Shown: one piece after another, positions 1-39,233 of the stretch
Numbering within the stretch: the stretch's first letter is position 1
Layout of the letters: each line of letters starts with the position of its first letter
Source: Syntrophales bacterium
GTDB taxonomy: Bacteria; Desulfobacterota; Syntrophia; Syntrophales; UBA4778
Assembly (NCBI GenBank): GCA_028712885.1
Contig: JAQTPK010000026.1
Span: 1-39,233, forward strand
DNA length: 39,233 nt
Direction: 5' to 3'
The notes under the pieces: generated by a model
Told to the model about the DNA's origin: nothing
Database searches by the model: none
What the model saw: only the letters and a program-made list of their open reading frames with translations
Made by a program: the position numbers and the translations under genes

Positions 1-45
1 AAAATCCGCTCCTGGGCAAAGGCATAAATATTCGGATTGCGGCGT

Positions 46-110
46 CAGGCGTGTCACAATTGCCCGGATGCAAGGGAAACGCGGCAGATGGTTGATTTGT
101 GACACGCCTG
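46..110. repeat. 14-bp perfect inverted repeat after the pilB-like stop codon
   Basis: The arm caggcgtgtcacaa (46-59) is the exact reverse complement of 97-110, with 37 bases between. The right arm touches the stop codon of the secretion ATPase at 111, so on the minus strand it is the first thing transcribed after the gene. It could be the operon's terminator stem or a regulator binding site, because each arm contains the small dyad gtgtcac. There is no clear T-tract, so intrinsic termination is not certain. Confidence 0.55.
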
Positions 111-2420
111 TCACCGCATGCTGACGCTCAATACCTGCTTAAAATCAGTGTACCCGCCCAGGACCTTCCGGATTCCGTCCTGCAGCAGGGTCCGCATACC
201 TTCCTCAACGGCCGCTTCCCTGATCGCCTCCACCGGCTCGCGCCGCGCCACCAGCGTTTTGATCCGCTCCGACGCGACAAGGAGCTCGTGAATCCCCATC
301 CGGCCGCGGAAGCCGGTATTGTCGCACTCGCTGCAGCCGCGGGGCCGGTATAAACGGAAATCCCCTTGACCAGCGGCATTCAGTTCGGAGGAGAGGTGCT
401 CTCCGTAATGGTGGATCAGCCCTTCAATTTCTTCCGGCGGAGGAGAGTAGGGCTCCCGGCACTTTTTACACAGCATCCTGACCAGGCGCTGGGCGAGGAT
501 GCCGAGGAGCGAATCGGCGAAATTGAAAGGATCGATTCCCATATCGAGGAGCCTTATTATCGTTTCCGGCGCGCTGTTCGTGTGAAGAGTGCTGAAGACG
601 AGATGGCCGGTAAGGGAAGCCTCCACGCCGATTTTCGCCGTCTCGAAATCCCTCATCTCGCCCACCATGATCACGTCCGGGTCGGACCGGAGAAAAGCGC
701 GCATGGCGTGGCTGAAGTCGTATCCGATCTTCGGGTTGATCTGGACCTGCCGCAGTCCTTCCTGGGTTATTTCCACCGGGTCTTCGGCGGTCCAGATCTT
801 CATGTCCGGGGTATTGATGTGGCGCAGGGCGGCGTGGAGCGTCGTGGTCTTCCCCGACCCCGTGGGACCTACGACCAGCACGATACCGTACGGCTTGGCC
901 AGTATCTTGAGGAACTCATCGCTGTTCCTGGGAGAAAGCCCCATCTGCTCGAGGGGCATCGTCTCCCCCTTGGCCAGGATGCGCAGGACGACGTCTTCGA
1001 CGGACCCTTGGGTGGGAAGGGTCGCCACCCGGAGCTCCATCTCCTCCCCGCCCGTTTTCCTGAACCGGATCTTTCCGTCCTGAGGCAGGCGGCGTTCCGT
1101 TATGTCCAGGTTGGACATTATTTTCAAGCGCGAGACGATGGCGGCGCGGTAACTGAAGGGGACGCTCTGGTAGTGCACGCATTCCCCGTCGATCCGGAAC
1201 CTGACGTCCACCGATTTTTTCCTGATGCTGGGCTCTATATGGATATCGGAAGCCCGCCGCGACGCAGCGTCGATGATGATTTTATTGACGAGCTGCATGA
1301 TGACGCTGTCCGACTCCGATACGAGGTCTTCTTCCTCGTCTTCATCTTCCGGGGAGAGGCCGAGCCGGCCGAGCATCTCGGAAATGGACTTCCCGCCCTG
1401 GACGTCGCGGTAGAACCAGTCGATGTATTTCAGGATGTCGTCTTTCAGCGCCACGCAATATTCGACGGCGGCGGTCTTCAGGAGACCCTGGATGGTATCC
1501 TTCTTCAGGATGTCCCCCGGGTCATCCACAAGGACCCTGATCTTCCCCCCCGCTTTCTCCAGGGGGATCCATGATTCGCGGCGGAGGTACTCCGGGCGGA
1601 GCTTATCCAGAATGCCTTCCTGCGGGGACGGACGCTCCTGAAAAGCGACAAACGGACAGCCGTAGAATTGCTCCAGGGACCTGCCGATGTCGGTCCTGGA
1701 TATCCGCATTTTCTTCATCAGATATTCTTCGGGGGATTCGTTCGACCGCTGTGCCTCTTCCAGGGAGTTTTTCAGATCCGTTTCGCTGATCAGGCCCTCT
1801 TCCACAAGCAGACTGAAGCGGGAAGAAAGGCTCCTCGCCGGCTTGAGATGGCTGCCGAAGGCAATGCCCAGCGTCTCCGCGATTTCCTGGAGGAGAACAG
1901 GCTCCTCATCCGCAAACCGGCCGGAGCGCCCCTTTCGGCCTGCTATTTCGATTACGCCCAGAACTTCCCCGTCATGCAGGATCGGAGCGGCCATGACCTG
2001 TTTTGACCGGATGCGGTGTTTCCCGCCGGCGGACAGGTCATGACGGAGCTCCGGATGGATTGCCTCCAGCTCTTTCCTGTCGCCGGCGTCGGCGATATTA
2101 ACCGCGGTCCGCGCCTGCGCGACGAATCCGGGAATGCTTCTGCCGTCGACGGGCAGTCTGATTTCTTCCTCCCTGTTTCCGGCCGGAACGATCGTCCAGA
2201 GGTCGTTTTTCGCGGAATCGCGGATGAAAATCCGCACGGACTCCGCTTCGAAAAGTCGGAGTACGGGCGCCCTGGCCTGGAGAAGAATCTGTCTGATTCC
2301 GCGGGCCGCCTGGATGGAATCGGTGACGTTCTGCAGCGCTTTCTGCAGGCGCAGGATTTCCTGGAAATCGTCGATCTGTTCTTCCTGTTTCCGCGAATTC
2401 ACGACAAGCGCCTTCGTCAC
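111..2420 (-). CDS. GAF domain-containing PilB/GspE-type secretion ATPase
   Basis: 769 aa cytoplasmic hexameric motor ATPase of the type IV pilus assembly/type II secretion family. An N-terminal GAF-like sensor region spans about residues 20-190, followed by a GspE N-terminal domain (about 200-340) and the ATPase core. Seen directly: Walker A GPTGSGKTT (518-526), Asp box TAEDPVE (544-550), Walker B DPDVIMVGEMRD (580-591), His box STLHTN (610-615), and a C-terminal CxxC pair (651-654 and 696-699), the zinc-binding element typical of GspE/PilB. Family knowledge: it powers assembly of pilin-like fibres. It is the last gene of the MglA/roadblock operon; no PilC or pilin gene is in the window. The start is a GTG with a weak ribosome site. 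The frame stays open upstream but offers no better start. The GAF domain is unusual and suggests ligand-controlled motor activity. Confidence 0.93.
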   Translation of the reverse strand: MTKALVVNSRKQEEQIDDFQEILRLQKALQNVTDSIQAARGIRQILLQARAPVLRLFEAESVRIFIRDSAKNDLWTIVPAGNREEEIRLPVDGRSIPGFVAQARTAVNIADAGDRKELEAIHPELRHDLSAGGKHRIRSKQVMAAPILHDGEVLGVIEIAGRKGRSGRFADEEPVLLQEIAETLGIAFGSHLKPARSLSSRFSLLVEEGLISETDLKNSLEEAQRSNESPEEYLMKKMRISRTDIGRSLEQFYGCPFVAFQERPSPQEGILDKLRPEYLRRESWIPLEKAGGKIRVLVDDPGDILKKDTIQGLLKTAAVEYCVALKDDILKYIDWFYRDVQGGKSISEMLGRLGLSPEDEDEEEDLVSESDSVIMQLVNKIIIDAASRRASDIHIEPSIRKKSVDVRFRIDGECVHYQSVPFSYRAAIVSRLKIMSNLDITERRLPQDGKIRFRKTGGEEMELRVATLPTQGSVEDVVLRILAKGETMPLEQMGLSPRNSDEFLKILAKPYGIVLVVGPTGSGKTTTLHAALRHINTPDMKIWTAEDPVEITQEGLRQVQINPKIGYDFSHAMRAFLRSDPDVIMVGEMRDFETAKIGVEASLTGHLVFSTLHTNSAPETIIRLLDMGIDPFNFADSLLGILAQRLVRMLCKKCREPYSPPPEEIEGLIHHYGEHLSSELNAAGQGDFRLYRPRGCSECDNTGFRGRMGIHELLVASERIKTLVARREPVEAIREAAVEEGMRTLLQDGIRKVLGGYTDFKQVLSVSMR

Positions 2421-2506
2421 CGCATTTGTGCTTAAGAGGGCGGGTTCTGGGGAGGGATCTCCGCCGGGCGGACGAAGCCGCCCGCTTCCGGACGGCTCCG
2501 GGATCG

Positions 2507-3346
2507 TCAGGGAGAGGTTTTTTCGGCGCTCACCGGCATGACCGCGGCGGATTCCACGCCCTCCGGCTCCCGGATAAAGACGATCATGAAGGGTACGCGG
2601 CCCTCCGGCGGTATGCCGGTTGCGGCGCCTGCGGAGGGGTTGGACAGCGCGGCCCGGATATCTTCCTCGCCCATGCTTCCCAGCTGTTCCTGGGAGACAA
2701 TGTTTCCGCAGGCTGAGACACGGGCGGATACCGTCTCACCGCGGACGTTGTAAAGAACTCCCATGACCCTTATTTTAGAAAGCGGAGAGGAACCGGTATT
2801 TACGGCATTGCCCTCTATCGTCCTGATCGTCCCCAAAGCAGGATTATGTATCAGGTGCTGCCGGAGATCGGTCAATCTGACCTGCCCGGCGATGTCGTCG
2901 CGCTGAGCGCTGCCCTCCGGGAGGAACGGGTCGAGAAGGGACGTGTTCGCCGCAAGCCAGTCAAAGGACCTGTGGCCCGCTTCCGGATCCATCCATAAAT
3001 AGCCCTGGGCGAAGACGGCCAGGGCAAAAATCAGGACTCCCGCCGCTTTCAGGCCGTTACGGGCGAAGATGCCGGCGCTGCTCCGGGGATGCCGCCCGGC
3101 GGAGGGCTTGGGTTTGTCCTTGTCTTTGTCCTCTCCGAACGCCTCAGTGACGTAATCCGGAACCGGCGATTCGTTTTCCTCCCCCTCGGACCTGCGGCCA
3201 GCGGCAGGCTGTTCCTCGGCGGCCGCAGCGGCCGGCGCCTTTTTCTGCGCTTCGGGAGCCTGACCCGCGCCGGTGTACCTCGACAGAAAGATTTCGAGCT
3301 CCTCTTTTTCCCGGACCAGATCGATTTCTTCAACAGGTGTATTCAT
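2507..3346 (-). CDS. DUF3426-type membrane-anchored protein
   Basis: 279 aa. About 90 acidic, Ala/Pro-rich residues precede one transmembrane helix (about 100-117, GVLIFALAVFAQGYLWM). The extracytoplasmic C-terminal part (about 170-270) matches the DUF3426 pattern: EGNAVNTGSSPL, a VxxxLYNVRGE strand and a final PFMIVF strand. DUF3426 proteins normally carry an MJ0042-type zinc finger at their own N-terminus. Here that finger is encoded by the upstream gene, which overlaps this one by 4 bases (ATGA-type coupling). The function is unknown; in related bacteria such proteins often sit near pilus or cell-envelope genes. It ends about 85 bp before the ATPase start. Confidence 0.75.
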   Translation of the reverse strand: MNTPVEEIDLVREKEELEIFLSRYTGAGQAPEAQKKAPAAAAAEEQPAAGRRSEGEENESPVPDYVTEAFGEDKDKDKPKPSAGRHPRSSAGIFARNGLKAAGVLIFALAVFAQGYLWMDPEAGHRSFDWLAANTSLLDPFLPEGSAQRDDIAGQVRLTDLRQHLIHNPALGTIRTIEGNAVNTGSSPLSKIRVMGVLYNVRGETVSARVSACGNIVSQEQLGSMGEEDIRAALSNPSAGAATGIPPEGRVPFMIVFIREPEGVESAAVMPVSAEKTSP

Positions 3347-3525
3347 GGCGCAGCCTTGTCTTCAATTTCCTCTCTGAGGTCGTGTACCGCCGCCGGAAAA
3401 GATGCCTCAATGGCATCTCCGCAGGTGCCGCAGGTGAACACGATAAAAAGCGTGATCACGCTTGTCTCGATCGGCCCCAATTCGACGACGTACCGTTCTC
3501 CGCACTCTTCGCAGAATATGATCAT
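3343..3525 (-). CDS. MJ0042-like zinc-ribbon peptide
   Basis: 60 aa. Two CxxC knuckles, CEEC (residues 5-8) and CGTC (32-35), form a zinc ribbon resembling the MJ0042/PJ family finger, followed by a short acidic helix. It overlaps the upstream unknown gene and the downstream DUF3426 gene by 4 bases each, so translation of all three is coupled. It is best read as the detached finger of the DUF3426 protein. It may bind nucleic acid or, more likely, act as a partner module; the role is inferred. Confidence 0.72.
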   Translation of the reverse strand: MIIFCEECGERYVVELGPIETSVITLFIVFTCGTCGDAIEASFPAAVHDLREEIEDKAAP

Positions 3526-4493
3526 TTACGGACATTCAATTCCCCGCGCAGGGATTCCATTTCCTCTCTGAGGGTCTTCTTCATATCCGCCACGGCGTAA
3601 GCAATAGCCTCATGAGGAGTCATGCCCCTGATTGCGGCCAGGATTTCCTCCATTCCCGCGGCGTATTCCTTTGCCGGAGGAAGCGCGGCTGCGGGCTTAT
3701 CTTCCGAATCGGCGGCGGGGAGGTGTTCCCCGGCGCCCTCGGCTTTTTCGTCCGATGCCGGCGCGGGCGCGGCGGCGTCATGCCGCGGCTCCGCCGCAGC
3801 GCCGGCTCTGTTCGCCTTTTCCCCACCTTTGTCCAGATCGATCCCGTCCGCCCACTCCCTGTATTTGCGTATGCATTCAAGGAAAATGGAGCGCCTTTCC
3901 GCCACGGTCATGTCGAGCGAAAGCAAGATGCGCTCGAGGTCGTCATATGCGGACATGAGCAGGAGCACCGACCCGGGGTCGGCTTCCGTGCCCCTTACCC
4001 GGACGTACCGTCCCAGGAAACGAAGAATCCGGAGAAAGCCGAGGACGACCTGATCGTTGGAAAAGGTCCCGTCCAGCCTGACCAGCTCCTCGTCGAACTT
4101 CGACAGGATGGAATCATCTATTTCCCATTCCAGGGACAGGATAATGCTTTTCAGATCCTTGAGCGGCGAAACGGGGGCGGGACGGGACGGCGTCAATGCC
4201 CCGAATATTTTTTCGAAGCGATCCTCTTTTCCCCCCCTCTCATCGGCAGCCTCCTGGAGCACGTCGGCATTCCGGTCCGGACCGGCGGTTTCCGTAACAG
4301 GGGAACCGCCTTTTTCAGCAAAGCCGGCTACCCGGTCCTCCTTCCCGCCGCCCGCATCGTCGTTCCCGGCATTCCCGGCGGCAATTTTGATTTCAGCGGG
4401 TTTCGGGGCGGCGCGTCCCGCTTCTTCCCCGAACAGGGCGTTAAGGCGGTTTTCGATTTCACGAACGAAAGGGGATTCTTTATTGGTTTCCAT
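3522..4493 (-). CDS. Uncharacterised protein of the MglA operon
   Basis: 323 aa, family not recognised. It starts with a short helix (SPFVREIENRLNALFG), then a low-complexity Ala/Gly/Glu linker (about 28-100). A compact, probably helical domain of about 130 residues follows (LKDLKSIILSLEWEIDD to RKYREWADGI), then a second Ala/Pro-rich linker and a C-terminal helical tail (ILAAIRGMTPHEAIAYAV, then MKKTLREEMESLRGE). There is no signal peptide or membrane segment. The start lies 3 bases after the mglA stop, with AGGTGA formed by the mglA stop region as ribosome site. The layout of helical modules on flexible linkers suggests a scaffold or adaptor between the GTPase switch and the motor; this is inferred from position only. 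Confidence 0.75.
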   Translation of the reverse strand: METNKESPFVREIENRLNALFGEEAGRAAPKPAEIKIAAGNAGNDDAGGGKEDRVAGFAEKGGSPVTETAGPDRNADVLQEAADERGGKEDRFEKIFGALTPSRPAPVSPLKDLKSIILSLEWEIDDSILSKFDEELVRLDGTFSNDQVVLGFLRILRFLGRYVRVRGTEADPGSVLLLMSAYDDLERILLSLDMTVAERRSIFLECIRKYREWADGIDLDKGGEKANRAGAAAEPRHDAAAPAPASDEKAEGAGEHLPAADSEDKPAAALPPAKEYAAGMEEILAAIRGMTPHEAIAYAVADMKKTLREEMESLRGELNVRK

Positions 4494-4496
4494 TTT

Positions 4497-5102
4497 TCAC
4501 CTGAGCTCTTCCTCCAGCGCGGCCATTGTGGATGAGACTATTTTTTTCAGAGTAGGGACGATGTTGAGTCCCTCGACGGCGCTGGCTTCAAAGAAGGGGG
4601 CCTTCAGGCGCCTGTTCAGATCCTCCTCGAGGGTTTCCAATTCCAGAACTTCCGTTCCCTGCTGCGCCAGATCCCTCTTGTTGTACTGCATGACCAGCGG
4701 GATGCTGCAGATATCCCTGCCGTACAGGGCGAGGTTCTCCTGGAGGTTTTCCAGGGAGTTCACATTCGAGGCCCGCCGGTCCGAGGCAGAGTCGGCGACG
4801 AATACGAGTCCGTCGACCCCTTTCAGGACGAGGCGCCGCGTCGAGTTGTACTTGACCTGCCCCGGGACGGTGTACAACTGGATCTTGACGTCGTATTCGT
4901 TGATCTTGCCCATATCGAACGGGAAGAAATCGAAGAAAAGGGTCCGGTCGCCGTCCGTCTTCACGGAAACCATCTCCGACTGGACCTGGCCCCGGCACTG
5001 GCTGAAAATGTATTCCAGGTTGGTCGTTTTGCCGCATCTTCCCGGGCCGTAATATACTATCTTGGCCTGGATGATTTTTTCCTTCAGATTGATGAACGCC
5101 AA
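4497..5102 (-). CDS. mglA: MglA-family Ras-like GTPase
   Basis: 201 aa, the usual size for MglA. Seen: P-loop GPGRCGKTTN (19-28), switch II TVPGQV (78-83; the PGQ variant is diagnostic for MglA), NKRD (141-144) and SAV (174-176) for guanine recognition. Family knowledge: MglA-GTP marks a cell pole and directs type IV pili and gliding motors, and a roadblock MglB partner acts as its GAP. The gene directly upstream (5125-5532) is a roadblock protein and the operon ends in a PilB-type motor, matching that pairing. It starts 22 bp after the roadblock stop. Confidence 0.93.
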   Translation of the reverse strand: MAFINLKEKIIQAKIVYYGPGRCGKTTNLEYIFSQCRGQVQSEMVSVKTDGDRTLFFDFFPFDMGKINEYDVKIQLYTVPGQVKYNSTRRLVLKGVDGLVFVADSASDRRASNVNSLENLQENLALYGRDICSIPLVMQYNKRDLAQQGTEVLELETLEEDLNRRLKAPFFEASAVEGLNIVPTLKKIVSSTMAALEEELR

Positions 5103-5124
5103 TTCCTGAGTCCTTCTTCCGCCA

Positions 5125-5532
5125 TCAGTTTGCGGGTTTCTTCGCCACCAGGATTCCCAGCAGATCCTTGATCACCTCGGCCACTTTCATCCGGAGGAAC
5201 CCCAGAGAGAGCTGATTGGTGAAAATATTTATCAGGAGAAAATCCCGGTTGACCTTGCTCAGATGAATGTTTTCCGTGCGGCCCTTGTGGAACAGAAGGG
5301 AGAACTCGTCTTCCCCCACGATTTTCGCCATGCTGTTCATCGCGCCGAAGTTGGCCGCCGCGAGCGCCGCCAGCGAGTAGACGTCCCGAATGTCGCTCCC
5401 GTTATTGACGACGGCGATGATATTCCCCGCCGTATCGATCAGCATGGAGCTCTGGGCGCCGATGTCGATCAGGTTTTTCTTCAGGGAGTGGTGTATTCTG
5501 TCCAGTTCTTTCTGTCCCAGCATCAAGTTCAT
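5125..5532 (-). CDS. Roadblock/LC7 protein, MglB-like
   Basis: About 135 aa from the ATG at 5532 (MNLMLGQKELDRI). A TTG 24 bases upstream is possible but less likely. It shows the roadblock fold signature: an N-terminal helix, the strand pair SSMLIDTAGNIIAVV, a helix with LAALAAANFGAMNSMAKIVG, then strands ending LLINIFT and a C-terminal helix. Roadblock dimers bind and regulate small GTPases. Position immediately before mglA makes it the best candidate for the cognate MglB (GAP or exchange-type regulator). It is one of three roadblock genes in this operon and the only one close to the classical MglB pattern. Confidence 0.85.
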   Translation of the reverse strand: MNLMLGQKELDRIHHSLKKNLIDIGAQSSMLIDTAGNIIAVVNNGSDIRDVYSLAALAAANFGAMNSMAKIVGEDEFSLLFHKGRTENIHLSKVNRDFLLINIFTNQLSLGFLRMKVAEVIKDLLGILVAKKPAN

Positions 5533-5557
5533 TGTTCCGGTCCCGCCCTGAAGCAAA

Positions 5558-5740
5558 TCAGGCTTTCCTGTTCAAGATTTCGTTTGCAGCGACCCTGAGC
5601 TTGGCTAGGAGCTCTTCCGAATCCCTGACCGCCAGCGCCTCTTTCAGGGAGATCCCTGTTTTTCCGGCGAGCTCCAGCCTTCCCCGCAGGCCGGCCTGCT
5701 CCGTCACCAGCTCAAATATGTGCGCCATTTTCTCGCCCAT
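5558..5740 (-). CDS. Small helical protein, paralogue of 6720-6914
   Basis: 60 aa from the ATG at 5740 (MGEKMAHIFELVTEQ). The open frame extends upstream to 5854, but similarity to the paralogue begins exactly at this Met, and the extension would overlap the preceding gene, so I take the shorter form. A G-rich stretch precedes the ATG as a weak ribosome site. The paralogues share MGEK..xIFExVTEQxGLxGRLELA and TGIS.KEA. Each follows a roadblock gene of the same subtype, so they form a duplicated two-gene module. The family is not recognised; it may be a dedicated partner of the roadblock protein. Confidence 0.7.
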   Translation of the reverse strand: MGEKMAHIFELVTEQAGLRGRLELAGKTGISLKEALAVRDSEELLAKLRVAANEILNRKA

Positions 5741-5825
5741 CGCTTCCCCCCGGCGAAACGCCCGGAGCCGCCCCGATCCGGCCGTACCGGTATCAGGCGC
5801 GGATTCCGGCTCCGGCGACCGCCTC

Positions 5826-6695
5826 TCAACCTTTTTTTCCTGAAGCAACCGCATCCTCGAAGGATCTGATCATCCCGGGGGCGATCGCGTGGAGGAAAAG
5901 GCCCAGTTTCAGTTTTTCGTTGTTGAAAACAGTGCCCCAGTTATGCCCCTCAAACAGAAGGGAAAAAATCGTCCGGTTCCTCTCGACATCCACCAGATAA
6001 TACCGCACCGACTCCAGGGGGGAGCCGCCCGGGTTTCTCTGCCGGAAGAGGGAATCCAGCTCATGAAAAAGACGCGCCGCTTCCGGATCTGCATTCCAGC
6101 CGGAGAGGACGTTTCCCGCGATGTCCGTGACGGCTGTGCTGACGAGGGCCGGGCCCATATCCTTTTTTAAGGACTCGATGAGCCGCCCGGACCTGGCGGC
6201 GAAGGAGTCCGGGGCTCCTTCGGCGTCCCGCTGTCCGCCCGGGGCGGAATTCACGGGCGCCTCTCCCGCATGGCTGCATGCCGTTTCCTTTTCATCTCCT
6301 CGCCGGGAGCTTTCCAGCAGAAGCAGCATGAGGCTCCGGTCTATCTTATTCACGACGGAGGCCGCGTCCGGCAGGAGGCCCATTGCGAACCGGGGATTTT
6401 TCCAGGACAGCATCTCCATTGCGGCTTCTTCACCGTCCAGATCGCCGCACTCAGCATCGCAGAGCTCGCCCGCGATGAAATAAAAGGCCCCGCCGGCAGG
6501 GCCGCCGGCTCCCTTGTGAACCTCCACAAGACACGTCTGCTGGTCCATGGCTATAACCTGCAGGACACTGCTCAGCGACAGCCCCGCCAGAGGCCAGTGA
6601 TCGGGTTCCTCTTCCGGCCGCTTCGTTTCAGGCCGGGGAGGGCGTTTATCTCCTGCGTTATCGACGATCAATTTGATGGTCTTCGTTGCCTGCAT
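5826..6695 (-). CDS. PATAN/DUF4388-roadblock fusion protein
   Basis: 289 aa. The N-terminal 40-110 region (LAGLSLSSVLQVIAMDQQT, then GAFYFIAGELCDAECG) matches the DUF4388/PATAN pattern found in two-component and GTPase-linked signalling proteins. A low-complexity linker (about 132-170) joins it to a C-terminal roadblock-like domain (about 171-285) that is clearly homologous to the stand-alone protein at 6926-7297: shared LKKDxG.ALVST, the YYLVD/YYLDL strand, GxNWG/DYQWG, KLGLxL and a final FEDAV. The ATG at 6695 has GGAG 11 bases upstream. It is a probable signal-input member of the MglA system, arising by duplication and fusion. Confidence 0.8.
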   Translation of the reverse strand: MQATKTIKLIVDNAGDKRPPRPETKRPEEEPDHWPLAGLSLSSVLQVIAMDQQTCLVEVHKGAGGPAGGAFYFIAGELCDAECGDLDGEEAAMEMLSWKNPRFAMGLLPDAASVVNKIDRSLMLLLLESSRRGDEKETACSHAGEAPVNSAPGGQRDAEGAPDSFAARSGRLIESLKKDMGPALVSTAVTDIAGNVLSGWNADPEAARLFHELDSLFRQRNPGGSPLESVRYYLVDVERNRTIFSLLFEGHNWGTVFNNEKLKLGLFLHAIAPGMIRSFEDAVASGKKG

Positions 6696-6719
6696 GACCC
6701 ACAGCTCCGCCGCCCGCGT

Positions 6720-6914
6720 TTACTTTGATCTGCCGTAATGGCTGTCGTAAATGTCCGTGGCCGCGTATTTGAATTTTTCCACCAACTCCTCCGTATCCTT
6801 GAGCGCCATGGCCTCTTTCATGGAAATACCGGTCCTGCTGGCAAGCTCCAGTCTTCCCTTGAGGCCGGTCTGCTCCGTCACGATCTCGAATATGCGCACA
6901 AGTTTTTCACCCAT
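6720..6914 (-). CDS. Small helical protein, paralogue of 5558-5740
   Basis: 64 aa from the ATG at 6914, which has AAGGAG six bases upstream; a GTG 15 bases earlier (6929) overlaps the upstream stop and is less likely. It shares most of its length with the 60 aa paralogue (MGEKLVRIFEIVTEQTGLKG against MGEKMAHIFELVTEQAGLRG). It is predicted mostly helical, with no cysteine and no membrane segment. It follows its roadblock gene by 11 bp. I do not recognise the family. Confidence 0.8.
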   Translation of the reverse strand: MGEKLVRIFEIVTEQTGLKGRLELASRTGISMKEAMALKDTEELVEKFKYAATDIYDSHYGRSK

Positions 6915-6925
6915 CGGCTTCTCCT

Positions 6926-7297
6926 TCACGCAACGACGGCATCTTCAAAAGCATTTACGATTTTGGGTAAAATGATGTTCAACAGCAGTCCGAGCTTCGC
7001 CTTCTGGGTGTCGATGGCGATCCCCCACTGGTAGTCGCCGAACGGAATGAAAAGGAGCCCCCTGTTCCCGGCCAGATCCAGATAATAGTATTTTCCCAGG
7101 CCGGGATAGCCGTGCGACAGGGCGTTCTGGATCTGAGCCGTCAGCTCGCTGAACAGGGTGGCCGCTCCCGGTTTCGATTGCTCCGTGGCGATCAGCGTCT
7201 GCGCATCGGCCGTGGAAACGATGCTGGACGCGACGAGTCCGTCGCCGAGGTCCTTCTTCAGGACCTCCATGCAGTCATTCAGTTTCTGGATATTCAC
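6926..7297 (-). CDS. Roadblock/LC7-like protein, first gene of the operon
   Basis: 123 aa. The open frame runs up to 7567, but a GTG at 7297 has a strong AAGGAGG ribosome site and coincides with where homology to the roadblock domain of 5826-6695 begins (LNDCMEVLKKDLGDGLVASS). Features: a helix-strand start, central YYLDLAGNRGLLFIPFGDYQWG, and a C-terminal helix ending FEDAVVA. It probably forms homo- or heterodimers with the other roadblock proteins. The CRP/FNR-like palindrome lies about 105-120 bp upstream, so this is the likely promoter-proximal gene. Confidence 0.85.
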   Translation of the reverse strand: MNIQKLNDCMEVLKKDLGDGLVASSIVSTADAQTLIATEQSKPGAATLFSELTAQIQNALSHGYPGLGKYYYLDLAGNRGLLFIPFGDYQWGIAIDTQKAKLGLLLNIILPKIVNAFEDAVVA

Positions 7298-7487
7298 TTT
7301 TCCCTCCTTGGTCCCCCGGGTATTTGCCGGGAGGGAACACCCCTTCCGGGCTGAATTCCGGTGATTACATGAAAAAAGATCGGCATCCGCCGGGGGGATA
7401 ATGTGATCCCGGTCACATAATAAGACAATCGGGCCGGGAAACGGGGAGAAATCGGGAGATATTTCAACGAGGGGACAAAAAAACTGC
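7298..7487. other. 190-bp gene-free leader of the roadblock-mglA-pilB operon
   Basis: No coding signal is seen. On the minus strand it holds the strong Shine-Dalgarno of the first roadblock gene, a possible -10 (TGTAAT, complement of 7364-7369) without a good -35, and the CRP/FNR-like palindrome. Lack of a -35 would fit an activator-dependent promoter; this is inference. Confidence 0.4.
7402..7417. promoter_or_regulatory. CRP/FNR-family operator palindrome
   Basis: TGTGA-N6-TCACA, a perfect match to the CRP consensus half-sites. Symmetry extends outward as taaTGTGA / TCACAtaa with one mismatch further out. It sits upstream of the roadblock-mglA-pilB operon (first start at 7297). Its distance to the possible -10 is about 50 bp, which is not a standard class I or II position, so the exact start site is uncertain. 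Confidence 0.65.
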
Positions 7488-7823
7488 TCAGGGAAGGCCG
7501 AAAACGCGCCTGGCGTTATCGCGCAGGAAGAGCTTTCGGACGTCCTCATCCAGCGCCAGAGAATCAAGGTCCTGAAGGCATTTCGCTGCCGTTATCATCG
7601 GGAAATTAGGTGCTTTGAGATTGTAAAAGATTCTTTTCAGGATGTTTTCGAACGCGTCGATTTCTTCCGGCCCCAGGCCGTCATAGGCCAGCTTCGTCAT
7701 TTCGTTCAACATGAAATTCATGGGCGGAGAGGGCCGGGCCGGGGCTCCTCTCCTCCCCCTGAAAAGGGGGGACGCATTCGGCCGATGTCCGCCGGGTTTC
7801 GGCTTATTGTTGTTTGTTTTCAT
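7488..7823 (-). CDS. Small protein resembling the C-terminus of amidohydrolases
   Basis: About 111 aa from the ATG at 7823 (MKTNNNKPK; AGGGG just upstream). An ATG at 7859 is also in frame. After a basic, Pro-rich stretch it carries LGPEEIDAFENILKRIFYN and ends LDEDVRKLFLRDNARRVFGL. The last segment looks like the C-terminal helix of amidohydrolase-2 (TIM-barrel) enzymes, but none of the metal-binding part is present. It may be a remnant or an independent small protein. It ends upstream of the CRP-like site. Confidence 0.5.
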   Translation of the reverse strand: MKTNNNKPKPGGHRPNASPLFRGRRGAPARPSPPMNFMLNEMTKLAYDGLGPEEIDAFENILKRIFYNLKAPNFPMITAAKCLQDLDSLALDEDVRKLFLRDNARRVFGLP

Positions 7824-7883
7824 TTCCCCTATCTTTTTAAAAAAGAGAAGGGGAGCCATGATTACGGAGCAAAGGAGGAGTCT

Positions 7884-8297
7884 ATGAGGAAAGCTCTTTA
7901 CTGCCGGGTTTCCGTCCTGATCCTGATATGTCTATGCGGGCCGGCCGCCGCCGAAAATTCCCAAAAGGCAGCGGCGACTCCGGGGCCCGACGGTGTTCAG
8001 CAGCTCGAGATCGTGGCGGGGGAGTATTTCTTCAGGCCCGGCCACATCGTCGTGAAAGTGAATAAGCCGGTGGAGATGCGGGTCAGAAAGGAATCAAGGG
8101 TTGTTCCGCATGACATAATCATCAAGGCCCCGGAAGCGGGGATAGACGTCGCGGAGGAAATCGGCAGGGAACCGAAGGCCATAAGGTTCACGCCCACAAA
8201 AACCGGCAGCTACGCGATATACTGCAGCAAGAAGCCGCCCTTCTCGAAAAGCCACCGGGAGAAGGGAATGGAGGGCGTCCTGGAAGTCGTGGAATGA
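7884..8297 (+). CDS. Exported cupredoxin-like copper protein
   Basis: 137 aa from the ATG at 7884, with AAAGGAGG just upstream. The signal peptide covers residues 1-23 (hydrophobic core VLILICLCG, cleavage near AAA). The mature part is a small beta-barrel with candidate type 1 copper ligands His76 (VPHDI), Cys114 (YCSKKPPF), His124 (KSHREKGM) and Met129. This is the cupredoxin order, although the Cys-His spacing (ten) is longer than in plastocyanin or azurin. It probably works in periplasmic electron transfer or copper handling. It is transcribed divergently from 7488-7823. Confidence 0.82.
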   Translation: MRKALYCRVSVLILICLCGPAAAENSQKAAATPGPDGVQQLEIVAGEYFFRPGHIVVKVNKPVEMRVRKESRVVPHDIIIKAPEAGIDVAEEIGREPKAIRFTPTKTGSYAIYCSKKPPFSKSHREKGMEGVLEVVE

Positions 8298-8298
8298 C

Positions 8299-8333
8299 TG
8301 AAAAAGGGAGCCGTTTGCCGGGGCTTCCCCTTT
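8299..8333 (-). terminator. Hairpin between convergent cupredoxin and VOC genes
   Basis: AAAGGGAGCC (8303-8312) pairs with GGCTTCCCCTTT (8322-8333) with a small bulge. Read on the minus strand the stem is followed by TTTTT, a usable intrinsic terminator for the VOC gene. The plus-strand reading lacks a T-run. Confidence 0.45.
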
Positions 8334-8346
8334 CGCCGAATGAGGT

Positions 8347-8706
8347 TTATCTTGCGCTCTCGTCGGTTTCCCAGATTCCGAAGACGTTTTTCTCCGTGTC
8401 CTGGAATATGGAAAAATAGCCCATTCCGGCCACCGGCGTTTTGGGTACAATAAGCTTTCCGCCTGCATTTTCGATCTCGGGGGCGCATTCGTCTATCGAT
8501 TCCACGTCGATATAGTCCGTGATGGTCTGCTGGGGATGTCTTCTCTTCATGAGGCCGCCGCCGACGGCTTCTTCGCTGCCCGTCCTGATCATCATGTAAT
8601 CCTTGTCATGGCCCTCGTCTATTTCCCATCCGAATACGTCCGAATAGAATTTGGTGGCCCTCGCCAGGTCATCGGCGGGAATTTCGAAGTAAACGATATC
8701 CGACAT
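8347..8706 (-). CDS. VOC superfamily (glyoxalase/bleomycin-resistance-like) protein
   Basis: 119 aa from the ATG at 8706, chosen for its GAGGAGG ribosome site; a longer frame to 8736 has none. It has the VOC repeat pattern: YFEIPADDLARATKFYSDVFGWEI at the N-terminus and the second half GGKLIVPKTPVAGMGYFSIF with FGIWE at the end. It resembles the single-domain enzymes annotated as glyoxalase-like, substrate unknown. Monocistronic, convergent with the cupredoxin gene. Confidence 0.85.
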   Translation of the reverse strand: MSDIVYFEIPADDLARATKFYSDVFGWEIDEGHDKDYMMIRTGSEEAVGGGLMKRRHPQQTITDYIDVESIDECAPEIENAGGKLIVPKTPVAGMGYFSIFQDTEKNVFGIWETDESAR

Positions 8707-8976
8707 GGCTTCCTCCTCTGTTGGAGTTTGTTTCAACCCTCGTAAAGTCTCAAGATATATTTATGCGGGCGGGCCGGAAAAGGCCATTGCGGCATTCATG
8801 AATTAGCTCCGCAATAAACCCTAAACCGGAATACCGGACGGAGGGGGATTCTCCGGAATGAGAACGTCGCCAATTCTTCCTTTGCCCCCGGGCGAATCAG
8901 GATATCCATGATACCGGCGAAGCGCGCTTCACCGGTAATTTGAAGCTCGGTTTCATAAAAAGCGGAACTTCAGGAT
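8707..8976. other. Gene-free region between VOC gene and rtcB pseudogene
   Basis: No coding signal. It contains a six-base stem ttgcgg/ccgcaa around 8788-8816. Its right end carries the first copy of a 15-bp direct repeat (8958-8972) that recurs at 9689-9703. Confidence 0.35.
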
Positions 8977-9703
8977 GATGAAATGGACCCCGAACAGGGG
9001 GTGATCTCGCCGGGCGGAATCGGTTTCGATATAAATTGCGGCATGCGCCTTGTGGCCACAAACCGTCATTCCGAGGAAGTTCGGCCGCACCTGAAGCAGC
9101 TCGTAGACATCCTTTTCCGGCGGACCAGATAATTCTCCACCGGGTGAGAGAGGTGTTTGCCCGGGTTTTCGGCCGAACGTCCGAAGAACTCGGGATGCGG
9201 GTGGTATACGATGTAGCCCATAACACGGCCCGGCTGGAAAAGCATGCCGTCGCAGGAGAGGAGCGTACGCTGCTCGTTCACCGCAAGGGTGCTACGCGGG
9301 CGTTCGGACCCGGCAGGGGGGAGCTTCCGGAGAGGTACCGCGAGACCGGCCAGCCGGTCATAATCGGGGGAAGCATGGAATCAGGCTCATATCTGCTCGC
9401 CGGCGCAGAGGGCGGGGCGGACTCCTTCTTCAGCACCGCCCACGGGAGCGGCCGCACCATGAGCCGTTCGAAGGCGAGGAAGACCTGGCGCGGCCGGGAT
9501 CTCCAGAAACAGATGGAAGAGCGGGGCATCTATGTGCGTACGGCATCCTGGAGCGGCCTCGCCGAGGAGGCAGGAGGGGCCTACAAGGACATCGACGAGG
9601 TGATAGCGGCCACGGAGCAGGCGGGCCTGAGCAGGAGAGTGGCCCGGTTTACTCCCATTGGAAACATCAAGGGATGAGAGAGAAAGAGAAAAGCGGAACT
9701 TCA
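8958..9703 (+). repeat. 15-bp direct repeat pair at the edges of decayed rtcB/archease
   Basis: aaaagcggaacttca occurs at 8958-8972 and 9689-9703, exact over 15 bases. The first copy lies a few bases before homology to RtcB begins; the second lies just before homology to archease begins. A shorter aaaaagcgg recurs at 9826-9834, just after the archease remnant. The repeats may mark recombination or deletion endpoints. Confidence 0.6.
8977..9677 (+). pseudogene. rtcB: Decayed RtcB RNA ligase (internal deletion and frameshift)
   Basis: Two RtcB pieces lie in different frames. Piece one (about 8977-9130) reads [19 protein letters not shown], matching residues 80-127 of the intact copy at 15581-17029, and then hits a stop. 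Piece two (about 9120-9677) starts near ILHRVREVF and runs to a normal C-terminus (GNIKG), matching residues about 296-482, including VAHN, HRKGATRAFGPG and the guanylylated-His motif AHGSGR. Missing are the N-terminal ~79 residues and ~170 central residues, which in the intact copy carry metal ligands His203 and His234. It cannot be an active ligase. A diverged second copy, not a recent duplicate of the intact gene. Confidence 0.88.
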
Positions 9704-9826
9704 AGAGGGAAATCCGGGGCGGAGCGGCACCATCCCCTGGTGGACGTCAAGGCGGTTACGTTCCACCGGTTCTCCCTGAAGGAGACGGGAGAGGGGTGGA
9801 GGGCGTTTGTGATTCTGGATATTTAA
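9674..9826 (+). pseudogene. Archease remnant (C-terminal third)
   Basis: A 50-codon frame whose ATG overlaps the rtcB-remnant stop (ATGA at 9674). The first ~15 residues are non-homologous and include the 15-bp repeat. From about 9716 it reads AERHHPLVDVKAVTFH, then GEGWRAFVILDI and stop, the recognisable C-terminus of archease (compare residues ~111-145 of the intact protein at 15151-15588: KKEIKAVTHH and GGWKARIIFDV). The DHTAD metal-binding N-terminus is absent. Together with the decayed rtcB it shows a former rtcB-archease locus in the opposite order to the intact one. Confidence 0.75.
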
Positions 9827-9880
9827 AAAGCGGGGAAAGCGAGACGGGCGCATTTAATCATCTTTCCTTTCTTCCAGAAA

Positions 9881-9886
9881 TATAAT
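9881..9886 (+). promoter_or_regulatory. Possible -10 box for the RodZ-like gene
   Basis: A perfect TATAAT lies 71 bases before the start codon at 9957 in an AT-rich stretch. No good -35 hexamer is seen 16-18 bases upstream, so confidence is low. Confidence 0.35.
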
Positions 9887-9956
9887 AAGAAAAATCTCCA
9901 ATCGGCGGGTATGAAGCAGCGTCGAGGGGAATTCATACAGGGGGGCAAAATGCTTC

Positions 9957-10733
9957 ATGGGCGAGCAGAAGGAAACCGTCGGGCAGTACCTTAAGCGCAA
10001 AAGGGAAGCCCGCGGGATTTCTGTCAGGGAAATTTCCCGGGCTCTTAATGTAGGTCCCGCTCTTATCTCGGTGATTGAAGAGTCCGATTCGTCTTCCGAG
10101 GAGATGCGAAAATACTACGACCATTACGCAAGGTACGTTCTCAACGATCCGGACGAGCTGACGAGGTTTTATGAAGGCCGGAAAACAGTGGTTCCGCTGG
10201 CCCCCCCGGAAGGCCTCAGCGTGCCTGTCGCCGGCCAGGAATTCCTCCCTCATCTGAAATCGCAGCGGGGCCGCATTTTCATTCAGACACACGGGCGCAA
10301 CATAATAGCCGGTTCGACGGTAGTGGTGCTTTTCGTCACCCTTTTCGTGGGGACCTCCCTTTACAGCAACCGGCGTGTTTCGGAAGCTCCGAAACAGGCT
10401 GAAGAAGCGGTTGTTTCGGCATCTCAGCCGGTTGCTCCCCCGGCTGTCCCGCAGGCGGTTCCGCCCGCTGCAACGCAGGAGGCCGGCGCCCTGCCGAAGC
10501 CGGTTCAGGACCCGGCAAAGCCGCCGGCCGAGGAGCTCCCGCGGCCGGTCCAGGACCTGGCGACGATACCGCCCCAACCCGTTCCGAAGCCCAAAGTAAT
10601 CGGCAACAGCGACAGCAAGAGATACCACCTCCCCGGGATGAAATACTATTATGAAGTGGACGCCTATCATCGCGTGGAGTTCGATTCCGAGGAAGACGCG
10701 ATCGCGGCGGGATATCATAAAGCCCCGAGATAG
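9957..10733 (+). CDS. RodZ-like helix-turn-helix membrane protein
   Basis: 258 aa. An N-terminal Cro/CI-type HTH of the RodZ class (VGQYLKRKREARGISVREIS, about 8-65) is followed by one membrane helix (about 118-136, IIAGSTVVVLFVTLFVG) and a long Pro/Ala/Val periplasmic linker (about 145-215). The C-terminal module (SKRYHLPGMKYYYEV to EEDAIAAGYH) resembles the short Ada-like metal-binding domain found at the end of some nucleases and secreted proteins. The Cys usually found after YHxPxC is Met here, so metal binding is doubtful. RodZ proteins link MreB to the envelope; whether this one does is uncertain. It is followed 6 bp later by panE. Confidence 0.72.
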   Translation: MGEQKETVGQYLKRKREARGISVREISRALNVGPALISVIEESDSSSEEMRKYYDHYARYVLNDPDELTRFYEGRKTVVPLAPPEGLSVPVAGQEFLPHLKSQRGRIFIQTHGRNIIAGSTVVVLFVTLFVGTSLYSNRRVSEAPKQAEEAVVSASQPVAPPAVPQAVPPAATQEAGALPKPVQDPAKPPAEELPRPVQDLATIPPQPVPKPKVIGNSDSKRYHLPGMKYYYEVDAYHRVEFDSEEDAIAAGYHKAPR

Positions 10734-10739
10734 AAGCAG

Positions 10740-11765
10740 ATGAACAGGATAGCCGTATTCGGCGCGGGCTCTGTCGGGTGTTATCTGGGCGGAAGGCTCA
10801 TCGCGGCGGGCGCGGACGTTCTGCTGGTCGGCCGCCCCTCCCTCAGGAATGAAGCGAAAAAACACGGTCTTACGGTAACCGACTGGCGGGGCTACCGGGC
10901 TTTTATCGAGCCGGAAAAGGTTCCTTTCGAGACGGAGCCGTCCTTTCTGAGTGGCGCCGAAGCCGTCCTGCTTGCCGTCAAGTGCCGGGATACGGCGAAC
11001 GCCGCGCGACAGATAGCGGCTTACACTCCGGCCGGGATTCCCGTCATCAGCCTGCAAAACGGCATACGCAATCCCGCCGTTCTCCTGGAGGATCTCCCCG
11101 GACGCCCCATCCTGGCGGCCATGATCCCCTTTAACATCATCCACGGAAAAGATGGGAAATTCCACTGCGGCACGGAAGGCGATATAATCCTGGAAAGCGG
11201 CAGCGGGTTCGAGAATCAGATCGCCGCGGTCTTTTCCGGGGCCGGTCTTCGCGTGCTTCTGCACGAGAGAATGGAGGGGGTGCTCTGGTCGAAGCTGCTG
11301 CTCAATCTGAATAACGCGATCAACGCGCTTGCCGGCGTTCCGCTGGCGGATGAGCTCCGGCAGCCGCTTTACCAGAAGGTCCTGGCCGCCTGCATTCAGG
11401 AAGGCCTGCATGCGCTGGACAAGGCAGGCATTCGGCCGGAGAAGATCGGAAAAGTCCGGCTTTCCCTTGTTCCCCTCCTGCTCCGGATGCCCAACATGAT
11501 CTTTCTTTCCGCGGCACGGGGCATGTTGAGAATCGATCCCCATGCGCGCACCTCCATGTGGGAGGACCTGGAGAAAAAGAGGCCGACAGAGATAGATTGC
11601 CTGAACGGTGAGATAACCGCATTGGCGGACAGTTGCGGTGTTGCGGCGCCGGTAAACAAGTCCATAATATCATTGATTAAAAAAGCAGAAGCGGCCGGAT
11701 GCGGCTCTCCGAAATTGTCGGCGCGGGGTCTCCTGGAGGCGGTTGCCGGGGCGCTCTCGGAATAA
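10740..11765 (+). CDS. panE: 2-dehydropantoate 2-reductase
   Basis: 341 aa NADPH-dependent ketopantoate reductase of pantothenate/CoA synthesis (ApbA/PanE family). The Rossmann motif GAGSVGCYLGG is at residues 7-17, the catalytic Lys is in WSKLLLNLNNAINAL (about 185), and the C-terminal SMWEDLEKKRPTEID is the typical substrate-binding segment. It begins 6 bp after the RodZ-like stop and is probably translated by coupling, as no strong ribosome site is seen. Homologues within this family sometimes use other 2-oxo acids. Confidence 0.9.
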   Translation: MNRIAVFGAGSVGCYLGGRLIAAGADVLLVGRPSLRNEAKKHGLTVTDWRGYRAFIEPEKVPFETEPSFLSGAEAVLLAVKCRDTANAARQIAAYTPAGIPVISLQNGIRNPAVLLEDLPGRPILAAMIPFNIIHGKDGKFHCGTEGDIILESGSGFENQIAAVFSGAGLRVLLHERMEGVLWSKLLLNLNNAINALAGVPLADELRQPLYQKVLAACIQEGLHALDKAGIRPEKIGKVRLSLVPLLLRMPNMIFLSAARGMLRIDPHARTSMWEDLEKKRPTEIDCLNGEITALADSCGVAAPVNKSIISLIKKAEAAGCGSPKLSARGLLEAVAGALSE

Positions 11766-11883
11766 AAACTGTTGACAAATATCCCATGGGAGTTCGGCGA
11801 AGAGTACCTTAATTACCGCCGCGAAGTTCCGATGCTCATCCCATATCGGCTTTTTTCCGTTCCAACCGGCGCCTTCAGCGGGA

Positions 11884-12264
11884 TCAGCGGGCGTGGGCGG
11901 AAATAATTTCGATTATCCCCTGAAGCGATGTTCCGGGGCCGAAGATCCTGACGATTCCCGCCTTCATGAGCTTCGGGACGTCCTCCGGCGGCACTTCGCC
12001 CCCAAGGACGACGGGGATATCTCCCGCTTCCTGTCCTCTCAGGATCTTTACAATTTCCGGCGCCGCCTGGTGATGGACGGAAGTCGTTTCCAGCAATATC
12101 ATGTCGACGTCTTCCTGGACGGCAGCATCGGCGATGCTTTCCGGAGGCGTACTGCCGAGGTATATCACTTCCACGCCGGCATCGCGCAGAGTGCGTGCGC
12201 AGAACATTCCGCTCCAGTGTTCTTCTTTTCCAAGGTTGGCGATTATGACCCTTTTTACTCTCAT
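11884..12264 (-). CDS. Stand-alone cobalamin (B12)-binding domain protein
   Basis: 126 aa, the size of a free methylmalonyl-CoA-mutase small-subunit type domain. It has the Rossmann pattern with ARTLRDAGVEVIYLGS, VVLGGEVPPEDVPKLMKAG and FGPGTS, as in mutase small subunits. The cobalamin motif DxHxxG appears as EEHWSG, so Glu replaces the usual Asp while the His that would ligate cobalt is kept. No mutase large subunit is nearby. It could serve a distant acyl-CoA mutase or act as a B12 sensor. Transcribed convergently with panE and divergently from gyrA. Confidence 0.83.
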   Translation of the reverse strand: MRVKRVIIANLGKEEHWSGMFCARTLRDAGVEVIYLGSTPPESIADAAVQEDVDMILLETTSVHHQAAPEIVKILRGQEAGDIPVVLGGEVPPEDVPKLMKAGIVRIFGPGTSLQGIIEIISAHAR

Positions 12265-12401
12265 CTGCCCGTTTTCCGCCCTCTTTTTTACTTGAATCCG
12301 GCAGCGCGCGCATTCCCCGTCAGCCGCCGGTCATTGTCCGGAGAGTCTCCAAAATTATCCGCCCGGAAACCTGCTTTCGGATAGAAAAAATTGACCATAA
12401 A

Positions 12402-12410
12402 TGGTATACT
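12402..12410 (+). promoter_or_regulatory. Extended -10 promoter candidate for gyrA
   Basis: TGG-TATACT forms an extended -10 element 127 bases before the gyrA start. No convincing -35 is present at normal spacing, as is common for TGn promoters. The leader downstream is AT-rich. Confidence 0.4.
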
Positions 12411-12537
12411 AAACCACTTTCGGGAAGTAAAGGGTTATAATTACAAGCTGCCGAAAACACAAGGCTTTTTTCTTACCTGAAAAGCCCCTCTTTTAGCCTG
12501 CGATTTAAAAATGCGCCGCAGGACGGAAGGACAGAAA

Positions 12538-15039
12538 ATGGAACAGTTATTCCAGCGAAACGTACCCATCAATATAGAAGACGAGATGAAAAAATCCTAC
12601 ATGGATTACGCGATGAGCGTGATCATTGGGAGGGCCATCCCGGACTGCCGGGACGGCCTGAAACCGGTGCACCGCCGCGTGCTGTTCGCCATGTCCGAGA
12701 TGGGGAACGTCTGGAACAGGCCGTATAAAAAAGCGGCAAGGATCGTCGGGGACATCATCGGTAAGTACCATCCGCACGGAGACGCGGCGGCTTACGACAC
12801 AATCGTCCGCATGGCCCAGGATTTTTCGATGCGATATCCCCTGATTGACGGCCAGGGGAACTTCGGCTCCATCGATGGCGACCCGCCGGCAGCGATGAGG
12901 TACACGGAAGTAAGGATGGCGAGAATCGCCGAGGAGCTTCTTGCCGATCTGGACAAGAATACCGTGGACTTCCTTCCCAATTACGATTCCTCCCTGGAAG
13001 AGCCGACGGTTCTTCCCGCGAAGATTCCCCTGCTCCTCCTGAACGGCTCCTCGGGGATAGCCGTCGGCGTGGCGACGAATATTCCGCCCCACAATATTTC
13101 GGAGGTGATCCACGGTACGATCGCGCTGATCCGCAATCCCGAAATAACCGTCGAGGGGCTGATGAAGCATATCAAAGGCCCCGATTTTCCGACGGCGGGA
13201 TTTATCAACGGGCGGGAAGGCATTGTCTCCGCCTATACGACGGGGAGGGGATCGATCCGGATACGGGCCAAGGCCTTCATCGAGAGGAACGCCCGGAACG
13301 ACAGGGAGAGCATCATCATCACCGAACTGCCTTACCTCGTTAACAAGGCGAACCTGATTGAAAAGATTTCCGAGCTTGTCAAGGATAAGAAGGTCAACGG
13401 CATAACCGACCTGAGGGACGAATCGGACCGGGACGGCATCAGGATCGTGATCGATCTCAAGAAGGATGAAATTCCCGGGGTGCTGCTGAACCAGCTGTAC
13501 AAGTTTACCCAGATGGAAAGCTCCTTCGGGATCATCATGCTGGCGATTGACCGCGGCCAGCCCAGGGTGATGAATCTCAAGGACATCCTTCAGAAATTCG
13601 TGGATTTCCGCCGCGAGGTGGTGACGCGCCGGACCTTCTTCGAACTGACGAAGGCCAGGGAGCGGGCCCATATCCTCGAGGGCCTGATACGGGCCCTGGA
13701 GCAGATCGATGCAGTGATCGCCGTGATAAAGAAGTCGGGAAGCCCTGCCGAGGCGGCGGCGGCCCTGTGCAGCAGGTTCGGCTTGAGCGAGATCCAGGCG
13801 AAGGCGATCCTCGATATGCGCCTGCAGCGCCTGACGGCCCTCGAGCGGGGGAAGATAGAAGACGAATACGCCGAGCTGGTGCGGCTCATCGGGGAGCTCC
13901 AGGCTATCCTGGACGACCCCCGGAAGGTGCTGGACGTGATCGTCCGCGAGCTCGAAGAAATCCTGTCGCGCTACGGCGACGAGAGGCGGACGGAGATCGT
14001 CCACAGCAGCGAGGATATCGATATAGAGGATATGATCGTCGAAGAGGACATGGTGGTGACGGTATCGCATACCGGCTACATCAAGCGCAATGCCGTCAGC
14101 CTCTACCGGAGCCAGCGCCGCGGCGGCCGCGGAAAGGTCGGCATGGCCACCCGGGATGAGGATTTCGTGGAGCACATCTTCGTCGCCTCCACGCACAGCT
14201 ATATCCTCATCTTCACGAACAAAGGGCGGGTATACTGGCTCAAAGTGTACCAGGTGCCGCAGGCCGGGCGCGCCGCCAAGGGCAAGGCCATCGTGAATCT
14301 GATCCAGATCTCCGAGGGAGAGCGGGTGGCGGCCATCCTGCCGATACGCGAATTTGCGTCGAACCGCTATGTCGTGATGGCGACGAAGAAGGGGATCCTG
14401 AAAAAAACGGACCTGATCGAGTATTCGCGTCCGCGCACGGGAGGGATCATCGCCCTTTCGATCGACGAAGGCGACGAGCTGATCGACGTGCGACAGACGC
14501 TGGGCGATCAGGACATTTTCCTCGGCACCCGCAAGGGGATGGCGATCCGGTTTAAGGAGACCGACGTCCGCGACATGGGCAGGGTTGCGCGCGGCGTGAT
14601 CGGCATCAGGATGGACGAGGACGACGAGATCGTTGGCATGGAAATCCTCGGCGAAGGCAACGGCAATACCATCATCACCGTCTCCGAACGGGGATTCGGA
14701 AAGAGGACGAACATCGATGAGTACCGCCCGCAGGCCCGCGGGGGGCGGGGATTGATGAACCTCCGCACCGTTCCGAAAGTGGGCTTCGTGTCCGGAATCC
14801 GGCAGGTGACGGGGGAAGAGGACCTGATGCTGATCAGCAACACCGGGAACATCATCCGCATGCGGGTGGACGAGATACCGGTCCACCACCGGGTGACGCA
14901 GGGCGTCCGCCTGATCGACCTCGGTCCCGATGAACAGGTCGTAAGCCTGGCCAGGACGGAGCGGAAGAGCGAGGTCCGCGATGAAGATGCGGACCTGCCG
15001 GATGAAGGCGGCGAGCCCGACGAAGATGGCCTGCTCTAA
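12538..15039 (+). CDS. gyrA: DNA gyrase subunit A
   Basis: 833 aa from the ATG at 12538 (an ATG at 12511 is in frame but the conserved N-terminus begins here). The breakage-reunion domain carries catalytic Tyr122 in MRYTEVRM, with the same numbering as E. coli. The quinolone region reads [10 protein letters not shown], giving Ala at position 83 and Asp at 87. The GyrA box QRRGGRG (526-532) identifies gyrase rather than topoisomerase IV and starts a C-terminal beta-pinwheel. The last ~20 residues form an acidic tail. It introduces negative supercoils with GyrB, which is not in the window. Ala83 is naturally associated with lower quinolone binding in other genera. Confidence 0.98.
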
Positions 15040-15150
15040 AGAAAGAAGCTGAGAAATGGAGAGGCTGAGCAGTTGAATCAGGACCCCGGGTAGCGAACTC
15101 CTGCCGTTTGCCCGATACCCGATACCCGATACCCGATACCTGAAGATCCC
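15040..15150 (+). repeat. gyrA-archease spacer with heptamer repeat
   Basis: The spacer contains four perfect tandem copies of cccgata (15111-15138), followed by a partial unit, ending 12 bases before the archease start. No gene or terminator is seen. The 7-bp period is shared with other intergenic repeats in this window. Confidence 0.7.
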
Positions 15151-15588
15151 ATGCCTGACGATCGAAACCTGAAGCCCCGTTACCGTTTTATCGACCATAC
15201 GGCGGATCTGGGCATTGAGGTCCGCGGTGAAACAGAAAGAGATCTCTTCGCGAACGCGGCCCTCGCCGTTCACGACCTTATCGCCGATACCCGCACAGTG
15301 CGCCCGCGGGAATCCCGCGTAATTTCCGTCTCCGGGATAGACAGCAACGATCTCCTGGTCAACTTTCTCCGGGAAGTTCTTTATCTGTTCAATGGCGAGC
15401 GGATGCTTGCGGCGAACTGCACAATCCTGGAGATGGACGGGGAGAGGGTTAAGGCCGAGCTGCGCGGAGAGATATTTGACCGGGAGCGGCACGCGCTGAA
15501 AAAGGAAATCAAAGCCGTCACTCACCATCAGGCCGACCTGCGGCGGGGTAAAGGCGGCTGGAAGGCAAGGATTATTTTCGATGTCTGA
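15151..15588 (+). CDS. Archease, RtcB activator
   Basis: 145 aa, full length. The N-terminal YRFIDHTADLGIEVRG holds the metal-binding Asp residues; the C-terminus has KKEIKAVTHHQAD and WKARIIFDV ending in the conserved Asp-Val. Family knowledge: archease speeds guanylylation and turnover of the RNA ligase RtcB. Its stop overlaps the rtcB start by 8 bases, so the two are co-translated. No ribosome site is obvious, and translation may depend on the gyrA transcript. Confidence 0.93.
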   Translation: MPDDRNLKPRYRFIDHTADLGIEVRGETERDLFANAALAVHDLIADTRTVRPRESRVISVSGIDSNDLLVNFLREVLYLFNGERMLAANCTILEMDGERVKAELRGEIFDRERHALKKEIKAVTHHQADLRRGKGGWKARIIFDV

Positions 15589-17029
15589 GCTTCGACTGGA
15601 GAGACTGGACGCATACCGGTGGAAGGTGCCCATGCACGGAGGGATGCGCGTTCCGGGCATCATTTACGCCAGTGAAAAGATGCTGAGGGAAATGGGCAAA
15701 GATGAAAGCCTGCGCCAGGTGGCAAACGTGGCCCATCTGCCGGGGATAGTCCGCTGTTCGCTGGCCATGCCTGACATGCACTGGGGCTACGGTTTTCCCA
15801 TTGGCGGCGTGGCGGCATTCGACCCTGCAGAAGGGGTAATCTCTCCCGGTGGGGTAGGCTACGATATAAACTGCGGCTGCCGGCTTCTGGCGACCGGCCT
15901 CGCTGCCGAAGAGATCAAGCCCAGGCTCCATGACCTCATATCCGCCCTGTACCGGGACATTCCTTCGGGCGTGGGATCGACGGGCTCCATCCGTCTCCGT
16001 ATCCAGGAGGAAAAAAAGGTATTGAGGGAAGGCGCCGCCTGGGCCGTCAGAAACGGGTACGGGTCGGCGGAAGACCTGGAAGCCACGGAAGACGGGGGAC
16101 GGATGGAGGGAGCCGACCCGGACAAGGTCAGCGACCGCGCGCTGGAACGGGGGCGCGATCAGCTCGGGACCCTCGGGTCGGGAAACCATTTCCTCGAGAT
16201 CGAGAAGGTAGAAGAAATTTTCGACGGGGATACGGCGCAGGCGCTCGGGCTTTGGAAAGGGCAGGCGGCCGTGATGATCCATTCGGGTTCGAGGGGCCTC
16301 GGGCATCAGGTGTGCGACGATTTCATCGCAAAAATGGTCCGGCTCGATCAGAAAATGGGACTCAATCTTCCCGACCGCCAGCTCGCGTGCGCCTACATCT
16401 CCTCCCGTGAAGGAGAAGATTATTACGCGGCCATGTGCTGCGCCGCGAACTATGCCTGGGCGAACCGCCAGATGCTCATGCACTGGACGAGAGAGTGCTT
16501 CGAGAAAACGCTCCGCAAATCGCCTCGCGAGCTGGGGATGAAGCTGATATACGACGTCTGCCACAATATCGCCAAGTTCGAGAAAATTCCCCTTGGGGAG
16601 GAGGGAAGGGAGAAGGATCTCTGTGTCCACCGCAAAGGCGCGACGCGCGCCTTTCCTCCCGGCCACCCGGCCCTGCCGGAACGTTTCCGGCGGACGGGCC
16701 AGCCGGTCCTCATCCCCGGCGACATGGGGACGGGCTCTTATGTGCTGGCCGGCACGAGCAAGGCGCTGGCCGAGACTTTCGGAAGCACCTGCCACGGCGC
16801 CGGGAGATTAATGAGCCGGGCCCAGGCGGTTAAATCGAGCCGGGGCAGGCAGATCCGGAAGGAGATGGAGGAGCGGGGCGTCCTGGTGATGTCCACCGGC
16901 AAGGCTACGCTCCAGGAGGAAATCCCGGAAGCCTACAAGGACATCGACGAAGTGGTAAATATAGTGCACGGGGCGGGTATTTCGAAAAAAGTAGCCAGGC
17001 TCCGTCCGCTGGCCTGCCTCAAAGGATAA
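15581..17029 (+). CDS. rtcB: RNA-splicing ligase RtcB
   Basis: 482 aa, complete. It ligates RNA 2',3'-cyclic phosphate or 3'-phosphate ends to 5'-OH ends using GTP and Mn2+. All catalytic residues are visible: Asp95 and Cys98 in DINCG, His203 (GNHFLEIE), His234 (IHSGSRGLGH), His329 (CHNIAKFE), HRKGATRAFPPG, and the guanylylated His405 in STCHGAGR. It is paired with archease, a common RNA-repair arrangement, and sits after gyrA in the same direction. No RtcA or RtcR is present. Confidence 0.97.
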   Translation: MSELRLERLDAYRWKVPMHGGMRVPGIIYASEKMLREMGKDESLRQVANVAHLPGIVRCSLAMPDMHWGYGFPIGGVAAFDPAEGVISPGGVGYDINCGCRLLATGLAAEEIKPRLHDLISALYRDIPSGVGSTGSIRLRIQEEKKVLREGAAWAVRNGYGSAEDLEATEDGGRMEGADPDKVSDRALERGRDQLGTLGSGNHFLEIEKVEEIFDGDTAQALGLWKGQAAVMIHSGSRGLGHQVCDDFIAKMVRLDQKMGLNLPDRQLACAYISSREGEDYYAAMCCAANYAWANRQMLMHWTRECFEKTLRKSPRELGMKLIYDVCHNIAKFEKIPLGEEGREKDLCVHRKGATRAFPPGHPALPERFRRTGQPVLIPGDMGTGSYVLAGTSKALAETFGSTCHGAGRLMSRAQAVKSSRGRQIRKEMEERGVLVMSTGKATLQEEIPEAYKDIDEVVNIVHGAGISKKVARLRPLACLKG

Positions 17030-17030
17030 G

Positions 17031-17061
17031 TTCAGGGTTCCGGGTTCAGAGTTCAGAGTTA
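17031..17061 (+). repeat. Heptamer-period repeat after rtcB
   Basis: Four tandem 7-bp units begin two bases after the rtcB stop: ttcaggg, ttccggg, and ttcagag twice. The unit ttcagag is the reverse complement of the gaactct-type unit (rotated) found at 27201-27270. Confidence 0.75.
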
Positions 17062-17108
17062 AAAAACTTCCCATACGAATGGCTGCGGATTCGGCCTATG
17101 GACTGACC

Positions 17109-17132
17109 CGCATCCTCTGCAGCGGATTTTTT
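17109..17132 (+). terminator. Possible intrinsic terminator after rtcB
   Basis: A short GC stem (ccgc ... gcgg, 17109-17125) is followed by a run of seven T residues. The stem is only four pairs, so strength is uncertain. Confidence 0.4.
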
Positions 17133-17153
17133 TGTTCTTTCCAGTGTTTTCTC

Positions 17154-17182
17154 TTGACAACCGAAAGCCCGCCGGATACTCA
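17154..17182 (+). promoter_or_regulatory. Possible promoter for the NTF2-like gene
   Basis: A perfect -35 TTGACA (17154-17159) is followed after 17 bases by TACTCA (17177-17182), a poor -10. It lies about 55 bp upstream of the start codon at 17237. Confidence 0.35.
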
Positions 17183-17236
17183 CATGTAAATAAAAAAAAT
17201 CGCCGAACGGATTCGTTCCTCGACCGCGGAGATCCT

Positions 17237-17749
17237 ATGGACAGGAGGCGGAATCAAAAGGAGGAGATCCAGCTCTTCGAGAGCACGTCGCCGCGTATTC
17301 CCCTGACCGCTTACCTGCCGTTTCTTGTTGCCGTTCCCCTTATCGTTCTGATTCTCCAGGCCTGCTCGGTTCTGCCGGATTCCTGGCGGAATGTCTTTGA
17401 AGAGAATTCCGTGCGCGACGCGGCGAAGGAGTATCTCGAAGCGGAGGTGAACCGGGACTACGAGAAAATCTATCGCTCGCTTGCGCCCTCTTCCTCGTAC
17501 CGCTCGACGACGGGCTATGACTCCTATCTGGCGGAAGCAGCCTCGTCCCATATGAAAATAGTGTCTTACCGCATCGTCGGGATTTCCCGGATTGATTCCA
17601 ACCTGGACGCGAGGGAGTTTCCCAACGTGGAGAAAATCGCCCAGGTCGACACCGACGTCGTCATCCGCTTTGAGAATTCCAACCAGCAGATGGAAGTGAA
17701 TTACGGATTCATTTTCATCAAGGAAGGCGGAAGGTGGTATAAAGGGTAG
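17237..17749 (+). CDS. Membrane-anchored NTF2/DUF4878-like protein
   Basis: 170 aa from the ATG at 17237 (GGAG upstream); an open frame from 17132 is non-coding leader. A short charged N-terminus precedes one membrane helix (about 25-45, LPFLVAVPLIVLILQA). The outer domain has the NTF2-like layout: a helix with AAKEYLEAEVNRDYEKIYRSL, then strands VSYRIVGISRID, VDTDVVIRFEN and EVNYGFIFIKEGGRWY. Domains like this are stress- or cell-envelope-associated; no specific function can be given. Monocistronic. Confidence 0.7.
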   Translation: MDRRRNQKEEIQLFESTSPRIPLTAYLPFLVAVPLIVLILQACSVLPDSWRNVFEENSVRDAAKEYLEAEVNRDYEKIYRSLAPSSSYRSTTGYDSYLAEAASSHMKIVSYRIVGISRIDSNLDAREFPNVEKIAQVDTDVVIRFENSNQQMEVNYGFIFIKEGGRWYKG

Positions 17750-17804
17750 CTTTTCGAAACAACCATCCGGTTCCAGCTCCCGGTTCGGTTCAATCAGAGC
17801 TGCT

Positions 17805-18083
17805 TCAGAATTCGGGGATGCCTGCCAGACCGCAGTATCCCCGCCGTATTTCCGCAAGCTCTATCCGGAAAGGCTTCGCCCCGCAGAACGGGCATTCATC
17901 CGTGGCGCCCAGAATGCTGACCTGCTGCCTGTTGCAGTCGCTGCGGTGCTCGATACGGAGCTGGCCCGGCATCGGCTCCGCCCATCTCCAGCCCATGCAC
18001 TTGTCTCCTATGCACAGGGCACCCGCTCCCCCCCTCGTCAGCGGGCATATCTTTTCGATTGCTTCAGCCGGCGTCAACACCAT
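17805..18083 (-). CDS. Cys-rich hypothetical protein
   Basis: 92 aa. Cysteines occur in ICPL, LCIGDKCMGWRW, a CPFC pair and RGYCGL. The GxKCMxWRW and GYCG pattern recurs in uncharacterised anaerobe proteins, which I recognise only as a pattern. It may bind zinc or an Fe-S cluster. The ribosome site GAGGAAGG precedes the ATG at 18083. It lies 15 bp after the phzF stop and is probably cotranscribed. Confidence 0.65.
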   Translation of the reverse strand: MVLTPAEAIEKICPLTRGGAGALCIGDKCMGWRWAEPMPGQLRIEHRSDCNRQQVSILGATDECPFCGAKPFRIELAEIRRGYCGLAGIPEF

Positions 18084-18098
18084 TTGCCTTCCTCACAT

Positions 18099-18905
18099 CT
18101 ATTTTCCGGCGCTTGTCTCTATTATCTCGCCCTTAAGAATCGTAACCGCCTGACCGGCGATGACTACCCTGTCGCCGGCCGTTTCGACCAGCACGATGCC
18201 GCTGCGGGCGGACGCCTGGAAAGAATTCATCCTGCTCTTTCCGAGTTTCTTTTCCCAGAAAGGCGCGAGGCAGCAATGCGCCGATCCCGTAACGGGGTCT
18301 TCAGGGACGCCCACGGAAGGGGCGAAAAACCTTGATACGAAATCGAACTCGCGGCTTCGGGAGCGGCTGGTCACAATGAAACCGCGGGAAGGCACGGCCG
18401 CGAGCCGCGTGAAATCGGGTTTCATGTCGCGGATTTCGCGTTCTGTCTCGACCTGCACAAGATAATCGAACCGGTTTCTCCCGACGTAAACGGGCCTGAC
18501 GCCGAGAGCTTCGGCGAGACCCGGGGGAGGAGCGGTTTCCTTTTCCGGTTCCGCCGGAAAGTCCATTCTTATCCAGGCCCCGTCGCGCTCGGCGGTCAGG
18601 AGACCGCTCCGCGTATGGAACCTGGCGGTATCGTTCCGCTTCAGCCGGCCTGTTTCCCACAAAATATGCGCGGCCGCAAGCGTGGCGTGGCCGCAGAGCT
18701 CCACTTCCACCACGGGAGTGAACCAGCGGAGGCTGTAACCGTCATCCTGCTCCCGCAAAAAGGCCGTCTCGGAGACATTCATCTCCCGGGCTGCGTTCTG
18801 CATCCAGCGATCACTTTTTCTGCCCGTCAGAATGCATACACCCGCCGGATTCCCCGTAAAGGGGCGGGCGGTAAAGGAATTCACCTGGTAAATCGGAGGC
18901 CACAT
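18099..18905 (-). CDS. PhzF family isomerase/epimerase-like protein
   Basis: 268 aa, two-lobed diaminopimelate-epimerase fold. Seen: the N-terminal IYQVNSFTARPFTGNPAGV, catalytic Glu46 in SETAFL, and the second-lobe motif EDPVTGSAH. Founding member PhzF isomerises DHHA in phenazine synthesis, but most family members lie outside phenazine clusters and have unknown substrates; no other phz gene is here. The start ATG at 18905 has AAGGAG 11 bases upstream. Confidence 0.9.
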   Translation of the reverse strand: MWPPIYQVNSFTARPFTGNPAGVCILTGRKSDRWMQNAAREMNVSETAFLREQDDGYSLRWFTPVVEVELCGHATLAAAHILWETGRLKRNDTARFHTRSGLLTAERDGAWIRMDFPAEPEKETAPPPGLAEALGVRPVYVGRNRFDYLVQVETEREIRDMKPDFTRLAAVPSRGFIVTSRSRSREFDFVSRFFAPSVGVPEDPVTGSAHCCLAPFWEKKLGKSRMNSFQASARSGIVLVETAGDRVVIAGQAVTILKGEIIETSAGK

Positions 18906-18930
18906 CGCAACAAAACTCCTTCATTGTGAA

Positions 18931-18977
18931 GGGGATTGAAGACCTCCGGAGCAAGCTCCGGAGAACCTTCGATCCCC
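18931..18977. repeat. Long imperfect hairpin between phzF and the nitroreductase gene
   Basis: ggggattgaagacctccgga (from 18931) is nearly the reverse complement of the right arm at 18955-18977, with a two-base loop. It lies in a 276-bp gene-free stretch (18906-19181) that also has a cccgca/tgcggg stem near 19070. It may be the terminator of the nitroreductase transcript or an RNA element; no T-run is evident. Confidence 0.5.
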
Positions 18978-19181
18978 AGGGGAAATTCTTAAACATGGTC
19001 CGCCCTCCGAAGCCGTCTCCGGAGAGTCTCCGTCCTTAGCAAAGATGCTTACGCATGATTCGCTCGCTTGCCCCGCAACAAGCTGCGGGAGAGCGCTCAC
19101 TGCCGCATTCATACCGCATTTTCTCCCCGGTTTCAATCTCCACGGAGAACCGGGCGCGGCGCTCCCCTGCTGCGCAAGGGA

Positions 19182-19754
19182 TCAGCTGATGCGAAATATC
19201 TTTTCTTCTATTTTCGCCCGCTTGGTTTTAAAAGGACCCCGGGCGGGTTTCCCGATGCAGATGATCGCCACGACGGCCCTTTTATCGTCAATTCCGAGGA
19301 TCTTTTTAATTTCCTCCTGGCCGAAGAGAGTATACCAGAGACTCCCTAATCCGAGGGCGTGCGCCGCCAGCAGCATGTTCTGGATCGCTGCCGCGCAGGC
19401 GTGCTGATAGCCGAGACCCCCCTGTTCGAGAAATATATCCGCGCCGCTTTTCGCGGGATCGCCGGTCACGGCGATCAGGACCGGCACGTCGGTAAGAAAT
19501 CCTACCTGGTATGAATCAAGCCACTTCCATCCGCTTTTCTCGAACAGGCCTTTTTTGCAGCGGAGAGATTCCTCATAGATCTTCATCTTGGTTTCTTTCC
19601 GGGTGATGATGAAGAAATCCCAGGGCTGGTTGTTGGCGGGAGACGGCGCCTGCATTCCCGCCTCGATTATTTTCATGAGGGTCTCCTCTCCGACAGGTTC
19701 GTTGGAATACGTTCTGCAGCTTGCTCTCTCTCTGATCGCGGTAAAAAGATCCAT
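19182..19754 (-). CDS. Nitroreductase family flavoprotein
   Basis: 190 aa from the ATG at 19754, chosen for the AAGGAGG ribosome site; the longer frame to 19793 runs into a heptamer repeat. It has the FMN-binding Arg cluster at the start (AIRERASCRTY), the QAPSPANNQPWDF motif, GYQHACAAAIQNMLLAA on the dimer helix and LGIDDKRAVVAIICIGKP near the end. It is an FMN-dependent NAD(P)H oxidoreductase, substrate unknown. Confidence 0.92.
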   Translation of the reverse strand: MDLFTAIRERASCRTYSNEPVGEETLMKIIEAGMQAPSPANNQPWDFFIITRKETKMKIYEESLRCKKGLFEKSGWKWLDSYQVGFLTDVPVLIAVTGDPAKSGADIFLEQGGLGYQHACAAAIQNMLLAAHALGLGSLWYTLFGQEEIKKILGIDDKRAVVAIICIGKPARGPFKTKRAKIEEKIFRIS

Positions 19755-19785
19755 AAAGATCCTCCTTTCAATGTCGGCAGGTATT

Positions 19786-19813
19786 CTTTTCACTTTTGAC
19801 TTTTACTTTTCAC
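19786..19813 (-). repeat. Heptamer-period repeat next to the thioredoxin stop
   Basis: Tandem units cttttca, cttttga, cttttac and ttttcac keep a strict 7-bp register. The repeat runs through the 3' end of the thioredoxin gene (stop at 19810). Confidence 0.7.
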
Positions 19814-20265
19814 GGATTGAGGACCGCTTTGATATTCCTGTCAATCTCGTCCAGCGACAATACCCCGACCATTCGCTTGACCGCTCTCCCTTCCCGGAAA
19901 AGAATAACTGTCGGCACCCCCTCAATGGAGAAAAGAGACGCGGTCGCGGGATTCCGGTCGGTATCGATCCGCGCGACCTTGATCCGGCCGCCGTATCCGG
20001 CCGCCGTTTCGTCAAGAAGGGGGAGGAGCTGCCGGCAATAGGGACAGCGGGGGGACCAGAATGCCGCCAGGACGGGGCCGGAAGAGTGGAGCACTTCCCT
20101 GGAAAAATCCGCGTCTCCCACGTCCACCGGCTTCAGGAACTCCGGCCGGATGTCCAGCGGCTTACGGCAGTTCCCGCACAGGGGATTTTCGCGCAGCTTG
20201 CGGACGGGAACCCTGTTCCTCCTGCCGCAATAAGGGCAATGCACGACAAAACTATCTCTTTCCAT
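19810..20265 (-). CDS. Thioredoxin with N-terminal zinc ribbon (Trx2-like)
   Basis: 151 aa. The zinc ribbon uses CPYC (10-13) and CGNC (30-33), as in TrxC. The thioredoxin domain follows with WSPRCPYCRQL; the active site is C74-P-Y-C77 rather than the usual CGPC. A cis-Pro loop GVPTVILF is present. It is a cytoplasmic thiol-disulfide reductant. CPYC is typical of glutaredoxins and should shift the redox potential. The start overlaps the last 14 bases of the P-type ATPase gene. Confidence 0.9.
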   Translation of the reverse strand: MERDSFVVHCPYCGRRNRVPVRKLRENPLCGNCRKPLDIRPEFLKPVDVGDADFSREVLHSSGPVLAAFWSPRCPYCRQLLPLLDETAAGYGGRIKVARIDTDRNPATASLFSIEGVPTVILFREGRAVKRMVGVLSLDEIDRNIKAVLNP

Positions 20266-22957
20266 GATGATTCCCTTTCCGGCGGCTTTTCCGCGCTATT
20301 GCGGCCTGGCCGGCTGCGAGCGGGAGGATGCTGGCAGATACGACCAGCAGCCATCCCTCCGGTCCCGGGTCCGCCAGTCTCAGCGCGGAGCTCAGAACCG
20401 GAACGTAAACGGATGCGACCAGGATAACGGAGCAGAGGAGCAGGGCGCCCCAGATGAAGCGGTTGCGCGTGATGTCGTTCTTCAGGATGCCTGTTCCGGG
20501 CTCCCGCATGTTGAATACAAGCCAGAGCTGGCTGAAAGCCATGACCAGAAAGGAAATCGTTACTGCGCGCGCGAGGTCCAGCTCCAGCCGCAGCAGGGAA
20601 ACGGCGAAGGCGCCCAGAACGGACGCGGAGATGAGGAATCCGTTTCCGCTGATCGATCGCCAGTGCCGGCGCGCCAGAACGGGCTCGCGGGGGTCGCGCG
20701 GATTTCTGGCCATTATGGACGGGTCGCCCTCTCCCGCTCCGAGCGCCAGCGCCGGGAATACGTCGGTCACGATGTTCAGGAAGAGTATCTGGAGGGGGAG
20801 AATGGGGAGCGGCGCATTGATGAGGGAGGCGAGCCCCACGACCAGGATTTCACTTACATTGCAGGATAAGAGATATACGACGAATTTCCGGAGATTCCCG
20901 AAAATAATCCTCCCCTGTTCCACGGCCGCTACAATGGTTGCAAAGGAATCGTCCCGCAGCACCATATCGGCGGCTTCCCGGGCGACCTGGGTCCCCCGCA
21001 ACCCCATGGCTATCCCGATATCCGCTTTTTTCAGCGCGGGCGCGTCGTTTACTCCATCTCCCGTCATGGCGACGATTTCGCCTTCTTTCTGGTGAATGGC
21101 GATAAGATTAAGTTTCTCACCGGGACTTACCCGGGCGAAAATCGAGACCCCCCGGATCCGCTTCACTTCTTCCGGAGACAGCGCGCCCGGCTCGCGGATT
21201 TCCTTTCCCTGCAGGACTTCTGCATGATGCCGGTCCACAAGGCCGGTATCCAGAGCGATCGTTCGCGCCGTTATTGCCTGGTCGCCGGTTATCATGACGA
21301 CCCTGATCCCGGCGCTGCGGCACCGGGTCAGCGCTTCCTTCACGTCCCCCCGGGGGGGATCGAGGAGGCCGACCAGCCCGATGAAACAGAGATCGGAATA
21401 GGGGTCTTCTTCCGGACGGCGGAGGTTCTTGAAAGCCACGGCGATGATCCGGAGTCCCCGGGCGGCCAGTTCGTTGTTCTTTTCGAGCCATTCCTCTTTG
21501 TCGCCGGCCCCGAGCGGCCTTTCCCCGTTCTCTCCGTATACGGCCGAGCAGGAATCGAGAACCGATTCGGCCGCGCCTTTTACGGCGGCAATATGCAGGT
21601 TCTCGCGCCGGTGGACAGTGGCCATCATTTTTATTTCCGGGTCAAAAGCCTCCTGGCGCACCTCCCGGTATTCCCGCAGCAGGTCGGGCCGGGAGATGCC
21701 CGCCAGGGCCCCGGCGCGGAGGAGGGCTACTTCCATCGGGTCTCCGATCGGGGCGCCTTCCGGATTATCCGGCAGCGCGGCATTATTGCATAGTACGCCG
21801 ACGGCGAGGGCCTTGCGGAGCACGGGGTCCCGCTCCGGAGAAACCGCGTCTCCGTTGCGGAAAAAGAAGCCGGCTTCTTCCCGTGCGGAAGGATCCACCC
21901 GGATTTCGCCCCGATCGGGGACGATCCTGGTCACCGTCATCCGGTTCTCCGTGAGCGTGCCGGTTTTATCCGTGCAGATCACGGTCGTGGCTCCCAGCGT
22001 CTCCACGGCCGAGAGGCGGTTTACGAGGGCATTCCGGCGCGCCATGCGCAGCATTCCTCTCGCCAGGGTGAGAGTCGCTACAATGGGAAGACCTTCGGGA
22101 ATGGCGGCCACGGCCAGCGCAATGGCCATCTCGATCATCAGGAGCGGGTCTTTCCCGGTCACGATCCCGGCCGCCGCCACGACGGCCGCCACGATCAGGG
22201 TTACGTGGATGAGCCGGCGCCCCAGTTCGTCCAGCCTCTTTTCAAGGGGTGTCGTCTCCTCCTTCGCTTCCTGGACGAGAGCGGATATCCGGCCGACCTC
22301 GGTTTCCATGCCGGTCGCGGTTACAACCGCCCGTCCCGATCCCTTCGTTACGGAAGTGCCTTTGAACAGCATGCTGAACCGCTCCGCCAGGTCGGCGCCG
22401 GCGGGGACGGGTTCTTCCGTTTTCTCGACCGGGAACGATTCCCCGGTCAGCGTCGATTCGTCAGCTTCCGCCCGCGACGAATCGACTATTCTCATGTCCG
22501 CTGAAACTACGTCCCCCCCTTCAAAGAGAACGATGTCCCCGGGCACGAGGTCTTCCGCGGGGACTTCCTGTGACCGGCCCTCCCTCAGGACGCGCGTAAT
22601 CACGCTTCCGAGTTTGCGGAGGGCCTCCATTGAGCGGACCGCCTTCAATTCCGTAAAAAAGCCGATCAGGGTATTTATAATCAGCACGACAAGTATGGCG
22701 AATCCGTCCAGGTATTCACCAAAGACGAAAGAAAGCCCCGCCGCCGTGACCAGCAGCAGAACGATGAGGCTTTTGAACTGGTCCGTCAGAATTTTCCAGG
22801 CGCTTTTGCGCCTGATGGCCGCCAGGACATTGCTCCCGTAGATATTTTTCCGCTCTTCCGCTTCCGTCCGGCTCAGCCCGGTTTCCGGCGAAACCTGCAG
22901 GGATTGAACGATGTCCTGCCATGGCCGGGAATGGGCATCTGCAAGGGCCTTGTTCAT
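20252..22957 (-). CDS. P2-type cation-transporting ATPase, probably Ca2+
   Basis: 901 aa from the ATG at 22957. It has all P-type elements: TGES (172-175), PEGLP in M4 (288-292), phosphorylated Asp331 in DKTGTLT, and TGDGVNDAPALKKADIG in the hinge. The ion-site residues match SERCA/PMR1 Ca2+ pumps: Glu in PEGLP, SCNVSE in M5 and LNIVTD in M6. Ten membrane helices are expected, with an N-terminal cation-ATPase domain. It exports Ca2+ (or possibly Mn2+) at the cost of ATP. A GGAGG ribosome site precedes the start. The thioredoxin gene overlaps its 3' end. Confidence 0.92.
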   Translation of the reverse strand: MNKALADAHSRPWQDIVQSLQVSPETGLSRTEAEERKNIYGSNVLAAIRRKSAWKILTDQFKSLIVLLLVTAAGLSFVFGEYLDGFAILVVLIINTLIGFFTELKAVRSMEALRKLGSVITRVLREGRSQEVPAEDLVPGDIVLFEGGDVVSADMRIVDSSRAEADESTLTGESFPVEKTEEPVPAGADLAERFSMLFKGTSVTKGSGRAVVTATGMETEVGRISALVQEAKEETTPLEKRLDELGRRLIHVTLIVAAVVAAAGIVTGKDPLLMIEMAIALAVAAIPEGLPIVATLTLARGMLRMARRNALVNRLSAVETLGATTVICTDKTGTLTENRMTVTRIVPDRGEIRVDPSAREEAGFFFRNGDAVSPERDPVLRKALAVGVLCNNAALPDNPEGAPIGDPMEVALLRAGALAGISRPDLLREYREVRQEAFDPEIKMMATVHRRENLHIAAVKGAAESVLDSCSAVYGENGERPLGAGDKEEWLEKNNELAARGLRIIAVAFKNLRRPEEDPYSDLCFIGLVGLLDPPRGDVKEALTRCRSAGIRVVMITGDQAITARTIALDTGLVDRHHAEVLQGKEIREPGALSPEEVKRIRGVSIFARVSPGEKLNLIAIHQKEGEIVAMTGDGVNDAPALKKADIGIAMGLRGTQVAREAADMVLRDDSFATIVAAVEQGRIIFGNLRKFVVYLLSCNVSEILVVGLASLINAPLPILPLQILFLNIVTDVFPALALGAGEGDPSIMARNPRDPREPVLARRHWRSISGNGFLISASVLGAFAVSLLRLELDLARAVTISFLVMAFSQLWLVFNMREPGTGILKNDITRNRFIWGALLLCSVILVASVYVPVLSSALRLADPGPEGWLLVVSASILPLAAGQAAIARKSRRKGNHHGKR

Positions 22958-23198
22958 CAACCCTCCCTGAAAAGAATAACCTTATGTTATTCTGAAATAT
23001 ATCAGGATTGTTCAGTAACGATCAAGAACGCTTTTAGGGGGAGGGATGCGCCATAGGCCGCATCCGCAGTCTAAAATCAGGAGCTGCGACAGCAAAATTC
23101 AGCCGCTGCTTGATAGAGTCGCGCCCGGTTTCGGACAAAAATGGGCGACATAATCGGGATCGGCACCGATGCCCGAAATAAGCAGTGGAGGTGAAAAG
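22958..23198. other. Divergent spacer between P-ATPase and DUF378 gene
   Basis: No coding signal. It contains a perfect 8-bp dyad agaataac/gttattct (22974-22994) close to the ATPase start, which could be an operator, and a second stem ggatgcg/cgcatcc (about 23044-23065). Confidence 0.4.
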
Positions 23199-23441
23199 AT
23201 GAGGAGGTTTAATACACTGGACTGGATCGCCATTATCCTGATCATCATCGGCGGCCTGAACTGGGGACTGATCGGTTTTTTCCGGTTTGATCTGGTTGCG
23301 GCGCTTCTGGGCGACATGACCGCGCTGTCGCGAATTGTCTATGCTCTCGTAGGCATCGCGGCGATAGTAGCGCTGGCCATTATCGTTCCGAAGCTTTCGC
23401 GGCCCGTGCCGGGAGAAAAGGTTGGAGTGAGCCGGCCCTGA
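23199..23441 (+). CDS. DUF378 family membrane protein
   Basis: 80 aa from the ATG at 23199 (GGAGGTG upstream). Two membrane helices: the first holds the family hallmark WIAIILIIIGGLNWGLIG, the second IVYALVGIAAIVALAIIV. A short polar tail follows. DUF378 (YuzA-like) proteins are small inner-membrane proteins of unknown function. Monocistronic, with its own terminator. Confidence 0.9.
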   Translation: MRRFNTLDWIAIILIIIGGLNWGLIGFFRFDLVAALLGDMTALSRIVYALVGIAAIVALAIIVPKLSRPVPGEKVGVSRP

Positions 23442-23460
23442 TCGGACCCGCAGTCCTGCA

Positions 23461-23486
23461 AACCGCCCTTCGGGGCGGTTTTTTTA
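23461..23486 (+). terminator. Strong rho-independent terminator
   Basis: An AACCGCCC/GGGCGGTT stem closed by the stable TTCG tetraloop is followed by TTTTTTT. It ends the DUF378 transcript and touches the convergent korB stop. Confidence 0.93.
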
Positions 23487-24311
23487 TTTGAAGTGCTGCT
23501 GGCTCAGCATCGCCCCAAGGGCCTTGTCTTCGGGAGGCTCCCGGAAAATGATCCTGTCGCTTTGCCTCGGCATGACCCCCTCGTCCCGGAAAATGACCCC
23601 GATCGGGATCCGTTCCCCCCATATTTCTGCGGTTTTCAGGGCCTCGTACCGGTCGGGCAGAGGTTTTCCCAGGCGGTAAACCCGGTCTTTATACCATTGG
23701 TAAGTGTTGATGTGATTGAAGGTCACGCACGGCTGAAATATGTCCACAACGGCGGTGCCCTTGAAAAGGATGGCTTCCTTCAGGACCTCTTTAAGGTGAT
23801 CGGGGTCGCCGGCGGATCCCCTGGCGACAAAAGGCGCCCCCATGACGATCGCCGCGGCCAGGGGGTTGAAGGGGCGGTTTTCATTCCCCTGCGGATCGAG
23901 ATTGTTCATGGTCCCCCGGTCCGTCGTCGGAGCGGACTGGCCTTTCGTAAGGGCATAGACCTTGTTGTCGTGGGTGAGAATGGTCAGGTCAAGGTTTTTC
24001 CTTATCGTGTGGATGAAATGGTTCCCGCCCTCTCCGTAATTGCAGCCGTCACCCGAAACGGCGATAACGGTCAGATCCGGGCGGGCGATCTTTATCCCTA
24101 CTGCGAGCGGCAGCGCCCGCCCGTGCAGGCCGTTGAAAAAGTTTGTGTCAAGATAGTGCGGCATTTTTGCCGCCTGGCCGATGCCGGAAGTCAGGACAAT
24201 CTTCTGCGGCGGAACCGGAAGTTCCTTCAAAACGGATTCGAGCGCCGTCCGGATCGGAAAATTTCCGCACCCCGGACACCACGCAATCTCTCTGTTGCCT
24301 ACCCAGACCAT
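23484..24311 (-). CDS. korB: 2-oxoacid:ferredoxin oxidoreductase, beta subunit
   Basis: 275 aa from the ATG at 24311, with AAGGAGG just upstream. The frame stays open to 24407, but that stretch is heptamer-repeat sequence, not protein. It has CPGCG (12-16) for the [4Fe-4S] cluster, the thiamine diphosphate motif GDGCNYGEGGNHF (from 87), and DNKVYALTKGQSAPTT. It catalyses reversible oxidative decarboxylation of a 2-oxoacid (2-oxoglutarate type likely) to acyl-CoA with ferredoxin. It works with KorA, encoded 196 bp upstream. Confidence 0.92.
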   Translation of the reverse strand: MVWVGNREIAWCPGCGNFPIRTALESVLKELPVPPQKIVLTSGIGQAAKMPHYLDTNFFNGLHGRALPLAVGIKIARPDLTVIAVSGDGCNYGEGGNHFIHTIRKNLDLTILTHDNKVYALTKGQSAPTTDRGTMNNLDPQGNENRPFNPLAAAIVMGAPFVARGSAGDPDHLKEVLKEAILFKGTAVVDIFQPCVTFNHINTYQWYKDRVYRLGKPLPDRYEALKTAEIWGERIPIGVIFRDEGVMPRQSDRIIFREPPEDKALGAMLSQQHFK

Positions 24312-24507
24312 ATTCCCTCCTTCTAAGCGTAAGGTGTAAGGAGTAAGGGGTAAGGTGTTGCGAATATAAATTCCAAGCTCCAAGCACCAAATCCCAAATA
24401 GATCCATCCAAAACCGTGAGGCGTAAGGAGTGAGTCGTAAGGCGCAATGCGTAAAGCGTAAGGCGTGAAGGGGTTTACTAAGTATTTAACACCTTGCTCC
24501 TTACTGT
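24312..24507. repeat. Heptamer-repeat-filled spacer between korA and korB
   Basis: Nearly the whole 196-bp spacer is made of four blocks with a strict 7-bp register: taaggNg units (24323-24357), NNNccaa units (24370-24411), gtaaggc-type units (24416-24478), and acacctt/gctcctt units (24489-24519, running into the korA 3' end). The last block is roughly the reverse complement of the first, so the spacer could fold back on itself. Confidence 0.8.
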
Positions 24508-26136
24508 TTACACCTTACGAAAATAAGTTCGCATTTCATTGCACAGCTCGTTGACGGTAAAGCAGGTCCCGTCGTATTTCAGGATGCGCCCGGATACGGT
24601 TATGTCCAGTTCCCGCTTGAGAAGACTCGCGAACTGGCCGGTCGCATTGTTCTCTACGGCAACCACTTTCCTCCGATGCAGGCCGTACCTGTCGATCATG
24701 CCGGGAGTGAGTGGAAATACCTGTCCGAAGTGAAGACCTCCGACCCGGATTCCTTCTCCGCCGAGCCTCTCGACCGCTTCCTTGACAATGGGTCCGTTTG
24801 ATCCCCAGCAAACGAGGAAAACATCCGCATCGGCCTCTCCCATCGGGGTGGGGGCGATCGCCTCATCGCGGATCCCCCTGAATTTCGCGAGCCTCTTATC
24901 CACCATGCGGACGCGCAGGTTCAGGTCTTCCGTGATCGAACCCGATTCGTCATGCTCGTCGGAATCTACGCGCACGAGAGCGTCGCCGAGCCCGGGATAC
25001 GTAACAGGCGAGACTCCGTTTTCAGTAATGGCGTACCTGCGGTAATCGGAGCCGTATACATTGTATTCCCGAGCGATTATCCCCGTATCGAGAGGCTCTT
25101 CGATAATCTGCTGGGAGTCGGCGAAATACTGGTCCGAAAGAATGAAGACGGGGATCTGGAACCGGTCCGCCAGCTCGAAGCTCTTGCGGGCGAGCAGTAC
25201 GGCTTCCGCGGGGCTCCCCGGTGCGAATACTATCCGCGGGAATTCGCCGTGGCCGGCATGGAGGACGAAGTTGAGGTCGGCCTGTTCCGTCCGGGTGGGC
25301 AGTCCGGTGGACGGACCGGGGCGCTGGCCTACGATGATGACGACCGGCGTTTCCGTCATTCCGGAGAGAGAAACGGCCTCCTGCATCAGGGCGAAACCGC
25401 CGCCCGAGGTGGCGACCATTGATCGAAGTCCCGCATAAGAGGCCCCGAGGGCCATGTTCAGGGCCGCGATTTCATCTTCGGCCTGTTCGAAATGAACAGT
25501 CAATTCGAGGGCGGCCGCCGCGAAATATACCATTATGGAAGTGGAAGGGGTCATGGGGTAACCGGCCATGAACTGGCACCCGCCGAGGAGGGCGCCTATG
25601 GCGAGAGCCTGGTTTCCGTCAAGGCGGTAATGGTTGCCCGCCCGCGTGGACAGAGGGTATCTGTCCGCGACGTCCCATTTGTTCGCGAGGGAGAAACCGG
25701 TTCGCACCGGATCGAGAGAATCTCCTTCGATCCGGGCGATATCTCCGTCTCCGCATCCCATTGCGGACAGCACCACCCCGGAAAGGATTTCATTCGCCGC
25801 GGTGATGCGGCCGTATTTTTCCCTGGCCTGTTTGTTAAGCTCCTCCGTCATTTCCAGGGATATGAACAGCCCCCCCTTTTTCAAATCGGGCTTGTGTCTC
25901 TGCTCCGATTCCCGATCGAGAGCGACGACTATATCCCATCCGTCTCCGGAAAGCGCGTGGACGGGGTTCTCCGAAATCCTGAACATGTGGTAATTATGGC
26001 CGCCGCGCACCCGGGACATGTAGTTCTTTGTGGCAAAAAAGCGAAAACGGAGCTTCGAAAGGATATCGACCAGGGTATTTTCGAAAGACGCCAGTCCCTG
26101 TCCGGCTTCGCCTCCGATCAGAAGATTGAGCTCCAT
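24508..26136 (-). CDS. korA: 2-oxoacid:ferredoxin oxidoreductase, fused gamma-alpha subunit
   Basis: 542 aa. Residues 1-180 are the gamma domain (LLIGGEAGQGLAS, then YMSRVRGGHNYHMFRI). The rest is the alpha subunit: GNQALAIGALLGGCQFMAGYPMTPS, the VATSGGGFALMQEAVSL segment, and a domain III region with WGSNGPIVKEAVERL. The fusion order is that of KorAC-type enzymes. AAAGGAG precedes the ATG. It forms a complex with KorB. No delta (ferredoxin) subunit is nearby, so an external ferredoxin is expected. In syntrophs it would feed or drain low-potential electrons. Confidence 0.93.
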   Translation of the reverse strand: MELNLLIGGEAGQGLASFENTLVDILSKLRFRFFATKNYMSRVRGGHNYHMFRISENPVHALSGDGWDIVVALDRESEQRHKPDLKKGGLFISLEMTEELNKQAREKYGRITAANEILSGVVLSAMGCGDGDIARIEGDSLDPVRTGFSLANKWDVADRYPLSTRAGNHYRLDGNQALAIGALLGGCQFMAGYPMTPSTSIMVYFAAAALELTVHFEQAEDEIAALNMALGASYAGLRSMVATSGGGFALMQEAVSLSGMTETPVVIIVGQRPGPSTGLPTRTEQADLNFVLHAGHGEFPRIVFAPGSPAEAVLLARKSFELADRFQIPVFILSDQYFADSQQIIEEPLDTGIIAREYNVYGSDYRRYAITENGVSPVTYPGLGDALVRVDSDEHDESGSITEDLNLRVRMVDKRLAKFRGIRDEAIAPTPMGEADADVFLVCWGSNGPIVKEAVERLGGEGIRVGGLHFGQVFPLTPGMIDRYGLHRRKVVAVENNATGQFASLLKRELDITVSGRILKYDGTCFTVNELCNEMRTYFRKV

Positions 26137-26274
26137 GTCATTATCTCCTTTTTGTAGTTCACGTTCTCAGTTCCATAAGGGAAGAGTCTGCTTATTCTTT
26201 TGCCGCTTAGCTTTTATTCCATTCTGTGCTTGAGAACCAGCTGAGAACTGCGAACTAGTGTTGTGTCCTGAAAA
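26137..26274. other. Spacer upstream of korA with heptad-like inverted repeat
   Basis: The block near 26155-26171 (tagttcacgttctcag) is nearly the reverse complement of ctgagaa-ctgcgaa-cta (26241-26257), and the latter keeps the 7-bp period. No gene is seen; the korA ribosome site is at the left edge. Confidence 0.45.
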
Positions 26275-26338
26275 TGAGCTGAATAAATGTCATTTCGAGT
26301 AAAACGAGAAATATGACACTTATTTCAGAGACAGCTCA
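26275..26338. repeat. Palindromic hairpin element beside the bactofilin-like gene
   Basis: The left arm tgagctgaataaatgtcat (26275-26293) pairs with 26313-26338 with one five-base bulge, and the inside continues with ATTTC/GAAAT. It follows the stop codon of the minus-strand gene at 26341, so it may end that transcript. The core tgtcatttcgag...cgagaaat resembles a dispersed palindromic repeat type I know from many bacterial intergenic regions. Confidence 0.6.
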
Positions 26339-26340
26339 CT

Positions 26341-27186
26341 CTATATTTTCCGGTCTGGAAAGAGCAGTCCGGCGGTAAGCAAAACGGCGCCGCCGAAACC
26401 GAACAGGGCGGCAAGGAAGTTGACAGCCCATCCGAGGACGGGAATGAGGCCTATCATACCAAGGGCAATGACACCCCAGAATGTCTCCCAGACGATCGGC
26501 GGCTCGGTCTTGCGTACCGCCGCTGAGAGGCGCTTTCCGATCAGGCGCGCGGTCCCGATATAGCCCAGCAGAAAACCGGCGGAAACCAGAAAAATCTCGA
26601 CAGGTATAAGCAGAAGGCCGACGATGGTTATGGCAAGCAGTATTCCGAGGGGGACGATCAGCAGGGAGGCCCCCAGGCCGGAAAGAAAAGACCCGATCGG
26701 CCGGGCTTCGATCTTATCGGAAAGCGATCGGATGAGTCCGGGAAAGATTGCCGCAAAGATGACGGCCAGGACAATGAAGCCGGCAAACGTCAGAAGAGAC
26801 CAGATGCCGAGCAGCAGAAAAGGTCCGGTCCAGTCCCCGCCGGAAAAGGTTGTTATCAGGGTGTACAATCCCGGGAGGTTTACCTCGGTCAAATTTCCGT
26901 TCACGGCGGCTTCCTCGGATCCCTCAATAGCGCCGCCGATGGAGACGACGTTTCTGCCCACGACGGCCCTGTTCGTCAGGACAACGCTGCCGCCGATGGC
27001 GGTCACATCCCTTTCAACCGGGCCGTCCACGGTTATGTCCCCGGCGAAGACCACGGCATCCCTGATGTTCATTCCCTCTTCGATCATCAGATCGCTTCCG
27101 AATTTCACGATATCGCGGCTCTCGGCCGATGCCGATGAGGATATGAAGACAAGAAAAATAATTGCGAGCAGAACCCGCCCCTTCAT
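26341..27186 (-). CDS. Bactofilin-like polymer-forming membrane protein
   Basis: 281 aa. The signal peptide ends near SSASA (about 21). Residues 25-105 form short repeating strands (RDAVVFAGDITVDGPVERDV, TAIGGSVVLTNRAVVGRNVV, SIGGAIEG) of the bactofilin beta-helix type. The remainder (about 120-278) holds about five membrane helices. Similar proteins are annotated as polymer-forming cytoskeletal proteins, but here the beta-helix would lie outside the cytoplasm. Function unknown. Its 5' side is followed by the gaactct heptamer repeat. Confidence 0.78.
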   Translation of the reverse strand: MKGRVLLAIIFLVFISSSASAESRDIVKFGSDLMIEEGMNIRDAVVFAGDITVDGPVERDVTAIGGSVVLTNRAVVGRNVVSIGGAIEGSEEAAVNGNLTEVNLPGLYTLITTFSGGDWTGPFLLLGIWSLLTFAGFIVLAVIFAAIFPGLIRSLSDKIEARPIGSFLSGLGASLLIVPLGILLAITIVGLLLIPVEIFLVSAGFLLGYIGTARLIGKRLSAAVRKTEPPIVWETFWGVIALGMIGLIPVLGWAVNFLAALFGFGGAVLLTAGLLFPDRKI

Positions 27187-27200
27187 TCTATACCCCGGCT

Positions 27201-27270
27201 GAACTCTGAACTCTGAACTCTGAACTCTGAACTCTGAACTCTGAACTCTGAACTCTGAACTCTGAACTTA
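27201..27270. repeat. Heptamer tandem repeat gaactct, nine perfect copies
   Basis: Nine exact copies of gaactct and a partial tenth lie 15 bp upstream of the bactofilin-like gene's start, so between its promoter region and its ribosome site. It is the cleanest of the 7-bp repeats here. Copy number is likely to vary between strains by slippage. Confidence 0.95.
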
Positions 27271-27712
27271 TTTTACTATAGACGGCCGGTGTTCCGCAGT
27301 CAAGAACGGCCTCGCCGTTTAACGGTCCATTCAATCGAGTTTTGACTTGAATTCAGGACCAGATCTACTACCTTGTAAGAACCGGTAGACGAAAGCAGAA
27401 TCCGATATCCATTCGCTGAGGGATTTCTTTTGACGGACGGGATTAAACCGGTTGAGGCAGCGCCCGGCGACAATGAAAGAGCGCTGCAGAAAATGAGGGA
27501 AATAGCGGATGGCTTCCGGCTTCGGGCATGAGGCTTCGGGGCGGAAAATCGAAGTTGCGAATATGCGAGGTCGGGATTTTTGAAATTCAAGAGCAGAATT
27601 AAAGCAAGAATAGATATCCAGTGCGGAATTAACGATCTTGGAAACTAGGCAAAAAGCAACTGCAGCCGGAATTATCCAGATGCAACGCCCCCTTCGACGC
27701 GCTTGGAAATGC
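27271..27712. other. Gene-poor region, about 440 bp
   Basis: No believable gene. Minus-strand frames exist (27300-27590, 27331-27714) but look like low-complexity translation. A heptamer block (ggcttcc, ggcttcg, ggcatga, ggcttcg) occupies 27511-27538. The rest may be decayed sequence. Confidence 0.45.
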
Positions 27713-27840
27713 AAAAAACGGGTTCAAAAAGCCCAGATGCAAGGCGCGCGAGGTTCGAGCAGCGCAGCGTACTAATTACGTACGTGAGCAGCGAGAGCCG
27801 AAGCGCAACACCGCAGATGGGCGTTTTCAACCCGTTTTTT
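27713..27840. repeat. Large palindromic element (28-bp arms) after sufB
   Basis: The left arm 27713-27740 (starts aaaaaacgggttc) and right arm 27813-27840 (ends aacccgtttttt) are inverted repeats with 24 of 28 positions matching. The 72-bp centre is GC-rich with further partial complementarity around tacgtacgt. Each strand reads a stem ending in a T-run, so it can act as a two-way terminator; it abuts the sufB stop codon. It looks like a dispersed, MITE-like palindromic repeat, with no coding capacity. Confidence 0.75.
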
Positions 27841-29050
27841 ACATCATATCTTTATTGCTTTGCTCTACCGCCCTGTCTATCTCCGCCTTGAGCGGGGCCG
27901 GCAGTCCGGGGATATCGACGCTCATGAAGCCCCTCACGATGGTCGAAGTGGCTTCATCTTCGCTGAGACCGCGGGACATGAGGTACAGGATCTCCTCCTG
28001 CGCGATCTTTCCGACGGCGGCCTCGTGGGACATCTCCACTCCGTCCACCTTTCCCTGGAGCTCGGGTATGGCGTGAATGATCCCGCCTCTCAGAATGAGT
28101 CCGCGGCACTCGAGGTGAGCCCGGATTCCCGGCACTTCGCCGACAAGGTCGCCGCGGGAGACGATGGTCCCGCCGTTGCTGATGGCCCTGGCGATTATTT
28201 CGGCGCGGGTTTCCGCCGCGGAAAGAAAAATGCGGCCGCCTACGTCGAGGGTCGTTCCGGGGTTGCCCGCGAGCAGGCTGTAAAAGCGCGAGACCGCCCC
28301 CCTGCCGGTGAGGCGCGTGACAGGAAACATCTGGAGCGACTTGACCGGTTTCATGCAGATGTAATTGTTCAGAAAAAGGCCGCCCTCTTCCACAACGCCC
28401 ACTGAGCGCGGCCGGACCATCATTTCCTCCGCCCAATGGTGGATCATGGTGAAGCTCAGCTTGGCGTTCTTCTTGACGAAGAACTCGGAGATGCCTACGT
28501 GCAGTCCCCTTTTCAAGTGGGGCGAAGTCGCGCAGCCGGTGATCACATGAAGTTCCGAGTCCTCCTCGGCGATGATCAGGTTATGCACGTACTGGCTTAT
28601 GTTGTTCCTGTCCAGGTAAAGGCAGGCCTGAACGGGCAGAAAAACCCTGCTTCCGGGCAGCGCCCTGATCACGTAGCCGTCATGCAGATTCAGCTGCGCC
28701 CCCGCCGTGTATTTGTCCGCGTCCACGTTGACGAGTTTCCAGTAATAATCCCGCGCCCACTGGTGCTCTTCCAGGGCCTGCTTTATCGGCAGGACCAGGA
28801 GTCCGTCCTGGGATGAATGGGAATAAACCACCGCCGTATCTTTCTGTATGTACGTTCCCGACCGGCCTTCTTCGGAGGCGTCGACACCGGCCTGGAGCAT
28901 CCGCTCCCTGTCCTTCTCCGGGAGTTGGGATGGGGAATCCAGGCGGGGGATCCCGACAGGCTCCGCGTCAAAGGTTGTGAGGTCGATGTCCGGGCCGAGA
29001 GCCGCTTTCTTTTCTTTTGCCTGCTTTGCCTTTTCGTTCAGGTCGCGCAT
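27839..29050 (-). CDS. sufB: SufB-like Fe-S cluster scaffold protein
   Basis: 403 aa from the ATG at 29050 (GAGGAG upstream). It belongs to the SufB/SufD family: a right-handed beta-helix core (HVITGCATSPHLKRGLHVG, FVKKNAKLSFTMIHHWAEE) and the conserved C-terminal block RAHLECRGLILRGG, IHAIPEL, EMSHEAAVGKIAQEEILYLMSRGL. With the neighbouring SufC ATPase and no SufD or SufS, this matches the minimal SUF-like (SMS, SmsCB) systems of anaerobes and archaea. It assembles Fe-S clusters in the cytoplasm. Its start overlaps the sufC end by 13 bases. Confidence 0.92.
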   Translation of the reverse strand: MRDLNEKAKQAKEKKAALGPDIDLTTFDAEPVGIPRLDSPSQLPEKDRERMLQAGVDASEEGRSGTYIQKDTAVVYSHSSQDGLLVLPIKQALEEHQWARDYYWKLVNVDADKYTAGAQLNLHDGYVIRALPGSRVFLPVQACLYLDRNNISQYVHNLIIAEEDSELHVITGCATSPHLKRGLHVGISEFFVKKNAKLSFTMIHHWAEEMMVRPRSVGVVEEGGLFLNNYICMKPVKSLQMFPVTRLTGRGAVSRFYSLLAGNPGTTLDVGGRIFLSAAETRAEIIARAISNGGTIVSRGDLVGEVPGIRAHLECRGLILRGGIIHAIPELQGKVDGVEMSHEAAVGKIAQEEILYLMSRGLSEDEATSTIVRGFMSVDIPGLPAPLKAEIDRAVEQSNKDMM

Positions 29051-29799
29051 CTGACGCACTCCTCGTAGCCGATTCTTTTTATACACCGGAAGATTTCCTG
29101 GGGATTGCTCTTGCAGGAGAGCATGCCTTCATAGAGGACCTGTCCCTTGTCCGCAGTGACGTAATCCAGAATGAAACCGGTATGGGTGATGATCAGGCCC
29201 ATCTTCTTCCGCTCCTGCAGGGCCTTATTTCTCGGCTGGTTGGGGGACGTATGGACATGGATATCCCGCTCAAGCAGCTCGCTGATGGTATTGCCGATCA
29301 GGGAAATATTCTCCAGGTCCACTCCCGACTCCGGCTCGTCGAACAGCATCAGATCCGGGTTCTGCGCCATCAGCTGCAGCAGTTCCGAACGCTTGATCTC
29401 TCCGCCGGAAAAACCTGCGTTTATATCCCGGTCGAGGAAATCGGAAAATTTCATTTTTTCGGCCATTGCTTCCGCATCGGCCCCGTTGCGGGAGCAGATC
29501 CGCACCATTTGTCTCGTTTTGAGGCCGTGTATAGTGGGGGGCCGCTGGAAAGACATTCCTATGCCCAGGCGGGCGCGTTCGTTGATAGGCATGTGTGTAA
29601 TGTCGACACCCTTGAAGTAGATCTTTCCCCCTGTAACCCGGTATTGCGGATACCCCATAATCGTCATCAGGAGGGTCGTCTTGCCGGACCCGTTCGGTCC
29701 GAACAGGATATGCGTTTCGCCCGGAAATATCTCCAGGTCGATGTGCCGGAGGATCTCTTTGTCCCCCAGCGTTACCTTCAGGTCTTCGATTATAAGCAT
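29038..29799 (-). CDS. sufC: SufC-like ABC ATPase
   Basis: 253 aa from the ATG at 29799 (GAGAGGTG upstream). Walker A GPNGSGKTT (34-42), signature FSGGE (130-134), Walker B LMLFDEPESG (150-159); the SGGEIKRSE and DEPESGVDLE pattern is specific for SufC. A C-terminal tail with four Cys (CKSNPQEIFRC, ECVRC) is unlike classical SufC and recalls the SMS type. It drives conformational changes of the SufB scaffold. Confidence 0.93.
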   Translation of the reverse strand: MLIIEDLKVTLGDKEILRHIDLEIFPGETHILFGPNGSGKTTLLMTIMGYPQYRVTGGKIYFKGVDITHMPINERARLGIGMSFQRPPTIHGLKTRQMVRICSRNGADAEAMAEKMKFSDFLDRDINAGFSGGEIKRSELLQLMAQNPDLMLFDEPESGVDLENISLIGNTISELLERDIHVHTSPNQPRNKALQERKKMGLIITHTGFILDYVTADKGQVLYEGMLSCKSNPQEIFRCIKRIGYEECVRCAT

Positions 29800-30031
29800 A
29801 TGTTTCACCTCTCGGAAACTCTCCGGATTATCTATCACAAAACAGCGGAAAAGGCATCAATTCTCAGTGGCTGGGGAGCTTCCCGACATGTCCGGAAGGC
29901 CGGTTACCTGCGGTCTTTCCAGAAGAACGGCAGTATATGTCCTGGAAAACGCCGGGGTGATAAATTCGGAAATGTACGTGAAGGGCAGAATAATTTACTT
30001 TACTTCGAATAACTTCATTTGTCCATAAGCC
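29800..30031. other. Spacer between feoB and sufC, 232 bp
   Basis: No gene with a start codon. On the minus strand an open stretch without a start (about 29864-30001) encodes roughly 45 residues (LPFTYISEFITPAFSRTY ...); it may be a relic. No riboswitch or clear promoter is recognised. The two transcripts may still be linked. Confidence 0.4.
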
Positions 30032-32281
30032 TTACTGAAAGAGGAGGGAAGCCAAACGATAAGCCGCAAACCCGGCTGCGTAAGAGATCAGGAGCATTCC
30101 GGCAATCGTTCCGTAAAACCATTTCCGGTCTGTTACTTCCTGCCTCATGACGGCGAGGGTGGCGGCGCAGGGGACAAACAGCATCAGGACGACCAGAAAG
30201 GACAAGGCGGACGCAGGCGTAACGGCTTGGGCGAGCACCGTCCTCAGCCCCTCCCTGCCGACTCCGTAAAGAACGCCGAGAGAGGCTACCGCGTTTTCCT
30301 TGGCAATCAGGCTTGTAAAAAGGGCTACCAGCATCTTCCAGTCGAGGCCGATGGGGCTTCCGACAGGCTCGAGTATCTTTCCGATCCGTCCGAGAAAACT
30401 CTCTTCGATCCCCGGTCCGGGGAAGCTCGACAGCAGCCAGAGGGCGATCGAGACGGCCAGGATCACCGTTCCCGCCTTCCGGATGAAGGCGCAGGTCCGG
30501 CTCCAGACCGCCCGTCCTATCGTGCGGAGATCCGGCGGCTGGTAGAGGGGCAGTTCCATGATGAACGGCATGGATTCGCCCTTCAGCGCCCAGCGGCTGA
30601 TCAGGGTCCCGCCCAGCCCCAGGATGATGATATTGAGCGCTACCAGAGACCAGGAAATTATTCCTCCCTGCCGGCCGAAAACCGCCGCCGTCACGACGGC
30701 GAGGACGGCGAGCCGCGCCGTGCAGGGGACGAACGGCGCCAGTATGACGGTCAGAAGGCGGGCTTTCGGCGACTCCACTATCCGGGCGCCGAGGACCGCG
30801 GGCACGTTGCACCCGAATCCGAGGCACATCGGGATAAAACTCTTTCCGTGGAGGCCGACCAGGTGCATGAATCTGTCCATGACGAAGGCGGCGCGGGCCA
30901 TATATCCCACGTCCTCGAGAATCGCCAGTGCGGTGAAGAAGATAATGAGCACGGGAAGAAAGGTCAGGACCGAGCCGACTCCCGCAATAATGCCGTCCAG
31001 CAGGAGGCCCTTGAGCCAGGAGGGCGCCGCCCCCAGCGCTGATTCCGCGAGCCTGCTGATGTCGCTCAGCACGCTCTCGAGCAGGCTCTGGACGGGAAAG
31101 CCGATCCTGTAAGTGAGAAAGAAGACGACGGCAAGGATTCCGATCAGCGCGGGGATGCCGAAGAGGGGCCTCGTCAGGAACCGGTCTATCCGGTCGGTCT
31201 TGAGGACCTGCCCCCTTTTGAAGCGGCGGATGGACGCGCGGGTGACGTTCTCGATCCAGCCGTAGCGTCCGCCGACCACGGCCTGATGCGAGTCTTCATG
31301 CTTGATCAGGACGGACTGAATGCGGGACCATGCCTCGGGCGCAAGCACCTCTTCCATTTTTTTCGATACTTCCGCGTCCCCTTCCATGATCTTGGTCGTT
31401 ATCCAGGGGATCATGTAGGATCCGGGGAGCGCATCGCGAATCTCCCTGCTTATATCGAGAAAGACGTCCTCGTGGTCGCTCCTCACCTCCGGGATGTGCG
31501 GATGATAATCGAGCTTGCCTTCCGCCAGGCGGACGATATCGGTGACCAGCTCCCTGATGCCTGTATTTCTCTTTGCGACCATCGGGATGACGGGAATGCC
31601 GAGGGACTTCTGCAGCGCATTTATGTCCACGTGGATTCCCTGGGATTCCGCCAGGTCGATCATGTTCACGGCCACGATCACGGGAGGACCCAGCAGCAGG
31701 AGTTCCGAGAGGAGATAAAGGCTCCTTTCAAGGGCGGCGGCGTTGACGATCAGGACGATGACGTCGGGATATTCTCCGATAATGAAATCACGGGCCACCT
31801 TTTCTTCTTCGGAAAAGGCGGTCAGCCCGTACGTGCCGGGCAGGTCGACAATCCTGATCTCGCGGTCCCCCGAGACGTGGATTCCCTCTTTCTTCTCCAC
31901 CGTCTTTCCCGGCCAGTTTCCGACATGCTGGGAGAGTCCTGTCAGGATATTGAACACCGTAGATTTACCGACGTTAGGCTGTCCCAGAAGTGCGGCCAGA
32001 ATCCTTTCCGGCGGCTTTTCCGGTACTGCTGCTTCCGGCCGGCGCGACTTCGTCCGGAAGACGAGAATATGCTCCGCCTCTCCTCTCCCGAGCGCGACGC
32101 GGGTGTCGGAAACCAGCAGGATCAGCGGTCCCCTGCGGCTTCTCAGCACTTTTACGCCGGCGCCGACCGATATGCCCATCCCCGCAAAGCGGCTGGCCAG
32201 GGCCCTTCCGCCTGCGATGGAGTGAATAATCCCTTCTTCTTCTTCCCGCAGGTCCGTCACGGGGAGGATCTTTCCGTTCAC
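30032..32281 (-). CDS. feoB: Ferrous iron transporter, FeoA-FeoB fusion
   Basis: 749 aa from the GTG at 32281 (AGGGGGG upstream). An N-terminal FeoA/SH3-like domain (about 5-78) is fused to the G domain: G1 GQPNVGKST (100-108), the NWPGKTVEKKEG loop, G3 DLPG (146-149) and G4 NMID (206-209). The membrane part has Gate motifs with Cys (PMCLGFGCNVPAVLGAR, FVPCTARLAV, FVPCAATLAV). It imports Fe2+ under anoxic conditions. The gene lies on the same strand as sufCB, tying iron uptake to Fe-S assembly. Its start overlaps a 33-codon ORF by 4 bases. Confidence 0.94.
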   Translation of the reverse strand: MNGKILPVTDLREEEEGIIHSIAGGRALASRFAGMGISVGAGVKVLRSRRGPLILLVSDTRVALGRGEAEHILVFRTKSRRPEAAVPEKPPERILAALLGQPNVGKSTVFNILTGLSQHVGNWPGKTVEKKEGIHVSGDREIRIVDLPGTYGLTAFSEEEKVARDFIIGEYPDVIVLIVNAAALERSLYLLSELLLLGPPVIVAVNMIDLAESQGIHVDINALQKSLGIPVIPMVAKRNTGIRELVTDIVRLAEGKLDYHPHIPEVRSDHEDVFLDISREIRDALPGSYMIPWITTKIMEGDAEVSKKMEEVLAPEAWSRIQSVLIKHEDSHQAVVGGRYGWIENVTRASIRRFKRGQVLKTDRIDRFLTRPLFGIPALIGILAVVFFLTYRIGFPVQSLLESVLSDISRLAESALGAAPSWLKGLLLDGIIAGVGSVLTFLPVLIIFFTALAILEDVGYMARAAFVMDRFMHLVGLHGKSFIPMCLGFGCNVPAVLGARIVESPKARLLTVILAPFVPCTARLAVLAVVTAAVFGRQGGIISWSLVALNIIILGLGGTLISRWALKGESMPFIMELPLYQPPDLRTIGRAVWSRTCAFIRKAGTVILAVSIALWLLSSFPGPGIEESFLGRIGKILEPVGSPIGLDWKMLVALFTSLIAKENAVASLGVLYGVGREGLRTVLAQAVTPASALSFLVVLMLFVPCAATLAVMRQEVTDRKWFYGTIAGMLLISYAAGFAAYRLASLLFQ

Positions 32282-32379
32282 CTGCCCCCCTTCCGCGCTT
32301 CGATCCGGTCGAAGCACTTTACGAACCGCGCCATTTCCACAATATTGCTTATTTCGATCAGAAAAATTTCACGATCCAT
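32278..32379 (-). CDS. 33-residue ORF translationally coupled to feoAB
   Basis: ATG at 32379, with GGTGA five bases upstream. It encodes MDREIFLIEISNIVEMARFV and a basic tail (FDRIEARKGGR), and its TGA overlaps the feoB GTG (GTGA). The peptide is amphipathic, with one Cys and no membrane helix. It may be a leader or a real small protein of the Feo system; I do not recognise it. Confidence 0.5.
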   Translation of the reverse strand: MDREIFLIEISNIVEMARFVKCFDRIEARKGGR

Positions 32380-32449
32380 TTTTTCACCGGTTCGCTTTTA
32401 TCTTCATCCCGGACGAGACGCCGTCAGATGGATAAAGGCGCGGCCCATT

Positions 32450-32477
32450 ATTATTTCAGGGAGGATGCCAAAGTCAA
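32450..32477 (-). promoter_or_regulatory. Promoter candidate for the feo transcript
   Basis: On the minus strand TTGACT (complement of 32472-32477) is followed after 16 bases by AATAAT (complement of 32450-32455), good sigma-70 hexamers. It lies about 70 bp upstream of the small ORF. No clear Fur box was found. Confidence 0.45.
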
Positions 32478-32490
32478 TCCCGTTTTTCTT

Positions 32491-32520
32491 TTTTCAGTAT
32501 TGAAATTGAGCGTTTATACT
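32491..32520 (+). promoter_or_regulatory. Promoter candidate for the MFS gene
   Basis: -35 TTTTCA (32491-32496), 18-bp spacer, -10 TATACT (32515-32520). The leader to the ATG at 32535 would be under ten bases and no ribosome site is visible, so the mRNA may be nearly leaderless. Confidence 0.4.
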
Positions 32521-32534
32521 GATAGTAAACTGCG

Positions 32535-33743
32535 ATGAATAACGAAAGGCGGATTACCGTATTCACCTTCTCGGCCCACTTCCTGTTCCATTTCTACGAG
32601 ATCGCATTTCCGGCGATGGCCGTCCCGCTCATGTTTTCGCTCCAGCTTCCCCTGGAAGACGTGCTGAAGCTCGGGTTTTTGATGTACCTGCTCTTCGGAG
32701 TCACCTCTCTCCCGTGGGGGATGTTTGCGGACAGGTTCGGCAACCGGCTGAGCCTGATAATCTTTTTCTTCGGGTGCAGCGCCGGCGCTTTCCTCACGGC
32801 CTTTTCGGAATCGAGCGGCGGCATCGTTTTCTCCCTCGCCGTCATCGGGTTTTTTGCGGGCATATACCATCCCGCCGGGATGGGGCTGATTTCGATCGGG
32901 ATGAAGAACAGGGGAATGGCCCTCGGCATCAACGGAACGGCGGGGAGCATCGGGCTCGCCGCGGCCCCCTTCGTAACCGGCCTGCTTAACTGGCTCGTGG
33001 GCTGGAGAATGAGCTATGCGCTGATCGGAATCTTCGGGATAGTATGGGGCCTGCTTCTTGCCGCCTGCCCGATCGACGAGACCCCGGTGCGCGAGGAGGA
33101 TATCAGGTCCGGGGCCTTTTCCCGGGAAGACCTCCGGCGTTTTCTCGTCCTCGGCCTGATCATCGCGCTCGGCGGGCTGGCGTACAGGATCAACATCGTG
33201 GTGCTGCCGGCTTATCTGGAATTCAAGGCGGGTTTCTTCGGCGACGTGCTCCGCGGGTTGGGAAATTTAAGGGAAGAGGGCATCTCGACGGTAGCTGCGA
33301 CCGCGCTCACTTCCGCGATATACGTTATCGGCCTTTTCGGACAGCTTGCGGGCGGAAGGCTTTCCGACCGCTTCGACCTGAAATGGCTGTACCTCGGATT
33401 TTATACCGTCAGCTTCCCCTTTGTGCTGATGATGGCGTTTTATGGAAATCAGGTGCTTGCCGCGGCCGCGGCCGTTTACGTCTTTTTCGCCATCGGCACC
33501 CAGCCGATCGAAAACAGCCTTATTGCCAAATTCACCCCTGCCCGCCGCCGCAGCACCGGTTACGGCATCACCTCCGTGCTTGTCTTCGGGGTCGGCTCGC
33601 TGGGAATCTATGCCGTTGCCCTGGCGAATAAAATGTGGTCGCTCGAAGCCGTCTATCTCATGTCCGGGGCGCTTATACTGGCGATCATGCTGGTTATCGG
33701 ATTTTTCATCTACTCGCTGCGGGGGCAGCCCGTCCGCAACTGA
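32535..33743 (+). CDS. Major facilitator superfamily transporter
   Basis: 402 aa, about 12 membrane helices. The loop after helix 2 has WGMFADRFGNRLSL (MFS motif A), with a second copy LAGGRLSDRFDLKWL in the C-terminal half. GFFAGIYHPAGMGLIS resembles the fosmidomycin-resistance/drug efflux branch. Substrate unknown. It is divergent from feo and 65 bp before the AOR operon, in the same direction, so it may supply or remove a substrate for that operon. Confidence 0.88.
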   Translation: MNNERRITVFTFSAHFLFHFYEIAFPAMAVPLMFSLQLPLEDVLKLGFLMYLLFGVTSLPWGMFADRFGNRLSLIIFFFGCSAGAFLTAFSESSGGIVFSLAVIGFFAGIYHPAGMGLISIGMKNRGMALGINGTAGSIGLAAAPFVTGLLNWLVGWRMSYALIGIFGIVWGLLLAACPIDETPVREEDIRSGAFSREDLRRFLVLGLIIALGGLAYRINIVVLPAYLEFKAGFFGDVLRGLGNLREEGISTVAATALTSAIYVIGLFGQLAGGRLSDRFDLKWLYLGFYTVSFPFVLMMAFYGNQVLAAAAAVYVFFAIGTQPIENSLIAKFTPARRRSTGYGITSVLVFGVGSLGIYAVALANKMWSLEAVYLMSGALILAIMLVIGFFIYSLRGQPVRN

Positions 33744-33808
33744 TTATGATTCAGACTTCAATAATGGTTTTGTTCATTCCTCTTATGTGCTAATTATCCG
33801 CAATCAGG

Positions 33809-34684
33809 ATGAAAACCAATCATTCAAAGTGTTCGTGCACGCGCAGGCAGGTCCTGATCTGGGGCGGGACTTCGATCATTGGATTGACGGCCCTTCGCTT
33901 TTGTGTTGCACAGGAAGATTACAGGCCTCTCATCATAATGGAGAAGGCTCGTGGTGTGATTGTCGCCGATCCGGTCCGATGTGTCGGATGCGGCCGGTGC
34001 GAACTGGCCTGCACGGAATTCAATGACGGCAAGGCGGCCCCTTCGATGTCGCGAATCAAGGTGGACCGCAATCTGAATTTTGGTCCTCTTGGCGCCGCAA
34101 CCTGGCGTGAAGGGCGCGGCAACATGGGAGATGGACTCATCGTGCAGGACCTCTGCAGGCAATGTCCTCATCCGGTGCCCTGCGCCGATATCTGTCCCGA
34201 AAATGCGATTATCCTGTCGCCCGCGGACAATGCCCGCATGATCGATCCGGAAAGGTGTACGGGCTGCAAGGTCTGCCTGCAGGCCTGCCCCTGGGAGATG
34301 ATTTCCTTCGATCCGGAGAACGGCAAGGCAACCAAGTGCAACCTTTGCGAGGGGAAGCCCAAATGCGTGGAAGCCTGTCCGGCCGGGTCATTGAGTTATA
34401 TTGCCTGGACTGATCTGACGGGAAAAATTCCCCCGCGCAATCTGAGCACGGCTCCCCTTCCGCAGCAGAAAGCTCTCAGCTGTCAGGAATGCCACATGCC
34501 GGGACAGCCGCATAATATCCGCCGGATCGGACCGTCGATCCTTACGGCGCTCGGTGGAGGCCGGTCCGCCTCTGCAGGCGGGATCGGGTTCAAATGGATC
34601 GACATGGCAGGAGCGATCCTTGTCCCGGCGGCGATCGGATCCGTACTTGTCCATGCCTTATTGAGGAAGATCAGGAAAAAATGA
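33809..34684 (+). CDS. Tat-type HybA/YdhX-like Fe-S protein with CxxCH motif
   Basis: 291 aa electron-transfer subunit. The N-terminus has a twin-arginine motif (CTRRQVLIWGG) and a short hydrophobic stretch, suggesting Tat export. Four [4Fe-4S] cysteine groups follow: CVGCGRCELAC, CRQCPHPVPCADIC, CTGCKVCLQAC and CNLCEGKPKCVEAC. Near the C-terminus SCQECHMPG contains CxxCH, a potential haem c site. A final membrane helix (about 268-285) anchors it. It should pass electrons between the AOR and the cytochrome b. The ATG overlaps a poor ribosome site (cagg directly before it). Confidence 0.87.
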   Translation: MKTNHSKCSCTRRQVLIWGGTSIIGLTALRFCVAQEDYRPLIIMEKARGVIVADPVRCVGCGRCELACTEFNDGKAAPSMSRIKVDRNLNFGPLGAATWREGRGNMGDGLIVQDLCRQCPHPVPCADICPENAIILSPADNARMIDPERCTGCKVCLQACPWEMISFDPENGKATKCNLCEGKPKCVEACPAGSLSYIAWTDLTGKIPPRNLSTAPLPQQKALSCQECHMPGQPHNIRRIGPSILTALGGGRSASAGGIGFKWIDMAGAILVPAAIGSVLVHALLRKIRKK

Positions 34685-35325
34685 AGCAAATATGTCTCCA
34701 TCCGCTCCCGCTCAGAATATGGCACTGGTTGAATGCATTGATCGTTATCGTCCTGATCGCGACCGGCCTGTATATGCGGCTCCGCGGTGTGGCATCCCTC
34801 AACCCCCATGATCCGGTCCTGCTGTGGCACAAGTTGGCGGGCATTGCGATGATGGTTGCGACAGCATTTTGGCTTATATACACGATTTCAAGCGAGGATC
34901 TGAGGCGCCGGCTCAAAATCAAGAAAAGCGATTTAAAAGGTGCCTATCCCCAGGCCCGGTATTACCTTTTTTCCATGTTCAAGGGGGAAGAGAACCCGTT
35001 CCAGGCCTCCGCAGCCGAGAAGTACAATCCCCTGCAGAAAATGGCCTACGGTGCAGTCATGTTTGTTTTCATCCCGGTGCTGACATTTACGGGCCTTCCC
35101 TTCATGGATATACCTTTGCTGCGGGACTATTTCCTTTCCGCAAAACTCGTGGGGCCTCTGGGCGCGCTGCACGTGCTTTTCGCCTATCTATTCGTCCTCT
35201 ACCTGATCTTTCATCTTTATATGGCAACGCTGGGCGAGACGTTCTTCTCCCATACACAGGCGATGATCGTCGGGTATGAAGAGCAGGGCCGCGGAGTGAA
35301 AGAAGAGGAGGCCGGACCCGCATGA
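34681..35325 (+). CDS. Cytochrome b subunit (FdhI/b561-like)
   Basis: 214 aa from the ATG at 34681, overlapping the Fe-S gene stop by 4 bases. Four to five membrane helices with haem-ligand candidates in LPLRIWHWLNAL, LLWHKLAG, ALHVLFAYL and IFHLYMATLG. This is the di-haem cytochrome b fold of formate dehydrogenase and NiFe hydrogenase gamma subunits. It would exchange electrons with menaquinone. Overlaps the aor start by 4 bases. Confidence 0.88.
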   Translation: MKQICLHPLPLRIWHWLNALIVIVLIATGLYMRLRGVASLNPHDPVLLWHKLAGIAMMVATAFWLIYTISSEDLRRRLKIKKSDLKGAYPQARYYLFSMFKGEENPFQASAAEKYNPLQKMAYGAVMFVFIPVLTFTGLPFMDIPLLRDYFLSAKLVGPLGALHVLFAYLFVLYLIFHLYMATLGETFFSHTQAMIVGYEEQGRGVKEEEAGPA

Positions 35326-37445
35326 AGAGAATGGGGATGAGGGGCTATGGAGGGTGGGCCGGCAAAGTCCTTCGGGTTGATCTATCGACAGGCCGGTGCT
35401 GGACGGAGGACACGATCGAGCGCTATAAGGCGTATCTCGGCGGCACCGGGATCGGCTACAAGGTGATGTGGGATGAAGTCCCGGCCGGGACCAAACCTTT
35501 CGATCCCGAAAACCGGATTATTTTTGCCGTGGGTCCGCTGGCGGGGACGGGCGCCCCCTGTAACGGCCGGACGGCCGTAACCACCCTCTGGCCCACCTGC
35601 TGGCCCGAACCGCTCGTGGCGTCCGGGCACATGGGCGGGCAATTTGCCGCCAAGCTCAAGTACGCCGGCTATGACGCCGTCGTCATCCAGGGGAAGGCGG
35701 CACACCCCGTATGGCTCATGATTGCGGATCAGAAAGTCGAGATCCGCGATGCCCGCGGGATCTGGGGACAGGGCATTCGCGGGGCAACGGCGGCCATCTC
35801 CGGGATAATGGGTACGGACGCGGTGGTGGCCGCGATCGGGCAGGCCGGCGAGAACCTGGTTCCCATGTCCGTCGTGATGAGTTCCGTATCCCACTCCGCC
35901 GGCGGCGTCGGATCGGTAATGGGATCCAAGAAGCTCAAGGCCATCGGCGTCCGCGGCTCGGGCAGCATCCGTATTGAGGGCAGGAAGGAAGACTGGGAAA
36001 AACTGATCAAATATCACCTCACGCTTTTAGGAGCGAACAACCAGCATGTTGTCCCCAACTCCCCGCAGCCCTGGGCGGAGTTCGACAACCCGACCTCGCG
36101 GTGGAATGCGTCACCGGGAAGGAGCTGGGGAGCCTCTGCCTATCCCGTAGATACGGGGACCTGCGATCCCCGCGATACCAACCGGATCGCCTACCGTTCG
36201 AACAACGCCGCTTTTTTTCTGGGCGACATCGCCTGGCGCTATACGGTCCGTGGAAACGGCTGCACGAGTTGTCCCATCCGCTGTCACACGATGCTCAAGG
36301 TTCCCCCGGTTACAGCGAAATACGGCATTTCCGCTGTGGGGCAGAATACCTGTACAGGGCTCCTTTTCGGAGCCGCTTTCTTCAAGGAATTTCCCGACGG
36401 ACCCAGGGGAATGGCACGCCTGGAGGCCTGTATGGTCGGCATGAACCTGGCCGACGACCTCGGCATCTGGTGCAATTACATGCAGGTACAGCGCGATTTC
36501 AAGAAGCTCTACTATGGAGGCGTGGTTGAAAAGAAACTCGACGCCCGGGAGTTCCGCAGCTATTCCTGGAAAAAGTATGAGCAGGGGGACCCGGCATTTC
36601 TTTTCGAGCTGTTGCCCCGGATCGCTGAGAAGAAGGGAGAGCTGGGTACGGCCCTGGGCCAGGGCACGGGTTATATGTTGGAGCGCTGGAGCCTCTCCGA
36701 GGAGGAGTGGGGAAAGGACAAGGACCTGGCCTACTGGAAAATGGGACATCCCAGACACCATGCGTCGGAAGATTCGGGGCAATGCGGCCTTCTCATCAAC
36801 CTGGTGTACAATCGCGACCCAACGTGTCACGCCCATACCAATTTCCTGCGGAACGGACTGCCGCTGCCGGTTCAGAAAAAAATCGCCGCCGAGATCTGGG
36901 GCTCTGCCGAAGCAGTCGATGCCGTGGGGGAATATAAGCCCATGCACCCGTCGAAGGCGCGGATGGCCAAATGGTCCCTCCTGCGAAAGGAGCTGCACGA
37001 TTCGCTCTCCCTGTGCAGTTGGATGGCCCCTTGGGCGGCCTCTCCTCTCCGGGAGCGCGAATACCGGGGCGACGTTTCCATTGAATCGATGCTCTACAAG
37101 CTGGCAACCGGGGACGACAAAGACCGCGGGGAACTGGATCAGATCGCGGAGCGCATATTTCTCCTCCACCGGGCTTTGACGATCCGCGCAATGGGGACGA
37201 AGGAGATGCGGGTCCGCCACGATAAGATACCCGAATGGGTCTTTACGGATAAATCCGGCAGGCCTCCCTATACAAAAGGAACCACCCATCTGGATCGAAA
37301 CGACGTTCAGACCGCCCTCGATATGTTTTACGATGAACTTGGCTGGGACAGAGCGACCGGAGCGCCGACGCGCGGGACTTACCGCAAATTCGGTCTGGGA
37401 AGCATCGCCGAAGCGCTGGCAAAGAGAAACCTGGTGCCGGAGTGA
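35322..37445 (+). CDS. aor: Aldehyde ferredoxin oxidoreductase family protein
   Basis: 707 aa tungsto/molybdopterin enzyme. The N-terminal AOR domain has the family start GWAGKVLRVDLSTG and GPLAGTGAP. [4Fe-4S] ligands are Cys314, Cys317, Cys321 (GCTSCPIRC) and Cys488 (DSGQCGLL). It interconverts aldehydes and acids. It has no signal peptide, so it is cytoplasmic. It sits in a tight operon with a multi-cluster Fe-S protein and cytochrome b, like E. coli ydhV with ydhX/ydhU, suggesting quinone-linked rather than soluble ferredoxin use. Substrate unknown; benzoyl-CoA reductase BamB is a related alternative. Confidence 0.93.
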   Translation: MKRMGMRGYGGWAGKVLRVDLSTGRCWTEDTIERYKAYLGGTGIGYKVMWDEVPAGTKPFDPENRIIFAVGPLAGTGAPCNGRTAVTTLWPTCWPEPLVASGHMGGQFAAKLKYAGYDAVVIQGKAAHPVWLMIADQKVEIRDARGIWGQGIRGATAAISGIMGTDAVVAAIGQAGENLVPMSVVMSSVSHSAGGVGSVMGSKKLKAIGVRGSGSIRIEGRKEDWEKLIKYHLTLLGANNQHVVPNSPQPWAEFDNPTSRWNASPGRSWGASAYPVDTGTCDPRDTNRIAYRSNNAAFFLGDIAWRYTVRGNGCTSCPIRCHTMLKVPPVTAKYGISAVGQNTCTGLLFGAAFFKEFPDGPRGMARLEACMVGMNLADDLGIWCNYMQVQRDFKKLYYGGVVEKKLDAREFRSYSWKKYEQGDPAFLFELLPRIAEKKGELGTALGQGTGYMLERWSLSEEEWGKDKDLAYWKMGHPRHHASEDSGQCGLLINLVYNRDPTCHAHTNFLRNGLPLPVQKKIAAEIWGSAEAVDAVGEYKPMHPSKARMAKWSLLRKELHDSLSLCSWMAPWAASPLREREYRGDVSIESMLYKLATGDDKDRGELDQIAERIFLLHRALTIRAMGTKEMRVRHDKIPEWVFTDKSGRPPYTKGTTHLDRNDVQTALDMFYDELGWDRATGAPTRGTYRKFGLGSIAEALAKRNLVPE

Positions 37446-38023
37446 AATCACCTGCCATGAAGGGAAGATCTGAAAAAAATGATCGGACAGGCCGGGAGGA
37501 TGCCGCGGCGGAAAGAGCGGCGGCGCTGATCAGGGAAAAAAGCTCCGCCGGCCGTCTCGTTTCTGAATCGGAGATAATCAGCCTGTTGGAAGAGGAGCGC
37601 CGGAAGTGTCCGGATTCTCTTTTCACCCGATTGCCGGATGAAAACGAAGACGTGCACAGGCTCTCCGGAGCGGGCTCACATTTTTATTACTCTTCGCGCC
37701 ATATGACGGAGATCTATGCGCGGCTCCTTCTCCTCAAGCTGGAGGGCCCCCTCCGGCTCATTGCGGAAACAGTCCGCAGGAACTCCTGCGCCTGCCGGAG
37801 GCCGGTGCCGTTGGACCTGTTTACGCAACCCCCCTTCAATCTCACCCGCCAGGAGGTCCTGGATTCTCTGGCAGAGATGTCCCGAACGGAGGGATGGGAA
37901 GATATTGCCGTCGCTTCCACTTCCGCTTCCGTAGTCTTTCTTTATTCCAGGGCGCACCTGGAAACGGGGCATGCCGAGATGCTGGCCGAATGGCTTGATG
38001 TAGGCCAGGTCCAGAATCCCTGA
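37442..38023 (+). CDS. Uncharacterised protein of the AOR operon
   Basis: 193 aa, GTG start overlapping the aor stop (GTGA); an ATG at 37457 is the alternative. A charged N-terminus is followed by ESEIISLLEEERRKC, a helix SSRHMTEIYARLLLLKLEG, CACRRP and FNLTRQEVLDSLAEM. It looks globular and alpha/beta, without membrane helices. It occupies the place of the unknown ydhW/ydhT proteins in the E. coli cluster, but I cannot show homology. It could be an assembly or regulatory partner. Confidence 0.7.
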   Translation: MKSPAMKGRSEKNDRTGREDAAAERAAALIREKSSAGRLVSESEIISLLEEERRKCPDSLFTRLPDENEDVHRLSGAGSHFYYSSRHMTEIYARLLLLKLEGPLRLIAETVRRNSCACRRPVPLDLFTQPPFNLTRQEVLDSLAEMSRTEGWEDIAVASTSASVVFLYSRAHLETGHAEMLAEWLDVGQVQNP

Positions 38024-38201
38024 ACGCCGATACTGCCGGAGCTTTTACAGAGCAAGAAGCTTACAGGTCCGGTGAAAAAACCATGAACTGGCGGGCCTGA
38101 TCTTATTATCATCCCAGGGAAGATGAGGAATAGGTTTTTCCCCGATTGCCCGAAATCGTTCTTTCCCGTTACAGTATTCCATAAAAACAAAGGAGACGAG
38201 A

Positions 38202-38405
38202 ATGAACAAGGACATCTTTTTGGGAAAATGGAAACAGCTTAAAGGGGACCTGAAGAAGAAGTGGGGGGACCTGACCGACGACGATTTAGACAGAATCGAA
38301 GGGGACAGCGATAAGCTGGCGGGGATACTGCAGGAAAGGTACGGTTATTCGAAAGACCGGGCCAATGAGGAGGTCGACCGCTGGTTCAGCGACCGCGAGC
38401 GGTAG
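38202..38405 (+). CDS. CsbD family stress-response protein
   Basis: 67 aa. Matches the CsbD pattern: [20 protein letters not shown], then an acidic middle and [14 protein letters not shown]. Strong AAAGGAG ribosome site. CsbD proteins are small, hydrophilic, stress-induced proteins of unknown mechanism. Preceded by a 178-bp spacer with no recognised promoter. The gene ends three bases before the convergent NlpC/P60 stop. Confidence 0.92.
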
Positions 38406-38408
38406 ATT

Positions 38409-39233
38409 TTACCTGCCCATCACGCGGGCCGTATCAATTCTGTCCAGAAACGACCCCGCGCGGGTATCCTTTCCGAGAGAAAGGCTGGTGACGACCACCC
38501 GGTTAACCACCCGCATCACCTCACGGCGCTTGTCCTTCTGCCTGTATCCCCAGATCGCGTGAATCGCGTATGGAACGCCGTTCGCGGACCCCAGGTAGAG
38601 CATGATATGGCCTTTCATCCGGAGCAGGGTAATTCCGCCCACTCCCTTGAGCGCCAGGAGCGAGTTCTTGTCCGCCGCCGCTCCGCGTCCGGCAAGTTCC
38701 ATCGGCCGGCCTGTCCTGGACTGAAAAAGCGAGTTTCGGGGGAGCTCGATTCCGACGGTGGCGAAGACGTTCCGGATGAAAGTGGAGCAGTCCTGCTCCC
38801 CGTTCAAGTCGCCCCAGCCGTAGGGCTCGTTGAGAAACTCGAAAGCCTGAAGAAGAATGTTGCGCGGAGTATACGGCAGATAGCCGTTGTGGACGTCTTT
38901 CTTACGGATAAATCCGGAGGAGAAAGAGCACCGGCCGGCCTTATCCCTGGACGGGAGGAGGACCTCCACGCTGTCCCGGGACTCCTTCAGGAGCGGCAGG
39001 CGGGTGCCCATACGGGCCCTGTCCCGGTAAGCCGTCAATCCGGGATCGGTGAAGATATCCGCTTTCGGCGCGGTCACCACGATGAATCCGGGCCGCGACA
39101 GATTTTTCCGGAGGAGCTCAACGGGACAGTGCGAGACCGCATCCGAATCAACCCAGCCTTCTCCATGCGGAGCCGTGGCGTAATGCCACCGGCCGTCCCG
39201 GCTGGTATGGAGTATTGCCACCGGGGTGCCGGG
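38409..39233 (-). CDS. NlpC/P60 peptidoglycan hydrolase with SH3 region (partial)
   Basis: About 275 residues seen; the 5' end lies beyond the window, since the frame is open to the last base (GTPVAILHTSRDG). The N-terminal part contains SH3-like segments (HYATAPHGEGWVDS, GFIRKKDVHNG). The NlpC/P60 domain has catalytic Cys in EQDCSTFIRNVF, His in MKGHIMLYLG and a third polar/His element AIHAIWG. Cleaves peptidoglycan stem peptides (gamma-D-Glu-diaminopimelate type). A signal peptide is expected upstream. Confidence 0.88.
   Translation of the reverse strand, partial: PGTPVAILHTSRDGRWHYATAPHGEGWVDSDAVSHCPVELLRKNLSRPGFIVVTAPKADIFTDPGLTAYRDRARMGTRLPLLKESRDSVEVLLPSRDKAGRCSFSSGFIRKKDVHNGYLPYTPRNILLQAFEFLNEPYGWGDLNGEQDCSTFIRNVFATVGIELPRNSLFQSRTGRPMELAGRGAAADKNSLLALKGVGGITLLRMKGHIMLYLGSANGVPYAIHAIWGYRQKDKRREVMRVVNRVVVTSLSLGKDTRAGSFLDRIDTARVMGR

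Follow-up and report, generated by a model that had tools for sequence, protein, structure and literature searches.

The MglA/MglB-SgmX-PilB pathway of Myxococcus xanthus (PMC7668184, PMC7519303, PMC11580455) combines MglA, an MglB-type roadblock protein and a PilB-family motor, as does the locus described here. The TPRs of SgmX bind MglA-GTP, and SgmX acts on PilB directly or indirectly (PMC7668184). The TPR module would link MglA-GTP to pilus extension, and TPRs are likewise found on the mgl-linked ATPase in relatives. In Myxococcus the TPRs are carried by SgmX, a protein distinct from the motor, whereas in our systems the ATPase itself contains the TPR (or GAF) module; two further differences are that all genes lie in one operon and that one of them (G7 below) encodes a new family. 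The MglA-TPR hub of Bdellovibrio, in which the TPR protein Bd2492 binds MglA, likewise unites MglA, a TPR protein and pilus-dependent behaviour, but MglB is absent and the TPR gene sits with tamAB, not with an ATPase gene (PMC3983030). In Synechocystis, action on PilB1 has been reported or proposed for PATAN regulators such as the response regulator PixE (PMC7690835); they share a PATAN domain and a PilB-type motor with our locus, but the pathways as described are without MglA, and our PATAN protein is without a receiver domain. In the survey by Wuichet and Sogaard-Andersen (PMC4316618), mglA of groups 1 and 5 likewise lies near roadblock and occasionally PATAN genes, in neighbourhoods that vary widely, and the passages of that survey available to us report no conserved PilB or G7 partner. 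Literature searches, with subscription papers mostly outside their coverage, found no description of an mgl-ATPase gene unit in Desulfobacterota.

The window, i.e., the whole stretch of 39,233 nt analysed here, is one entire contig, C34 of genome G000 (G000:C34:1-39233; assembly of 2.93 Mb, 99% complete). As proposed in the initial annotation, ten minus-strand ORFs run from 111 to about 7297; the intergenic gaps range from -29 to +86 nt, and most ORFs overlap or sit 24 nt or less apart. As the contig does not continue past the window, the apparent end at 111 is set by the contig edge, and the operon may extend further. The features are listed below.

7402..7417, no strand: TGTGA-N6-TCACA palindrome resembling a CRP/FNR-type operator, about 105 nt before G1.
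6926..7297, minus strand: G1, about 123 aa, GTG start preceded by GGAGGG; roadblock-like by inspection alone.
6720..6929, minus strand: G2, small protein, paralogue of G4; comes after the G1-type gene in relatives.
5826..6695, minus strand: G3, 289 aa, DUF4388/PATAN domain (1.5e-10) and G1-type C-terminal domain.
5558..5854, minus strand: G4, small paralogue of G2; true start probably the MGEK methionine near 5740.
5125..5556, minus strand: G5, MglB-like Roadblock/LC7 protein, probable GAP for MglA.
4497..5102, minus strand: G6, MglA small GTPase, the sole MglA in the genome.
3522..4493, minus strand: G7, 323 aa, new conserved family, candidate adaptor.
3343..3525, minus strand: G8, 60 aa, CxxC zinc-ribbon-like, sub-threshold profile match; kept in relatives.
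2507..3346, minus strand: G9, 279 aa, one putative membrane helix by inspection, weak DUF3426.
111..2420, minus strand: G10, GAF-MshEN-T2SSE ATPase of 769 aa; probably a second copy of the type IVa pilus PilB encoded in this genome.
38..118, no strand: inverted repeat adjoining the G10 stop at the contig edge.

The identity of the switch is clear. G6, annotated at the outset as MglA, matches solved MglA at 9e-55 over 1-196 with 44-47% identity, and it carries the P-loop GPGRCGKTTN and the stretch YTVPGQVKYN, which contains the TVPGQ motif. Three roadblock proteins had been proposed as inputs to this switch, and profiles support G5 alone (Robl_LC7 at 4.7e-8; profile match to solved MglB at 1.7e-30). 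The C-terminal part of G3 is a relative of G1 (4e-38), and both look roadblock-like by eye alone; no roadblock match was found for them in Pfam or among PDB sequences, and profile-profile comparison, made with shallow profiles, gave a probability of about 2%, so a roadblock identity is unsupported by the profile-profile and PDB searches. The proposed PATAN domain is present in G3, which is without a receiver domain, whereas the Desulfobacterales versions have one. The two small paralogues were also recognised correctly, with cross-matches between G2 and G4 of 9e-31 to 4e-36. The Pfam domain search found no TPR in the window proteins. Two loci elsewhere show related genes in other settings. In genome G046, which has no MglA match, a response-regulator-like gene, a G1-type gene and a GAF-ATPase gene are clustered (L114:3-3786), suggesting that G1-type proteins accompany the GAF-ATPase. 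Desulfoluna limicola has a second MglA gene, and the gene after it encodes a DUF4388/PATAN protein fused to two cyclic-nucleotide-binding domains (L047:5614-7593).

The gene between the GTPase and the motor encodes G7, a protein that, judged by sequence comparison, is a new conserved family. Its conserved core of about 110 residues (LKxxxLSxDWEIxD...) is found beside mglA in more than 45 loci, and no Pfam or NCBIfam family covers it. An AlphaFold run on the MglA-G7 read-through, with the TGA read as a residue, predicted a five-helix core for G7 with pLDDT above 90, and the MglA part of the fused model matches solved MglA structures; both domains are well folded, and the model (pTM 0.50) has no usable interface. 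The family includes longer versions in other loci and a double-domain version, the latter being a 1232-aa protein after mglA in which a pair of G7 domains is joined to a long tail of acidic, repetitive sequence (L140:10294-13989). Three longer proteins (L142:6386-7762, L147:4978-6492, and L143:6331-8103) end in a domain that looks CheW-like, with a weak Pfam match in L143 only. In L144 and L145, mglA adjoins the ATPase gene without G7, so G7 is not universal. Downstream of G7, the initial annotation placed a zinc ribbon plus DUF3426 protein; the two features, both matched weakly, belong to two genes, G8 and G9, that overlap by 4 nt, and the DUF3426 score of G9 is 22.7 bits against a cut-off of 27.7.

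A gene-order search for mglA near a GAF-GspE/PilB gene had been suggested as a check on the proposed unit. The results show that the order is kept in relatives and that the unit is present in many families, which supports a single genetic unit of switch and motor with the gene for the 323-aa protein between them. The comparison covered 60 relatives beside the window genome, drawn from its own family and order, and gene maps of 80 named loci fetched via MglA; the closest named MglA matches are Smithella/Syntrophaceae-like MAGs. Smithellaceae-like contigs retain PATAN-G1-G2-G5-MglA-G7-G8-G9, with the GAF-ATPase gene about 3.5 kb upstream. This gene is convergent and immediately past G9 in L038, and immediately downstream on the same strand in genomes G005 and G024, like in the window. 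Desulfobacterales have a longer run that includes G5-MglA-G7, winged-helix-like, zinc ribbon-HAMP, REC-PATAN and roadblock-like proteins, and the ATPase. The gene maps show the four-gene core mglB-mglA-G7-ATPase adjacent in many families; in the examples examined outside Syntrophales, the linked ATPase is TPR-MshEN-T2SSE, the TPR being replaced by GAF here. These TPR versions, which the initial annotation did not anticipate, offer a concrete mechanism, given that SgmX binds MglA by the same fold.

Among 394 genomes sampled evenly across the phylum, MglA (threshold 1e-40) was found in 216 and the ATPase (threshold 1e-150) in 121. Linkage was compared for the best-scoring 106 MglA genes; scoring was limited to the top two ATPase candidates in each genome, which makes the linkage a lower bound. 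An ATPase of the same subfamily lies 20 kb or less from mglA in at least 39 of the 53 genomes with both listed genes, far above the chance linkage, which we estimate at about 1% per genome. The distance is mostly 2-2.6 kb among linked pairs, all 40 of which are on one strand, with the ATPase downstream in 39. Among the same 106 MglA genes, 18 have the ATPase elsewhere in the genome and 48 are in genomes without a strong ATPase match. Within Syntrophales, the GAF-ATPase is found in 55 of the 60 genomes and MglA in 4, indicating that MglA is not needed for the GAF-ATPase. The switch, its likely off-switch partner, G7 and the probable pilus-extension motor form a unit retained across much of the phylum, which suggests that MglA acts on the motor itself. 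In Desulfobacterota, one locus encodes the switch, the candidate adaptor family and a motor that bears fused TPR repeats, so the GTPase-to-motor step is testable with three or four purified proteins.

The motor of the unit, G10, was rightly described as a GAF-bearing PilB/GspE ATPase: Pfam finds GAF, MshEN and T2SSE domains, and the Walker A, Walker B, His box and cysteine pairs are all intact. Its full-length relatives score 556-1045 bits against it, compared with 314 for the C6 ATPase and 370 for the C15 ATPase of the window genome. The best-scoring equivalog for G10 is NCBIfam PilB (TIGR02538), at 524 bits against a cut-off of 675.65, followed by the GspE equivalog at 494 bits, which is also under its cut-off. 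With both scores below threshold, the ATPase might belong to a different machine within the type II secretion/type IV pilus class, MglA then controlling secretion; we consider this very improbable because the GspE-type and C6-type ATPases have T2SSF partners of their own, and because the closed genome G302 has PilT, PilC and PilM and no other assembly ATPase. G302 encodes one assembly-type T2SSE, which is mgl-linked, together with two PilT-like ATPases, one PilC and one PilM, and closed genomes like this one offer no candidate for the extension motor besides the linked ATPase. In the closed genome G036, which is without MglA, the other assembly ATPases have T2SSF neighbours, and the GAF-ATPase and one orphan PilC remain. 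Genomes G000, G093 and G339 repeat this pattern, each of the other assembly ATPases pairing with its own T2SSF gene or a T2SS cluster. By elimination in G302, G036, G093 and G339, the G10 family is probably the type IVa pilus PilB, the extension motor. The same argument probably holds for the window genome, where an orphan PilC is on C68, pilMNOPQ (pilM, pilN, secretin) on C42, and PilT on C31. The C6 ATPase was considered as the canonical PilB and rejected, since it pairs with its own T2SSF and PilM-like genes, pilMNOPQ and the orphan PilC being elsewhere.

Phylogenetic analysis shows that switch and motor have different histories. In ten Syntrophales operons the MglA+MglB cores form a single clade (support 100/99), whereas the operon-linked ATPases in Syntrophales are not one clade, a single origin being rejected (AU p = 3.9e-13) for a group that was defined after viewing a first tree. 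The Smithella-type operon ATPases form a single clade, the window ATPase clusters (100/100) with solitary copies from the same family, and those of G005 and G024 cluster with solitary copies from their relatives. Two histories would account for this: several separate duplications of the resident pilB into the operon, or gene conversion that has kept the copies similar. Both point to a need for the motor next to MglA to match the pilus machine of its host. Repeated capture of the host PilB beside one conserved mglAB core, which the initial annotation did not foresee, would be evolutionary evidence for a functional link.

The window genome also holds a second, solitary GAF-ATPase on C22, which could be its working motor. 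G10 would then be a signalling PilB copy that reports pilus state or c-di-GMP, a role consistent with its longer branch (0.46, compared with 0.13-0.29 in the solitary sisters) and with the reported role of M. xanthus PilB in signalling for exopolysaccharide (PMC5544727). We regard this as rather improbable: the catalytic motifs are intact, the linked ATPase is the only assembly ATPase in G302, and the c-di-GMP motif is degenerate. The MshEN receptor for c-di-GMP consists of two RLGxx(L/V/I)(L/V/I)xxG...Q motifs (PMC5013675); G10 has RFS in the first and SPE in the second, the second is without the conserved G, and the score against the NCBIfam model of the motif is 23 bits (cut-off 38). The solitary Syntrophales GAF-ATPase gene is repeatedly convergent with a mutS-like gene and apart from other pilus genes (L131, L135, L136, and L096).

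Upstream of G1, the near-perfect palindrome of the initial annotation is an exact site, TGTGATCCCGGTCACA, at 7402-7417. In the window alone it is weak evidence, with 0.39 such sites expected when up to 1 mismatch is allowed. The window genome has 8 exact copies of TGTGA-N6-TCACA, compared with 0 for the reversed control and about 2 expected from base composition by our own estimate. Three of the 8 precede the mgl operon, pilMNOPQ and, with one gene between, a pilD-minor pilin run encoding N-methylated minor pilins; the last of these may instead serve a divergent gene. The pilM site, TGTGATCCCCGTCACA, lies 313 nt upstream of pilM and is nearly identical to the operon site, so the proposed CRP/FNR-like site is probably functional. 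The exact site before the operon is retained in two relatives, G005 and G024, and is missing from the Smithella-type operons examined. Both relatives encode a CRP-family protein 1-1.7 kb past the ATPase (L199:4366-5073), with a recognition helix (RETVSR) that we take to resemble that of CRP. Between the linked ATPase and this gene, both encode a protein whose start resembles a J-domain and whose repeats look MshEN-like by eye (L199:3571-4350 and L196:3455-4234). A CRP-family regulator likely co-expresses the mgl operon with other pilus genes, as judged from these sites.

Joint expression alone could favour linkage, given that the CRP-like site is common to other pilus loci; a parallel rise of mglA and the pil genes is reported for a relative, Syntrophobacterium fumaroxidans (PMC10787695). 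On this account, the polarity genes and the pilB copy share a promoter, and MglA uses separate effectors and never touches the motor. We consider it unlikely, because the order is fixed and the linkage involves PilB and G7 specifically rather than pilC, pilM or pilT, because the mglB-mglA-G7-ATPase core persists through rearrangement, and because the TPR repeats are on the ATPase itself.

The reading that we favour, with moderate confidence, is a type IVa pilus control operon in which MglA-GTP acts on a dedicated PilB copy via G7 and/or the N-terminal module. In the scheme that we infer, including its protein contacts (MglA-G7-PilB), GAP activity, transcript continuity, regulation and phenotype, MglA would be the switch and G5 its MglB-type partner, with G3 (PATAN) and the G1/G2-type proteins as probable signal inputs. 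G7 would be the adaptor, G8/G9 a membrane-side partner, and G10 the dedicated copy of the host PilB extension motor. MglA-GTP would most likely recruit, activate or position this copy of PilB by way of G7, of the N-terminal module (a TPR in most lineages, a GAF in the window) or of both, and GTP hydrolysis stimulated by MglB would end the signal. Precedents for the scheme are the binding of MglA by the TPR proteins SgmX and Bd2492 and the action of PATAN regulators on PilB1, and the parallel rise of mglA and the pil genes in S. fumaroxidans also fits it. The motor would use the shared pilus base, namely PilC (C68), PilMNOPQ (C42) and PilT (C31), and the CRP-like site would tie expression of the operon to the remaining pilus genes. 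More tentatively, MglA-GTP may gate PilB directly via the fused N-terminal module and G7, bypassing the SgmX route, in a portable operon that, upon arrival in a new lineage, adopts the host PilB, places a compatible motor under GTPase control and replaces the c-di-GMP control lost with the degenerate MshEN motif; we see this as possible and place less confidence in it. Such an operon is relevant to pilus control in syntrophs on meeting methanogen partners.

At its far end, the operon was said to stop at a 14-bp inverted repeat. A repeat is present, but its arms (38-59 and 97-118) are 22 nt long and 91% complementary. It is without a T run, and its role as a terminator is uncertain; the assembly may have broken here because the repeat is a dispersed one. 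A promoter scan gave no signal beyond chance level, and terminator-like sites number 17 compared with 8.7 in shuffles, the majority on the opposite strand; these sites lie within coding DNA or at gene ends. Each arm of the 38-118 repeat holds GTGACA-N4-TGTCAC or a near copy.

Follow-up and report, generated by a model that had tools for sequence, protein, structure and literature searches.

FdnGHI and PhsABC each combine a periplasmic Mo/W subunit, an Fe-S subunit and a four-helix cytochrome b with two haems, and BamBC (class II benzoyl-CoA reductase) is a cytoplasmic CoA-ester enzyme. The locus described here resembles the first two in architecture, although they have catalytic subunits of the DMSO reductase family and not of the AOR/WOR (aldehyde/tungsten oxidoreductase) family, and it resembles the third in its fold and, putatively, in the Cys ligation known from the W-bis-MPT of BamBC. 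In FdnGHI the export signal is described as lying on the catalytic subunit (PMC10924467). YdhV-type enzymes are found in E. coli and in many anaerobes and, in the accounts given of them, have no known substrate, activity or chaperone (PMC9103625, PMC13328260); we agree with an earlier annotation made from the letters of this DNA (hereafter the sequence-only reading) that the function of E. coli ydh is unsettled, and the E. coli-type complex is uncharacterised. The 2026 classification of tungsten oxidoreductases defines its Class V by a Tat/membrane signal of the kind present here and proposes a periplasmic orientation for these enzymes, so that the orientation favoured below is not new (PMC13328260).

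The window is the whole stretch of 39,233 nucleotides that was analysed (contig JAQTPK010000026.1 of a Syntrophales bacterium). Four plus-strand genes at 33809-38023 form an operon that is real and conserved, and that is a variant of the functionally unsolved Ydh-type system. In our reading its product is, with a probability of about 0.78, a Mo/W oxidoreductase of the YdhV clade ('Class V WOR') that is bound to the membrane and faces the periplasm. With E. coli YdhYVWXUT it shares homologous YdhY, YdhV, YdhW and YdhU proteins, a Cys metal ligand and a predicted link to the membrane. The match to ydh that the sequence-only reading had seen is nevertheless partial: the Y, U, V and W proteins correspond, but the order is Y-V-W-X-U-T in E. 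coli and FeS-cytb-V-W in the window, which lacks YdhX and YdhT. The second Fe-S protein YdhX, YdhT and a YdhY with TRLEF and a lipobox-like LLGC are confined to E. coli in this comparison, whereas the C-tail helix and the CxxCH tail are confined to the Fe-S subunit of the window. As in the Class V WORs of clade 41, represented by CsWOR41 LSW of Cetobacterium somerae, a large subunit (L) is accompanied by a Tat-signal small subunit (S) and a third small gene; the description of CsWOR41 gives three genes with Tat genes close by, and the window adds a cytochrome b, the C-tail helix and a putative haem c (PMC13328260). A tail-anchored Tat ferredoxin with an FdnI-like cytochrome b, likened here by its description, has the same Tat signal, C-tail and cytochrome b partner; it is reported as a two-gene locus without a known enzyme partner, and the window operon, which adds a YdhV-type enzyme and YdhW, supplies such a partner for this type of module (PMC10924467).

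Layout and conservation of the operon

The features of the operon are the following.

33809..34684, plus strand: Fe-S subunit, WorS/YdhY type, 291 aa, carrying a Tat signal, four sites for [4Fe-4S] clusters, the CxxCH motif in the tail and a membrane anchor at the C-terminus
33839..33859, plus strand: twin-arginine motif TRRQVLI at residues 11-17, with a hydrophobic stretch after it
33980..34378, plus strand: 16 cluster cysteines (residues 58-190) in four [4Fe-4S] motifs
34481..34495, plus strand: CQECH (residues 225-229), a putative site of haem c attachment, separate from the 16 cluster cysteines
34598..34681, plus strand: transmembrane helix of the C-tail, which holds the conserved His282 and ends in RKIRKK (net +5), in 12/12 cytochrome-b-type rows
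34681..35325, plus strand: cytochrome b, FdnI/PhsC/YdhU-like, 214 aa, with His15, His50, His164 and His178
35322..37445, plus strand: catalytic subunit, YdhV-family Mo/W-bis-pyranopterin enzyme, 707 aa
36351..36353, plus strand: Cys344, aligned with metal-ligand Cys336 of E. coli YdhV, Cys in 45/46 rows
37442..38023, plus strand: member of the YdhW family (193 aa, GTG start), a candidate assembly/export factor with a predicted tandem winged-helix fold

The operon, the families, the Tat motif, the cluster and haem-b ligands, the metal-ligand Cys, the CxxCH motif and the polarity of the C-tail are all read from sequence. The genes overlap by 4 bases at every junction (ATGA, ATGA and GTGA), as had been claimed and as the ORF coordinates bear out, and the coupling of Fe-S, cytochrome b, catalytic and YdhW genes agrees with the earlier description of a respiratory-type operon. 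Pfam searches found four Fer4-type clusters in the first protein, Ni_hydr_CYTB/b561 in the second and AFOR_N with AFOR_C in the third; the fourth matched no Pfam family and had no solved relative by sequence.

The order FeS-cytb-AOR is kept at 11 further loci (the loci compared carry numbers beginning with L), so the arrangement is not due to chance. The sequence-only reading had named a loss of AOR homologues from the operon as evidence against itself; the catalytic gene is in fact retained in it. Three loci (L076-L078) were fragments and were left out, and the contig of L063 lacks an Fe-S gene. The closest named relatives belong to Syntrophus/Syntrophaceae and to further deltaproteobacterial MAGs, at 83% for the large subunit, from which a syntrophic lifestyle of the host is plausible; within the phylum sample, YdhV exceeded the cut-off in none of the 15 other genomes of the host's order. 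Among 23 loci compared, no gene of the flanks recurs in a way that would point to a substrate; the few clusters of shared flanking genes each join two to four loci, and some of them look like antisense ORFs. No RNA elements (such as a Moco riboswitch) or tRNAs were found in the window.

Elsewhere in the window, on the minus strand, 24508-26136 encodes a 2-oxoacid:ferredoxin oxidoreductase-like subunit, and 27839-29838 and 30032-32317 were read by eye as a SufBC-like pair and FeoB. Three long minus-strand ORFs (12547-15663, 9933-11543 and 15572-16795; 1038, 536 and 407 aa) gave no Pfam match at 1e-5, and some of these may be chance ORFs.

Fe-S subunit, export and membrane link

The Fe-S protein is closer to E. 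coli YdhY (37%) than to YdhX (26%), so that YdhY replaces the ydhX product as its comparison partner. The Tat-like motif noticed earlier is present, judged by motif and hydropathy, and RR, with a hydrophobic stretch behind it, is found in 40 of the 41 Fe-S homologues with a complete N-terminus (39 by script and L080, SSRREFFL, by eye; L053 and L064, whose N-termini lie off their contigs, were not counted). Homologues without RR had been named as evidence against the earlier proposal; the single exception is E. coli YdhY with TRLEF, which counts against our model. The full S/T-R-R-x-F-L-K consensus is present in many relatives. The Fe-S alignment and tree were built without L082, which is the same record as L060. 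In E. coli YdhY (L003 8852-9478), L066, L070 and L075, a lipobox-like GC follows the Tat-like stretch, as if these four proteins were lipid-anchored; in E. coli YdhY the RR is changed to RL.

At the other end of the protein, the helix spans about residues 264-285 of 291, within 50 residues of the C-terminus, as in tail-anchored Tat Fe-S proteins, and with TRRQVLI it corresponds to the Tat signal and/or transmembrane domain of the WorS of Class V WORs. The last eight residues carry a net charge of +3 to +5 in all 12 cytochrome-b-type rows, which also keep the helix His (12/12). By the positive-inside rule, this basic end places the tail in the cytoplasm and the Fe-S domain on the outer face. 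CxxCH is the motif needed for covalent attachment of haem c, a step that takes place outside the cytoplasm; the tail motif thus agrees with export of the Fe-S subunit. TatC adjoins the operon in L066 and L075, two distant relatives, and is present in the window's own genome; as TatC is ubiquitous, this is weak evidence.

The catalytic protein starts about 10 residues ahead of the conserved fold and, as the sequence-only reading had stated, has no signal. From this that reading had drawn a dilemma, in which either the complex faces inward on a retained anchor or electrons cross the membrane. NarG is a precedent for a retained, non-exporting RR stretch, and a complex that faces the cytoplasm as a whole would suit a catalytic subunit without a signal. 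Such an orientation is nonetheless very improbable given the full Tat consensus in many relatives, the positive far side of the C-tail (12/12), the conserved CxxCH as a periplasmic modification motif and the tatC genes beside the operon in two relatives. Placing the Fe-S subunit outside and the catalytic subunit inside, with electrons passing through cytochrome b across the membrane, would match a signal carried by the Fe-S subunit only. We hold this arrangement to be more improbable still: six FeS-AOR-YdhW trios (L057, L061, L062, L080, L085 and L087) have no multi-span membrane gene among their listed flanks, so that nothing would bridge the two subunits and a catalytic subunit in the cytoplasm could not reach an exported Fe-S subunit, and the best PDB kin of the Fe-S subunit are small subunits solved in complex with AORs. 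Both arrangements were therefore rejected.

Most likely, judging from these sequences, the signal-less catalytic subunit is co-exported on the Fe-S subunit by hitchhiking, which is the simplest reading given small-subunit relatives solved with AORs and trios without a membrane gene. Standard co-export is thus a third option beside the two of the dilemma; it largely answers the topology puzzle and opens two testable points, the tail haem c and YdhW as a chaperone. The reported failure of CsWOR41 S to co-purify with L counts against the model (PMC13328260).

The cytochrome b scores 86 bits against PF01292 and matches E. coli YdhU at 31%. Its four histidines (His15, 50, 164 and 178) are invariant in 13/13 rows, including E. 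coli YdhU, and we take them to form two haem-b pairs, placed as in FdnI; together with the PF01292 match this corresponds to the FdnI/PhsC type, a four-helix protein with two bis-His haems b, the haems being predicted. The coupled cytochrome b and YdhW genes also correspond to the at least one further subunit of Class V WORs. Other relatives have other membrane links, namely a YdhX-like Fe-S protein with NrfD in L071 and L090, the latter also with a cytochrome of 16 CxxCH motifs.

The coupling to menaquinone that had been proposed is not supported. No known menaquinone pathway was found in the window's own, nearly complete genome (G000): PF02621 (MqnA/D) was absent, and MenD (57 bits, cut-off 244) and MenB (171 bits, cut-off 343) fell far below their cut-offs; one UbiA-family protein is present, and the matches of the quinone-gene search lie on contigs C20, C58, C63 and C78. 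The only other genome of the cytochrome b type in the sample (G324) likewise lacks MqnA/D and has no MenB over the cut-off. These results for the two genomes count against the model.

Of 43 Fe-S subunits, 33 have a CxxCH in the tail position; the motif is missing from ten, namely E. coli YdhY, eight clostridial, halanaerobial, limnochordial and spirochaetal proteins and the outlier L093. In a tree of the catalytic subunits (46 rows), the CxxCH rows form one clade of 34 rows (support 96/96), which includes L063 with its Fe-S gene off the contig. Nested in it is a single clade of the 12 rows that have the C-tail and the cytochrome b (100/99). The tree suggests that the C-tail helix and the cytochrome b were gained together, once, inside the CxxCH clade.

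We regard the CQECH tail as a putative haem c site. A ResB gene adjoins CcsA in the own genome, so that haem c maturation is possible. It could also be that the tail is a site for Zn or another metal, or a docking element, with the rest of the model standing. Many short-form Fe-S subunits end 0-5 residues after the CxxCH and offer no obvious sixth ligand, and no paired-CxxCH cytochromes were found in the own genome, a result that also weighs against our model. This alternative is sizeable but distinctly below an even chance, since both Cys and the His are kept in 33/33 rows of the clade while the flanks vary, the Fe-S protein is predicted to be exported and PF01578 (cytochrome c assembly) is present in all 30 genomes examined. 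A literature search, mostly at record level, found no haem c on a WOR small subunit.

The catalytic subunit and the direction of electron flow

The large protein scores 1015.4 bits against the NCBIfam YdhV family NF007354 (curated cut-off 868) and matches E. coli K-12 YdhV at 45% in a direct comparison. Cys336 of YdhV is described as an extra metal ligand common only to BamB (PMC12096430), and by analogy with that account the aligned Cys344 is a putative metal ligand; the single row of 46 without Cys at this position is a second, different AOR gene in L052. The family score and the aligned Cys correspond to the WorL of the YdhV clade that marks Class V WORs. A Cys ligand on W in an AOR fold is also the mark of BamB, and the AlphaFold model (pLDDT 81.1; residues 238-294 under 50) superimposes on BamB 4z3w with Z 35.2 over 579 residues at 2.8 A, at 26% sequence identity. 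The Z scores with AORs are tied with this (about 34), so the fold alone cannot decide the type of enzyme. The two structure alignments (A1 and A2) hold 26 and 24 rows, taken from the window and related loci other than L079-L092. Instead of BamC-I partners and a cytoplasmic location, the window has a Tat-signal Fe-S protein, a cytochrome b and YdhW, and no bam-type genes were found in the annotated subset of its ORFs.

Coupling of aldehyde/acid conversion to the quinone pool by a true aldehyde oxidoreductase would be in keeping with the AFOR_N and AFOR_C domains, with the fold match to AORs and with H503, a His retained near the aligned AOR His448. Aldehyde oxidoreductases in the strict sense, however, have no protein ligand on the metal and have a second-shell Glu313 (with Tyr312), whereas the window protein has Cys344 and Gly340-Gln341 where the second AOR-like protein of its own genome has Tyr-Glu, a comparison that the profile alignment moves by one column. 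The second-shell residues of aldehyde oxidoreductases are described as missing from the YdhV clade (PMC12096430), and the large subunit of the relative CsWOR41, assayed alone, is reported to be inactive on 46 aldehydes (PMC13328260). The acid/aldehyde conversion proposed by the sequence-only reading is thus poorly supported in view of the extra Cys ligand, the missing catalytic Glu and the inactive relative; a true aldehyde oxidoreductase of this kind is highly improbable, and an aldehyde/acid substrate is unlikely. By its sequence, the catalytic subunit is a YdhV-family enzyme with a predicted Cys ligand rather than an ordinary aldehyde oxidoreductase. The second AOR-like protein of the own genome, with the Tyr-Glu pair of aldehyde oxidoreductases, is encoded on contig C42 (L094 9609-11735).

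For the periplasm-facing YdhV-type complex we propose the following steps. YdhV would fold in the cytoplasm with its bis-pyranopterin and one [4Fe-4S] cluster, and the folded protein would dock to the Fe-S subunit with the help of YdhW. The pair would then be exported by Tat on the signal of the Fe-S subunit, after which the C-tail helix would lock it to the cytochrome b. Electrons could pass along a path formed by the Cys-ligated metal, five [4Fe-4S] clusters, the putative tail haem c, two haems b and a membrane carrier. As to direction, ydh is reported to be FNR-activated in E. coli (PMC3688515) and the system is called the 'predicted Ydh reductase' (PMC4257093), which together give a weak lean to a membrane-fed reductase: we put reduction of a periplasmic acceptor at about even odds and consider oxidation of a periplasmic donor clearly less likely. 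The places to look are the periplasm and haem c, and simple aldehyde oxidation is not to be expected.

YdhW, a candidate assembly factor

The fourth protein, previously left as unknown, is YdhW, judged by a match to the family NF007411 (E 8.3e-35, 120.6 bits) that lies below the curated cut-off of 203 and by its position next to YdhV; it matches E. coli YdhW at 31%. In the phylum sample, YdhV exceeds the cut-off in 15/395 genomes and YdhW is found in 14/395, all within those 15 and in 0/380 genomes without YdhV over the cut-off. Of the 28 named loci L048-L075, 25 have an intact YdhW gene close to that of the catalytic subunit; in L054 it is split between two frames, L051 lacks it, and in L058 it falls beyond the contig.

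The YdhW model (pLDDT 91.6) has two winged-helix domains of helix-strand type. Foldseek returned no match at E <= 0.001, and VIA-align gave common winged-helix matches with Z up to 8.8, mostly over residues 9-88, so that only the general winged-helix fold is claimed from the model. A TorD/NarJ-like chaperone was considered but found little support: no such family appeared among the Pfam or structure matches, and the model shows winged-helix domains, the fold of those chaperones being all-helical.

We propose YdhW as a candidate assembly factor or chaperone for YdhV. According to authors working on YdhV, a cofactor-binding chaperone for this enzyme is still to be identified (PMC9103625), and our literature search, mostly at record level, found no role for YdhW. 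The protein might instead act as a transcription regulator or a permanent subunit; its nearest folds include the PadR, BlaI and MecI winged-helix repressors at middling Z. On the other hand, it is translationally coupled to YdhV and tracks it, most YdhW proteins are acidic (pI 4.4-5.3 in 36/38; window 5.8, E. coli 4.55) and it has no signal, and we place a regulator or subunit role somewhat under even odds.

A more speculative history, which we advance tentatively, starts from a Tat-exported polyferredoxin with a tail haem c that would first have served a soluble periplasmic YdhV giving electrons to periplasmic cytochromes; it would later have been tied to the membrane by the C-tail and cytochrome b gained in one step, with YdhW as a new, tandem winged-helix dedicated chaperone for bis-pyranopterin enzymes. 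If true, the chaperone role would explain the inactivity of YdhV purified alone. The parts to co-express with YdhV are the Fe-S subunit, YdhW and the cytochrome b.

Longer YdhW proteins (L065, L071 and L089-L092) have an internal S/T-R-R-x-L-L motif that resembles a Tat n-region, without an obvious hydrophobic core. In a Syntrophaceae MAG (L054 5612-6152), YdhW lies over two reading frames, which reflects either a frameshift or a sequencing error, and this locus was left out of the YdhW alignment.
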